Source of the DNA: Fomitopsis serialis
Lineage: Eukaryota > Basidiomycota > Agaricomycetes > Polyporales > Fomitopsidaceae
Direction of reading: 5' to 3'
NCBI RefSeq assembly: GCF_022376445.1
Contig: NW_025955015.1
Span: 124,001 to 188,000 of the forward strand
DNA length: 64,000 nucleotides
The position numbers and the translations under genes are program-made. Below the pieces are notes generated by a model, which did no database searches, was not told the origin of the DNA, and saw nothing but the letters and a program-made list of their open reading frames with translations. Positions 1 to 64,000 of the stretch are shown in pieces (position 1 is the stretch's first letter; each line of letters starts with the position of its first letter).

Positions 1-630
1 CATCGACATCCTCGGAAAAGAATGAACCCGCTCGGTGCCCGCTGTTGTTTACTTCGCAGTCAGCCCAGTTTTCGAACAAAATGCTGTGCACGCGCCTGTA
101 GCGATGTGTGTTGGCTTCTTCGAGTGGCTGATAACCGTCGTCAACGGCTGAGGAGGAGAAAGCCCTCCGACGCGTGAGCATAGGTAGTACGGACGCAACC
201 TATGAGCAGAGGTGTCCTACAGGTGGGCCTCCACGATACATACGCGCCTCTGGGATGGTTTTAAGGGGGTGATACTCCGGGATTCTTGCCATCTTACGCG
301 ACGCGCTCCTTATGTACGTACAGTGCAAAGCTTCTGGCGCAAGACGCACGTCAAGGCCCAGGCCCCAGGCGCTTCCGTTAAGAACTGGGATTGAACGGAA
401 GACAGTCACGTGTCATGTCAGGAGGGATCGCAGATTCAAGAAGATCCATGGCAGATCTTGCCAAGCCGCAATTTGCGCTTCCGGTTTTGGCTCGCAACAT
501 AAGAGGACCTCGGGTAGAGTGAGTGAGCGAGCGGTGGTACACACATTGTACCGCTTGTTTCTGAGCAGGGTGTGAAGCAATCAATTAGCCCAAGTGTACA
601 GTAAGTCTACCACAACGGAGTCCGTTTTCA
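1..630. other. no gene recognised
   Basis: I see no reading frame with recognisable protein similarity and no plausible exon chain here. It is probably the 3' flank of the OXA1-type gene, which ends at 631 on the minus strand, plus intergenic DNA. Confidence 0.4.
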
Positions 631-1987
631 TTACCGCCTATGATTCCTTGCCCTGATGATAGCCTCCTGCTCCTTCTTTTTGTCCTGCCACCAATGCTTC
701 AAAAAGTCGACAGACTCCATCATTGTTGCCGGTTTTGTTTGGTGCTGCTGCTGCACAATGGGGATGCCCAGCAATCTCCTAATGGCGGTCGACCGCAGGA
801 CGAGACTTTGTGCCATGAGACCGATAATACTCGTGATGATGTACACCATGGTACCCTAGAGGGCAATGAGCACGACGCACCGAGGCACAGATGGAATACG
901 CACCGAAGGGAGATGCCAGCAAAGCGGTACACTGACGAGAGATAGAACACGGAAGAGATTGACTAGGTGTGCCGTCTGGGGAGACGACATCATCTCACGA
1001 GCACCCAACTATGTGGAACGAACGGTCAGCACACGCGCTCTCCAGACAGGTATCTTCGATCTTACAGTGAGTTGAAGGTTGATGAGCACAGTGGCAGCGA
1101 TGGGCAAGGTACCAGTAGGATCCGCAACCGTCAAGTCAGGCAAATATGACAAACCGGTGTACTTCAGCTGCTCAAGGGGAAAGTCACACAGCCCCTTGAC
1201 ACCGAAGAACAACCCTAGTGTAATTGGCAGCTGTACGACGGGGAGCAGGGCCATCGACCCCATGCTCACGCCTGCCTTCTCGTAGATGCTCCGCTGTTTG
1301 AGGACGACCTGTTGCAAGAGGAGCATGTCCTTGGTCTCCTGCGCGAGCTGCATCTTCAGCCGGAGCTTGTTGATCTCCTCCGCGTGTGGTGCCAAGGCGG
1401 CGGTCGAGCGCATGGACCGCACGGTGAAGGGGAAGAGGATGACACGCGTGATGAGCGTTGCGCTCACAATCGTCCAGAGCCACGGTATGCCCGTCGAGAC
1501 TTGCAGGGCCTCCATACCCCAGCGGGAAAGGCCTGCGGGCGTCCATGTAATCAGTCCGAGCGACGCGAGGTCACCATAGTTCAGAGGGGGTGGAGGTATT
1601 GATGCAGCAGCAGCGGCAGCATCTATGAGACTTCCGCCGGGACATTGGCCAGCTCGATGTCGTTTGTGGAACATCCCCTGCGGTGCTCGTGCCTTCTGCG
1701 GGAGCTGCCGTGTCCAGCAGCGGTTCTTCTGGAGTGGCGGGTTGTTCAGGAAGGGTCTCCTCAGCAACTACCGGCTCTTGAGGAGCTTTTGGAGAGGAGG
1801 ACCACCAGTAACTCCGCGCGTTACGGGACAGTCCACTCGGCCGCAGCGAGGGAAGCGGTCTTGTACGCTGTCGGACGTCAGAAATACGTTTCCGTGTTTA
1901 TGATAAACTTACATGTAGTATGACTGGCGCAGTCAGTCGACTCTGAGAGTGACATGCTGCTTGGATCGACACTCTGCATCCGCGCAT
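631..1987 (-). CDS. OXA1: OXA1/YidC-family mitochondrial inner-membrane insertase
   Basis: Inserts mitochondrially made and some imported proteins into the inner membrane. Exons read on the minus strand: 1913-1987, 1066-1867, 904-1008 and 631-855, with 45-57 bp GT-AG introns. The start at 1987 gives an Arg-rich, acid-free presequence (MRGCRVSIQAACHSQSR...), as expected for matrix targeting. The core holds the conserved loop and membrane segments: NYGDLASLGLITWTPAGL, WTIVSATLITRVILFPF, the helical hairpin region NKLRLKMQLAQETKD, LPVVQLPITLGLFFGVK and, after the last intron, LPSGTMVYIITSIIG. The C-terminus is basic, as in family members that contact the mitoribosome. Oddity: between the Pro/Glu-rich linker (about 1640-1700) and the conserved core the frame has to change about twice, so the linker contains indels (assembly error or mutation). 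It is divergently arranged with the EF-1-beta gene, about 360 bp apart. Confidence 0.85.
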
Positions 1988-2345
1988 TGAGGCACTATAC
2001 ACCCGAAAGCCGCTCTAACACTCACCTCGAGCCCAGGTAACCTAGCCTTTGCACGTACGCCATTTTTCACCAACACCTGTGCCTATTCCACCGGAGGTGC
2101 CGCGACGAACAGGAGAGCCCACAGCTATTCAGGTCGAGCGTGGAGGGCGGGGTGAATGCCAGCAGCCACAGTGCCGGCTGGCCGGGAAAGATCGAGGTCC
2201 TCCGGCGTCTTCGCCACGCGAAGTCGACTGGGGCCGGCCCTGAAGTCACTGCTAATTTTCTCGACTTGCTGAACGTGCTTGAAGCCTTCCATCGATCCCA
2301 ACCCATCCCTCCTCCTCTTATTTCCTCCCTCGCTCTCGCTGTACG
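1988..2345. promoter_or_regulatory. shared divergent promoter region, OXA1 / EF-1-beta
   Basis: This 358-bp gap separates the two start codons facing away from each other. A strong pyrimidine tract (about 2290-2340, CCTCCTCTTATTTCCTCCC) lies just before the EF-1-beta ATG. Such CT-rich stretches are common ahead of highly expressed fungal genes. No clear TATA box was seen. That it drives both genes is inference from spacing. Confidence 0.45.
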
Positions 2346-3371
2346 ATGTCTGTCGACCTTGCAAAGCTCAACTCCCACCTGGCGACCAGGTCTTACGTTG
2401 AGGGGTGAGTTTCCTGTCCTTTCTCAGTGCGTTCCAGCGATGGGCGCGCGCGAAGTGATGAATCCTACGCTATGGTCCGTGTTTCCAAGAAGCGACTAGA
2501 CACCGCTGCTCAAGCATGCCGACAACTATCTACCTGGCTTTCTGATCCTCTAACACCCATTTGCATCAGTTGGTTTTGTACTCATTGACTGACGAATACC
2601 CTTCACAGCTACACGCCCTCGCAGGCCGACGTGCACGTCTACAAGGCGGTCACCTCCGCCCCCGACGCGTCTGCATACCCCGCCGTCGCGCGCTGGTACA
2701 ACCATATCAAGTCCTACACCGCCGAGTTCGCATCGTTCTCCGGCTCCAGCAAGGCAGGCGAGGCGTTCTTCGGTAGCGCTGCCCCCGTCAAGGAGGAGGC
2801 TACTGAGGATGACGATGAGGTCGACCTCTTTGGCTCTGATGACGAGGAGGATGCGGAAGCGGAGCGCATTAAGGCTGAGCGTATCGCCGCGTACAACGTG
2901 AAGAAGGCCGCGAAGCCCAAGACGGTTGCCAAGGTCTGCATCCTCTCTACTCTGCCCCAGGCTCCGGTATCAGAGCATTGACCGACTCAACTTTACTCGC
3001 AGTCCGTCGTTACTTTCGAGGTGAAGCCATGGGATGATGAAACCGACATGGCAAAGCTTGAAGAGGCCGTGCGCTCCATCCAATGGGAGGGTCTTGTCTG
3101 GGGTGCGAGCAAGCTTGTCCCGATCGGTTACGGTATCAAGAAGCTGCAGATCACCATCGTCGTTGGTACGTCTACTCGTTACGAGTCCGCGGATACTCGC
3201 TGATGAGTTGCAACAGAGGATGAACTGGTTTCCCTCGATGACCTCCAGGAGAAGGTCGCCGAGTTCGAAGACTACGTTCAGAGCTCCGACATTGCTGCTA
3301 TGCAGAGTGCGTATCATGTTTATGTTCTTGGTGGTGGCACCCACTAACAGCTCCCCATTGCAGAGCTCTGA
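2346..3371 (+). CDS. EFB1: translation elongation factor 1-beta (eEF1B-alpha), guanine nucleotide exchange factor
   Basis: Reloads eEF1A with GTP during translation elongation in the cytoplasm. Five exons: 2346-2404, 2609-2933, 3003-3165, 3217-3306, 3364-3371, coding for 214 aa in an unbroken frame. The N-terminal part is the GST-C-like domain (start [20 protein letters not shown]). It is followed by an acidic linker ([20 protein letters not shown]) around residues 90-115, and then the C-terminal exchange domain with [32 protein letters not shown] and [13 protein letters not shown]. The final exon is only 8 nt (end of a Lys codon, Leu, stop), a known pattern for this gene in basidiomycetes. 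The first intron (204 bp) is much longer than the others, which often goes with high expression. Length and domain order match the family. Confidence 0.97.
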
Positions 3372-3845
3372 GTGGTCGCGATCGCGTATTGTATCCATGT
3401 TTCCTCTGTATCATGGGCTTCGTGTAGTATGAAGGGTACCAGTAGCTGTGTGTACGCGTGGATCTTACGAGAAGTCTAGAATGAAATGTGCTTGTAGCTG
3501 TGGCCACACTGCGGAATCTATCAACCTGCGGTGCACTCGCCCTTTCTGTGTTCTTTCTCTCTAGGGCGGGCCGGTGGCTTTGCTCTACGTAGGTCACTTG
3601 TTCATCGCGAAAGAGAAATTGCATGGGGACAAGCGCTGTCGGCACTTACAAGCGCGCACGACACGCGTCAGTCACGATGGGTGACGCGTTACGCGTTTGT
3701 GACGCTACGCGTTTGGCGCGAGTGCGACCGCCGTCTCAGTCTCAGGACCATACTTCAACTTCAGTTTGTCCTTCACGGTCATCCGTCACTTCTCTCCTAT
3801 CCTGTAACACCTGCCACTCGATCACTCTGTGTCGACTCGACTACC
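3372..3845. other. intergenic spacer, EF-1-beta to ASF1
   Basis: Holds the 3' flank of EF-1-beta and the promoter of ASF1. A cluster of ACGCGT-type motifs (ACACGCGTCA, GTGACGCGTTACGCGTTTGTGACGCTACGCGTTTG) lies at about 3659-3715. MCB-like ACGCGT boxes are cell-cycle elements ahead of S-phase genes in yeasts, and ASF1 is an S-phase histone chaperone. The link is inference. Confidence 0.4.
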
Positions 3846-4637
3846 ATGTCTATCGTGACGATAAGGGTGCGTAACTCATTGCTGCTGTGGCGATGCTGCT
3901 CATGTATGCATCTAGAATGTAGAGTTCCTCAACAACCCCGCAAGGTTTTCGGACCCATACCACTTTCGCGTTACATTCGAATGCATTGCACCCCTTCCAG
4001 AAGGTACAGTCTCCTCGGTGCACCAGGCACCCTCCTGGAGGGACCGAACGTTCGCGATCTGACCGGTGTTCACAGATCTCGAATGGCGGCTCATCTACGT
4101 CTCTTCGCCGGGGGACGAGGAACTTGACCAGGAACTCGACGACTGTTTGGTGGGTCCGGTACCAGTAGGAGTCAACGCGTTTGATTTCGAAGGCTCCGCC
4201 CCCAACCCATCAAAAATCCCACCTGAGGACGTCCTCGGAGTGGCCGCGCTCATTCTCACCGGTTCATACAAAGACCAGGAATTCGTCCGTGTGGGCTACT
4301 ACCAAAATACGGAATACGACAACGAGGAGATGAAGGAGGCACTTCCGGAGCCCATCCGTTTTGACCGGCTTGTGAGGGATATCAACTCGAAGCCGCGGGT
4401 AACGAGGTTCCAGATCAAGTGGTGCGTACTCTGCTTTGTTCGCACAACCACATATTCTCTGCTTGGCTGTGCTGTGTGCTGTGTCGATGTGCTGACGCGA
4501 CTTGTTGTAGGGACATAACGCCGCAGCAGCGGACAGGTCAAGCCATCGGAGCGGCTACGTCCGCGGCAGTCCCATCTGCGAACGACCTAGACGCGGAGGA
4601 CGAACCGAGCACGAACGGCAATGACATGTCGCCATGA
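3846..4637 (+). CDS. ASF1: histone H3-H4 chaperone ASF1
   Basis: Binds H3-H4 dimers and hands them to CAF-1 or HIRA during nucleosome assembly in the nucleus. Four exons: 3846-3866, 3916-4003, 4076-4421 and 4511-4637, giving 193 aa with no frame break. The immunoglobulin-like core is clear: [67 protein letters not shown]. The histone-binding face around the conserved VG...F and the LEWRLIYV strand are present. The C-terminal tail after residue about 155 is acidic and disordered ([17 protein letters not shown]), as in fungal orthologues. The first exon codes for only seven residues. Confidence 0.96.
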
Positions 4638-5058
4638 CAGGCTGCTTCTGTCTTCCGTCCACTTCCTCTTGTCCAGGTTCTGCGTGAAGCGAAGGGCGAT
4701 CGCAAATTGTATTACATCCTATCTGTGTGCCTTTTATTAGTTGTCCTAGCGTCCGGTGCTAACCTGCTGACTCTCCACGCATACCATTTCGCATTGCAAT
4801 TATACCTATGTAGCATGAATGTTGCCGCTGTTCCCAGGGCCTACAAGTAATCGTTACTCAATGACATCAGTACAGACCTCAAGGTTGCCTCTGCCTGAGA
4901 GACAAGGTCCACCAAATGGGAGGAGATATCCATGGCCTATAACATCATTGTTCTACAAGCAATCTGTTGCTCTCACGAGCCTTGTGCGCCTGACTGGGTA
5001 GGTGTTGTGTATAAGCGCTCTAACCCTACTGACTACCAGTAGCTCATGGGACAAGGCG
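4638..5058. other. intergenic, nothing recognised
   Basis: Contains the 3' flank of ASF1 and the upstream region of the F-box gene. No conserved coding segment or repeat was seen. Confidence 0.4.
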
Positions 5059-7088
5059 ATGCGCCGTGTCCCCCATGTATGAAAGTCTGAGTACGCTGGG
5101 ATCAGCCCCCCTGGCCATTGTTGTTCCCCCACCTCTTTCATCGCTGCCCGCAGTGCCACTCAGGCTGCTCTATATCGCCCTGTGCCTTGCTTTGTTCGTC
5201 TGAACGATCACTCTCATTCCCTGGTTCATACAGGATGCAGGCTCGGCTGTTTGGACAAATGTTAACACAGATAGGCGTGCAGCCTCCGCCGCCGCTTCCA
5301 CCTCCACTCCTGCTCCGGCTGCGGCCCCACCTCCGCCCAACCCGTCACCATTCCCGTACTTGCCCATGGACATCCTGCGCAGGGTAATGCACGTCGGGGA
5401 CCTGCATAGCAAAGACATCTTCTCCGTCGCTTCCACGTGCAGACCGCTTCAACGGTGCGCCCCGATGGCTTACAATGCCATTCACTTTCCGCTGGACGCG
5501 ACATGCGGAACAGTGCGGGGCTTGCTTCGGCTCACGAACAAACTCACCTTACTGTTGCAGACGCTCGGTGAAAACAGAGGTCACCCGACGCACATCTTCC
5601 GTATCACGCTCTTCGCGCCTCGATCCTCCTCGGCCGATGTCTCTTTGTCCTTGGGGCCAGCATTCGACGCGTCTCCCGTCCGCGAAGAGAACGCGGAAGT
5701 GTATCTCCGCTTAATATTCGAATTCGACTGTTGCCTCAGCCAACTTGTCGCCCACCAGACCACCCCGAACTTACGCACCTTCATCCTCGACGCCTCCGCG
5801 ACCGGCCTGCTCCTTCCGTTGTCGTACACGCTGATGGCGTTCTTACGGGACGAACGGCGTCTCTTCAAAGAGCTTGGTCTCGTCCGCGTCTGCACGAACT
5901 CGGACACGAATATGCCATCGCCTCTGACGGACGACATGCCCATAGTGCCTGCGCGCAACCTGCAAGTGCGGCGGATCACGGTCCGCTCGGAGGACGTGCA
6001 GCTCTCGCGCGCGTTCTTGCTGCATCCGGTGTGCGTGCGTGCCCTGGACTTTAGGGAGAGCGTCGTGTCGAGCGAGCCGTGGTTGGCCGTGTTCGGAGGC
6101 GGCCTGCGCGACGCTGGGGCTTCGAGCGTAGTCAATCAGCTGTGTCTGACGTGCGGCGGGAGCAATCCGCTGTACGAAGATCATTCTGACTTTGTGAGCT
6201 ATGCGCTGGTGAGTGGCACACCGTCCTGTCTGATCCGGTGACGGATAGCTGTCTGTAGACGACAGGATGGAACAACCTCTCGAGCCTCTCGATATCGGCG
6301 TTCTTCAAGCTGGAGCACTTGACCGAGCTCGGCCAGTGCCCGCTGCGTCGTTTGCGGCTCACGGTGAACGTGGATGACCAGTTCATGCCCGAATTCGGCC
6401 CGCATCTGCTCTCGGGCATCCTCAACATCTTCCCGAACCTGGAAGAGATCATCATGGACCATATGAGGGCGACGCTGTACGCTTACTCGCTGACTGAAGA
6501 GTGCCTGGTGCGCAATTCGTTACCTTCTTGTGTCTCTGCTTCGACTGAACCGTGGGATTGGCAGGTCGAGTGGAGCAAGACTATTCGCGAGACTAGCTTG
6601 CGCGTACTTGCGTTGTCGACCTTGTTCGTGGTGGAACCGAGCGACTGTGGATCAGACTATGCTGATGTCGGTACCGTATGCTCGGACGTCGAGATGAGCG
6701 ACAGCATGGAGTCAAGCCTCAATATGTCCGATAACCAGTCCAGTGAGTGCCACCTCTCTGTCACGCATATGCGCCGCAGCTGCTCATTGTGCATGGTGAA
6801 GGCAAACAAATCGCCGTGGAGTCTCCAGAGTACTTCCTCGACGACCTAGCAACATTCTCCGAGGATTTCTTCGACAAACACCTACGCTCGGAGTCCCTGC
6901 AGGAACTGCGCTTCCTCTACGAGGATCCCGAGACTGGCTACACAGAGTCTGTCGGCTTTCGTCCTCAGATAGCCAATCCGTCTGCAATGGAAGGCCCTGA
7001 GAAGAGAGACTACATCGCAATTCCTGTTGATGCGGCGTACGACATGTTCTGGGAGCCGGGTGGAGGCGGAGGCCGGGTGACTATCTGA
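5059..7088 (+). CDS. F-box protein of unknown target (agaricomycete type)
   Basis: Probable substrate adaptor of an SCF ubiquitin ligase. The chain of exons is about 5059-5076, 5234-6208, 6259-6507, 6565-6742 and 6802-7088. The F-box follows an Ala/Pro/Ser-rich leader: PYLPMDILRRVMHVGDL, then SKDIFSVASTCRPLQ. The rest (about 500 aa) has irregular Leu-rich segments (NLSSLSISAFFKLEHLTEL, CPLRRLRLTVNVDDQ), as in the large, fast-evolving families of such proteins in mushroom genomes. An acidic stretch rich in Ser/Asp (SDVEMSDSMESSLNMSDN) lies near residue 430. The very short first exon (Met-Arg-Arg-Val-Pro-His) is the weakest part: it was chosen because it joins in frame to the acceptor at 5233. 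The target protein cannot be told. Confidence 0.7.
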
Positions 7089-7518
7089 GGTCCTTCCTCT
7101 ATACAGATGAGGACAGGGGGGACGAAGATGAGTAGCTGGAGGAAGGGATTGCCGGTAGGCACACTTCTTCCTGTTCGGTCTTGTGTGTGCTGTTGTTGAC
7201 GGAGTCGGACTGCTCTTGGGACTAGTGCCACACGTTGTATTGCTAGCATTGGTGCATTGCATTGCACCTGTACTCCGCCCCATCGCAACAGCTGTCGGTG
7301 ATCAGCGTCACATCCACCGGTGGTTGAATCAATATATACCGACTCCGTAGCATCAGTCATTAAGAGCTTTGATACGGCGAGCAGAGATCAAAGTGGCCTT
7401 CTCTGGCCGCCAAGTGGGTGTATCGATGATCTAGCATCGAAGTGAATTACAGTACCCGTATGTATAGTACACCGGTTCGATATGGCTACAACGTATCGTC
7501 AGGTCATGCATGACATTA
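7089..7518. other. convergent intergenic spacer, nothing recognised
   Basis: Lies between the ends of the F-box gene (+) and FES1 (-), so it should hold the two 3' untranslated regions. No coding similarity or repeat was seen. Confidence 0.4.
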
Positions 7519-8879
7519 CTATGCTATAGCTTGCTTGAACGCCGTCAGCTCGTCCGTCGTCAGCCCCCACTTCTCAGCAAGCTTCGGCTCACTGCCCGCC
7601 TTGTCCGTCTCGTCCTTTACATGTGCGCGCAGGTCGGTCTTCTGCTGCGCGGAGAAGCGGCCGTCGCACGACGTCGCGTAGGTGTGTAGTGTCCTACAAC
7701 AACGCGTTAACCAATAGCCCCGAGGCACGCTAGGTGTGCCGCAACAAATCTCACCTGATCACGTTCTCGTCGAAGTCGGCGTCCCCCTCGCTCTCGCCGT
7801 CAGGGCCGTATGGAACGGGGGAAGTCACCGCCGAGACGAGCGACTGCAGGATGCCATGCTCCTCGAGCGCTTTGAGCGCCGCCGGGGAGGTTGAGATTGA
7901 GGAGGGGTCCGATAGCATGGACGCATGCGAGTTCGGGTGGACTGGACCGCTGGGCGGTTGCGTGTCCGATGAATGGATGGCAAGCCCGGTGCTATTCGAT
8001 CCGGCGGATGGTGCGGGTGCGGGTTGCGAGACGTGCGTCGTGGGGATGATAAGGGTGTTTAGGAGGAAGGCAGTTTTGCGGCGGACGCTGATATCGGAGT
8101 CTATCAGGTTCGGTGTGAGCTCATGTTGTAGTAGAAGGGCTACGGGACATCTGACCTTCGAGAGCCGCTTTCAGGACTTGCCAGCCACCCGCTTCGTCGA
8201 ACTGCTTGACGGCAGCGGAACTGAGCCTCAACAGTGCCGAAAGAGCGTATACGGCTTTTGAGCGCAGTTCGGCGATTGACGGATGGATTGAGGAAGGTGA
8301 GCAACGTCGGCATCGGCGACAGAGCGAGGTACTGAAGGTAATAATAGCTAATGAGCAACGCTTCATCAAGCAGCATAATGCAGCGACACTCACCGCGCTT
8401 TGTGCAGACGGGTTGTTCTGAATGGCAGTACCGATAACCCAGAGTGTCTGCATCTTGATTCCCTCGGTTGTATTTGGTGACTTCAGTAGATTGTGAAGGG
8501 GCTCCCACATCTTCATCTTCTCGATGTCTGCAACGACAACGTAAGACGAACGCCGTATGCAGACGGTCATAGGTGTGCTCACTGTTCGCATTGTCGATCT
8601 GCTCAACGAGCTGCACGTATGCTCGTCAGTACATCATTTCGAGGTCAAGGCATGTTCACTCACCATCTCGAGATTATCCAGAGCTTGTATCCGCTCGTCC
8701 TCATCCTTGCTTTCGTCCGTCGCGATGGCCAAAGCCTCCTTCATCAACTCCGAGTCTGGCTTCCCAAGGATAGCATCTATGATTCCGGGGTCCAAATTCT
8801 GGACCGATCGCGGCGGTGGCGGTGGTGCACCCTCATTGTTCGTCGAGTGCTCGATACTCCAGCGCAAGAGGCTCTCCAT
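7519..8879 (-). CDS. FES1: Hsp70 nucleotide exchange factor FES1 (HspBP1 family)
   Basis: Cytosolic armadillo-repeat protein that triggers ADP release from Hsp70. Exons on the minus strand: 8664-8879, 8583-8610, 8394-8527, 8156-8331, 7755-8100 and 7519-7693. Diagnostic parts are the N-terminal MESLLRWSIEHS, the Asn-Pro segment NLDPGIIDAILGKPDS, and the armadillo core: KMKMWEPLHNLLKSPN, TLWVIGTAIQNNPSAQSA, RSKAVYALSALLRLSSAAV, SDISVRRKTAFLLNTLI. A Ser/Pro-rich insert separates these from the C-terminal repeat HGILQSLVSAVTSPVPYGPD. In the fourth exon the frame must shift by one base at about 8285-8290 (between FLNPS and IAELRSKAVYAL). Either an indel error or a real mutation would explain it; no intron fits. 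All splice sites are otherwise canonical. Confidence 0.9.
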
Positions 8880-10220
8880 GGTTCTCCGTTATGATGCTGG
8901 AGTTCGTTGTGAAGTCTCTGTCGTGCTTTCTGTGTTGTGAGTGAGGGGGAAAGGTTTTAAGAGCGTTGTGGTGAAGTGAAATATATTGGGAGGGGAAGAT
9001 GCTCGAAGCTTCACGCCGTTTGGAGAAAAGGATCGGGCATACCTCGGCTATTGTCGATCGTGGCAGCGATCTTCAGCCACTGACAGATCAAGGGAGATGC
9101 CGACGTCTGTCGGCAACTCGCGCCAGCGATTTTGTCGCGTCGTTGCGTCGACAGCTCTTGTCTTGGTTCTGTCACTGCGTCGTACTGTAGGTCAATTTCT
9201 TTGACGCGTTTATTCGTGATCGGTGAGTATCCTGCTTGCATTCGTTCTCAAGTGATGAGGCAAATCGCCATGTACTTTCTATCCGAACTCAATGTAGACA
9301 CCAGTCTATCTAGTTTCAGCCTTGGCTGACTTCTTCGTTTTTGATTGTCCTTACCGTCTTGGGCTTGTCACTGACCATTCCAATAACAGAGGCCTCGCGG
9401 AGAAGATTTAACACGTTGGAAGACCGGCGCAACGTCGCAGTGGGTGAGTCACGCATCTTCACCTTGGATACCCGGATGAGATTTCTTTCGATGGGCGGAC
9501 AAAATGCACTCTGCCTACACCAAAGTCTCCCAATGTACAAAGCGGAGATGGGCACGGGTGCTTGTTGAAATGCATCGAGTACCTGACTTGCTGGATGTTA
9601 CGTGTATGCTGCGTGCGGTCGTGCTCATGCGGCTTCATTACAGGTCATTAAACTTGATTTTCATTGAATGAAAAGCGGTAGAACGTGCGATCCATGTATA
9701 GTGCACGTACCGCCTGTACCTGTGTAATACGTAGCTATAATGAATTGAGTGCAACTTCCTCCACATGCGCACGCCGTTCGTCGCCCGCGTGATTGTGCCG
9801 GTGGATGGTCTCAGTTGGTCAACTGTGCAGCCTCATGATCCCTACCCGCATCCTCGCCTGCGAAGGGGATCTTCTCAAGAAGCTCATTCTGCGATTGAAC
9901 ATCATCTTGACGACATCTCGCACTGTACATAACCGCGACAGCACGACATGAGCTAGAGCGAGGACCACGCCCGTCGGCAGCCCAGGCCCATGATTGATCC
10001 TGCGGACACCTACCGCGTCCCCTGACCGCTGAGGCTGACCCCGCTCCAGCTTCCTTCCTCCCAGCCATAGCGACCGCTTCGCTCATCTCTTGCGCACGTT
10101 CATAACTCGGGCCACCGGTGTCATGGGCCTTGGACGAACTGTCATCGGTGCTGCCGTCGCGTCGTGGATGCGATCCTCAGCGAAAGGCAAGGAACCTGCA
10201 GTCCAGAGACAGAGGACGAG
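8880..10220. other. intergenic, no gene supported
   Basis: Upstream of FES1 (start at 8879) and upstream of the membrane-protein gene starting near 10221. Short open frames at 8986-9568 and 9811-10086 show no recognisable family and no convincing exon chain. Region 9640-9760 is AT-richer than its surroundings. Confidence 0.35.
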
Positions 10221-11612
10221 ATGTCGCGCAGACCGCTGCTCAGTCTCTCGCTGCCGCCAAAACAGTCGTTCGGTTCGGCTGCCCCGCCTCCGGCGTATGG
10301 CTCGACGTCGAGACAGGCGAGCTCGAGCATCCATAGCAGTCCCGAGCGGTACCGGAGAGATAGCCAGTTGGGCCGGGTGCCCGAGGAGGGTCGACTGGAC
10401 GACTTGGATGAAGAGGAACTGGACCTGGAGGGCGGGGATACTACATTGGTACGTGTCTACATGGTTTCGGTAGGTTGATATTCTTCTCATGCTCTTTGCC
10501 TTTGCCAGGATCATACAAGCGGAAGCTTGCGCTGTACGTTTTCGTCCCGCTAAGTTCTCTGCTCGCGTTTGTGCTCCTTGCTACGCTTCCGCCACTCGTC
10601 TGGCCCAACGAATCGGATCCTCCCAGCGATTCAAGCTATCCCAGACACTTCCATTCGCCGCTACCCGAGCTACTCGTCTCGATATCGTTGTGGACTCTAT
10701 CCCACCATCTCCGCCTCCCCCTCTTCACCATCACTTCTTCCCTCTTCTCTTCACCTATCTGGAACACGCTTCTATTCAACGTCCTCCATGTCCTCTCAGC
10801 CAGCTTCTCCGCCTCTCCGCGTTCCCCATCCTCGGCGTCCGGCACAGGATGGACTACCCCCTGCCGACATGGAAGGACCTGCCTTCTCCCGGGTATGGTG
10901 GATCGCCCTGGGATGGGCGCTCGCCGACGTCGCCGTAGGGGTCACGCAGGGCTACGAGCAGCTCGCGCTGTATCGCGAAGTCATGGTCCCGGAGGACAGT
11001 GTCCGGGACGTGCTTGTGCGGTGGAAGAGCGGGCTTAGTGGGCTCGGCGGGGGCAGCCGCACTTCGTCAGATGACGCCCTGCCGCTCAGCCCGCGCGCGG
11101 TGGAAGCCCGCGAGAACGGGGAAGTCACTGCCAAGCCGAGAAGCATCGACGACGCTATCAAGCTGGCCGTGGACAAGGATCTGGAGGAGATCGTGCGGCT
11201 GAAGGATAGGGAGGAGCTTGAGGAGATATACGGGTACCTCCCATTGTGAGCGGGTGTTCGTTCGGACCACTTGTCACTGACATGGCGATTGACTGCAGCA
11301 TATCCCGGTCTTCGTATCGTGCCTCCAACGCATCGACTCTATCCTCCTCTCTCTGGGACACACCCTCATCCTCGCCGGGACCTACCTCCGGTCTCCGCTA
11401 TCCTTCCCTGACATTGATCTCCCACCGATTTACAGGAGTTATCCTTTTGCCATAGGTTTCCCCTTGTTGTATTGGTGCACCTTTCCCTCGCGCTCCTCCA
11501 CTCACCTGTCCTCCTGCCTCGCGTCGGAGTACACACTATGGCGTACGTCGGCTTTCTGGTCGGTCTCGGTATTACTTTTGCCGGTCTTGCTCTCTGGGGT
11601 GCCTTGTCATAG
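10221..11612 (+). CDS. conserved multi-pass membrane protein of unknown function (frame-shifted copy)
   Basis: Not recognised by name. It starts with a cytosolic, charged N-terminus (MSRRPLLSLSLPPKQSFG; later acidic EEGRLDDLDEEELDLEGG). After an intron (about 10449-10508) come membrane helices LYVFVPLSSLLAFVLLA, a segment LLRLSAFPILGVRHRMDYP, then FSRVWWIALGWALADVAVG followed by TQGYEQLALYREVMVPED. After an intron starting at 11249 there is a C-terminal membrane part (RIDSILLSLGHTLILAGTYL and VGFLVGLGITFAGLALWGA). The conserved blocks lie in three different frames. At least three single-base changes are needed, two of them beside C runs (about 10885 and 11459), so the copy has indel errors or is decaying. 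The start at 10221 is the first in-frame ATG. Confidence 0.6.
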
Positions 11613-12282
11613 TCACTATCCGCACTACTGACTTGCTTACCTGTTGACATACGTGTTTTATCTCATTCTGGACCGATAGACACTTCAGATGCTTGGTGTG
11701 GAAGTGTGGCGATCGACGTCACGGCAGAATTAAGCTTTTGTTGGGAGAGATCGTGTGAGTGTCTCGGAGAATCTGGTTGCCTTGCAACCCACTGCCCTTC
11801 CCCGCGTTGCACATGGTTCGTCCTGGGACTGCCTCGTCTGCCGTGGCCGCCGATCCATTCCTTCCACCAATTCATGAGTTCTATTCATCAGGCTGAACCT
11901 GCGCGCCGGTCTCGACCCCTCCTCCTATCCCTGTGCTTGAACAGGCTTAAAGCCGCAGCGGGGAAGTTGACGTGTATCCCAAAGAGGTCTGGATTACGTC
12001 TTGCGTTCCTAGGAAATGTCCCTCGCAACCCGGCATCGGTAGCGCTGCCGCGATTGGGCATGCGCAGTGCCCGTAATATGCTTCAAGCGTGAGCGCCTTG
12101 GCCTGCCACGGCAAGACAACCTGCCCAGACAAGTTGAACCTCCCGCACGAACAGCCCCGCCATCCAGCTCCCGTCCGCAGTGCCGAGTGCTCGCCAGCCT
12201 TGGTCGATGGGGACACGAGCGCAGTCTCATTTGTCACGCTCTAGCTGCACTCTCGCCCCCGCAACCGTCTGACAACATCGCT
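11613..12282. other. intergenic, no gene supported
   Basis: No coding similarity recognised. It probably includes the promoter of the next plus-strand gene, whose likely start is at 12283. Confidence 0.35.
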
Positions 12283-14887
12283 ATGGCAGCCCTGTTTCTG
12301 CACCAGGCCCTATTCTCGGAAAGCTCGGTCGCGCAGACCGCAGCCACCGCGACGTCCTCCTCCGCACGCTCGTCATTCGCGCAGGACCGACGGCTGTCTG
12401 CGGTCTCGTCGGTCACCCTTCGCACCGCGTCCAACTCGGATCACTCGCACCCCACGGAGCCGCTTCTGAACCCACCGGATTCGGAGGTTCTCCCACATAC
12501 CTCGATCTTCTGGCGAGACAACCTAGACATCCAGCCAGCCCTGGCACCCAGCGGATGCTGCGCTCCGTCTTGAAGGAGACCCTCTGACAGCGACTGAGCG
12601 GAGAAGCCATCGGGAGCGTCGGACACGGAGACGGCTGCGTAGACTGAGGTGGACGAAAGCGTCGTTGCTCACTGTGATAGGTGAGTGCTACGCCCAATCG
12701 ACCATGCGTTCTATTCGAGGCTGCCCGGCGATACGCCTTACGCGCTTTGAATACTTTCGACGGTCTCATCCGGAGCGAAGCGATGTACAGAAGCTCGCGC
12801 GTGGATCCTACACGAAGCTGCTAGCATGACAGGTTCGTCCAGAATGACACCTATTGGAATCCTGCCTGTCTGTGCTGTCACAGTGACAGGACAAGGTGAT
12901 GCGGAGCGCTCCATCATACGAACGACCGTCTAGCCAAGAGGGAGATCCTGCGCGTTCAATCTGATCCCAGAAACGGTGCTTCCTGTTGGCCAATTGATCT
13001 CTGTTCGATTATGATCCACTGGCCATCAGAACGAAGACCAGAGGATCACACTTCGACAGGGTGATGTTGTGCGACGTGATGTCTGTATTGGCCATTCAGA
13101 ACAAAGCAGACGCACACGGCGCTTGTGATGGTGATATGTTGGTACCCCGCGAACGCATGCACCTTCCGACAAGGGTGGTTGCGTTAGGCAGTGGATTCAC
13201 CCGCTCTTTACTCGTTTGCGCGACCGCCCGTGAATAAGCAATGCTCACCGTTAATTGATTGTAGGTGCATGGACGGCGTACAACACCATTCGTTACTTCT
13301 GGCATTCACGACGTACCCTTACCATGAGCGGCAATTAATCTGCTCTCCCTGGGGACGTCTACAGCGTTTTCCCTACATTCATTCTCATTTCGCTGCTCGT
13401 AGGCGCCTTCGCCCCTCACATCGGCTGGACAGACAGACCGAACGCTCCCATGCTGTGTGCAAGTTATCTTAACTTATTTGTCGTCTGCTCTGCTATTCGG
13501 CCCTGCCGTCGTCAACTTTGCTTTCGTTTTCGTATGGAGACATACATCAAATTCCCTCAATACACTCGCCCACCGCTGTCGCTGGGACATCGACGTGTTC
13601 TGGTCAGGACTGGCTCGCAGTGCAACGTGTCCCCTTCGTGGGCCGAGTGGCTCGCGGGGTCCGTTGTCCGCTTGATACTCACGCTCGCAGTTCTCGTACG
13701 TACTCTTTACCCAACGACTTCGCAGCTTCTCAGTAATGAATCCGTCACCAATTATAGATCGCATATCACCTGACAGCCTACCACTATGACATCACCCGCC
13801 AGCCTTCCCGCAGGCGGCGCCGCTCGCGTCCACGGTCAGGCTCTTCATTGCCGTCGGTGACGCCGATGTCGGTGTCGACGGCAACCCACCACCCAATGTC
13901 GTCCACATCGACGCCCTTGTCCCCCGTTTCGCTCTCGCAAGTCGGCCGGCCTCCGTCGATATTAACGTCCGAAGGTCACACGACAGTTGAGAGCCACTCT
14001 AGCGCGGGGGATCACCGGCCGTTGCGCAGCTCTCGGTCTCGCATCAACGCAGAGAGCTTCCTGCCAGTCGATCGAGGGAAGGCTTCGCATCCCCGGCCCT
14101 CTCGCCCACCCGCAGCGAGAAAGACCGCTCCCCTGCCGCGTCAGGCTTTTCATCGCCTAATCTATCGGACGAGGACCTCTCCTCGTCCCTTGGGGCTGAC
14201 AGGTTCGGCCGCCCTCTCCGGAGAATACCTGGCAACTACACGTTCCCTGGAGCCCCGGACGCGCCGTCTGAGACCGACACAGCGGGAGAGCCTCCACGCG
14301 ACGTGATGTCGGACAATGAGCTCCACAGCTTTGTGGACCGTTTCCGGTCTCTCGTAGATCAAATCACACGAGAGACCGAGGATGGGATTGCACTTACCCG
14401 GAACGACAGCACGGGGTACTACGCCTCCCCCTCGTCTCATGATATAGAGAACCTTAGACCAAGCCATCGCTCACCCTTCCCCTCTGAGGACGACGATGAC
14501 TACGTACCTGTGCTCGGGAAGACCATCCACCGCATGCCGACCATAGAGTCGCTCGGCTCGCGCGAGGTGATGAGCCTCGCGACGTCGAGTATACACCGAG
14601 CGTCTCCAGGACCGTCGTACCACATGTCTCGGCCGTCGACCCGCTCGAACAATTTCAGCCTCAGCGAGGCAGGCATCGATACGCCCTCCATCCGAAGCCG
14701 TGCTAACTCACTCGACGCGGCGCTCGCGCTTGTTTCGACACCAACGACGATGGACCTTCCGGAGGACGTGTGGCCAGGCACCGTACAGCCCACAACTGGG
14801 TCCGGAGAGGTGTCGAGATCCGGGTCGCATGCAAGCAGTAGTGGCAAGAGCGAGCTTCGAGATCCATATCCGCCCGAGGGCCAGTAA
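12283..14887 (+). CDS. putative multi-pass membrane protein with long Ser-rich cytosolic tail (frame-broken)
   Basis: Function not recognised. Conserved-looking parts in order: N-terminal tail (MAALFLHQALFSESS), a Pro/Arg-rich linker (GGSPTYLDLLARQPRHPA), a very basic stretch (RRSHRERRTRRRLRRLRW), then helices KASLLTVIGAWTAYNTIRYF (split by an intron 12681-13264), FPTFILISLLVGAFAPHIGW, LTYLSSALLFGPAVVNFAFV and WLAGSVVRLILTLAVLIAYH (split by an intron near 13697). The rest, to 14887, is a Ser/Thr/Arg-rich tail of about 350 residues with an acidic patch (SEDDDDYVPVLG). Consecutive parts sit in different frames. At least four single-base changes and one in-frame TAA (about 13339) interrupt the chain, so this is either a pseudogene or an indel-affected assembly. 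The 584-bp first intron is long for this genome. Confidence 0.5.
13018..13145 (+). repeat. imperfect tandem duplication inside an intron
   Basis: Two copies of about 65 bp (13018-13080 and 13083-13145). Both begin near GGCCAT(T)CAGAAC and continue to a GTGATGTTGT/GTGATATGTT-like end. The repeat lies in the long first intron of the putative membrane-protein gene and may explain its length. Confidence 0.4.
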
Positions 14888-17800
14888 CGAGTTGCCTTGA
14901 AGTAGGTCTATTTCTCCCCGTGACGGACATATACGCAGCTGCTCGTCATGTTCCGTTTGCTGTGGACTTCCGAGGTACCCACCATGCTGTCGTTACGGTT
15001 GAGTAACTTACTTTTGGTCCTATGGTGCCATACCCACCGCAACCTACACGAGGCAGGTTCATGCCTGTTGCTTATTCTCGTAGAGGCTGATACGCATCTT
15101 TGTTGTCTAGTTGGCGCATTGTCACCCTGTACCTATCGATAAATGATCAGAGTCCATTGAAGACATGAAGCCTATTGAGACGTCCCGGTTTGGCCGTCAA
15201 ATGATAACCCACGGAACCTCTTGGAAGCAGAATAGAGTGGTACAGTGAAGACTGCCTTGCTGTCATTTCGGTTGAGCTTGGTAATTTCCGTGACGCGCGG
15301 GCGCGGATTAGGGTCTTCCACAACACAATGCTTGAAGTCAAATGACTGCTTCTTGTGGTACTAGGGCATGTGAATTCTGTCGGTGCAAGCAGCCGTTCAA
15401 CACGACATTAACCCGCGTTCATGCCGTGCGGCCTGTCGCGTCGCGTAGACGTTACGGTGAGTCTCCTCACCAGCCACAACCACTTTCGACCACCTTGGCC
15501 GGCGTACTGGCAGCGCCGAACGACATGTTGGTTGATCATAGGTACCTAATCGAAGCAGTGCTCTCCGGCGCCTGCGGGCCTGCCATCCCACACGAGGCGA
15601 ACTTCATCACTCGCGCCAGGGATAACGTTCAACGCTAGAAGTGGAGTATCACCGAATCTACGATGCGGTCCTCTCTGCAATGAGGCGGTACGTACTGTAG
15701 CTTGACGTGCCGCAACCCGCACAGATTGAAAGAGTCGATAAGTCCTCCCTCCTGTGATGTGTATACTTACGCATCCCCTCTGCGCATCATCAAATCCAAC
15801 AGCTGGACCCCGCTCGACAGTTGGGAACAGTTCTGCAGCACAGGTCTGTAGCGTGTATCGCACCGTCAATTCAGCGATGCCCCCTCGAGCTTGATTATCA
15901 TCTATCGGCAGATAGGGTCTATGTCCGCAGGCTTGCGGATAATCGCACACAATCCGCCGCTCCAAAGGGCCTTAGGCCAATTTACGTGGAGACCTCGTCG
16001 TAAGCCTTCATTTCGGATTTTGTTGCCCAATATAACGGACTTGTGGTCGTTCAAAAAACGGGTCTTCCTCGAACCCGAGCTGAGAAGGCTGTTCTTAACT
16101 GCGATGACGTCTCCTTGCAATTTCCGGAGCACATATTGCGAACGAGTCGTGCATACACATCCGCCTCACTTCCACTGGCTGAAGACGCTGATACGGTTTC
16201 ATGGTGCCAGGGGTATGCAACGCAAGTGCAGTAGTCTGTCCTTGACTCCGTGTTCCCCGAATCTTCTGGACTTCTCAGCTACCAGCTTCCGGATGGGGAG
16301 CATCCTGCTACCGTCAATCACATTTGATCCGTGGCGGAGTTCCTCAAACAACCTTCGCACCCGAGTAGCACTCGTCTGCTTGGCAAGTAACGTGTATAAG
16401 CTCATATTAGGCCTAGCTGACTGCGGCATATATAGATAATTCATAGACCCCCTTAAAGGCAAATCAAAACCATGCGCGATACGTGAGTCCCCTACTTCTG
16501 CGCCGACCTGTGAATACTTCGTCAATGGTCTGCCTGAGGTTGCAGAGAACGCAGGACGCACACTGGGACATATTCGCACACGAGACCTCGACGATTGCAA
16601 TTGGCGCAAGTCGGCTGACCATCACATTTCAGCTTGCGGCCTGTTAAGAAAATCGAGCGGCTAGATAAAAAGCTGTGCATCTATCGGGGAGCAGCACCAA
16701 CCTCTGCAGAAAGTGCAGGCCATGGGTGTTCGTCGAGGCACACGGGTAACGCCCTCCTGTCCATCGTTCTCTCCGTCCTGACCTTGTCCCGAAGCAGTCG
16801 TGGCCTGACATTGTCATGGGTCAGTGGTCAGACGGGAGACCAAGAAAGCTAGTACTTGTGTATCAGACATCTGAGCGGCGGATGTGTCTTGACTCGCAGG
16901 GAAGCGTTCGCGTCCTGATGTAGGCCGGGTTGTTGGAGGATGATGTAGGTATCCGACATCTCCTTTCTTATACAAGTGCGCTCCGAGGGAGGCGGTTATC
17001 TCGCCGCCGACACCGCAGAGTGCTGCTGAGATCGATTCCAATACAGATATCTGAACGCTGTACCAGTTGTCATGTGCAGTGCCGAAGTGGCTAGTTAATG
17101 ACAGGGGAGCTCTGGTCTGCTTTCATGGACTCGGATCATAACATGACGAATCCGCCTGGCGTCGGTCATAACGCCTGATTCCTAGCCAAAGAAAGCATCC
17201 ATCTAGTAGGCTATGATCTGTTTTAGGATGCGAAGGCGACGCAGTAGTATAGTGCGTATCAAATACATCATCTTTATCCCGCCGGGAATTGACGCCTGAG
17301 CCGTGAAAGGATGCACAGAGGCAAGCCAGTCGTTTGGTACAAAGTGTTGGGCGCGAAACAATACGATACGGTCGGCGCCCGAGTGTCTCAGCGGTTGTAG
17401 AACACAAACCAGTAATTTCATCCGCAGCCCCCAAGCTTTTGGCCTATTTCTTCCGCTTCCGTCGGTTCCGCGATGGCGTTGTTCCGGAGACATCGTGCAC
17501 TCAATCAATTTGAGGTAGAGCATCACTTCGGACCCTCCTATGTGACAGTATCAAGCCAATTGAGTGATACGTGACGACCGAGCTACAAATACTAGCTTGA
17601 GCATCTCTAACGCTGGCCGACCTGCGCTACGTTCTTCATGTCTTGCATGGAATTGTGACGCACTACTAGTATATTACTCACTCTGGCGACCATTTGATTG
17701 ACTTCCACCTGCTGCCCACGTTGCGGAGACGGTACCATTGGTCCTCCAGCCTTCTAGCTCGCGTTGGCTATTCTGGACCGACGATCAGGTGGCGCAGAGC

Positions 17801-18504
17801 CCGCATGCCGGGGGTACCACCTCCTTGTAAGTTGGATTTCCAGACTTGCTGAGGACCTTCCCAAGCCCTATTGTTGGCTTGACACGTCGGTACTCTGGAT
17901 CTCCACCATCTTACGGCGTAATCTTCCTCCCATTGATAAACTCTATCTCACAACAGCGCCATCTTCGGGGTCGCATTACTGGACGCATCGGATGTTGGAA
18001 CGTGTCTCGATCCGGATGGACTGTAGTAAAACGTACCATGAAGTTCCTCGGTTGGAAAGGTAGCCAGCAGTGGACATCAACAGTCCACAAGGGCCTACGT
18101 CGCTCTTCACTATCGATGTCCTTCGTCAGTGCACGATCTATTCTCACCTTCAGGGATGACACAAAGTGTCTCAGCGTCTGACACCATTACTGTGGCCCTG
18201 AGTCTGCATGTTTTCGGCAGCCCTGTCATTCGGGGATGCCATCCGCTGACTGAATGAGATCCACGGAGGACGAATTCCGTAGATATGATCGCGACGCCGC
18301 AGAGATAAACTACCCGCTCGGAAAGCATCGCGGGAATCAATGTGTCCAACATACTTTATTGTCCGCTGTGCTACACATGATGGGGTGCAGGTGCGTTACA
18401 AGAGAGGGCTAGGTAACGATACATGACATGGATGGTTCTCACTAGATTGGATGAGAAAATGCGTACTGAGTGGAAGCGGAGGTAATAGAGACTGAGATGT
18501 CCCC
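14888..18504. other. 3.6-kb region without a supportable gene
   Basis: All open frames are short and overlapping and none shows a recognisable domain on either strand. The GC content is lower than in the flanking genes. It could be old transposon remains or degraded genes, but I could not identify any. The end of the stretch is the 3' flank of ornithine aminotransferase. Confidence 0.35.
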
Positions 18505-20997
18505 TCAAAGTGTCAGGGTGTCCTTGTGTCCCTTCTCGCTTTCTACCTCACCTGGAATGTTATCCAGCTGACACGGGATTATTGAAAATACGTCAACATC
18601 ATTATCAAGCGCGGCTAACCTTGTCCAGGTCGTCCAGGGACGACTTGATTATCTCGACCGCCTTCAAGAGGTCATCCTCCGAGATGACCAGAGGTGGCGC
18701 AAAGCGGATGCTGTAACATGATCAACGTCTCAAGAACGTGCAGTCATCATATAGAAATATCTCACATGTTGACATGTGTGGGCTTGGCTAGCAGGCCCCT
18801 GCTCTTCAGCAGCAGGCAGAATTGCCACGCAGTCCGACCCTTGGAGCTTGCCTCCTCATCGATCACGAGAGCGTTCAGCAATCCGCGGCCGCGGACAGTC
18901 TTGATCAACGGAGACTCAATGGCCCGGATGGTTGAACGGAATTTCTCGCCAAGGACTTCTGCGCGGTTGGCTAGGTCCTCGTCGACTAACACATCTAGAG
19001 CGGTCATTGCCACCGCGCAGCCCAGAGGGTTCCTACAAATCACCGGTATGGCGATTAAGGTCAGACGGACACACTGAATGGTGCCACTCACCCTCCATAA
19101 GTGCTCCCGTGCTCTCCAGGTTGGATGCATAACATGATTTCTCTGTCAGCCAGGACAGCCGAGACAGGATATACTAACGTCGGATTTAGTCGAGACAGGG
19201 TCATGTGAGTCATGAACAAATATTACCTCCTCCAGAGAGCGCCTTGCCCAAAAGCACGATGTCAGGTCTGATCTTGTCGTGCTCATGACACAACATCTTG
19301 CCCGTTCGGCCGAGGCCCTGTGCTGAACGCTCAGTACTGCCATATATGGATACCATTGTGTTTTCCTCTGCGAACTGACCGTTTGGATCTCGTCGCAAAT
19401 GAGCAAGACATTGTGTTTTGTGCAGAGCTCGCGAACTTTCGCGAGGTACCCGGCCGGGGGGACCACAATGCTGCAGCGCGATCATGAATAAGGTACCACT
19501 GACGGGTGATTGCGGCCGACACGTACCCAGCCTCCCCTTGAATAGGCTCCACGAGGAACGCCGCCACGTCACTCCCGTGCAGCTCAAGTGCGCGTTCGAG
19601 ATCGGATATCTTGCCGTATCGTATCGTCCTGATCTCGCCGTCATCCTCGTACGTCGGACCGACGGCTTGAAGATAGGGTCCGAATCCGCTGCGGCTCTCC
19701 GGATCCGTACTCATACTAAAAGCCCCATGCAAGAGGTCAGCCTTCCCAAAAGCTTACTCGTAGGCCAGACATGCGGACCACAGACCTGATAACGCCGATG
19801 GTTCTCCCATGGAAGTTGCCCTCAGCGCTGAGAACGATGGCCTTTCCGTCCGCGACGCCCTTCTTATTGTACGCCCATTTCCTGGATAGCTTAATGCGGT
19901 CTCAACCGCCTCCGCGCCTGTATTCATCGGAAGGACCATGTCATAGCCGAACATCTGAGTGACCTTCTGGGCAAATTGGCCAAAGATAGTGTTGTAGAAG
20001 GCACGAGAGGAGAGTGTGAGCTTCTGAGATTGCTGAATGAGGGTGTTGACGATCCGAGGGTGGCAATGGCCCTGAAAGTGAAGACGTGAGCTGGGTTTGT
20101 CCTGGGATGTACTGAAGCTCTTGATTCGGAGATCGCGGCTTGTCGCCTACCCCTAGAGGGTGCTCATCTCTGTGCTCGACTTGCCGGACAAGGCCATGGC
20201 CATCTGCTTGATCGAACAGTGGGACTCATGGACCGCACTATCATGTGACCACATGCTCAGCGGCATGCATGTTCTATGAGTCGTAGACACCTAGCGCCCC
20301 GGTGGCTTATGTAGGCTGGAAATGTAGAACAGGCGAGCGAGCAACTTTGTGGGACTTCCTCCGACGAACGGACCAAGAAGTGCGCCCTAGGGCCATTCAC
20401 CCGGGTTTCACGATCGAGGGAAGTCGGATTGAGGGGAGTAACGGCACGATGGAGACGTCGGCTCACCTGATTGACAGCCCTGTAAACGTATCAATAAGCC
20501 CCGATCACAAAACGGAGGACACAGGTGGTCGAGAGCACTCACGAGTACGCAGAGAGCATATCGATGTACTCTCTACCTTCCGGATCCCATACTCTGTATT
20601 CAGAAGTGTCATCGGCGCTCACGGGCGCGGATGTCAGCGCACAAAGCACTCACTTGGCACCCTTGGCGGACTCGAACACGACCGGGAGCGGGTGGTAGCT
20701 ATAGCGCGCGAGTCAGCACGCAGGCAATACGCACGCATAAAGGCGGAACGAGCGAACTGAATATCTCGGAGGCACTCCGCATGCCTGCTAATCGACGATC
20801 GCTGCAAATCGCGCATCAAGGGAAAAGCGCCTCCATCATCAGCGCCGCCGAAGAAATGACTACTCACTTGTGTGCGCCGTACTCGTGCTCGAGGCGGATT
20901 ACTTCTGCTGAAGAGATATGGACCTCGCCGTTTCCGGTCTTGCGGCCTTCGAAGCTCCGTTACCTGTCGTACTGCGATCGTATGCTGCGGGGGCCAT
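18505..20997 (-). CDS. CAR2: ornithine aminotransferase (PLP-dependent, class III)
   Basis: Moves the delta-amino group of ornithine to 2-oxoglutarate, giving glutamate semialdehyde in arginine breakdown. At least twelve exons can be followed from ATG 20997 to TGA 18505, including 19527-19710, 19380-19470, 19227-19317, 19092-19173, 18766-19032, 18620-18710 and 18505-18567, all with GT-AG borders. Family blocks are [105 protein letters not shown] (the PLP lysine is in this block), [19 protein letters not shown] and [20 protein letters not shown]. Two single-base changes are needed: one in the N-terminal leader (about 20930) and one after the AEAVETA block, where an A seems missing at about 19891. 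The symbol follows yeast usage. Confidence 0.92.
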
Positions 20998-21486
20998 GGC
21001 TGTTGTGTCTTGAGTGAGGATAGGCTGTTGTGGTCCGCGCGGCGTCAGTGATGTGGTCAAGTTGTGGTCAAGGTGCAAGAAGCGTTCCACCTCCGCCACA
21101 ATGGCTCTGGTCCGTAGCGTCCATCGGGTCACGTTTAATATTTAATACGTGCATCCAAAAAGGGAAAGTTCGGAGCGGATCTACGTCTTGTGGCTGAAGC
21201 CCTCGATCGAACCAGTTGGCATTTTTGATCCGCCATGACGGAATGGTTCTGACAGTCTTTCGTTGCAAGTCTATGACGAACGCGTAGGTAAAAGCATAAT
21301 TTACATTGTGGCATTATGAAGGCGAATATGGTAATGGAACCCAGGTAGCAGTGTCCCATCCGAATACGTAGCGAGGTCATCCAGGCATATCACGCATGAA
21401 GAACCGCAGAGGCGGGCGGATCAAGATTGCACCAATGCCTCTTGCGTTGGAGGCGCACATAGGAGCGGCATGGGTAACGCCCCTAT
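20998..21486. other. intergenic, nothing recognised
   Basis: Lies between the start of ornithine aminotransferase (20997, -) and the end of the palmitoyltransferase gene (21487, -), so it should contain the promoter of the former. No coding or repeat signal seen. Confidence 0.4.
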
Positions 21487-23321
21487 CTATTGTAGCTCGG
21501 CAGGCCACTCCCTTCGTGGTCTCCAGCGGCCCTCAGGATCATGTCGCGGGTTCGGTGTGTATGACAGGCCATCGTCAGGACTTCGGCCAATGGGCACTAT
21601 CGGATTGCGCTTTCAGCAAAAAGGCCAGATGCCGAGCCTCGAAAAGACCACCCACAGAACCACTGCCATACGTGCGTTCCCATAACAGACTCCCAGTTCG
21701 CGCGGTGGCTCCCGAGCCACCATAGGTTCCCCTCATAGTCTATACGACCCCATTCTTGGTCCCATTGTTGGCGCGTGCGTCTCTTTGCGCTATCCAATGA
21801 ATAAATTGTGTTAGCAAACTCACCCACGTGAAGTCGGACGCAGATGACTAACCCCAGAGCGTACCACGGATGCATTCGCGCAAGCACCCGCTTCTCTCGG
21901 TCACGGACGCTCTGCCCTCTAAGCGACTCTACAGTCGTCGTGTTGAGCATAATGAGTCGTGCTTGCGACAACAACAATGACACCGTAAATAGCACAAAGA
22001 AGGCGGACCTACCCACCCACGTCAACCAAAGCCCTATAAACCGCGACGAACACTCACAGTACAATGATGACGATCTTCTCGGGATCGACGTGCCCCGACT
22101 TCGCCTGATCAGCGACGAGGGTCGAGAACGTCCACGAACAGAACAGAAGGGCCCATTCAAGGAAGATCACGAAGAATTTGTAATTGCGAGCCCCGACGCA
22201 TTGACCGATCCCTTCGAAAGTCGGGTAAGTGGGGGTACACAATCAACCAACAAGCACTCACATGGGCAGTGATGGTCGTATCTAAGGACACACTAAGCAC
22301 GTTGTGAGTGAACCGTGCATCGGCCAATGATCAGGATGCCCACAGTACCACAAGCAGCACAGTGATGCGCCCTGAGAGGCTTGACGAAACCCTCCTTCCA
22401 GCAATACCGGTTCTCGGGACGGAGAACGGGGGATTCTGGAACGCGACGTGTGTTCTGTGGGACCTTGCGCGCGCTTCCGTTTTCTTGCGGCACCGGTGCA
22501 TTCGGCTTCGCCACGCGAGCCTGTGCGACCGCAGGGATCGCATCGGTCATCCCCGCTTGGAGATCACCTATGGCAGTTCGTGGACATGTGCGGTTGCCTG
22601 AGGTTCGTACAGGCATCAAGGACTTACCATTCGCATGGTGCCCATTAGCAGTCTGCGGCCCGTTAGGGAGGTCGGTGGCAGTTGACTCTGGCGGCTGCTC
22701 GCCCTGCCCTGTGTACTGGTACGGCATGCCAGTCAAGTCCCGTTGCGAATCCCACCAAGCGGGCACAAAACTATTAACCACAGGTTCTGGCGCCTGCTTC
22801 ACGAACTACCGCGCGGCTGCGATCAACGTGGTGGTGAACAAGCATACAGAGTGTACGTACGTCTCTCGCAAGGCCTGGTGATGTCATGACGACCTATAGC
22901 GAATTCGCGTGAGTCTATTCAGTCAGGTCTGGCTGTGACTTACGGACGCACCTTCTCATATGCCCAGAGCATCATCAAGCCCAGCACACAGAATACTACC
23001 AAGAACGCGACTGACGGAGCGCTTTCATTCAGCTTCCATCACTGCGAACCACACATGCGTTCCCAACTCACTACCCGTCCCTCGACCGCCCAAAGCACCC
23101 TCGTTCTTCCTTATCATCGGCACGCACAGTCTCCCGATGTACACATAGAACGTATACGCAACGATGCCGATTGTGATTCCGACCGCGAGTTTGAGCACGA
23201 TCCACGGCATGGGCTTCTGCTTGCGCTTCGCTCGCCGCTCCCTGGAGCGCATCGCCGCTTCTTCCATGACCGCGCAGCAGTTAAACTCCTGTCGCTTGCT
23301 CTTGCCTTCATTTTGGGCCAT
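21487..23321 (-). CDS. DHHC-type protein S-palmitoyltransferase
   Basis: Membrane enzyme that attaches palmitate to protein cysteines. The minus-strand chain starts at ATG 23321 with a cytosolic basic stretch and a first helix (WIVLKLAVGITIGIVAYTFY). A second helix follows (SVAFLVVFCVLGLMMLWAYE). Then a Pro/Ala-rich loop leads into the Cys-rich catalytic domain: RYCWKEGFVKPLRAHHCAAC, then across two introns [20 protein letters not shown] with the DHHC motif intact. Helices LEWALLFCSWTFSTLV and SAFFVLFTVSLLLSQARLI come next. The TTxE motif is present (NTTTVESL). The C-terminal part keeps WDQEWGRIDYEGNLWWLGS and NWESVMGTHVW, and after a last intron ends in EGRWRPRREWPAELQ. I saw no frame break. 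The C-terminal tail resembles vacuolar Pfa3-type enzymes, but the exact paralogue is not certain. Confidence 0.9.
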
Positions 23322-23630
23322 AAGTCGTAACAGAGTCGTAAGATAGGCGGGACAAGACCCGAGTGCAGCGCGATTTACGCTCGAACGCAGCGTGGTGAAC
23401 AACGGTGGTGAAGACCAAGGCGCGTGCGTAGGCGTGGGCGTTAGCGGCCGCGCCACCTTGACGCGGCACATGTGACACCCGATCAGCCTCACGCTTCACG
23501 TGATGCTATACGTGAAACGGGCGTCTAAATACTAAACGCTAAAACGCTGTTTCGTGAATCGTCTTGCTCGCTTCATCTCGACCGACGAGGCCGCCTCCAC
23601 TCAACCGCGCGACAAGAGCGCGAGAACGCG
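23322..23630. promoter_or_regulatory. divergent promoter region, palmitoyltransferase / RNase P subunit
   Basis: A 309-bp gap between two divergent start codons (23321 minus, 23631 plus). No distinct box was recognised. That it serves both genes is inferred from spacing. Confidence 0.35.
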
Positions 23631-24048
23631 ATGTCGAAACGCACCCTCGTTTCCTCGTACCATTACGCTCGCTTCTCCGTCGCGCCGGCGTGCGCGGACG
23701 CATTATCCATCCGCAAATCTATCCAGGACGCGTTCACGCAGTCATTTGGCCTCGTTTCCGCCAACACGCACGTCGATGTCCTGTGGGTCGCGGACGATGG
23801 GTCGGAAGCGGTTGTCCGGCTCGCGGAGAGGTAAGAGTTGACTTATCCATGGCACGGACAGGATGCAGGCATATTGACCCTCACGCCGCACTCTTCCATT
23901 CTCCTCGGACTGGGAATCCGAACGCAGCGAGGCGACGAAGCTGCTCGCGTCCGTCACGGCTTATTCAGGACGGCCAAGACTGTCGCTCGTCAAGGAGAGC
24001 TCGTTCCTGCCTTCGCTCTTGTCTGTCCAGCCGCTCGGACCAACATAG
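23631..24048 (+). CDS. small Rpp14/Pop5-like subunit of RNase P / RNase MRP
   Basis: Two exons, 23631-23830 and 23928-24048, give 106 aa ending at TAG. The protein has the compact alpha-beta fold expected for this family: first strand LVSSYHYARFSV, a helix SIRKSIQDAFTQSFGLVSA, then HVDVLWVADDGSEAVVRLA (the conserved strand where a hydrophobic-Asp-Val-Leu run precedes the turn) and a C-terminal helix ATKLLASVTAY with SFLPSLLSV. Family members bind the RNA of tRNA-processing RNase P or of RNase MRP. The match rests on pattern and length, and sequence conservation in this family is weak, so the assignment is probable rather than certain. The 97-bp intron is canonical and leaves the frame intact. 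Confidence 0.65.
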
Positions 24049-24543
24049 ACGTCGATTCAGGTGAGGAGATGGCTGCGGCATACTCTATATGCGCTGCTCC
24101 CCATGTGACCGCTGCTGACACACCATCATTCCTCACAATAGCACCAGCTCCTATGGCCAGAAGACGAGTGCATGTCGCAATAAGGGTGCTATAGCCGCAC
24201 TCCCGGGTCGCAGGTTTCGACCGAGTTGTGACAGAAGCTTCCAGTCAAGTGTGCGGGGAAGTGCTTCTCAGAAGTTCTCTTGCGGGGATCATGCCGACAC
24301 TTGTTCCCTGTGACATCTAGTCTCGGAGGTTCTACGGCGCAAGTTGCAGGGCGAAGGAGGTGCGAAAGCGGTCCTGTCCACGCTTGTTACAGTTCCGCTA
24401 CATAGAGCCGGTCGCGCTCGTTAGATCCGGGTAGGGTACCATTCCTGGTATGCGATTGCGATACAGAGCTAACGTACAGCGCGCAATACGATACAACAAT
24501 TTGAAACGTCTGAGGGCGGCCCGCAGCGGCAAGCCCGGTGCCT
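24049..24543. other. convergent intergenic spacer, nothing recognised
   Basis: Lies between the 3' ends of the RNase P subunit gene (+) and DCN1 (-). No coding or repeat signal seen. Confidence 0.4.
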
Positions 24544-26002
24544 TCACGAGGATACCCGCTGCTTCGCGTACTCTACGAAGTCATCTATCGTTGACGGCCA
24601 TGCAGCTGGTGCGAGTCATATCAGATGGGGTCAGAGAAGGGGCTGAAACTGCACATGGAAGTTCACTCACCTTCTGCGTCATACTTCTCGAACTTGGAGT
24701 CGATGCTCCGTACAAATTCAAGGAACTGCGCGCCCGCGCCAGAGTATCACCGTCAAGTTCATACATCCCTGAATTTCCCGAACAGAAACTCACCATCTGC
24801 CAAGTGTCCTTGCTGATACCCTTTCCGCCCTTCTCATTGAGGAACTCAAACCACCACTGTGTGTGCTCCTCCTTCCAGCCCTCTTCACCGGTCATATCCA
24901 CATCGTCATCTCGTTGGACGTGTGCAAGCGCGCCACCTTGCAGGCCATGAGGAATCAGGAGCGCCCAGAACCCTTGCGCGTCCTCAAGACCTAATGTTGC
25001 GCATCACATGGGCGCGTCCCAGTCAGCCCGCGCCCATACACCGCCAGACTAGCTACCAACGCACCTAGACTCCGCTGTCCCTGTGGCCTCGAGAACTCAA
25101 ACGTGTAGTTGTACACCTGCGTGAAGTACTCCGGGTCCTGCGAGAGCTTCTGCCGGAGCTGCGTCAGCAGGCTCTGCATCCCCGAAATGCTGTCGCAGCT
25201 GCGGGAGCACGAGGCCATCAGCTTCGCCGTCCTTCGCCGTCACCAGCGCAAGGACCACGCACTTGAGCCGCTTCAAGCCGTCCACCCAGCCCTTCCGCGC
25301 CCACTCGCCCATGCTTGGCGACTTGAGGTCGTACGCCACAGCCAGCCAGACCACATCCGCCGGATCCGAGCCCAGATCCCCACACAGCCTGATCGTACCG
25401 TCAACTGCGATCATGTCATCGCCGTCCGGATCTGTGCGCGGCCAAGTGTCAGTCGTGATCCCACACTGGCACCCAAAGGGGAGAGGCGCACCTTTGTACT
25501 GATCGAAGAGCTGGTTGATCTTGGTGGTGGAGACGGTGCTCCGTTGCGCACTCGCTAGTGCATTGGGATCGCCGTAGAACGCGTCGATGGCGACGTCGAG
25601 CCGCTTGTACTTCTCGAGGAAGCGTTTCGCGTCGCGGGTCCTAACCACAGGAATCGGTGTGAGCCCACCACGGACCCGGAATGCACGGTCCACTCTCGCA
25701 CAACATCCACACGAATCGCGGAAATGGAGGACTCACGGAGCACCCGTTATGGCAACGAACTGGTCAACGTTCGCAGCCATCGCCTTGTCAAGCGTAGACT
25801 TGCTCTTGGAGGATACCTTGGACTAGCAGCGTCGTCGTAACGTCCCAGATTCAGAAAGCACGCGGGATCGCAGCGCGGACGGACAACACGAGCGGAAGTG
25901 CGCAAGGCGACCAGAGAGCGATTGGGTTCAAGAGCGCGGGGCACGATCTTCGGTCAGATATGCTTGGGCGCCGGTCGCAATGCCCCTGGGAACACTCACC
26001 AT
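24544..26002 (-). CDS. DCN1: DCN1, E3 ligase for cullin neddylation
   Basis: Promotes transfer of NEDD8/Rub1 to cullins by bridging the E2 and the cullin. The exon chain starts with an exon that supplies only the ATG (26000-26002), spliced over a 177-bp intron to 25822, where SKVSSKSKSTLDKAM follows. The N-terminal UBA-like part is QFVAITGAP then RDAKRFLEKYKRLDVAIDAF. The PONY/cullin-binding domain follows: STTKINQLFDQYKDPDGDD, DPADVVWLAVAYDLKSPSMG, CDSISGMQSLLTQLRQKL, YFTQVYNYTFEFSRPQGQRS, GFWALLIPHGLQGG and EEHTQWWFEFLNEKGGKGIS. It ends in a short last exon (WPSTIDDFVEYAKQRVSS). All introns are 50-100 bp GT-AG apart from the first. No frame breaks were seen. Confidence 0.95.
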
Positions 26003-29000
26003 GACGAGATACGAGAAAAGCACCACGAGCGCGGCGCAGAAACCGAGTAGAGGAGGAACGACAACGCGGCGGGCTGGCGGTGAGCTGTGTTTCGCGCAGA
26101 GACAAACAGCAGAGTCGGACTGTGGCTGAGCGTATGCGTAAGGCGTGCATTGTTAGGCGCCCGGAGTGCGATCACTGCGAGGCGGCGGTCTTCGGTCCGT
26201 TCCTTCCTCCCGCCATCACTTCCTTCCGCGGTCTGCTTGAACGTGCCAGCAGTCCCTGCTCTCGACTTTCCTGTGTACATCCTGCTGGACTGAATCAAAG
26301 CGAAATCTGTTTCTACCCGTGGCGCACGAACCAGCCGGCTGAGCCTTCGCTGGTGCCCGGGACAATCGCACACTTGTTCTCTTGTTGCCCTTACCTGACT
26401 ACGTAACTCTGAGAACAGCTCGCACCTTCTTTCAATTTGTTGTGGTCTGCTGCGATTCGGAAGTTGAGAGGTGAGTCGCGCTAGTCGCATTGAGCATGCA
26501 GTGTAGCACCGATTCATTGATGTGTATCTAAGATATTCAACGTCAACTGTCGTCTCCTTTCGCTAATCCCCAACGGGACGGTCAGCCTCGCACCAGTCTT
26601 GTGCGCAACGGACCACCCCGTCAGACTGCTTGAACCACGATACTACAGCCTTTCGAAATCTAATCTTCTGGAGCAGCGATGGTTTCATCTCGCAACGGTC
26701 TCGTGTACCTACCGGGTCGATCCATTATAATACATGCGGCACAGGACGACACATTGCTTCACGACCCGACTTGCGCCGACAAGATGACTATGCTCTTGCT
26801 GGACACTCGCCGATCGACCCCCTACCGTCTAAGGTCCGTCGCACGAAACGACCTGACAGCTCGGTTTTCTTGGTTTGCCGTACAGTCACTGTCGTCAAGG
26901 AGTCTACAAAGCGCATTTGGCACCTTCACCAACATGCGTTTGAAAACATGCAAACATGCTAGTGCTAGACTCTTGATCTCGATTGAGGCATTCGCAGTAG
27001 GTGGGTCAGATCTGATCGGTACAGTCAACTGTGTCTGAATCTCACAGGTTCACAACCTCGGCTTCTCAAGCTTAGGATGCAGATTTCTGCGCTCTCTCTT
27101 CTCAATGGTGCTACTCGTCTGGTCCTGCAGACCTTACCAGGTGGCTCGGCGACTCGGAATAGCGACAGGATATCCGGACAACGAGCCGCCTGCCTAGGAG
27201 TAATTGGCCATACCCCTCGCATGGCCCAGACATACGTCGACCCTACTCCCGGACATCCCTTCGGACTCCCCAATCGGCTGTCGCTGCTTGGCAGGTTCAT
27301 CTCGACGTCTAGCTAGGGATCCGCAGCACGACATACAATACCGCCCCCCCTCCCCACTACCTACGCCACAGATTCTGACAGTCCGATGCTCATCCCCGTG
27401 CATGCCTATTGCACCCTGCGCTCTAGACTCCGACGACCGTGCCCCGGTCCGCCGATCGCCATCACCATACAGTGCCAGGTACGTACGCATCGACGTCGGG
27501 CGCGAGCTCCTCGGCGGTTCCCACTTCGGCATCAGCGCCACTATCACTCGACGTCCTTCCCTTCTCCTGCCACAGGTCATTAATTGCATAATCAATGCGC
27601 GATCGGTCGAGAGGAACGAGTCTTCTCGATCAATGCTTTCGACGAATTGTGCGGCCATGCCGTACATACGCGTGATTCGTTGAAGACACGCTGACATGCT
27701 CGCGTCCGAGGACCCAGGAGCATTACATGCAGAGTTCCTGACATGCCGTACGTCGCGTCACCGTCGCCCTTCCTCCCATTCAGCAATACGATCGACAGGG
27801 CTCACTATATCCAGACCCGCATACGTACGTCGCCTCCCGATCCCTAAACGCACCGCACGTCAATGCGCTCTGATCTCAGTCGGCTGCGTCCGACGCAGGC
27901 TTCCTTCGGTTCGCAAGATCTCAAGGGCTGGTTCCTCGGTACTAACAGGACGTTCCTCGGATGCAGGGCGAGCAGCTGATCGCTGTCCGCGCTGCAGCGC
28001 CTCCGACACAGCGCCGCGTTCTCCCACTGTGGCACCGCAGCATCCGTCAGGCGGAGGGGCCCGCGCGTCGCGTACGCAGTCCGCCGACGCGTACCGCCCC
28101 GGACGGTCGATCAAGTGCGGGATGGTTCCGACTCGGAGTAGCTCACGGATGGATCACGGATGGCCTGTCGAGTGGTACATATGTCCAGTACGTATGTGTG
28201 CACTGTGATAGGTCGCAGGGATGACCAGTGGCGATATCCTGTAGGTGATCTGAGTCGATGTTACATGTCGTTCTTCTAGTCATTCGCGCGGATGTGGCGA
28301 GCACCCTCCGGTGGGAGAAGCACTGTTCCCGGCCATCAGCGATGACTTAGGGCGCATCCTTGACGTAAGTTAATCTGTCATGACAGTGTATGCCAACCTG
28401 ATGAGCCAACAGCAGCTCCGCTCACCGCGACGCCAACCCGCCTGCGGTGATCCTTCCACAGTCGACAGAAGGGGACAAACCCCTCGCCCACAGACTAACC
28501 TCATCAGACGACACCGTCTTAGGTATGTGGGCCGGGCAACCTGACGATGCCTGGTCAGCACCATTCCACGCTCACCGTGGAGGCTCTCAAGCCCGGTATC
28601 CTGGCTCTCCCCGCATGCGGATCATCCCTGGAAATCGAGAAATGCAGAGCCCAGGCCAATTGATCTGGCCTCTAGGATCTCGGAAGCATCAAGACGTACA
28701 ACACTCGCGGCTTGACTCTATATAACGTCCTCATTGCAAGTACTAAATGAAAGGCTGGGCTGCGGGGAACGACTCCATGCGCAGCCTTCGGGGACAGTCA
28801 CGCTTCTGGGGATCCATCGTCTCGGGAGTCGGGCACTTCGTACCCGAGACCTGATCTGGGAACCCAGATGCGAACGAGCGATCGGCCACGGCGATGAAGA
28901 CGTACGTTTCACTCGGTCATACTCAAGTATGAAGTACAATACATCGGCGATGGGTCTGGGCTGCGAAGGTTTGAACAAGCGTCTCTACCTGGCCTACGCG

Positions 29001-31070
29001 TTATCACACCACGGCCTCGGTCGGGAGCCTGTCCTGGAACGGTACCATTGTCATGAAAGTAACTAACCTGCAGGAAGACCCAAGGAAGACCAGACACGCG
29101 GCTTTGGTGGGTATTGCGCACGACCGACGCGGCCGCCGGGTCCCACACTAGCTTAGCGTTGTGCGCAAGTGCGGGTCTCTCTGAAGCACCTCCCAGGTAT
29201 CTTCAAGCTTCACTCGTTGTCAGGTGCCGACCATCCTCAAGTCGCTGATCCGAAATCGAAGCCCACCGAGAGGGTGATGTCTGGGCAGTGTCGCGTCTAG
29301 GGTCAGGCACATGCTGTCGACTCGTCTCTACGCGCGCGATCGTCCGCTGGCCTTGACACTGACCCCTCCGTGCGATCGTCCAATCACGCGTGTTGCTTTC
29401 GACTCGGACGTGGGCCGACCAGTCCGTGTGTGGTGCGCCGCCACGCATTCTCGCTATCCTGCTTTGCACGCTGACTCACCGGACAGCCTCCTCCCGCATC
29501 CTTGAACGTGACGTCTCCCAAGCTCCCTACGCCTTCTTCGGCACCTCCCCGCGAACACGTACGTATGCGTGCTTCCTCGCCCGCCTTCTCTAGGCCCGCT
29601 CGCCCCCTCCCTGCTTCTCCAGGCTTCTCTGTCCTCACGATCGCGGCCGGCGTCCGTGGCGTTCGGGAAGTCTCCCTGCCTGACGTGCCACTGGTGGCCG
29701 CCCCATGCACGTCGAGCACGCGTCCGGTCACTAAGCTCCCGGGCCTTGCGCCGCGCGCGTGTCGTGCGTACATACGGTGACGTCGATGTATGTATCATGG
29801 CTCTGAGCTGCCAGCGAGTGACATAATAGATGCACGTCCGCCATGCCTGCCTGCCCGCGTTTCTCCTGCCAGTGCGGCGCATGAGTTCGACGTCTGGGTC
29901 CCGAGTATCCCGGAGGTGTCTATAGGACGAATCCGAGTCTACCGCGTCCACTAGCAAGGCCCTCGGACGGACGCGTGCAGTTCATCTGTGCCGGTGCACC
30001 CCGCCTCAAGCATCTCCAAGTCCAACTTCAGCGGAGGCATCGCATTGTCGATCGCTACAGATCCCCGGCCTCCCGCCCAGATCTCCGCACCCCGCTACCC
30101 GCCTCTACTACTACGTAGTACGGAACCCAGCCCAGCATATAGGTCAACTTATCACCCCGCCTAGCGGCGTCTCAGGCTTAGCAGGTTCACCCATACATAT
30201 CACAGTAGCACCAGCCAGCAGACTCGTCGGCAGGAACTTGGACCCCAACTCCCAACTTGACCCTAGCTCGCGCCGGAGCGGCGACTCGAACAAGTTGGTC
30301 CTGATCATGAGATCCTCGGAACTCGACGACGCGACACCGCACGCAAGCGAGGCCGTCGGTCGACGCGACCCTCTCGATCATGATCTCACACCGCGCCTCG
30401 GCACGCGAGCGACGATTCTGTCAGAACTCCGAGTCAGGGGTCAGAAGGACTCATCCGCGTCGACACGAGTCGCCACCGTGACCACATTCAGCCTGAGGAT
30501 TCAGAGGCTGCTGCGGACCGCTTGCAGTGACACACTGATCGCCGCTGATATTCGGAATACGCCTACTAGTAAGTACTTACGGTGACCCTGAAAGACCAAG
30601 CCCGTACCGGGTTACTTACCCGGCTGCGCGGCGTAGCCTGGCGTAGCGTTGAGCCTGTCGTGGGGTGCGGCCAAGATCTCCGGGTGCAGAGAGTGGCAAG
30701 GAAACCGCTGCGCACAAGTGAAGCCGGAGATCGACGCAAGGAGCCACATAGTAGATACCAGGCAGAGGCAGCACACACACCTATAGACAGAGGCAGCACA
30801 CACACCTATATAGACACATGGACGAGACCAGTTGCAATTGCAATGCGATAATAGTAACATGAAAACCAGCAACGACGAGACGATGATGATGCAACGGGTA
30901 CTAATGATAGTCATTCAGAATCAGCACAGAAACACAGAGACATTGAACAGACGCAGTATAATGCTTCCTAGCGTACGCGTACGACCACCGACCGCCGACC
31001 CTGCAGCCAGTCCAGCCCAAACCCCAAGAACGACCTGGAAACCCTCAACGACGGCGACGACTCACGGCTC
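26003..31070. other. 5-kb gene-poor region
   Basis: Contains the DCN1 promoter on its left side. No reading frame has a recognisable domain, and no exon chain with consistent frames could be built on either strand. It holds the small tandem duplication listed at 30763. Old, eroded transposon or gene sequence is possible but not shown. Confidence 0.35.
30763..30815 (+). repeat. short direct tandem duplication
   Basis: The string GAGGCAGCACACACACCTAT occurs twice in a row, 24 bp apart (from about 30764 and 30788). It includes an ACAC microsatellite core. A replication slip is the simple explanation. Confidence 0.7.
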
Positions 31071-32031
31071 TCACTTCACGACGATCACCCGCTTCGTGTG
31101 CTTCCCCGCGCGTCTCCTCTCGTTATGCGGCATCGGCCGCCTCCACGCCTCGTCCTCCTCCCCCGGGTACCCCTCTCCCTGCGGCGGCTTCCCGGCGTGC
31201 TCCTCACCCTGCTGTGGCGGCGGCGGCGGGTGCATCGGGTACTGCATCTGGACGTCCATCGGCGCGTGTGGCGGGGTCGTCCGCGCGTGCTGTGGGGGCG
31301 GTGGCGGTACGGAGTGCGAGTGTGGGTGCGGGTAGGGCGACGGTGCGGAGACGGGCGCAGACTGAGCTTGGACGGGGATGATGGGGATGCCGCCGCGCGG
31401 CGCACGCGCGCCCGCCTGCGTCGGCGGCGGCGGTCCAGCCTGGGGCGGCGGCGCGAGGGCGTGCCCCGGATGCGTGCGGGGCGAGCCCGACGTCTGGCGG
31501 GCGGGGTGCTCAGCAGGCGGCGGAGGTTGCGCGTGCGGATGTGGATACGAGGGGCCCGCGTGCATGTCGACCTCGATCTGCACGGTGACGATCTCCTTGC
31601 CCTTGCGCGCGAAGAACGCGCGCTCCTGCTCGAAGAAGAAGCCGGACGTGGAGCCCATCGCGGCGTTGGGCGGGGGCGGGGGAAGAGCGCCATGAGCTCG
31701 TGGCCCGTCGGCGGCGCGGGGAAGCCGCCGCGGCGGGGCATGGCGGCGGCGGACGCGTCGACGGGGGAGAGCTCGAGGTCTGCGCGCGGGGACGTCAGCA
31801 GGGGCAGTCTGTGGGACGCGGGCATGCGCGGCGCACCTCGGAGGGCCGGCGGCGACATGGGGCGGCGTGCGCGCGCGGGGTCTGGCGGGGCGGGGGGGAG
31901 GAAGGCGCGTTTGGCGGAGGCGGAGGGGGGCTGCGCTCGCTGCCGGTGGACGCGGTGGTCGAGGGCGAGAGGGAGGGCGAGCCGGTGTGGATGTGGGGGA
32001 TGGGGCGGAGGTGGTACTTGGCGGTCGCCAT
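31071..32031 (-). CDS. proline/histidine-rich protein of unknown function (frame-shifted copy)
   Basis: Not recognised. It is very GC-rich. The likely start at 32031 gives MATAKYHLRPIPHIHTGSPS followed by Ser/Pro-rich sequence. After a frame change near 31870 it continues with MSPPALRGAPRMPASHRLPL and DLELSPVDASAAAMPRRGGF. After a second change near 31675 (a G/C run) it continues with GSTSGFFFEQERAFFARKGK and EIVTVQIEVDMHAGPSYPH, the only non-repetitive, probably folded part. The remainder is Pro/His/Gln/Ala-rich with poly-Pro runs. It ends in a basic tail, NERRRAGKHTKRVIVVK, which could act as a nuclear signal. Low-complexity composition suggests a disordered regulatory protein. I cannot assign a function. 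Both frame changes fall in homopolymer-rich sequence. Confidence 0.55.
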
Positions 32032-32114
32032 GGCGGGTGGTCAGGCTGCGGCGGGTGCGGGGGTGCGGTGGCGAGGCGAGGGCAGTGGGGGAGAGGGGAT
32101 CGAGGGGTGCAGGC

Positions 32115-32127
32115 GGGGGCCTTATAA
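32115..32127 (-). promoter_or_regulatory. TATA-like box ahead of the Pro/His-rich gene
   Basis: The minus strand reads CCTTATAAGG about 85-95 bp before the likely ATG at 32031, in otherwise extremely GC-rich DNA. Position and sequence fit a TATA element. No experimental support is visible. Confidence 0.4.
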
Positions 32128-35100
32128 GGGCGGGGGCGGATGGCGGACGCAGATGAAGCGACCCTGAGAGGGGGAGCGTTCTTGGTGTGCGATCGCGCAT
32201 CGCCGCATCTGGCGTCCGGACTCGGACAGGAAAAGGAAAAGGAGGCCAGGCAGCTGCTAGGCGCGGCGCGGGCAATTGATCCTGATTGCCACTTCACCAG
32301 ATCGCGATCCCTCCGTGCCCCCTCGCAGAACACCGGCCCACCGCGACCGGCGTCACCCCAGGCGCGCGCCAGCCACCGTCGCTGCCAGCCTCGAAGCGAG
32401 CAAGCTCTGTCCACCTCTCCGCCCACGCACCGTCTTCTCTGCCCGCTGCATTCCCACTGCGCTGGCTCTTCCCGGCACACACAAGCTATGCCTTCTTCAG
32501 CCGAGGCCATGCCCACATCGCTATTGTCATACATCGCCCGGCGGCGGTCATCTCGCAGCGCACCGTTGCCTGGCACATCCATCTGCCTCCGGCCTGCCAA
32601 TCACACCACCGATTGCAGAGCGTGTGTCCCCGGACGCATCTCATCGACCGCCTCCTGCGCCACGGGGCCCCCATTACCGCATCGGCCACGCTTACTACGC
32701 AGCGTACGTACCGCAGGGTGATCGCGGCTCCCCGACAGCCTGCAGCCAATTGCTGGCACACCGGGCAGGGCGGACTCGCTAGCGTGCGACGGCAGGTCGC
32801 CGTCCAATTCGGCCCAGGTAACGTAACGCGCCCTGCGCGGGTGCAGATGGGCCAGCCGGCCATCAGGCTTCCGGTTTGAGCAGAAACTGTCATCACGCAG
32901 GCCGCCGCCGGACTCCGAGTGTTGTTCGACAGCGCACATCAGGCCGGAGACGAGCGTCGTGGCGACAGCGACCCTGCAGGAGGGCAACAGGAGTCGTCGC
33001 GGTGCCAGTTGCGCGTGTCACGCCCATGACATGCCGTACGTCTCGAAACGTCTGGTCTGTTGACACGGACAGCGACTTCGCAGGCAGGATCCGAGTGTGC
33101 GCGGACGCAGGGGCGCTGCACCGATCGGCCCGCGCTCGCACAGACGGTTCGATCCAATTCGATCTGGACGTTCTCCTGCACTCTCCGCCCTTTTGGGCCA
33201 CTGATGGGATCCGGCAGCCGCTCGCCTCGGAAGACGCCTGCCCGTCGACGTCCATCGCCCAAGTTCACCGGCCGTCGCTTCCAACGCATGACAGGTGTAC
33301 GCCCGCCGCCTTCACGCCGCCCCAGATCAGGCGGCCTTCGCACGCTGCGTTCCCGTGTGCAGGTGCGATCACGACATGCCGTCAGCGAGCACTGCTGGCG
33401 GTGGCAGCTGCGGCACCTGGGGGCACGACTCATCGCCGCATCGCGCTGCATGGAAATGGAAGCCCGCGAGCGAGGATCAGCCGTCCTCGGAACCCGAATG
33501 CCACATCCCCGCGCGCTTCCCGTCGCGAAGCCTGCGCATCCGCCCGCCGCTCGAGCCGTCTCTGTGCGGCTGGCCGCGTATGGCCATGCCATTCAGTGCA
33601 CCCCAGGCGCCGGCGAGGGGCTTGGTACTTATGTAGCGCGGGGTTTGGACGGCGTGAGCAGCACTCGGGCGGCTTCGTGCTTGGCTCTTGGCTCTGCATC
33701 CTTGCCCGGGCCTTTCAATTACGCTATGGTCACCGGTCATGCCAGAATCGACAAGTCGGTGCGCGAGATTGCCCTGCAGATCACCCAGTGACGATGCACC
33801 GTCCGGAGTCGAATTGGCATGTACTCATACTACTACCTTGTTTGCTCCGCTGATACAGACCGCGGACCTCGTGCGCGCGTAGTACTTCGTCCTATTGCTC
33901 GCCGCCCGCTTCGCGGGCTGACGTGCCGGCTGTTATACTCACTCCCCACAAGGTTCCCGTCTTCCTTCCGAGGCAGCCCACCACGCGTCTTCGGTGCAAT
34001 CGAGGCAGAGCTGCGTCCCCGGCAACTCTGTTCCTCGCCGCATACGGAGGGCTGCACGCCTCGGCGTCCAGCGGAGCATCGACCGATAGCACTGCACGCG
34101 CCCTACGGAGCCATCTCCTCGCCCCTCCCCAGTGCCACGCCCGATCGCTCGGACGCGTCCGCACAGCGAGTGGTCCTCTGTAAGTGCCCCCGCGCTCGCA
34201 CCCAGGCCTCCTCCGTCCCCGCCTCTAAATCGCCTACTGACACCGCGCAACTCAGCGTGCCATGTACCCTCGTCCGCACAGGGTGCGAGCGGGCCTGGAC
34301 TGGGGCGTGTTCGCTTCCGATCCACGATCCCTGCGTTCCGAGGTTCGCTGCAGCGCGTCTGGGCCGCGGTGCGGTGCAGGGACGGGATGCTACGCGGTGC
34401 GTCCGTGGATCTTGAATGGTCGGGTCGGTGCCCTGCGCGCGAGCCCGGCTCCCGGATATCAAACCCAGCCTTCGCGATCGCACCGTAGCATCGTGTATCG
34501 TGTATCATATCGTGTATCAATGACAATGCAGTATCGCGCACCGTGCACCGTACCGTCATGCCCACCGCATCGCGTGCAGAGGCGTCCCTTCTTGGGATAG
34601 CGTCGGACGGTTAGTACGAAGTTGTGTGCCACGCTTATCCACGCTCGTCCGCGCACGCGTCGCCCGTAAGTCAGATAGCAGCGGAGGCGAGCACATGCGC
34701 GTGGGCCGTCCGGTGTTCAAACCCGCCAAATAAGTCCCCGACGCTCCCATCCCAGCCACGTCCCCGCTCAGAGGGACACTGCTGCCGGATTGAACCTGGC
34801 TTACAGGCACTGCTCTCCATGGCCCCTCCCGGCGCACCCACCCCGCTGAGCGCGCACTCTCGCCTTTCGGGCGCCAAGCGGTCAACACCCGGCGCTAGGA
34901 CAGCAGGGTCGTTGGGTTCCGAGGGGCCACTCAGGCTGAGCAGGCAACAGCCCGCGAAGGCGTCTAAGTGGGTGCGTCTTCCGAGTCGTCTTCGTCTTCG
35001 TCTATCGTGCGTGGGCGGATGCACGAATGCGCGGTGGTGCGCCGGGCACACTGAGAGTCAGAACTCGCCGCGAGCGAACGATTTCCGATCCAGACACGGC

Positions 35101-38100
35101 GCTATCGGCGCACCCCTGGATCGTCCGCCACGCTCGGCACCGTCATCGTCGGCGCCACCCGCGTCTCTCCTGACGAATACGAACACGCGGCGGGCGATGT
35201 CGATGGTGCCTTGCCGAGGGGCGTTCATTAAGGAGCGAGCGATGCATCGAAGCTCGGGGGCGGGTGCGCTTCTTGCACTTCCGCTTCCCTTCCGAGAACA
35301 CGAGTTTTTTCAACTAGTTGGGCGTCTGGGATGAGGATGATCCCGTCGCTTCGTGCGGTATGACCAGCGCCGCTTGTCGTGGTCAGACTCAGAGGAGAGG
35401 ATTTGGCCCGGAGGGGGTTCGTTGCAGGCGATCGTGGTGTACGGTACTGCATCGCGCCGCACGGCGTTCCTCGCGCTCGAACCGACCAACCTCTGTTCGC
35501 GTCCCACTTTCGAGTTGCGGCAGCGCACTTTCGGAGCGGGTAAGTGCGCCTCGTTGCTCCTCTCGGGAGGCACACCGCCGTCACCCACCACATTCCGCGC
35601 TTCTTTAGTGGGTTTGATGTCAGGCCAGCGGCCCGGCTGCGTGGTCCATATGCTCCCACTCGCTGTGCTCTGCGGGGGCACGACAGGAGCCATCCTTGCA
35701 TCTGTCTGCATCGCTCTCAGATCAGCCGTCCCCGTCGATATGATCATCTCCACCAGGCGTGATACATAGCTGGCTTGTGCGGATCGATATGTGTGTAGTG
35801 TAGACACGCGTACGATGCTGTGCTCAGTCCGCACATGTACACCAATCGTCGTATCAAGCTAGACAAACAGCGTACCACGGTAGCCTATCGATCCCATCAC
35901 GTCAGGGCCGCCAGGCCCTCAAACTTCCCGCCCTTCCTCATGGAGGAGGCTTCTTGCCAGCGTAGTTGCATGGGCGCCAGCCGTCCGTTGCTTCCGCACC
36001 CGCGCGCCTAATTTGCTCCCGTCGTTCTTGCCCAAACCGAGCGGGCACGGACACAAATCGAGATCGGATGGGAGCCGTGGGTGCGGTAGAGTGCGCAGGA
36101 GGTGTCCATGGCCAGGTCGCTAGCGCGGTTCGCTTCCCAGCGTGCATGGCCTAACCAGGAACCCGTCGCACCCCGCGAGCCGGTTAGACATGCGGCCTGT
36201 GTCACGGATTCGGGCTGGTGCTGTGGACTCGGATAGGAGCTGTGCCAGCGGCAGCTTGGCGGGCTCGGGGGGTTATCTGCAGCCTGTGCGATTACATGTC
36301 CAGATATTGGCAGGCACGGGGATTACATGTTTGACTCGCCAGGATGATCGTTTGGGGTTCAGGCTGATGCAATCGAGCGACGTACCCGATATTGCTCGAC
36401 CGCAGCGTATTGGACAGTTCATTCCGCTACCATCTTCATTACTCTCCCAGCATGGGCGACCCGAGCGGATCTCCATCCTCCACCAGGAGTTCGCCGTCCG
36501 TCGAATCCATACCACCCCGGTTTTGCACACCTGTGCTGTCCGCGCTGTATTGTCTTGCCGGCACATCGAGACGCGCCGGACGACTTTGTCCTCTGCTCCG
36601 GACTCTGCCCGCCTTGTCGAGGATCAGCACCTAGTAGGATCCTGCGCGGGGCCCATCTTAACGCCACAGGGTCCTCCGAGGCCGTCGCTCATCTGCCCCT
36701 GTCAAGTTCAATACCGCGGCGGCGCCACTGCGTCGCTCGCTATTCGCCGTTCGGTGTTCGCCACGAGCCGGTCGAGCCGGCCATCGAAATGTCGACGGCG
36801 TAGTCGATGTTCGGATGGGCCGCAGACGGCTGCCGGTGAGGTTGGGGATGATTATGGTGGGCGCGCGATGGTATGTACCCTGCTGCTATTGCGTATGCGA
36901 TGTGTCCAGTCCTGGCCGCCAGTTTGCTTCTACACGAACACCGCTATCCGCGGAACAATAAGCTACTGCACGCATTCGTCAGCATCACCACCATTCCCGT
37001 CATGGCAAACCGAATATGCCTACACGTAAACTGCCAATCTCGCCTCGTCTTGTCAAGCCGCATCTACAGCAACTGCGTGTTCCGACCGTCCGCCGGTGAA
37101 CAACGCCTGGGTGGAAGAACTTCACGTCGCAACGCGTGACGTCCCCTGTCCCCCATGCACTTCTTGTGGCGCAACGGACATTGCAGCGCGGCGTCTGAGC
37201 GTCCCAGCCGACCGCTGCGGCGCCACTACGCTCATCGGTACATCCTCCAGGGACGCCACGATCATTTGAGTTACGACCCCCGTCTTCCTTGCCAAGTCAT
37301 GGGTGATTCATCTCCACCCCGCGGGCGCTACGGACAACGTCCGTTGTCAACGCTGAAGCGCCGAATGGGTGGGATGGGGCCGCAAACCGACCACCGCCTC
37401 GAGACTGGACACCTCCATGGACGACAGAACGCTAACACGGGCGGCAGCGAGCTAACAGCATACGCGGTCAAACAGACTCACCTCCATTTCGTCTCACTGA
37501 CACTCGCCGGGCGGCGAACACGCGTCCGAGTCAGCTCCGGTGGCGATCGGAGACACTGCGGCAGCGTTATGGTGTGCGGGTGTCGGACGGCGGGCGTAAT
37601 TGACGAGGGAAGCAGCAGGATGGCTGATTGCGGCGTCGACGTCGACGGCCGACCGACCACGGTCTGTCCATGTCAGGTTCTGTCAAACGTCGAGATGTAT
37701 TAGAAGGGCGAGCGCGACAGATCCCGACTGTCCGAACTGGCAGATGCGCGAGATCAGCATGTGTAGAGACGCCATATGCAGAACCCACGTAGTGCGTATG
37801 GACGTGCTGCCCGGTCGGATAGCCTGGATTGTGCATGATTTGACGGACGTTTGTTGCCGTGACGATTCGAGCTTGACGAGGGCAGATGAGTCTCCAGTTG
37901 CCAATCTATCGCCGCGGGCTATGCATGGCAATGCAACCTACTCCATAAAACCGACAGGGGAGGATCCGCCAGTCACTGGCCACCATACAGCATATGTCAA
38001 GTGACGACTTACCCGTTGTGCACGGTGGCTTTACCGTCCATGTGTTGTGGCGTGGCTTCGCAAGTTCGTTCGTCCTGTTCATCATACCGACGCTATTCTA

Positions 38101-39482
38101 GTCTAGCCACTGACGCCTCAACGTTTAGCTTTTCCCTCCGAGTCGTTTCCCAGACACCCAACCTCCGCGCGTCTTCTGTGCTATCTTCGTCTCACCCATG
38201 ACCAAGCCGCCCAAACTTGCACGTCGTCACACATCGCAAACGCCTTACGACAGCTTTTCCCTGGCAACTGCATACAAGAACGCTCGCCGCCCCAGGGCAC
38301 GCCCGGGAAGACAGCGGCTTCCCACTCTAGCTGTCTATGTCGACATCAGCCATGTACCTTGATCAGACGCACGGGCCATCAAACCAACGTTGGCGTGCGA
38401 GAAAGCGAGTCCTGCGTGTCCGTACACGGTGCAGGGAAGACGCTGGAAGACGGGACGGCATGCCGGACTTCTTCTCTTCGTGCGCTCGTTTGACAGTTCC
38501 AGTCGCCGGTGGAAGCGGGGTGAAGAATGATATAGTGGTCCCTGGCATATGACTTCACCGTCTCTGTCATGCTAACACCTCGTTCACCGAGACGATGTTG
38601 GCGGCGGATGCGATTAGGAGACCGGTTGACATCCGTCTGTTTGTGCCGCTCGACTTCTGACTTGGATGGACCGTTGCGTTGTCAGTCCTGGCCGTATCCT
38701 GATCACAGTATGACCTTGACTGACCACGGGGCGCCGGATCCTGTCCGTTTGCACATTGAGGGGCCCTGTACTTCAGGGACGATAAGAAGGAAAGTACGAG
38801 AATGTGCACGTTGACGATGCCGGCAACATGCGGCACCCACCCTGACAGAAGTCCTATGTCCGAAAGCAAATGTCAGATGGAGTTCAGCTGAGCTTTGCCA
38901 TAAGTGGGTGACGACCGTTCAGAAGGCGCGAGTGACGTTACTTGACTTCTCCTGTGCGTGGACAGCCGGCGGCCCGTGCGCGTAGAACCGAAATGAAATG
39001 TAATTGTGAGCTGCATTCACCATGCTTGTTCTGGCGGCGGAATCCGATATGAGCGCATGAACAACAAATCTGGCCGACCGGGGGATCTCAGTCAAGGCAT
39101 GGCGATGAACAGAGCGCGAAAATACATAGAGTTTACCAGTTGTGTGGGGCGATCATTGTACAGAAGCCACAGCCCGTCTGCGACGAATTGTGTGCGGCCG
39201 CACGTCCCATCAGAAACTGACTATAATCATGATCATAGGGGCATTAGTCTGCAGAAGTTCGAAGCCATCCGATTGAGTCATCATAATCAGCATTCAGTCG
39301 CGGTGAAGCCTGCCACCTACAAGGGTGCATGACGTATATCCGTACTTCGCCCGCTATCTTAAATGAAGATCATATCGTCAGCTGGCCATCCTTCGTTCTT
39401 ATATTGACCGGCAGAATCCTTGCATGCAGGCAGAGCAGGTGAGCCTATGGAAACAGCGAGCCAAATGTAGTCATAGTATGGG
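32128..39482. other. 7.3-kb region without a recognised gene
   Basis: High-GC left part (32.1-35 kb) gives many long but mutually overlapping open frames in all phases, a composition effect. None has a recognisable domain. The right part (35-39.4 kb) is more balanced. Frames near 36392-36634 and 36142-37029 look Ser/Pro-rich but could not be built into a gene. Short repeats of CGTGTAT type occur at about 34494-34520. Confidence 0.3.
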
Positions 39483-40390
39483 TCACCCGACTGTAGCAAG
39501 GTCCGCCTCCACCTTCTTTTTCCGCTTCTTCCCTTTGCTCTCCGTGGAATCGACAGTTGAATCGCGGTCGCGCTGTCTCTTCTTCTGGCCTTGTTTGGCG
39601 TTAGTAGGTGGCGGCGCATCTACGCCAGCGGGCTTCATGAAACCCGCAGGTTCACTCTTCGCGACTGCCGCCCTGGAAGGTGGTGCAGATGAGAGTGATA
39701 CCGATGCTACCGCGGCTGTCTCGTGAACGAGCTGCTGCGCGGTCTTCGTCCGTGCCTTCTTGCTGTCCTTTGATTTGGTAGGCAGCGGCGCTTTGAACCC
39801 GGATATCGATCCGGGGCGGCCTTTGCCTTTTAGCGGATCAGACCTGCCAGCAGCCTCCCCTGCGGGTCCCTCTGCTTCGTTGTCAGACTCGCGTACCTGC
39901 GCGGGTAGTTAGACTCATCATAGAGAAAAAGCGGCGATGACCCCGTCAGCTTCGCAACTTCCGTAGAGTGCACGGACCTCCTTGCGCAGAACCTCCTGAC
40001 CGCGTTCATTGAATGACCTCCTTCCCCTCACGAGTGCCGACGATGCGCCCATATCATCTTCTCCCTCTTCCTTCTCTTCTTCGTCGAATATGAAAGGGAC
40101 ATACGACGCCTCGTACGTCACCGACTGAGTCCTATCGTTCATGATGTCATCTAGAGTCGCAACGATCTTCGTACGGGGAACTGCACACACTTCTTTTGCT
40201 TCAAACCCGATGTTGAACTAGAACTTGCGTCGGTTCCCCAGGCATCTCGAACATCCTGCGAGACCGACCACTCCGCGTCATCCCTGATCTTTGCCTGCTC
40301 GGCCTCTACCTGGGCCTGTAACTTCGCCCGCTGCGCGTTCTGCATGAACCGCAGGCCCAGCGTACTGTTGCTGATCGCTTTGCCCGACAT
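39483..40390 (-). CDS. MPP6-like nuclear exosome cofactor (M-phase phosphoprotein 6 family)
   Basis: Family members bind RNA and help dock the nuclear exosome. Start at 40390. Exons 39978-40390 and 39483-39896. The short N-terminal signature is clear: STLGLRFMQNAQRAKLQAQV followed by an acidic/basic helix (EQAKIRDDAEWSVSQDVRD). The middle has VTYEASYVPFIFDEEEKEEG and the family box GRRSFNERGQEVLRKE, corresponding to the RxSFxxxNPExE-type motif. The second exon is a long Lys/Ser-rich tail (KGKGRPGSISGFKAPLPTK, ESKGKKRKKKVEADLATVG) with nuclear-signal-like KKRKKK. Between LKQKK and VPRTKIVATLDDIM (about 40175-40190) the frame must change, possibly because of one extra or missing TG in a GTGTGTG run. 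The family call rests on the two short motifs and on size. Confidence 0.7.
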
Positions 40391-41169
40391 CGTCTCGATA
40401 TCCCGGCCCTTTGGTTTCGTGAAGACGTGGCTGAGCGAGTCCAGGTATTTACAAGAGTGGCAATCAGATAGCAGCGAGTCCACGCGTCAGAGCACGCCGA
40501 AGTCAAGACACCTTGCACACGCACGAAGAAACCAAGGACCTGATTGCATTCGAACAAGCGCTCAGATTGGTACAGTATGTACATGCCCCGTGGGAAGAAC
40601 CTTGCCAAAATACAATAATCATTATCCGTAAGTATTTCGGACAGAGTTACAGTACAGCTAGTTGCAGAACATTAGGCGCAGATGAACGCGCGCGACATAT
40701 GATGACAAATAGGCGCTATCCACACGAAGACGTCGGTTTACCCACCTCACCACACCTCGCACCACCATGTTTTTGTGTTGCATCGATTGTCCCTGCAGCA
40801 GCCGTCATGAGAGGCATGTCTTGCGACTCGCTGAACACGATCCCGTGGACGCCTTGCAGGAGTACCGGCCAGTGCCCGCAGACAATTGAACGTGTATCTG
40901 CCCCCTACACCCAGGTCTACGACGTCTGTCGGACTCGTCCATTGTAGCTGACTGCAAGTGGCGGTGTAGGGGAGGCATTGTTACATTGTTACTACTCTCG
41001 ATGTAATATACATTAATACGGTGTCCGAGGAGCGTGACCGCGTCGCTATTGCTCGGTACAGGTGCTAGTGCAGACGACCGTGAAGCCGCAAAAACATGAT
41101 GGTGCAGAAGTGGATGAACCAACGTCAACTGTGGCGCGGCGCTTATTTGTCATCGTATGTCGCGCGCGT
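40391..41169. other. intergenic, nothing recognised
   Basis: Upstream of the MPP6-like gene (start 40390). No coding similarity or repeat was seen. Confidence 0.35.
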
Positions 41170-41174
41170 TCGTC

Positions 41175-41345
41175 TCAGAACGTCAGGGAATTGAGAATTC
41201 CGGGGCGCGCAGTCCGGCGCACAGTCGGATGGTCGGCCGTCCCACAGAATGACGTCGTTGATAGGCACGGAGAAGCGCAGAACTGCTGTCGTTCGCAAGA
41301 TGGGCAGGGCGCGACGTTGACAGAGATCGTCCCGAAGCAGCATCT
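41175..41345 (-). repeat. fragment of a dispersed, formerly coding repeat (copy 1)
   Basis: On the minus strand this region has a string starting GACGTCATTCTGTGGGACGG (about 41229-41252) that is identical to 63954-63973 at the right edge of the window. Similarity continues for about 45 bp. Both translate to a peptide containing DVILWDGRP. In this copy the upstream matching part (CPSCERQQ) is in another frame, so it is broken. Family unknown. Confidence 0.55.
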
Positions 41346-41519
41346 GGCTGCTTCTTCAACCGTGTGAGTTCCAGAGGGCGCGGGAATTCTGTCAGAGGGC
41401 GCGCTGCCAACGCAACGTCGGTCGACCGTTGTGGTATATTCATGTCCTGCCGGCTTTGTCTTCCCCATCCCCTAATTAGATTCACTCTCCTTTAATTAGA
41501 ACCCTTCGTCCACATGTGG

Positions 41520-41820
41520 CACATGTGCTTCGCTGTCTCGTCGTTTCTATGAGGAATGAGCCAAGATGAGACTAATTGAACTTCGTGCAGAACAATACCA
41601 TACTTGCGACGTACTGGTTGCTTCGCTGACAGGACACACGACCAGACTGATGGAACTTTGTGCAGCACAAGAACAAAATGGTAACATACTGATTGCTTCG
41701 CTGTCGTCGGGTCTTACTACTGGCACGAGGCATGACCGGAACAATGGAGCTTCATGTGGAATAACACGATATAGGTAAGATACTGGTTGTCTCGCTGTCA
41801 TAGTGTCTTCTTGCTGACTG
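41520..41820 (+). repeat. imperfect tandem repeats ahead of the MULE gene
   Basis: Three to four diverged units of about 77-94 bp share the core (A/G)TACTG(G/A)TTG(C)TTCGCTGTC, ending at about 41539, 41626, 41703 and 41799. The units also share GGAACTT(T/C)GTGCAG-like upstream parts. They lie about 0.7-1 kb before the MULE start and could be subterminal repeats of that element, which is inference. Confidence 0.55.
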
Positions 41821-42541
41821 GTAATCAGCTATTCTGTTGGTCGGAGCAGCCATACACTGATCACGAAAACGAGTATATCGGTCCACCTCGTGTTTTCGGG
41901 CACGAATCCGCACCATGAGGATGGCGTCCGACAGTGTCTATGACCAGGTATGTGAAGTTCGTGCTCGCGATCGTCTTAGCCTGTGGTTGATTCGCATGGC
42001 CATGCTGCCGAACTGACAACCTTTGACGTGTGGATACACCGTCGGTTGCCTCATGCACCAGCACCGAAGCATTTGTCACCCCAAATGAGGTGGTTTCGGC
42101 CTCGTTCCACACAGCATATAGGCGATCAGCAGCGACATCCATCCTAATGTGGTGAGTAACTCGTCTGTGACACATTTCCTTGAGACCAATATACCGGGGT
42201 TTTTTCCAGAATTACAAGCGAATGTGTGACAGGGATATGCAGGCTGCCGACAGCCAGGAATAATCAGGACTGTCTGGAGGCATGGAGGGTCACTCGGGTC
42301 CTGATCCTGCTGCTCAGGGACTCTGGCCATCGGTGCGTCGCCCATTCTGCGATCCCCACTTCCTACGAGTCACTCATACCATGAAAAAGCTTTTCCATCT
42401 CTGCGAAGACAAGCCTCCGACTCGGTCACTGGACCAGGTGTGCCGATATAGTGCATTTCTCGTTGTCGTCGTTGACTCACAACACCGAACTGAATCTAGT
42501 CATTTGGACACATCATCAACACGACTCGAGAGGGCACAGGC

Positions 42542-43242
42542 ATGCACTCGGCTGGACCTGAGTGGGACGAGCGCCGCCTCGATGTGAAGGTATGCAATAT
42601 CAGTGCACCTGTGCCATTGTTTCGCTCATGCAGAGTTAGTGTAACATCAAGTCCCTTTATTGCACTGATGCTCAGCGAGACGAGATCAATGCAATATACA
42701 CGAATTCCAAAGACTTTGCAAGGGTCTATACAACCACACCATCGAACCAGGAGCTCGCACAACAGCTATTGCTCCTCAACAAGCTCGACGAAGAATCACT
42801 GGCCATGCTCGAGTCTCGATGGAGTCGGACTCACCAGCGAACGTGGAGGCGCCGAGAGGGAGAGGTTGAGCGCGTCGTATATCAATGGTATTTCAGCTCT
42901 GAATACAAGTAGGGTACAAATTTATATATTCTTCATGTGAAGTGTCTGTGGATACAACCACGATGTGCGAAGGCAGGGCAAGAAGAGAAAATGTGACGAG
43001 GAACCATCGACTGAGGATGCCACGGTCGCGGCGGGAGTTCGCCAGGCTCCTTACGACTATACAGGCTGCCTTGCACATGCCGATATCACGTATATGAAGG
43101 CTACTCGACAGCCGCTCCGGATTATGGGATATTTTGAGCACAACGAGGGCTGTCGAGCTGCAGCACTCAAATACACACCGTCAATCCCGCTGCATCCTCA
43201 TGTTTACGAAGTCGCTATACGACAGTTGCAACAGGGTGCTAG
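42542..43242 (+). CDS. MULE transposase gene, N-terminal part (exons 1-3), interrupted by a KDZ element
   Basis: Exons 42542-42589, 42676-42908 and 42973-43242 code for the N-terminal zinc-binding region of a fungal Mutator-like transposase. It has a Lys/Arg stretch (QGKKRKCDEEPS), then YDYTGCLAHADITYMKATRQ, LRIMGYFEHNEGCRAAAL and SIPLHPHVYEVAIRQLQQGA. These Cys/His spacings (GCLAHA, EHNEGC) are what I know from the N-terminus of agaricomycete MULE proteins. The third exon stops at an intron donor (GTAAGG at 43243) in phase 2. The matching acceptor is 11 kb away at 54305, because the KDZ element sits in this intron. The frame is intact. The start at 42542 is the first in-frame ATG. Continues at 54306. 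Confidence 0.85.
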
Positions 43243-43244
43243 GT

Positions 43245-43251
43245 AAGGACC
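43245..43251 (+). repeat. left target-site duplication, AAGGACC
   Basis: Seven bases repeated exactly at 54246-54252. The base before it differs (T left, G right), so an original 8-bp duplication with one change is possible. KDZ-type elements are known to make 8-bp duplications. Confidence 0.8.
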
Positions 43252-43274
43252 CAGGCTATACAGGCATATACATG

Positions 43275-43387
43275 TATAGAATACCTGTAGTTAGCGCAGA
43301 AGGGTGTATACATGAAAGGCCTGTACTTACCGCGGGCCGCTTCTCATACATGAGCCGCCACTCGCTCATGTATAAGCGAGGCGCCGC
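43275..43387 (+). repeat. left terminal inverted repeat core of the KDZ element
   Basis: Matches the reverse complement of 54110-54222 over 113 bp with two mismatches. It is rich in the palindrome-like strings CATACATG and CATGTATA, possible transposase contact sites. Confidence 0.9.
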
Positions 43388-43433
43388 CATGTATGAACGA
43401 GACGCCGTCATGTATGAACGAGGCGCCGTCGGT
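43382..43433 (+). repeat. 21-bp subterminal tandem repeat
   Basis: Two full 21-bp units (43382-43402, 43403-43423) and a partial third share CGCCGYCATGTATGAACGAG. A related string (CTCATGTATAAGCGAGG) sits just before them inside the inverted repeat. The right end of the element has a single such unit, so the array grew on the left only. Confidence 0.75.
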
Positions 43434-44005
43434 CGTTACCCGTTTTAGCAGCCACGCCGGGGTATCCCGTGGCCCTTACCATATCTGTACCGAACCCGGC
43501 CCCTTCGTCCGCAGCCACCGGCGCGCGATCTGGGGCTGCCCCATATGGATGCAGCATCGGGGCTACTGTCAGCGCATCTCAGATTAGGTACGATCTTGTA
43601 CCTTCCCTGTGCCTGGAGTCTCAAAGCAGACAGCCCGACAGCACAGGCAACCACGTGCACAGACGTGCTCGCCCAGCATGAAGTCCGTAGCATAGGCGCC
43701 CGCCGTCATGGATATTCTAAGTTGTAAGTAGCTGTACGTCGACGAGCAGGGCAAACTAGTTTGCTATTCATGTAATGTTCTTTCGTGTGCTACGACAACT
43801 CTGACAGGTTTGAAGCTCGGGCTTATGTCACAATGAAAGACATGCAATATTGATTTGTCAAAGCACAATAGCGAGACACAGGTAAGGATAGCGGAGTACA
43901 GACTACGTAGCGACGAGGAGGCATTCAGTATTCGAGTATATCATACAGAACAGCAGTGCTCAAGATATTGTTGCGCGCGCCGACATGGAAACCATGACAC
44001 GGCGT
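43434..44005. other. KDZ element interior without a gene
   Basis: Lies between the left terminal region and the end of the minus-strand cargo gene. Nothing coding was recognised; it should contain that gene's 3' flank. Confidence 0.4.
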
Positions 44006-46395
44006 TCAGACTGTACGTGGACGCTTCGAGGCCTTCTCAGCCAGAGCTTCATTTGCCTTTTGCTTTCCCACCTTTACAGCTGTCGCAGGGCCGTGACTCT
44101 CCTTGCCGCGCGCACTGGGCGGCTGCCAATCAGCGTCCGCAGGCTTGGGAGCTGTCCGGTCTCGGCGCGGTCGTCCCCCATGAGTAGACTGCTGCATCGC
44201 ATCCGTTAATGGGCTACGCGAAGACGTTTGGTCGGGCGTGGCGGACACAGTAATTACTGGTGTAGCCGTAGACATCGATACCGACATTGCTTCAGGCGAT
44301 GGCATCGACTCAGACATAGCAGCGACCGAGGTAGACGTGGGTGTCGCCGGCGGGGAGGTCACCGACGCGGTCGCAGCCAGCGGCGGCGTGAGCTCTGGTG
44401 TCGAGGTGGAAGTGTCTTCACGCAAGGAACCATCCTGTGCGTTCACGGCCGAGGCAGGCGCCACGGACATAGAGACAGAGGGTTGGGCGGTGGGCTGCGA
44501 TGGCACACCGATCGAGTCAAAGTTGAAGGTGAACGCTGTGCTTGAGGCACTCGCAGACTCGAATGTCGACGATGTGTCCGGTGGGAACGGGAAAGACGCG
44601 AGAGGGTCCTGGACATCAATGGTATTCGGCTTGTCCATGTAGGACACGTTCGAAGATTGCGAGGGTAGCCACAGTGATGGGTCAAACGGAAGAGCAGGTG
44701 GCGGGCTAGACGCGAAACGATATGGCGCGTCGAAGGGGCCCACGCTCGTGGGCAGTGACTGCACAGTAGAAGGTAAGGGATTGAACTCCGGGAAGACGAC
44801 GTTGTTGATGGTGGGTGCGGGCAGGTAACGTGCAATGTTCTCGGCCGTAAAGATGTCATCGTCGGCGGCCAAGGTGCTCGAGCCCATCGCGGATGTCATC
44901 AGCGTGGTCGGAAGAACGACGGGGATGGGCATGAAGCTGATGTCGATGTTCTCGAGCCCAGGGGTTGAGGAATCAGACGCTGGGAGAATGCCGGCACCTG
45001 CGCCACCTGATAGCAGCACAAGCTCGGGCGCGTTTGGTTCAGGCACCACGGACATGGTCCCCATCGACTCGGCAACAGGAGAAGGAGCCACGACTTGGCC
45101 AGGAGGAACCGCGACGTCGGCGGCCGTAGAGACGACCTCAGAACGAGGCGCGGTGATGTCGGCCGCAGGAGGGACAACAGCGGGAGCGGGGACAATATCA
45201 GCAGGAGGAGCTAGGGGGATAGTACTGGGGCCCGCGGGCTGGGTCGTCACCTGCGCGCTGTCGGCAGACACGAGAGGACTTCGCGAGCCACTAGGTAGCG
45301 CTCGACGCGCACGTTCAGCGGGGGCTAGAAGTCATGTCAGAAGGTGCAACGAAAGGATTGACAATGGACTCACGATATTTCGCATTAAGGAACTTCCCGA
45401 AGGGTTGCATCACATACTTCTCGTGGCCTGCATATGTAGCAGCAAAATCGTGGCCAGCTGCCGTCTTGCCGATATGGAAGCTAGAGAAGCAAGACTATCA
45501 GTAAACTCGTCGGTATCCGAGAGTCAGAGAGGACTCACCTGAAGGTCTGCAGCGCCCCACCTTCCTCCGGCCAGGGCCCTCCCCCGTAACAACTGATGGA
45601 GAGGCCCGTCAACTCCGAAGCCACCTTGAGTAGTGGTCCTAGAAATTGAGGTAGTTCTTTGATCGCGCTGCGAAGCAATAGCGTGTCAGCGTCTCCCAGA
45701 GGCAAGAACGAGAACGGTAAGATACCTATTGTATTCCTCCGGAGTGCGATTGGCGAGTGATGGCATCGTGGCCGCCGCCTTTTTGGCCAGTTCGATGGCT
45801 GCCTTCTGCTGTTGTATGTAACTTTGGACTTCGGCCTGAACCTCCGGAGGTTCCAGGCTGAAGGCCGATGCTAGTTCGCGACGAACTATGTTGATGTTTC
45901 GGGCCTCCGGAACGTCTTCGTCCTTGGTTGCATCGGCGACCGAGGCCTTCACCTTGTCTTGGTAGTAAAGTTTTGAGTACGCTTCTAGACGCTGCGGCGC
46001 GCGTTTGGCTGGAGGTGGGGCGGCCGGGAGGAGGGCCGCTAGCGTCAGGGCCTTTGGCGTGTCGCGGCGCGTCGCGTACACGTCATTGTAGAATTTGGAG
46101 CGCATTTGCTGCGAAAGATGAGTCAGTACCACGAGGCGGCAGCAGAATGGCCACGTACATCCTTCCGCTTTTGCAGGGCGGCACCGTATTTGGTCATCTG
46201 CTCCTCAGTGAGGTCGTCTAGCGCAACGTCTGGCCCGTACATCTTCGTCAGCTCTGGCCATTTCTCAAAGAATTCGCTCTCCGTCTCCGTCATAAACTGC
46301 GAGACCTTGTTGGCCTTCTGCGCAGCGAGAAAGCCTTGAATTCTCTCCTTGAAAAATTGCAGTTGCTCGGGCGTCGCCCACGACTTTGGCGGCAT
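44006..46395 (-). CDS. KDZ cargo protein 1, 724 aa: globular N-half, Ser/Pro/Thr-rich C-half
   Basis: Five exons on the minus strand (46159-46395, 45726-46108, 45539-45667, 45374-45480, 44006-45324), introns 49-58 bp, one clean frame of 725 codons. Residues 1-285 look folded: MPPKSWATPEQLQFFKERI, EFFEKWPELTKMYGPD, RLEAYSKLYYQDKVKAS, then IKELPQFLGPLLKVASE with a Gly-rich turn (CYGGGPWPEEGGALQTFS) and MQPFGKFLNAKYR. I know similar uncharacterised proteins with this start and with the GGPxPxEGG turn as multicopy genes in agaricomycete genomes, so it is likely a regular KDZ passenger. Residues about 300-724 are low-complexity Ser/Thr/Pro/Ala/Val with scattered Phe/Tyr and an acidic FTAEN patch, ending in a basic tail (RGKESHG...KASKRPRTV), which suggests a nuclear protein. 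Function unknown; activation-domain-like composition is only inference. Confidence 0.85.
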
Positions 46396-46596
46396 ATCTG
46401 TCGCGTGAACATCAGTCAGCGAGGGCGCCCCGCTCTATGTCCAGCACACGTACCGGGTGACCGGTCTAGAGGGTTTGGGGGATATCCCATACATGAAAGG
46501 CGGTGGTGACTGGAATTTTTTGCATAACGTTGACGCCGGCATTGACAGGTATCATCCGGGTTGAGTAACGAAGAGACCCCGCAATGCTTATCGGCC
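46396..46596. promoter_or_regulatory. divergent promoter between cargo genes 1 and 2
   Basis: 201-bp gap between ATG 46395 (-) and ATG 46597 (+). No specific box recognised. Joint control is inferred from spacing. Confidence 0.35.
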
Positions 46597-47548
46597 ATGC
46601 GACCGATGCATTGCGGAGGGCGAGGGAGCGAGAAGAAGGGCGAGTCGACAGGCAGGAATCGAGTGAGGAAAGGGAAGTCGTCGTGCCACATGAACGTTGA
46701 GTTCAAGGGAGCGCCTGAAGCCGCGCGAGGTGAAAAGGACCGAGTGGTGACAGGCATCGTGGACGCGATGCACATCCCGGCCACCTCAACGACGACGACG
46801 CCAGCGGGCTCTGTGCCCTCAGGCGCATCGTCTGAGAGCCCTGCGTCGCGCATCCCTGTCCCGAAGCGCAGACTAGCAGCGTTGACTCAGGGTAGTAAGT
46901 TCTGGGTCGGTCACATGCTCATTGGCTTAGCTAATGCACTTGCAGAGACAGTGCGTCCCAGACCTCTGAGTGCGCCCACGCCTCTCAACAACCTCGACGA
47001 GCTCCGCGCCGCCCTTCCTCTGGTGTCCTCGGCCCAGGTGGGCCATACTCTTCAGCGCACACCCCGTCGCCGACCTTTGCCAACCCCGCCACCACCCGTT
47101 CCCTCGGAGGGCACTGGCCACAGCTCCCCTGTCGCGACTCGGCCACGCTTCATCCCGCCCCTGCCTCCTATGTACCCACTTCCATATGGGACCCCTTTCC
47201 TTTCCGCTGCACCTTCGCGACGCAGGCCGAAGGAACAGACACGTGTCATTGAAGACTACAGTCCTCGGAAGGGAAAGTGGTACGTAGTTAGCAAGGGCAC
47301 TAGGGTGGGCGTTTTCAGCGACTGGTTAGTTGGTCTCAACACATCGTCTCCCCTGTCTGATTGCGCCGCCCAGGGAGCAGGCTTCGGGCTATGTGAACGG
47401 CGTGTCCGAGGCGTGCCACAAAGGTTACCGCAGCTACGACGAGGCGGTGGCTGCGTTCAAAAGGGCAGAGGATCGAGGCGATGTAAAGGTGCAACCGGGC
47501 CCGATCAGTGCCTACCATTCCGCTTTCGATTCTTCCTTCCGCGAGTGA
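46597..47548 (+). CDS. KDZ cargo protein 2 with RNase H1 N-terminal (RNA:DNA hybrid-binding) domain
   Basis: Two exons, 46597-47324 and 47374-47548, code for 300 aa. Residues 1-220 are Pro/Ser/Arg-rich and probably disordered (VPKRRLAALTQGSKFWVG, RRRPLPTPPPPVPSEGTG). Residues about 226-276 form the small fold that RNase H1 uses to grip RNA:DNA hybrids: GKWYVVSKGTRVGVFSDW, then (after the intron) a variable helix EQASGYVNGVSEACHKGY and RSYDEAVAAFKRAED. The family pattern KWYVVxxGxxxGVFxxW...YxSxxEAxxAF is fully kept. The catalytic RNase H domain is absent. The gene faces away from cargo gene 1, their start codons about 200 bp apart. A role in handling hybrids or replication intermediates of the element is inference. 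The start could instead be the Met three codons downstream. Confidence 0.85.
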
Positions 47549-47751
47549 CCGTGTGTGCATACGCCTTTCTTACTCTGCTCAAGTGCTTGTCATTGCTGCC
47601 TGTTTCCCCGCGATCGTAGCCTATCTTGATGTCCGTCGATGTACCGAACGGCTCTTCCGAGTCACGCGCGCATGTAATCAAATAACGTTGAACTCGATTG
47701 ATACTTGCACCGACTCATCACTTCCCCTTAGCTTCAACCTCCAGCGACGCT

Positions 47752-48513
47752 ATGGGTCGACGCGCGAAGTACTACACTGACGCCGAGAGGAAGGCAGCGA
47801 AAAACATGGCGCGAAAGAGGTATGACGGGACAGTTGCGTGAGTTGCCTGCACTACCTCGTCCACACTTCGGCGGCTCATGGCGGCCGTCAGCGGAAAGCA
47901 ATCACGTTCTCGCTGCAACGACAGAGCCTATACAAGGAAAAAGGAGTTCTTTCCGAGCCCTTTTCTCGGCTGGGACCCGTCGACCCTGCCGCCGCAAGTG
48001 CTAGTACTGGCTCGCGAGCCGTTCAAATCGCTTGGGCCTGTAGAGGGCTTGGATACGAGTGACCTTGGCCTTCATGAGAGACCATTCAAGTGGTTGGCCC
48101 CAGAGCACGACGTACTGCAGGAGAGTGGTGAAGGAGGTAGCGTCTTGGCTGCTGAGCGAGCTCTGCGCGAGCTCAATGGCAGGCAATTGGGGTTCATGGT
48201 CGAGACGGGCTTTCAGAGGATGAAGGAGAGGAAAGCCGTGGGCAGGGCTGGGATGGCCGACCTTGTGTCTGCATTGGAGAGCGAAGTGAAGGAGAGGCTT
48301 CGGGCTTGGGAGTTCACGGCGCAGGCTAATGTGGTGGTGGATCGTACAGTATATGCGAACATCGCCCGCGATGTGTACTTACACTGGGGTGCGAAACACA
48401 TATGCTGTTTAGCAAAGGAGGTGGAGACCATTCGTGCAGGCGTCGTGCGGCTCGAAGAGCTGGAAGTCGAGGGAGGATTAGCCTGGCAATGTATGAATAT
48501 AGTCACAGACTAA
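47752..48513 (+). CDS. KDZ cargo protein 3, 235 aa, basic N-terminus
   Basis: Two exons (47752-47837 and 47892-48513), 236 codons, clean frame. It opens with a strongly basic helix-forming stretch, MGRRAKYYTDAERKAAKNMA followed by RKRYDGTVAGKQSRSRC, of a kind seen at the start of many small mushroom transposon-linked proteins and reminiscent of the basic region of a bZIP. The rest is not recognised: FPSPFLGWDPSTLPPQVLVL, an amphipathic stretch LAAERALRELNGRQLGFMVE, and Glu/Lys-rich helices (GMADLVSALESEVKERLRAW) near residue 165. DNA binding through the basic start is inference. Codon use and intron size match the neighbouring cargo genes. Confidence 0.7.
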
Positions 48514-49576
48514 TTACACAAGTGAATGATTCTACGAATACCGTCGTTCTCAGTTAATGGGGTGAGCATGAATGTTTACCGGAGGAGAGAGAAGGCCTAC
48601 CATAAAACAGAAAATGTTGACAATGGACGGACAGTACTGCATGGCTACTTGCACAGAATGCGAGTAAGTAGCAGTGCTGCACTACCCTCTCGTTGGTACT
48701 GTGCGCGAGTGTGAAGACCATGTCGAGGCGTGTACACTAATTTAGTATGTACGTGACCAGGTTGATGCCTAGAACAAGCTTGCACATCTAGGTAAGCCAA
48801 CGAAGCATGCGTTCAACGCACAGCGTTATGTTTGCATTTGTCGCAACCTTCAGTGGGACCTTTAAACGACCCCCCATTGGCTGAGCGACCATCCGGCAGG
48901 TCGCTCAGCTACATCGGGGCCACATCTGGTGGCGTATTCCCTGATCTGGCCATGCGTTATCCCTCACGTGTGACGCCTGCTCGTTTGCGCGCCTCTCCCG
49001 TCTTTGCTACGCCCAAGCTACGCCTCCCACTCTGATAACCCTGTGCATCGTCGCTGTCGGCCTGAACGACGACGAACACCGCCCTGCGCTGTGCGTGCGA
49101 TGGGTCTGTCATGGCAGCACCGGTGAGTCTTCATACCTTCGGGTCGGGACCCGCTGATGACGAGGATAATGGCGGCGGCGTGATCTCCACGTCGTCCTTG
49201 TAGGCTTCGCTGTCGTCGACGGATCCGCGGTGCCTGCATTCCTCGCGACGTGCATGACATGCCTGGTTGCCCGCGGCATCGAGCTCGAATCAGACGACAG
49301 CCACCACGCGTAGTTCCGCTGCGTGTATCGACCGGACTCAAACGACACTTGTGCTTCCCTCCTTTGGACAGCGGAGACAATTTTAGGCTGACCACAAGCC
49401 TGGGCCATGCGGTGAGCTGACCTTCTTCCTCGCTCGAGATTTGTGTCGTTCATGTCTCATTTTGGGTCTGTTGTTGACAGGCCCATACCCGGCCTGGCAA
49501 AGCCTCCCGCGTCCCCACATTGCCGTCGGTTCCCGCCCCTCGTGCCTACTGTGTTTCGCGCTGCCTTTCCCGCATC
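48514..49576. other. KDZ element spacer ahead of the transposase
   Basis: No coding similarity recognised over 1.06 kb. It should hold the 3' flank of cargo gene 3 and the transposase promoter. The last 100 bp before the ATG are pyrimidine-rich. Confidence 0.4.
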
Positions 49577-52500
49577 ATGCCTGGCGCACGCAAACGACAA
49601 CGAACCGCCTTCCAACTCCATGCGGTTGCTGAAGAGGAACCCGATGCCACGCAGTCCGTAATGGAGACGGCTCGGCACACAGCGTTCGTGTCCGGGCCCC
49701 AGGGCTATAACTCCCAGATTACTTTCATCACCTTACCGCAGCATTCCGATGCAACATCTCAAGACCCCGGCGACGCCCCTGATCTGATTCGCGAGGATGG
49801 AGATGAGGCGCATGTGTACGCCATCACGGAGGCGGACACGGCTGAGGCCGAGGCTCGTAGACGACGACGGACCACTAGTGTACGTCGACTCCACACAGTG
49901 AAATGTGAGCGTGGCTAACCTCTGATTGCACAGGATCATCCGTTGTTGGAGTGGCGCGCCAGGGTTGACGAATGGCTCATGGAGCTATTGAGGCTCGAAG
50001 GTCGCGCGGGCTTCACGGATACGCAGTGCCCGACATGCCACGATGGGATTGCAGAGTACCGCTGTGAAGACTGCGCAGATCTACAGCTCTATTGTGCGGA
50101 TTGCACAGCCGGCAGGCATATGCGTTTGCCTCTCCATCGGATCAAGGTGATATCTTCCCAGGCAAGCCATGTTTCGTGACTAAATCCTTTGCCCAGCGCT
50201 GGGCCGAAGCCCACTTTCAGCACGCGAACCTCAAGAGCCTCGGCGTGAGTATGCAAATGGGCCACCCGTCAGGTCAACGCTGCCCGAACCCCAAACCGGC
50301 CTTCGACGACGACTTCGTAATCCTCGACGTCAGTGGTATCCACCACGTCGCGCTCGATTTCTGCAACTGTCATCGGAAGGTACACCTGCCCAACCAACTC
50401 ATGCGTGCGCGGTTGTTCCCTGCGACGGTCACGAATCCCAAGACCGCCGCCACGTTTGCACTGATGGAACTCTTCCACCTCCTGCGCACTCAGTCCAAGA
50501 TCTCCGCCTACGAATTCTATCACACGCTCGCGCGACGGACAGAGAATGTGGCACCACGAGAATCCACAGTATGTGCCCTTCCATCGTCCACTGACAGGAG
50601 ACACTAACCGCCCTCTGCACAGGATCGTTATCCCGCGTTTCTACGCATGTCGCGGGCTTGGAGCCACTTGAAAATGCTCAAGCGAGCAGGCCGTGGACAT
50701 GACGTCTCCGGCGTCGGCGGAACCGCACGAGGGGAATGCGCGGTGGAATGCCCGGCGTGCCCTCACCCGGGCAAGAATCTACCCGATAATTGGAAGGAGG
50801 CACCCGAGGGAGAGAAGTAAGTAGAATACTGTCCCTCGCGCACCTCCTGTGTTGACCTCCATTCAGATGGCTCTATCGCTTGTTCGTCGGCCTCGACGCG
50901 AATTTCCGCCTCAAACGCAAGAAGGTCTCCAGCGTAGCTGTCGACCCTGGCCTCAACCAAGGCTTTGCGTACTTCGTCGAGGACCACACCTACAAGGCCT
51001 TCTTGAATACTTTCGACACGAAGCTACCCCCAGAGACAAATACATGCCACAACCATGATGCCGTCAAACTTGCCAACATCAAGAAGATTCGTGAGACGGA
51101 CGCAAGTGGCGTGGCTACTGTCGAATGTGTTCGACACGACATGAAGCGGCCCGCCTCTGTCGGCGATCTACAATATGGCGAACGGTAAGCCAAACATCAT
51201 ATCAAATATTACTGCTCGCTAACCTGCCTGCAGCTATGTCAACATGGACTATCTCTATTTTTCGAGCCTCACGCATCACTGCACCGTCGAGGTGGTGACG
51301 TCGTACGATATCTCCTGCCAGTGGAGCCGGAACTTGCCCGCCCGCCAGGAACTCTACGGCCTCCAGTTCGATCGTATCCAATGCAAGTATCTCTTCCTCG
51401 TGCCGAAGCACCACCTCAATGCGCACCGCCTCGCCTGTCAAACGGCGTACTCCTTCAACTACACGAAAGGCGTGGGGCGCACCGACGGCGAGGCGGTCGA
51501 ACGAGGCTGGGCCGCCGTGAACCCGTTCGCGTCTTCCACGAAAGAAATGGGTCCTGGCCATCGACGCGACGTCTTGGACGACGTGTTTGGGAATTACAAC
51601 TGGGGGAAGGTCCGGAAGCTTGGTACTTGCATCAACCTTCAATCGCGCGCGGCGGTCCTAACAGTGTGCTACATCACAGGTCCGACACTTTGTAGGAAAC
51701 TGGAGGAGGCCCTTGAGCATATGTGTACCCTACGACATGCATTCGAGGAGTTCGGGGAGACGTTGCCGCTCGAGAGTGTGCGCGCATGGACTGAGCTAGT
51801 CGAAAAGTGGGAGATTGACCCTGCCAACTTCGAGAATCCTTTCGTAACTACGGAACCCGGTGCGTGACGTATGTTTGTCTCGCCATTGTCTCTGCTAACA
51901 TGAACTCAAGTGGTCACCGTCGCAGCAGTACGCCGCCAGCTCGCCGAGGAGGAAGCGGCACGCTTACAGGCCGGACACGACTTGTCATACCACGCGAGCA
52001 TGTCACCGAGTATCATGCTCGCGGCTGGGCTTGATCTTGAGAACTTGCAGTAAGTATACAGTGTTGCTCCCCACCATCCTTACGACTCCCTGATGCACGA
52101 CTCCCTGATGCAGATGTCGCCTTCGTCGGGAATTTCGAGGACTCGGGGAGCATAGCACTGACAAACAGCATGCTACCATCCAAGAGCGACTCAACAGTCT
52201 CCGTCGGAGACTAGAGGCATGGTTCAAGATTCAGCACGCGTACATTCCGGGTGCCGAGGCCTTCCGCGAACGTCTAGTACGCGACACGAACAAGGACGTA
52301 CCTGCATATGACATCCCTGTACTCCTCCCATCAGGGATCAGCTCGGCCCTGGAGGTCTCCGCTTTCTTGCAAGACATCGAGTGGCGACTGCGCCATGCTC
52401 AAGCCCACGACGCGCTCTCGGACTTACGGCGCCATCTCCACCTCCGAAGCCACCTCTACTCGTTCAAAGATCGATTCATCCGAGGTCAACAGGCGAACAC

Positions 52501-53585
52501 TCGTGCGCGGTCGATCATCAACACGACACAGGCCAAGGTTGACGAGAACGCCGAGCGGTATCGGCGTGCGCGTGCAGCGTTGGTCTCGCTGTCGGACCGA
52601 CTTGGGAGAACTGGCTGGGAAGCCACACTTCAAGTCCTCGAGGATCAGCACGTCCGAGGGCTGAAGCTGGACGAAAGCGAGGAGACGGAGGGTCGCCGCA
52701 CGCTGTCCTGGATATGGCGCACAACGCCACTCGCGGGGCCCGAGAACGCTGACGACCCTCACCTGCAAGAAGGTGTGTATGGTCTGTTCCACTATGATGA
52801 GGTGCTGAATCACATACCTAGCATTGCGTGTGGAATGGTGCAAGTCCCGCGCAAGGGCACACCGCTGGGAAGAAGAAGTACACCTGCTGGTCGAGGAGAT
52901 GCGTCGCGTCCTCGCCTATCACCAGTGGATGGCGCAACGGTGGCTCGGAAGGCACGACGCCCGTCAAGATTTACCTGTCGAGGTTCAGGAAGGATTGTCA
53001 GCTTATGCACTTCGCCAGGCCGAAATCCGCACGACCCTGCGATCGATCTGCGCGCGCACATGGCAAGACATAGGTACATGGGTGACGAATGCGATGGAGC
53101 TAATGTACGGAGATGGAGTCTTGGCCACGCCCGACACGTCCCAGCCTGCGGGCGCTGTGCAACCGCCAGGCATGAACGTGTCGACGGGCACAAACAGCGC
53201 AGCGACGAGCGCGAACCACGCGTCGAGAAGCGTGTCGGACACCGCGTCCACGAACGTGTTGGGCGCCGCGTCAACGAGCATGTCAGACGGTGTGTCGAGA
53301 AGTGTGTCGGATACTGGGTCGGCGAGCACAAACCACCCACGAACCAGTGTGAACGAGCCATCGGCCGCCATTGGCCAGGCATCAACAGGACTCGCCACTG
53401 CATGGCAAAGGCAATTGCAGGCCCTCCGCGTGGCAAGCGAGCCATTGGTTAGGGCGGGCGATGTATGGGATCCTGATCCTGCGGGTGATGGGTTGGAAGA
53501 CAATATGTGGGAGGACGAATCGTGTGGACCTGCAGGCGACGGATGGGAAAGCGAAGGGTGGGACGGTGATGATGGTGTAGTATAA
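49577..53585 (+). CDS. KDZ transposase with CxC2-type cysteine cluster, 1176 aa, intact
   Basis: DNA transposase of the Kyakuja-Dileera-Zisupton superfamily (RNase H-like fold). Ten exons: 49577-49879, 49934-50146, 50197-50568, 50623-50816, 50867-51184, 51234-51622, 51680-51859, 51911-52049, 52114-52772 and 52822-53585, all GT-AG, one frame of 1177 codons. The N-terminus (MPGARKRQRTAF) is basic. The Cys cluster at residues about 130-165 has CPTC, CEDC and CADC pairs followed by RHMRLPLHRI. The catalytic region has LFVGLDANFRLKRKK (about 370), TSYDISCQW (about 490), VPKHHLNAHRLACQ, and GVGRTDGEAVERGWAAVNP with ASSTKEMGPGHRRDVLDD (about 545-580); the Asp, Asp and Glu of these motifs fit a DDE triad. 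The C-terminal 400 aa hold a long helical region (NSLRRRLEAWFKIQHAYIPG) and a Ser/Thr-rich tail with repeated SVSDT. Confidence 0.95.
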
Positions 53586-54109
53586 GGCGATCTTGTCTGC
53601 CTGTTCCTTGGTGCTTAGTATAGTGTCGATCGTCGATATCATGAATAACGAACCTTTATGCTCGCTGTATTCGGCTGGCCTGATGATTTGTCGGGGCCCC
53701 AAACATACCAATTTAGGAGGGCTGCTGCTTTATTCCTTAGCCTCTCGCGTGAATGCAGTGTTCGGCATCGCGAGGAATGAAATGATAAGGGTATGTTGTG
53801 GAGTGTGACATGTGCAGCACGTATGTCATAGTGCACGACATACATGTACACCGTCCATCTGTTGGATCTCGATATAAACTATTGAGGCACGGCGGTGCCA
53901 AAACAATCCCTTTATATAGCACTGTACCTAGCCCCGGAAACCGTCAGATCTCGCCTGATCGCACATCGCGATCGCATTCGCCCGATGGGCCTGCGACAGC
54001 ACCCAGAGCGCCCGACAGGACCTATTTAGGGTAGGGCCGCCGCCGCGAGCCCCGGCGCCGGGTGACCTAAGCTGTCTCCAAAGGGCAGCTGCCTCTTTGG
54101 GTAGTAAGT
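53586..54109. other. KDZ element 3' interior without a gene
   Basis: Region between the transposase stop and the right inverted repeat. It is GC-rich close to the repeat. A weak stem (AAAGGGCAGCTGCCTCTTTG, 54080-54099) was noted. No coding signal. Confidence 0.4.
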
Positions 54110-54222
54110 GCGGCGCCTCGCTTATACATGAGCGAGTGGCGGCTCATGTATGAGAAGCGGCCCGCGGTAAGTACAGGCCTTTCATGTATACACCCTTTTG
54201 CGCTAACTACAGGTATCCTATA
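54110..54222 (-). repeat. right terminal inverted repeat core of the KDZ element
   Basis: Reverse complement of 43275-43387 with two mismatches. The outer end of the core is 23 nt from the element's right end at 54245. Confidence 0.9.
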
Positions 54223-54245
54223 CATAGGCCTGCCAGCACCTGGTG

Positions 54246-54252
54246 AAGGACC
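54246..54252 (+). repeat. right target-site duplication, AAGGACC
   Basis: Exact copy of 43245-43251 at the other end of the KDZ element. Confidence 0.8.
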
Positions 54253-54305
54253 TACCATCATTACGAGGCATTACAGACCCAAATTAACAGAATCATTGGG
54301 GATAG

Positions 54306-56835
54306 TGTCGCGCAAATCCAGAAGCGAAACATGGAGATGCTGCATGCTGCTGCCTACCGAGACCAACTGTCCCGCACTCTAACGACAACACTCCTGAACC
54401 ATCGATACGAGCTTCTGCCAGGCGACTTCAGCCGCTTATACCGCATGCATTATCGTCAAACATACAACATTGACGTCTCCGTAACACCCGAGCAGAATAT
54501 CCACAACTGGCTTCAACCTCACAGCCCACACTACCGAAAGGAGTTGGCAGAGTGCATATTCTACTACGCAGCTCGCATTGAACGCGAGGACAGGTTCAAA
54601 GTCTGCCTCGCGACGCACGAGATGAGGGATGCATCGTGGAAGTACTGTCATCAGAAACAACTCATCATCGATGGGACATTCGGTGTATGCACGTCACGTC
54701 TACTACTTTGGATCGCCATGGGAGTGGACGATGCAAACCGAGGGATACCCGTCGCCCTTTTTCTGTTCTCAGCACCCACTGGCAATCACGCGACACATGC
54801 CGGATACGACACGCAGATCCTCACAGAACTGCTTGGGCAATGGGCAGGATGGCTTGGTTCTCCGGATCGGCCATTTGAGCCATTCGTCGCAATCACCGAC
54901 ACCGATACCAAGGAGCGGGGGGCATTGGTCGCGGTCTGGCCCAGTATCATACTCTTGCTCTGTAAGTTTCATGTTCGGCAATGTTGGACGAACAAGCGAA
55001 AGACGCTCAAGCTCGGGAGACTCACGTCGATCTGGCAAATATCAGTGGATCAACGACTGCATGCACTTGAAGAAAGGTAGGGGCCTTCGCCATGCCTCAT
55101 TAAAGTGCTAGTGCTCACAAAAAAAAAAGTCTCCTACAGACAGTCGAATACGATGATGCATTGAGACTGATCAACGAAACAGAGGCGACGTTCAAGGCCC
55201 TTGTCACCGATGCTGAAGCCCAGAAGGCAGCAGACACTGTCGTAGAGTTTGTCAGTTACCTGCGCGCGACATGGATGCCATACGCACTTTGGCGAAGCTG
55301 GGCGAAGAGGGGGAAAGAAGATGCAGCAAAACGCATGAACGTTCAGATAGCAGCCATTCTCCCCACGACAAACCACCTCGAGTCGTTCAATGGCAGTCTG
55401 AAGCGGAAATACATTCCACAGTGGCAACACTCTGGCCACCGGCTTCGCTTGGATGTTCTGCTTGTCTGCATGAGCCTTGACATCATGCCCCGAGTCTATG
55501 CACGACAACGCATGCTCTCGCAGTTCGAAGTATGGAAGAAGGACCGGTTCGAGATCGCTGCAGGAGGTGTTCCGATCCAGCGCGCGAGTAGAATGCACAA
55601 TCTTGCTGGTCCTGCGGGGCAAGGGTCAGTGCATGCCTACACATGGTACGAGGAAGACGAACGACGAGACCAGGAGGCGTACCAGATCTACCATCGCCAA
55701 TCCCTTCGAGCTATTCCTGCTCGCCGACCTTACGAACTTTGGGCGACTTGCGATTCATCCCGAAATGCATTACCTAACCAAACACCGATCCGATACTGGC
55801 TCACAATCCACCCATCCGGGTCGGCGACGTGCACATGTATGGACTGGTTGAAGCGCGGAGGGGCCTGCAAACATCTCCGCGCCTTCAAGCTCCTCGTCGA
55901 GGCATGGGGCCGGCGCAACGAGCTAGACATCTCGTACGTCTTTCCGAAATCCTTGGAACAGGCGCGAGCCATCGATCAGCAGAACAGGCTATGGTATGGA
56001 GCGCAGTACTCACAAGCAGTGACGTCGACAGGCTCCGAGCCTGTCGCTATGCCCGAAGATGAAGGTGATCCGGGGGGCCTGCCTCCCCATATGCGAGTCG
56101 TAACACTGGCGGAGTCGGCGTCGCAAGGATGGGATGTGGCCGTTGCGTATGGTGCCATACTGCCACCACCATTGGTACAAGACCAAGCGGCTTCCCTTCT
56201 CGATGCAGCAGAGCTCCAACATTTGGCGAACGACGTGGAAGAAGTAAGCCCAATCGACACAGACGGTGAGTAGTGGGATTCGGATCGTACCTTTATAGTC
56301 AGACCTCTCACTGATTGAGTAGTAGGCGAGCCCATGGCGGGGTCGGAGGCGAGGCGAGGCGAGGCTGCCACCACCAATGTTCACGAGTTGGCGCAGCTAC
56401 GATGGAACCAAGAGGCTATAAGTGCACAGGTTCAGATTCAACTGGAACATGGTGTAGCCGAAGTCCTACCTTTCCTTCATGGCATACACAACACTCTGAA
56501 GGACGCACCGGATCCCCTTAGGCCGTCATCTGATATACTGGAATTATATCATTTGCTCGGCCAGCTCAAAGACGGACTGGAACCTCATGTGCAACAGGCA
56601 ATGAGTGACACACCACAAACACCTATACTGAGCACTGGTGAGCTTACCTCAGATTGTACCCGTTGTAGCACACTCACGTCTCGGCTCAATAGCAGGTCGT
56701 GTTCAAGCCAAGGCCAAGAGCATGTCGGGACCGCGCGAGGATGGAGAGCAAGTGGAGCGCGCGGTCCGAGTCGTCCCTCTGCGAACTTCTCCAGAGCGGA
56801 CTCAACGTCGCAAGGACTCTCATAAAATCAGATAG
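54306..56835 (+). CDS. MULE transposase gene, catalytic and SWIM part (exons 4-7)
   Basis: Continues the gene starting at 42542. Exons 54306-55076, 55130-56265, 56326-56637 and 56696-56835; with exons 1-3 the total is 970 codons in one frame. Catalytic blocks typical of MULE transposases: KQLIIDGTFGVCTSRLLL (first Asp, residue about 306), PFVAITDTDTKERGALVAVW (second Asp, about 385), LLCKFHVRQCWTN, and TTNHLESFNGSLKRKYIPQW (Glu, about 524). A SWIM zinc finger follows near residue 675: CTCMDWLKRGGACKHLRAF. The C-terminal 200 aa are acidic then helical and end basic (RTQRRKDSHKIR). The exon 4/5 intron ends at an AG directly after an A9 run, not at the CAG ten bases later, because only that keeps the frame. 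The gene is undamaged on both sides of the inserted KDZ element. Confidence 0.9.
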
Positions 56836-56969
56836 ATCTCGACGGGGCGTCAGGTCATCGTCGAGAACGAAGAGTAGCCAAGTATTTATGTAATGTGTGT
56901 ATTACAGCTTGGTATGATACAGATGAGTCACACGAGGTCTCGCGAGCGCTTTTGGCTTCAACGTGAATA

Positions 56970-57622
56970 GGGGAGCTCAGACTGAACGGGCAAGGGTACG
57001 GGTACGGGCAAGGGTAGGTCACGGGGACGGTCCGGCCGCGCGGCAACCGTAGGGTTAGCAGTAGGGGCTGCCACGTAACGTTAGGGTTTGTGCAGCAGTA
57101 ATTGTACAATAGTTTGGTCCCGACAAGGTATATAGAGCACGTACATCCGTTTCGGTAGCATGATAGGAGGCAGCTAGATCGCCATCGCAAATGCGACGCC
57201 GCCATCCTCTAATACTTTGAAAACATATACCTAAGTACGTAGTTCTGCTTTCGGAAATGTTATGTTACCCGATTAGTATATTCCGCTTTCGGCAGGCGCT
57301 GGCACTTTCCCGCACTCGAGTTCAGCTGTAGTAGGCTATAGTAGGTGCATCGTGCGTACAATATTTACGAGCCATGTTGATTGTCATCAAATTGATTTTT
57401 CTCTTTGGTGCGCGTTAGCCTTGAGAGCCATACTGATTATGCTATCCAAATACTGTCTGTAACAAAGAGCAGTGGCGTAGAAGCTGGAAGAACTAGGCTA
57501 GGGTTAACGGTGGCAGCATCTACGCTAATTGTGGCTAACCCTACAGTCGCCGTGCGGCCGGACCGTCCCGTGACATGCCCTTGCCCGTACCCGTACCCTT
57601 GCCCGTTCAGTCTGAGCTCCCC
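56970..57622. mobile_element. 653-bp MITE-like element flanked by TA
   Basis: Inverted repeats of about 89 bp at both ends, 56970-57059 and 57534-57622. Each starts GGGGAGCTCAGACTGAACGG and includes repeated GGGTAC/GGGCAA units and a TAGGGTTAGC inner edge. Only a few bases differ between them. The dinucleotide TA flanks both ends (56968-56969 and 57623-57624), as in Tc1/mariner/pogo-type insertions. No transposase lies within, so movement would depend on an enzyme made elsewhere. It sits 134 bp after the MULE stop codon. AACCCTA strings at the inner edges resemble telomere repeats by chance or by origin. Confidence 0.85.
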
Positions 57623-57624
57623 TA

Positions 57625-60069
57625 ATGTTCAAACGTTCAACGTTCAACGTTTCAACTTGGGTCACCGTCACCGTCCTCCTCCGCCTCCACACCAGTACGT
57701 TCACTACCCTGCTCATCGAGTAGCAAGACATCGCGCCTGCGTTCGCGCATCGAAGCCCCCACCCCGCGCCCAAGGTCGGCAACTATAACGAGAGCGGGAA
57801 CTCAGCCCCTGGTGCTCACGGCGGTATTACTCGCCGGCCTCCTCACCCTGCGGGATCGGCTTGATGTATGGTTGGAGTCATGCGCGGGTGAGTGCGTCTG
57901 TGCGCTGACGAACACGTCTTCAACTAACGGACAACCTTCCCTAGCATGTCCTCGAGCGACTATCCCAAACACCTGAGTGTCGTGCACACCCTCTACCAGG
58001 CAGATCACCCTCCTCATCCTCCTTGCGGGTCGACCACGTTCAAGACCACCTGCATGCCGCCTCGCTTTCAGGCCCTGCTGCACGCACGCCCGAAGCTCTC
58101 GTGGACAAGCCATAGTGATGCATACTTTGGCTCGGCCAGGTGACCGCATCCATGGCCTTCACGGGATGCTTGTGCGCGGCAGCAGGCATACCCTCCAGCA
58201 CCCACACTCTCGCAACCCCGACTCTCTGGACGGCGGATCCGCCGCGGCGCAGTTGAGGATACTCGCCTGGCTCAGCCGGCGAGTGCTCCCACTGTTAGCT
58301 CTCGCGTAGGCCCCTCCGCCTTCCAATGGTAGTTGAGCAACTTCAAAGCCACTCGGTTCTTCTGCGCAACGGAGTCGCAACCCGCCAATGACACTTGCAA
58401 CCACCCACTGAACACATTCATTGCCGCCCTTCAACCGCCCCTCGCGTTCCTGCATGCGCATCTGCAGGAAGCCCGACTCAGGCGCAGACCTGGCCAGGGC
58501 CGCCCTTACCTCGCTCTCGTCCTCTCTCGCCCTTGTTCTCGCCCTCGCGTCTGCCCGCGTCTTCGCCCAAGCACTCTCGCCAGTGCCCGCTAGCAACCAC
58601 ACCCTCCGTCTTGCCCTCGCGCCGCCCCTCTTGCCCTCGCGCCGCCCTCGCCTTACTGGGACTGGCAGGTACCAACAGTAAGTGTGTTTATCTGTGATTA
58701 TGCCATGCGCAGGCGCATGTGGCTCACGTCTCAATCCTGTAGTGTTGCGGCGGCGAGTTCGTTGCGTTCCGGAGATGCAGGGCTCGGAAACCGAAGTACT
58801 AGGGGAAGGAGTGCCAGAGCCTGGCATGGAGGGAGGGCCACCGGATCTAGTACAGCGCGAACGACCACGAGGAGGACGGCGACCACCACGCCGACGCGGA
58901 CGGGCCAGAACGCGTCGGCAGGTACGGTCATATTAGATGGGACGGTGGACATACTGGGGGGCGCGGCCCCCCAGCGGCACGCGAGCGCGAAAGACATAGC
59001 TGTACGGCGACGGACGTGCTTCGCCGAGAGCAAATGATGGTTGCCGCGAGGATGGGCACGACTCTCATGCGCTCGGGGGCTCCAGTTGACCTCAGTCGGG
59101 AACCCAGACGACATGATGCTGGGCTAGCTGCCCGAGCTGTACGTTCGCCCCGTTTTGCCCGACGCCCATGCTCTGCCGCGCAAACCACCTTGCACTGCAC
59201 TCGCTCTCCCAGACTTGCTGTACGTCGCTCGGCCAACTGCCAGTGGGCCTTGCTGCAACGGGACGAAGCTCAGTAGGCGCCTTGCGTTGATGTTTGCGTT
59301 GGCTTCGGGCCGGGTAGTCGCATCCGCACTGCGCTGATGAGCTTCATCTCACCCTTGCAGGCCTGCATCAATCTCGCGACCAGCTCTTGCGCCCCGTCGA
59401 GAATGCCAATGCACGGCTGCAGCGCCGCGCATCAAGTCGAGAGCACCGTGCGAGCGCGGGGCACGCTGAGCCGCCGTAGCGATGGCGCTCGCAGTGCAAC
59501 CAACCCAAGCCGCGCATGTTACCGCGCCCGCCGACGATGCGTCGAGGCCCGACGCCGGGAGTGGCTACGCCGAGCGCTAAGCCGAACCCCCGAATCTCTC
59601 CTTCCTCCGAGGACGCTCGCTCTTGCTCTCCCGCTCCTCTTCTCGACCCAGGAAGCTCTCGTCTCGACTTCAGTCACTACAAGTCTCCGCTTTGTGATCT
59701 TGCTAACCCGCCGCGAGACCACGCTATCACAGTTGCGCCTGCCAGTCCCGCACCAAGCACCAAGGGCTGAGCGAGACGTGATGACCACGAAGCGAGAAGG
59801 ACACGATGAGACTGTGAAGGAGCAGGATGGTGGGAACAGCATGAGCTGAAAGGACGCAAGAGCGCCGCATGCCGAAGGTATGCCCGTGCCAATGATGCGC
59901 TTAGAAGATGCCCGCTGGATCTTGAGGGCTGCCGTCCACCTCGGCACCGACCTTGAGTGCGGGCGGCCCGCCGCTGCCCTGCGGCGCATTGCTGGCCTCG
60001 GAGGTAGAGACGGCGGCGGCGCTCGCGCTGGTGCCAGTCCCACATGGCTGCGTCGACCGCGGCAGTGGC
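57625..60069. other. 2.4-kb region, no gene supported
   Basis: GC-rich, with overlapping open frames on both strands (58159-58827 minus, 59337-59849 plus, and others) that show no domain. N-terminal exons of the PIN-domain gene that follows could lie here but were not recognised. Confidence 0.35.
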
Positions 60070-61652
60070 ATGCTTGTGGCGAAGAAAGCCAAGGAGGACG
60101 ACAATAAGATGGACCTCGATGACGAGGGTGCCCCACCGCGCAAGCCCGAATGGAAGCTCGACGCCATGAGCATGTCCCCTGCGTTGCCCGAGGCTGCGTC
60201 GAGCGGCCCAGAGATCCCGCTGTCCCTCAAGCTCGGCATGCAATTCGCCTTCTCGGTGCTCGCGCACGCCCTCAGGAAACCGATGCGCAAGTACTCGCCA
60301 TTAGACCGCTCGACGCTCAACCCATATATCACCGTACTGCTCACTTTCCTTGCGACCGCCGCCAAGGACACGCAGGCGCTGGCCGCCATGGACCGCTTCA
60401 TCCCCTGGGAAGATTCGCCACGTTCCTCACCGCCATCCCGCGCCGTCTCGTACCGCGAGCAGCAGAAGGAGCGCAGCGACCGCACGGACCTGCTGCCGAG
60501 CGAGTGCAACCCCCTTCCGGAAGACTGGTGTCTCCGCGGCTTTGGTTCCCGCGGTTTTCTGGGACCAGGAGACGAACACCGAGGAGAGGAACGTCGAGGT
60601 GGGCGTCCGGACAAGAGCGAGGGCGGTGACCAGCTGGACGGTATCTTCGAGGACGAGCGGGGCGAATACGAGGCTGCGAACGAGCCCAGCAAGCGCTGGG
60701 CCCGCGTCGCGCGCGCTGGCCTGAAGATCGCAAAGCATGTGGGCGAGTTCGCGTACTATCCGGCTGCGAATGAGGAGCAGAAGGGCCAGTGGAAGGTCGA
60801 GGGCATGCTTCCCGCGAGGGTCGAGAGGTGGCAGGAGGAGGAAAGGCGAGAGCGCGAGGAGGAAGAGCGGCGCCTCAGAGGCCGCTAGTGGAACGAGGAT
60901 TCGTTGGATGTCGACGATGAAGATGGTCTCGCGGCAGAAGAGTCCACGATTGACAGCGAGGATGACGAGATTGATACGCCCGATATCCAGGCCCTGAAGG
61001 TATGCTTGGTCTCATGTTGGGCTGGCAGAGGTGTTGATCGGTTTATTGCCAGGCTCGTCGGCAATATCTACAGTGTCTCCTGGAATTATCTGCTCAGGGT
61101 CGCACCTCCCCACCGATTCCTCGATGCTGCCCTCGAGGGCCACAATCTCGCAAGCCAGCATGCCCTCGCAGCTCCGTCCGGGTCATCCTTAGCTATTCTA
61201 TCCTCGTCATCGACACGAACATCCTTCTTTCTTCGCTCGCAATTAAACCTTCTCTGGTCGAGCACATTCAGTAGACAGTGGTAGTTCCTCTCCCCATGAT
61301 CATGGAGCTCGACGGCCTGCCAAGCAAGAAGGCATACCGCGCGCTCATCGAGAAGCCGCAGGCCGTGACCTCTACCGCACTCTCGTCTGCTCTTAGTTCC
61401 TCGCCGATGGCCCTGCTCACCAACCCAGTAGTTGCGGGCTCCCAGGTCGACGTGCTATGCCTACCGCCACCGAACGGCTGCCGGAGCTGTCGGATGGAGC
61501 TCTGGCTGGAGAAGGCATGCTGGAGGCAGATTGCTTGCGAGTGGTATGTGAAGGCGAAGAAGGCTGGTGGAAATAATGAGAACACGAATGGCAATAACAA
61601 GGGTATTGTACAGCAAAGTCAATTCAGACGGGATGACAAGCTACATACATGA
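60070..61652 (+). pseudogene. EST1/EBS1-like PIN-domain gene, C-terminal part, with stops and frame shifts
   Basis: Resembles the C-terminal half of fungal EST1/EBS1/SMG-type proteins. Blocks: PLSLKLGMQFAFSVLAHALR, LNPYITVLLTFLATAAKDTQ, REQQKERSD and NPLPEDWCLRGF, RWARVARAGLKIAKHVGEFA, EERREREEEERRLRGR. After an intron (61000-61052) comes ARRQYLQCLLELSAQG and the PIN start YSILVIDTNILLSSLAIKPS, then TVVVPLPMIMELDGLPSKKA. The first PIN Asp is present (about 61212). Breaks: an in-frame TAG at 60886-60888 and another at 61272-61274, the latter where relatives known to me have Trp, and a compensated frame shift at about 60410-60460 (the alternative frame reads FATFLTAIPRRLV). Later PIN motifs are not found. 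The N-terminal half of such proteins is missing or unrecognised. Probably a decaying copy. Confidence 0.6.
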
Positions 61653-61753
61653 CATTCGGGTTGCCTGATGGCACAAGAACGGGGATTTTGACGAGAAGTA
61701 GCACAGGTGACACAGGTACTATAGCTATTACAATCAGTGACGAAGTATATTGA

Positions 61754-63431
61754 TCAGTCCGTTCCGGTGAGGTCGATTGTACCGTCGGGCAGCACCATGT
61801 AGAAGAGAGGATCGTCAGAAAACGTCAGGTCAATGGTAGCCTTTGCGTCGCCTGCGTCAGTCGATGCGATACTGATGACATCGTCGTCTGCGACCGTGGG
61901 CTTGGTGGCAGCTGTTGCTGATGTTAGTACAACTTGAAGAGGGCAGCATGATTCAGTGAGCATACTTACCCTTGCCTTTACCAGCCTTCGACGAAGCTTC
62001 AGTGTGCTGGTCATTGAAGAACAAGTCGATAGAACCTTCTGAGATGCTGTAATCAATACATCGGAGGCCCCGAGCCCAGAATAACGCTTACAAACCTTCA
62101 AGTTGGCTCGGCGACGCGAGTCTGTTGTTAGAGCCACCCGCAATGGGGGAAAGAGATCTGCCCTCGTAGGAAGTCGCGAGAAGGTATCCTAGCTCTATGT
62201 CATCCGAGGATTCGACCCGGCCAGTGCAATCGTGCTTCAGCAAGACGTTGCGGCCCATGCACCTGTTGCAAAGGCGGCATTTGCCCATGACCCGGGTAAG
62301 ATCCGCAGGGCTAACTCCCAGTGCAGACTCGTCCAGGAGCCCGAGTATCGTGCTCGTCACGTCATCCTCAGAAGGCAACAGTTCGCGCCGACTCGTAGTA
62401 CTGTGCCATAACGCAGCTGCCGACTCGTTGCTCGGACCTGTGTATCTTTGCATTAATCATTGATGACTAACTGCAGGTCTTCGTATAACTCACCGGCTTC
62501 TGCGGGAGCGCCTGTCGCCACTGCAAAATGAATGCTGCTCGGCGACGACCATGCGGATGACAAAGGTGTCAGGGGTGACAGTGATCCGGTCGATGGTAGC
62601 CCCACTCCAACGAGAGCAGCACTGCCAGGAGCACCGCGCCCTGCAGGAGAATCAGTGAAGTACATGCATATTCAGTGACACATGGCTTGGCACTTACCAG
62701 TCCTGGTCGGTGTCATTGGCAGTCCTACATGCCCGAAGTGATAAATAAGACAACTCAGACAAGTATTCAAAACTGTAGTACATACCCTCGATGAGACCGT
62801 TGTGTTGCCTTCTCGGGAATACTTCAAGGACAAGACTCTCGGTCCAGATATCAGCCGACTGTAGGACATCATTGATGTTGACTGTTTGCAGAAAGGAAAG
62901 GTTACCTTTATGAACATCGAGATACATACAGGATCACTCACCGAAATACGAGCAGTGCCCTCCATCCCGGCCATAAGATCGGCAGCCGAGACAAGGCGAG
63001 CCAGCATGAACACCAGTCCTCGGAACGAACACTCGTGGTGGACGAGAGTGGTGCATGCCATGGACAAGGTCACAGAAACATCGCATACCGTCAGGCCAGC
63101 ACCGCTCCCTCGAAAACCGTTCAAGTGCATCAGGTGGGACGACTTCTCCATCATCGTAGCAAGGGCTAGAGATCAAAGAGTGTATTAGTCATAATGAGAG
63201 ACTCGCACAAATATTATGTATTACTTACTATCCAACAACGTCCAAAGACTGAGTGTCGCAGTTGAAGCTGAGTAGTTGGCCAGCAGTCTTCAGTTCGGCC
63301 TTCAAGACTCGCTCTGCAGGCGACAGAGTCCGAATACAAGGGGCGAGTCGGGTTATTGGAGCAGAGGAAGAGCGAGAGTGGTACGGTGTCATGGCCGAGC
63401 CACGGAGCCTAGGGTGAGTCGTGCGAATCAT
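61754..63431 (-). CDS. unrecognised Cys-rich protein, intact multi-exon gene
   Basis: Function unknown. The minus-strand chain from ATG 63431 to TGA 61754 has eight or so exons with consistent frames. N-terminus: Arg/Ser-rich (MTPYHSRSSSAPITRLAP) then a helix PAERVLKAELKTAGQLLSFN. The second exon (about 62942-63170) has a Cys/His-rich module: PCYDDGEVVPPDALERFSRE, CWPDGMRCFCDLVHGMHHS, RPPRVFVPRTGVHAGSPC, LGCRSYGRDGGHCSYF. The CxC...G...CxxC...CxxF order recalls a GRF-type zinc finger, which is only a suggestion. Later parts are Ser/Pro-rich (GVGLPSTGSLSPLTPLSSAW), followed by a second small Cys cluster (KCRLCNRCMGRNVLLKHDC) and an acidic C-terminus (FYMVLPDGTIDLTGTD) with two SUMO-interaction-like hydrophobic/acidic patches (DVISIAS, TIDLTFSDD). 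Confidence 0.7.
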
Positions 63432-63616
63432 AGCTAGTGCGAAAGGCGGGATCGTCAGAGGACTTGGATAGAGCTGGCGGGGGACTCTGTCGAACAAGTG
63501 CTTCCGAACGCTTTATATATGAGGTATACCTCTTGCTACAGTGTCACAGTAACTCGATGCTCTGCAGCACAAAAAAACGAAATGTTGCAGTCACACTCTG
63601 TTACGACCTCAAGGCC

Positions 63617-63775
63617 TCCCACTGACAGCGGGGACGATCGTATTCCAGAATCGACTGCATGAGCTGTCAAACATTGGGGGTGATCGTATTCGAGAATCGA
63701 ACAGAACTGCACGAGGCCCGCTGACAGCAGAGACGATCTTAGTTACGAATTGAACTAAGTACACGAGGCTCGCCT
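63617..63775 (+). repeat. imperfect tandem repeat, three units of about 51-55 bp
   Basis: Units share CTGACAGCRGRGACGATC or GGTGATCGTATTC..GAATCGA(A)C and end CACGAGGC(C/T). Copies start near 63620, 63673 and 63720. Confidence 0.6.
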
Positions 63776-63879
63776 GTGCGATGGGCTCTGGATGTTCCAT
63801 ATGAGGAGTGTCCGCAAATGGAGGGGGGGCGCGGGAAATGGTACCTGATTTGGAGGGATCGCGCCCTCTGTCCGAATTG

Positions 63880-64000
63880 TGCCAGTCCTCATTCGGGACT
63901 GACAGCTTCTGTCAAGATTGACGTGGCACGCGCGGTGGACGCGTCCAGGCCTGACGTCATTCTGTGGGACGGCCGGCCAGCCCGCACAGTCCGGGGACTG
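63880..64000 (+). repeat. dispersed, formerly coding repeat (copy 2), cut by the window edge
   Basis: Shares at least 20 identical bases, and similarity over about 45 bp, with the minus strand near 41229. Open frame through the edge: KWYLIWRDRALCPNCASPHS, then a segment with DVILWDGRPA. The CxxC and the WDGRP segment are shared with copy 1. The full element extends beyond this window, so its type is unknown. Confidence 0.5.

Follow-up and report, generated by a model that had tools for sequence, protein, structure and literature searches.

A complete KDZ transposon nested in an intron of a Mutator-like transposase gene of Fomitopsis serialis

The window, by which we mean the whole 64,000-nucleotide stretch of Fomitopsis serialis DNA analyzed here, contains one complete DNA transposon inside another. 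An 11-kb element encoding a KDZ transposase lies in the fourth intron of the transposase gene of a Mutator-like element (MULE), and, as the initial annotation had proposed, the coding sequence of the MULE is unbroken on paper. The nest is defined by the ends of the two elements, the target site duplications (TSDs) of both, and an uninterrupted intron in a sister MULE, and a near-identical copy of the insert elsewhere in the genome marks it as recent. We put a probability of roughly 80% on the reading that the KDZ element entered the MULE intron recently and by chance, and that this MULE copy was most likely silenced or damped as a result. All comparisons were made within a single genome (66 Mb in 806 contigs).

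The host transposase gene is modeled on the forward strand with eight exons that encode 1018 amino acids and a stop codon. Exons 1–4 (42381–42437, 42500–42589, 42640–42887 and 42943–43242) precede the interrupted intron, and exons 5–8 (54306–55076, 55130–56265, 56326–56637 and 56693–56835) follow it, carrying the MULE transposase domain (PF10551; Pfam, 1.1e-7; score 32.6 bits, cut-off 27.6) together with a weak SWIM match that, at 17.7 bits, falls under its cut-off of 19.6. The gene had been annotated with seven exons and a start at 42542, but this position lies within exon 2; the start is placed at 42381, giving the N-terminus MKKLFHLCED, which is conserved in the sister copy (C142), as are the positions of introns 1–5. 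Intron 4 (43243–54305) has the GT donor at 43243 and the AG acceptor ending at 54305 that were first read from the sequence. The exons on its two sides do form one open frame, although not one of 970 codons, as had been stated: even from 42542 the count is 985. A branch-point-like TTAAC and a TAG acceptor (54284–54305) sit downstream of the insert; both signals are intact, as is the donor. The intron measures 11,063 nt, which shrinks to the predicted 62 nt when the insert and one copy of its TSD are subtracted; the remaining six introns of the gene are 50–62 nt long. The presence of this intron in a related MULE had been set beforehand as a check, and the C142 copy, with 75% amino acid identity over the exon searched, is indeed interrupted at the corresponding place by an intron of just 64 nt, free of any insert. 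The ratio pN/pS between the window and C142 transposases is 0.30 (bootstrap 95% interval 0.27–0.34; 837 aligned codons), which shows purifying selection on the protein in this comparison.

The inserted element occupies 43252–54245 (plus strand; 10,994 bp) and has the termini 5'-CAGGC...CCTGGTG-3'. Its ends were fixed by comparison with other members of the family, which have them in common. It is bracketed by a perfect 7-bp repeat, AAGGACC, at 43245–43251 and 54246–54252, the same direct repeat that was picked out originally, and the left copy begins at base 3 of the intron, just past the GT. The inverted ends described at that stage exist in a modified form: two 116-nt arms, at 43272–43387 (plus) and 54110–54225 (minus), are 98% complementary, but they are subterminal, and the outermost ~20 bp of the left and right ends are unlike. 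TATACAT, found at the ends of these inverted repeats, was considered as a TSD and rejected, as other copies put the termini ~20 bp farther out on both sides. A perfect 7-bp TSD is present in seven (C501, C256, C457, C144, C257, C358 and C795) of the eight members with both ends readable, a count that leaves out C124, with its damaged right end, and more distant members; C788 is the exception.

The transposase gene region of the KDZ element (plus strand, 49520–53585, with approximate limits) has several exons, as judged from Pfam matches and exon-like open frames. It contains a CxC2 cysteine cluster (50092–50604; Pfam, 9.8e-44) and the KDZ domain (PF18758) in two parts, at 50880–51185 (1.1e-17, profile positions 3–98) and 51244–51864 (1.8e-36, profile positions 102–217). 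A search of solved structures with the KDZ domain returned none at E ≤ 0.01. Three further reading frames on the minus strand (44006–45271, 45686–46132 and 46123–46395, spanning 44006–46395) have no Pfam match. The element is probably autonomous, although four of the seven one-base indels that separate it from its closest copy (see below) fall in these minus-strand frames; a true shift of frame in one of the copies and an error of sequencing are the two explanations for them.

The ends found for the host element place its limits well beyond the transposase gene alone. The complete MULE runs from 41227 to 63982 (plus strand), a span of 22,756 bp with the KDZ element and 11,755 bp without it and one 7-bp TSD, so that the insert makes up about half of the 22.8 kb. 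Its 30-bp terminal inverted repeats (TIRs; 41227–41256, plus, and 63953–63982, minus) are identical at 28 of 30 positions and are flanked by a perfect 9-bp duplication of CGCACAGTC (41218–41226 and 63983–63991). Homology to the C142 copy spans the region between the TIRs, and both copies seem large for a MULE even when the KDZ element is discounted. A pattern search of the genome with the TIR found seven forward and seven reverse sites, 14 in all, with none in either orientation in the control; four of the 14, the ends in the window and in C142, match by construction. The 9-bp TSD is perfect in five of six TIR pairs, those of the window and C142 among them. Two of these five pairs represent a single C189 locus that occurs twice with identical flanks; the pair in C463 fails. 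Pfam analysis of eight frames from the 3' half of the MULE gave only two weak matches, both under the cut-off. Chimeric assembly joins usually fall in repeats, and the genome is in 806 contigs; even so, the 7-bp and 9-bp duplications are perfect at both pairs of junctions and the ends agree exactly with those of other copies, which leaves the chance that the nest is an assembly artefact close to nil.

The age of the insertion can be judged from another copy of the KDZ element, in C256, where the same 11 kb is found with identities of 99.86% (9,984 bp) and 99.80% (1,020 bp). The two copies differ by eight substitutions and seven one-base indels in ~11 kb. By this measure, the insertion into the MULE is recent. 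The C256 copy has a TSD of its own, GAGTCCC, and the MULE gene of the window is absent there; the C142 MULE, conversely, is without the 11 kb. The possibility that the 11 kb belongs to the MULE itself, which had also been named beforehand as grounds for refutation, is thus rejected, in keeping with the original description of it as a separate element. Because the insert is so young, the intact frame of the MULE is uninformative about whether the gene still functions, and the initial suggestion that the arrangement is possibly tolerated finds no support in it.

The sequence of events that we favor starts with a recent jump of a complete KDZ transposon into a complete MULE, with AAGGACC, the target from base 3 of intron 4 of the transposase gene, being duplicated on insertion at a site that was probably hit by chance. 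An 11-kb insert with frames on both strands, lying between the donor and its own acceptor, would probably block efficient splicing; with all the remaining introns at 50–62 nt, one of this length would, we think, be removed inefficiently. In that case, transcription starting at the MULE promoter would mostly run on into the KDZ element. Translation past the intron 4 donor meets a TAA immediately, and such transcripts would encode 231 complete codons plus one, ending ahead of the MULE domain. The MULE copy is therefore most likely silenced or damped, whereas transposase supplied from elsewhere could still mobilize its DNA together with the TIRs and the KDZ cargo.

Alternatively, the insertion could be tolerated, with the 11-kb intron spliced out, both transposases made and both elements autonomous. 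The splice signals and frame of the MULE are intact, and introns of eukaryotic genes often hold transposons (PMC7145194). Over the 300 nt at the donor end of the interrupted intron, a simple consensus scan detected no pair of branch point and acceptor that could act as a decoy. Together with the intact splice signals this slightly favors splicing; however, the scan says little, because it also misses four of the gene's six other introns. Against tolerance are the short lengths of those six introns, the frames on both strands of the insert, which presumably bring promoters and polyadenylation signals of their own, and the youth of the insert, which deprives the intact frame of meaning. We regard tolerance as a minor but real prospect, and silencing or damping as the better account of this MULE copy.

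A further question is whether the KDZ element targets introns or other transposons, or uses the MULE for transport, the hitch-hiking that had been suggested at the outset. The TIRs and perfect TSD of the MULE bracket the KDZ element, so a single transposition could move both, and three of the insertions examined touch other transposons: that in the window, that in C256, which adjoins an RVT_2 frame, and that in C257, which adjoins a gag/protease frame. The latter two, however, border open coding frames of retrotransposons and not introns, and transposon-rich DNA would receive insertions without any targeting. The sample is small, with 20 open frames recovered from 16 of 18 KDZ flanks and only four of these matching at E ≤ 0.01 (RVT_2, protease, HEM4 and a weak ABC2 below its cut-off). 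No intron preference was apparent among the few flanks examined, and intron targeting was rejected on this basis. Introns account for 397 of the 3,454 nt between the start and stop of the MULE gene, so an intron would be struck by ~11% of insertions placed at random in the gene. The MULE would moreover be a poor vehicle, being rare: MULE-domain matches occur at three places in the 66 Mb, the exon search finds this family at two (E ≤ 0.001), and an exon matches at 100% identity at one place only. Searches of the genome for MULEs revealed no second composite of a KDZ element within one. Both targeting and hitch-hiking are in our judgment very unlikely, and a chance insertion fits these observations.

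Apart from the KDZ element, the MULE contains other acquired DNA. A stretch at 59904–61327 (plus) matches a host EST1A-like gene at 86% (C445:719174–720623), and the host locus has a PIN_4 domain (Pfam, 5.2e-18) and matches EST1A in the PDB (3.3e-9). A second, smaller fragment of the same gene follows at 61327–61426 (plus; 80% over 100 bp to L066:703–802). Fragments of the EST1A-like gene are present in both full-length MULEs, and these MULEs have apparently captured this host gene more than once. By its name, the EST1A/SMG6-like gene is related to the nuclease of nonsense-mediated decay. One could imagine that the nest is a working two-transposase composite in which splicing of the 11-kb intron suffices for the MULE to produce transposase, the MULE carries the KDZ element, and the repeated capture is no accident, the fragments damping the decay of aberrant transposon transcripts, those of the overlong intron included, but we consider this extremely improbable. 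Behind the transposase stop codon, a MITE-like element (56970–57622) with ~92-bp TIRs and a TA duplication is also nested in the MULE; it occurs at 13 other places in the genome, eight of them at 98–100% identity, and its ends and TA were seen in the window and two other copies. Elsewhere in the window, Pfam gave nothing informative for six of the seven long frames at 5–37 kb, and a scan for tRNA genes found none.

The nested insertion is a clean, well-preserved case of an ordinary and known type of event, nested insertions in MULEs being common in plants. What sets it apart is its completeness, with both elements, both TSDs, a sister copy with the empty intron and a near-identical second insert in one genome. 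It also offers a natural test of the spliceosome, faced with an 11-kb intron that is packed with foreign genes and has to be removed. According to PMC3903597, 191 of 530 candidate coding MULEs in maize (36%) and 195 of 476 in rice (41%) have nested insertions, which lie in coding regions in 24% and 12% of the nested elements, respectively; the inserts are mostly LTR retrotransposons in maize, while 107 of the 195 rice elements hold one MITE. There, as here, transposons sit inside transposase-encoding MULEs; the present case is a KDZ element in the intron of a fungal one. A search by titles and abstract openings found no published transposon in an intron of a MULE or other transposase gene, which does not prove absence, and a search for fungal intronic transposons that end transcripts early returned only an unrelated match.

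The inserted element is Kyakuja-like, an assignment made from its TSD, termini and domains. According to PMC12730594, Kyakuja-1_LB and Kyakuja-2_LB of Laccaria bicolor, in the Agaricomycotina Kyakuja group of KDZ elements, have a 7-bp TSD and 5'-CA..TG-3' termini and lack a terminal inverted repeat. Our element shares the TSD length, the termini and the absence of an inverted repeat at the very ends, and it has both a KDZ domain and a CxC2 cluster by Pfam. It differs in its long subterminal inverted repeats and in lacking the TET/JBP gene that both Laccaria families carry: TET/JBP cargo was rejected, as the genome has 71 TET/JBP matches (36 above the cut-off) but none on it or on its C256 copy. 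The host resembles fungal Mutator-like elements in its MULE domain, 30-bp TIRs and 9-bp TSD (PMC6446971); SWIM, which some of those elements have, is matched here only below its cut-off. The two copies here, which measure 11.8 and 12.9 kb once the KDZ element is discounted, are loaded with host-gene fragments. The repeated capture of a single host gene by MULEs that encode a transposase may be the more interesting thread. A host-gene fragment between the TIRs of a MULE-type element recalls Pack-MULEs; as described in PMC6446971, however, Pack-MULEs are without a transposase gene, whereas the carriers here encode one and have apparently taken the same host gene repeatedly.

The observation in the initial annotation that a KDZ transposon is nested within an intron of a MULE transposase gene is confirmed, with small corrections, and the reading offered there finds partial support. 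The MULE exons stop at a GT (43243) and restart past an AG (54305), with the Kyakuja-like KDZ element between them in intron 4. Our model of the MULE gene has eight exons encoding 1018 amino acids plus a stop; its first conserved codons (MKKLFHLCED) are at 42381, upstream of the start annotated earlier. A search of the genome (66.2 Mb, 806 contigs, the window being positions 124001–188000 of contig C501) at E ≤ 0.001 returned a sole other copy of the gene, on contig C142, with 75% amino acid identity over the exon searched. When aligned to both flanks, this copy contains an uninterrupted 64-nt intron (GTATGT...GGTCAG) at the matching position. Removing the insert and one copy of its 7-bp duplication from the window intron leaves 62 nt, as the initial annotation proposed. 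Intron positions match in the two copies at all five introns compared (1–5 of seven).

The ends of the KDZ element were set by aligning 30 of the genomic stretches that match its left end (at least 58, with 40 of 62 candidates scored) and then pairing left and right ends. The element spans 43252–54245 (10,994 bp, 5'-CAGGC...CCTGGTG-3'), and the 7-bp direct repeat noted around it is a target site duplication (TSD), AAGGACC. A perfect 7-bp TSD is present in seven of the eight family members with both ends readable, the exception being on C788; the other members carry GAGTCCC, CTCGGTC, AGGGGTA, AAGACAT, ACATTCC and GCCAAGG. Inverted repeats of 116 bp begin about 20 bp inward of the element ends, and three 21-bp tandem units (43366–43430) lie along the inner margin of the left one; at a guess, they may be transposase binding sites. 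The transposase encoded by the element has a KDZ domain and a CxC2 cluster (Pfam). One in-frame TAA (51186–51188) is flagged where the upstream KDZ exon ends; judged by its place, it sits in the apparent donor of the following intron, the exon borders being provisional. Genome-wide there are 108 KDZ domain matches, with each exon counted separately, and 71 TET/JBP profile matches (36 above the cut-off); no TET/JBP match falls on this element. Such a family content would be consistent with a basidiomycete. Elsewhere, at G000:C144:20590-50934 (G000 is this genome), two KDZ-family ends flanked by a perfect 7-bp TSD are about 30 kb apart; with a further KDZ match and a TET/JBP match between them, this locus looks like a deeper nest.

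A second full copy of the KDZ element is found at G000:C256:4449-26778, adjoining a reverse transcriptase (RVT_2) frame. It is 99.86% identical to the window element over 9,984 bp and 99.80% over 1,020 bp, the differences being eight substitutions and seven one-base indels, four of the latter within minus-strand frames. An 11.3-kb LTR retrotransposon, whose LTRs are 99.8% identical, interrupts this copy in turn. The near-identity of the two copies indicates that the KDZ element moved recently. The 11 kb, absent from the C142 MULE and present on C256 without this MULE gene, is not part of the MULE.

The initial annotation also called the nested arrangement possibly tolerated. On paper the interrupted gene can be spliced: the KDZ target begins at intron base 3 and leaves the donor GTAAGG whole, and a branch-point-like TTAAC and the acceptor are located behind the insert. 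The absence of a decoy acceptor from the initial 300 nt of the interrupted intron in a simple scan would favor splicing, but the same scan misses four of the gene's six other introns. Those six introns are 50–62 nt long, as against 11,063 nt for intron 4, which also holds reading frames on both strands; moreover, because the insert is so young, the intact MULE frame is no evidence of tolerance. We therefore regard tolerance as improbable. Unspliced transcripts would meet a stop codon right past the donor, ahead of the MULE domain, and this MULE copy is most likely silenced or strongly damped by the KDZ element.

Across exons 1–6, the window and C142 proteins share 64.5% of aligned residues, and pN/pS is 0.30 (95% bootstrap 0.27–0.34; 837 codons). 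As synonymous sites are saturated (pS 0.75), purifying selection has acted on the transposase through most of the time after the two copies separated.

The complete MULE is much larger than its gene. Comparing the window with itself brought out 30-bp inverted repeats well beyond the gene (41227–41256 and 63953–63982), and these terminal inverted repeats (TIRs) are bordered by a perfect 9-bp duplication, CGCACAGTC. The element thus delimited is 22,756 bp long, and the KDZ element with one 7-bp TSD accounts for 11,001 bp of this; the C142 MULE is also full length (40103–53026). A TIR pattern built from the window and C142 ends occurs at 14 places in the genome (seven forward and seven reverse, four of the 14 matching by construction), compared with none on either strand for the reversed pattern. 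These places form six inverted pairs, five with a perfect 9-bp duplication, and single ends lie on C102 and C54. Pairs 0.6–0.9 kb apart look like non-autonomous MULE derivatives: one on C79 (G000:C79:151901-152759) and two on C189 (G000:C189:16807-17671 and 38219-39083) have perfect TSDs, the C189 pairs being a single locus that occurs twice, flanks included, while the TSD on C463 (G000:C463:6103-6676) is imperfect. Directly behind the transposase gene, a MITE-like element (56970–57622) with TIRs of about 92 bp and a TA duplication is nested; it has 13 other places in the genome, eight at 98–100% identity. Open frames at the MULE 3' end (61754–63172, minus strand) are partly conserved in C142 and represent a possible second MULE gene, with no convincing Pfam match. 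Elsewhere in the window, a GC-rich stretch (30972–33853, up to 71% in 2-kb windows) contains four long, partly overlapping open frames on both strands, and the three scanned gave no Pfam match.

The 3' half of the window MULE also contains host sequence. Fragments of an EST1A-like gene lie at 59904–61426, and positions 59904–61327 are 86% identical to C445:719174-720623 (locus L066, on a 1.09-Mb contig). A PIN domain is encoded at this host locus (5.2e-18), and a comparison with solved structures gave just three matches, each to EST1A (best 3.3e-9), also called SMG6. The homology extends over apparent introns, so the fragment was probably copied as DNA. At about 46236–50727, the C142 MULE carries the same region at 89–90% identity, plus a further tract of 1,529 bp from this host gene at 99.15%, which suggests a second, recent capture. 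Across 1,402 sites compared, the two MULEs agree against the host at 36, the window MULE agrees with the host at 87, and the C142 MULE does so at 135. As divergence between the two MULEs is far greater in their coding regions than in these fragments, the host sequence was probably taken after the lineages split, i.e. more than once; exchange of fragments between MULEs is the alternative to repeated capture.

Introns make up 397 of the 3,454 nt from start to stop of the MULE gene, so random insertion into the gene would place roughly one hit in nine in an intron. Of 20 open frames taken from 16 of 18 flanks of other KDZ-family members, four gave matches (E ≤ 0.01): the RVT_2 frame beside the C256 copy, a gag-type protease frame adjoining the C257 copy, HEM4 near the C788 pair, and one weak match. 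The family thus also lands beside or in coding frames. The nest is a fine instance of an ordinary arrangement of a known kind. Nested insertions are reported as common in coding MULEs (191 of 530 in maize and 195 of 476 in rice; PMC3903597). Kyakuja elements of Laccaria are reported to have 7-bp TSDs, CA..TG termini and very ends without inverted repeats (PMC12730594), and the KDZ element in the window is alike in all three features.
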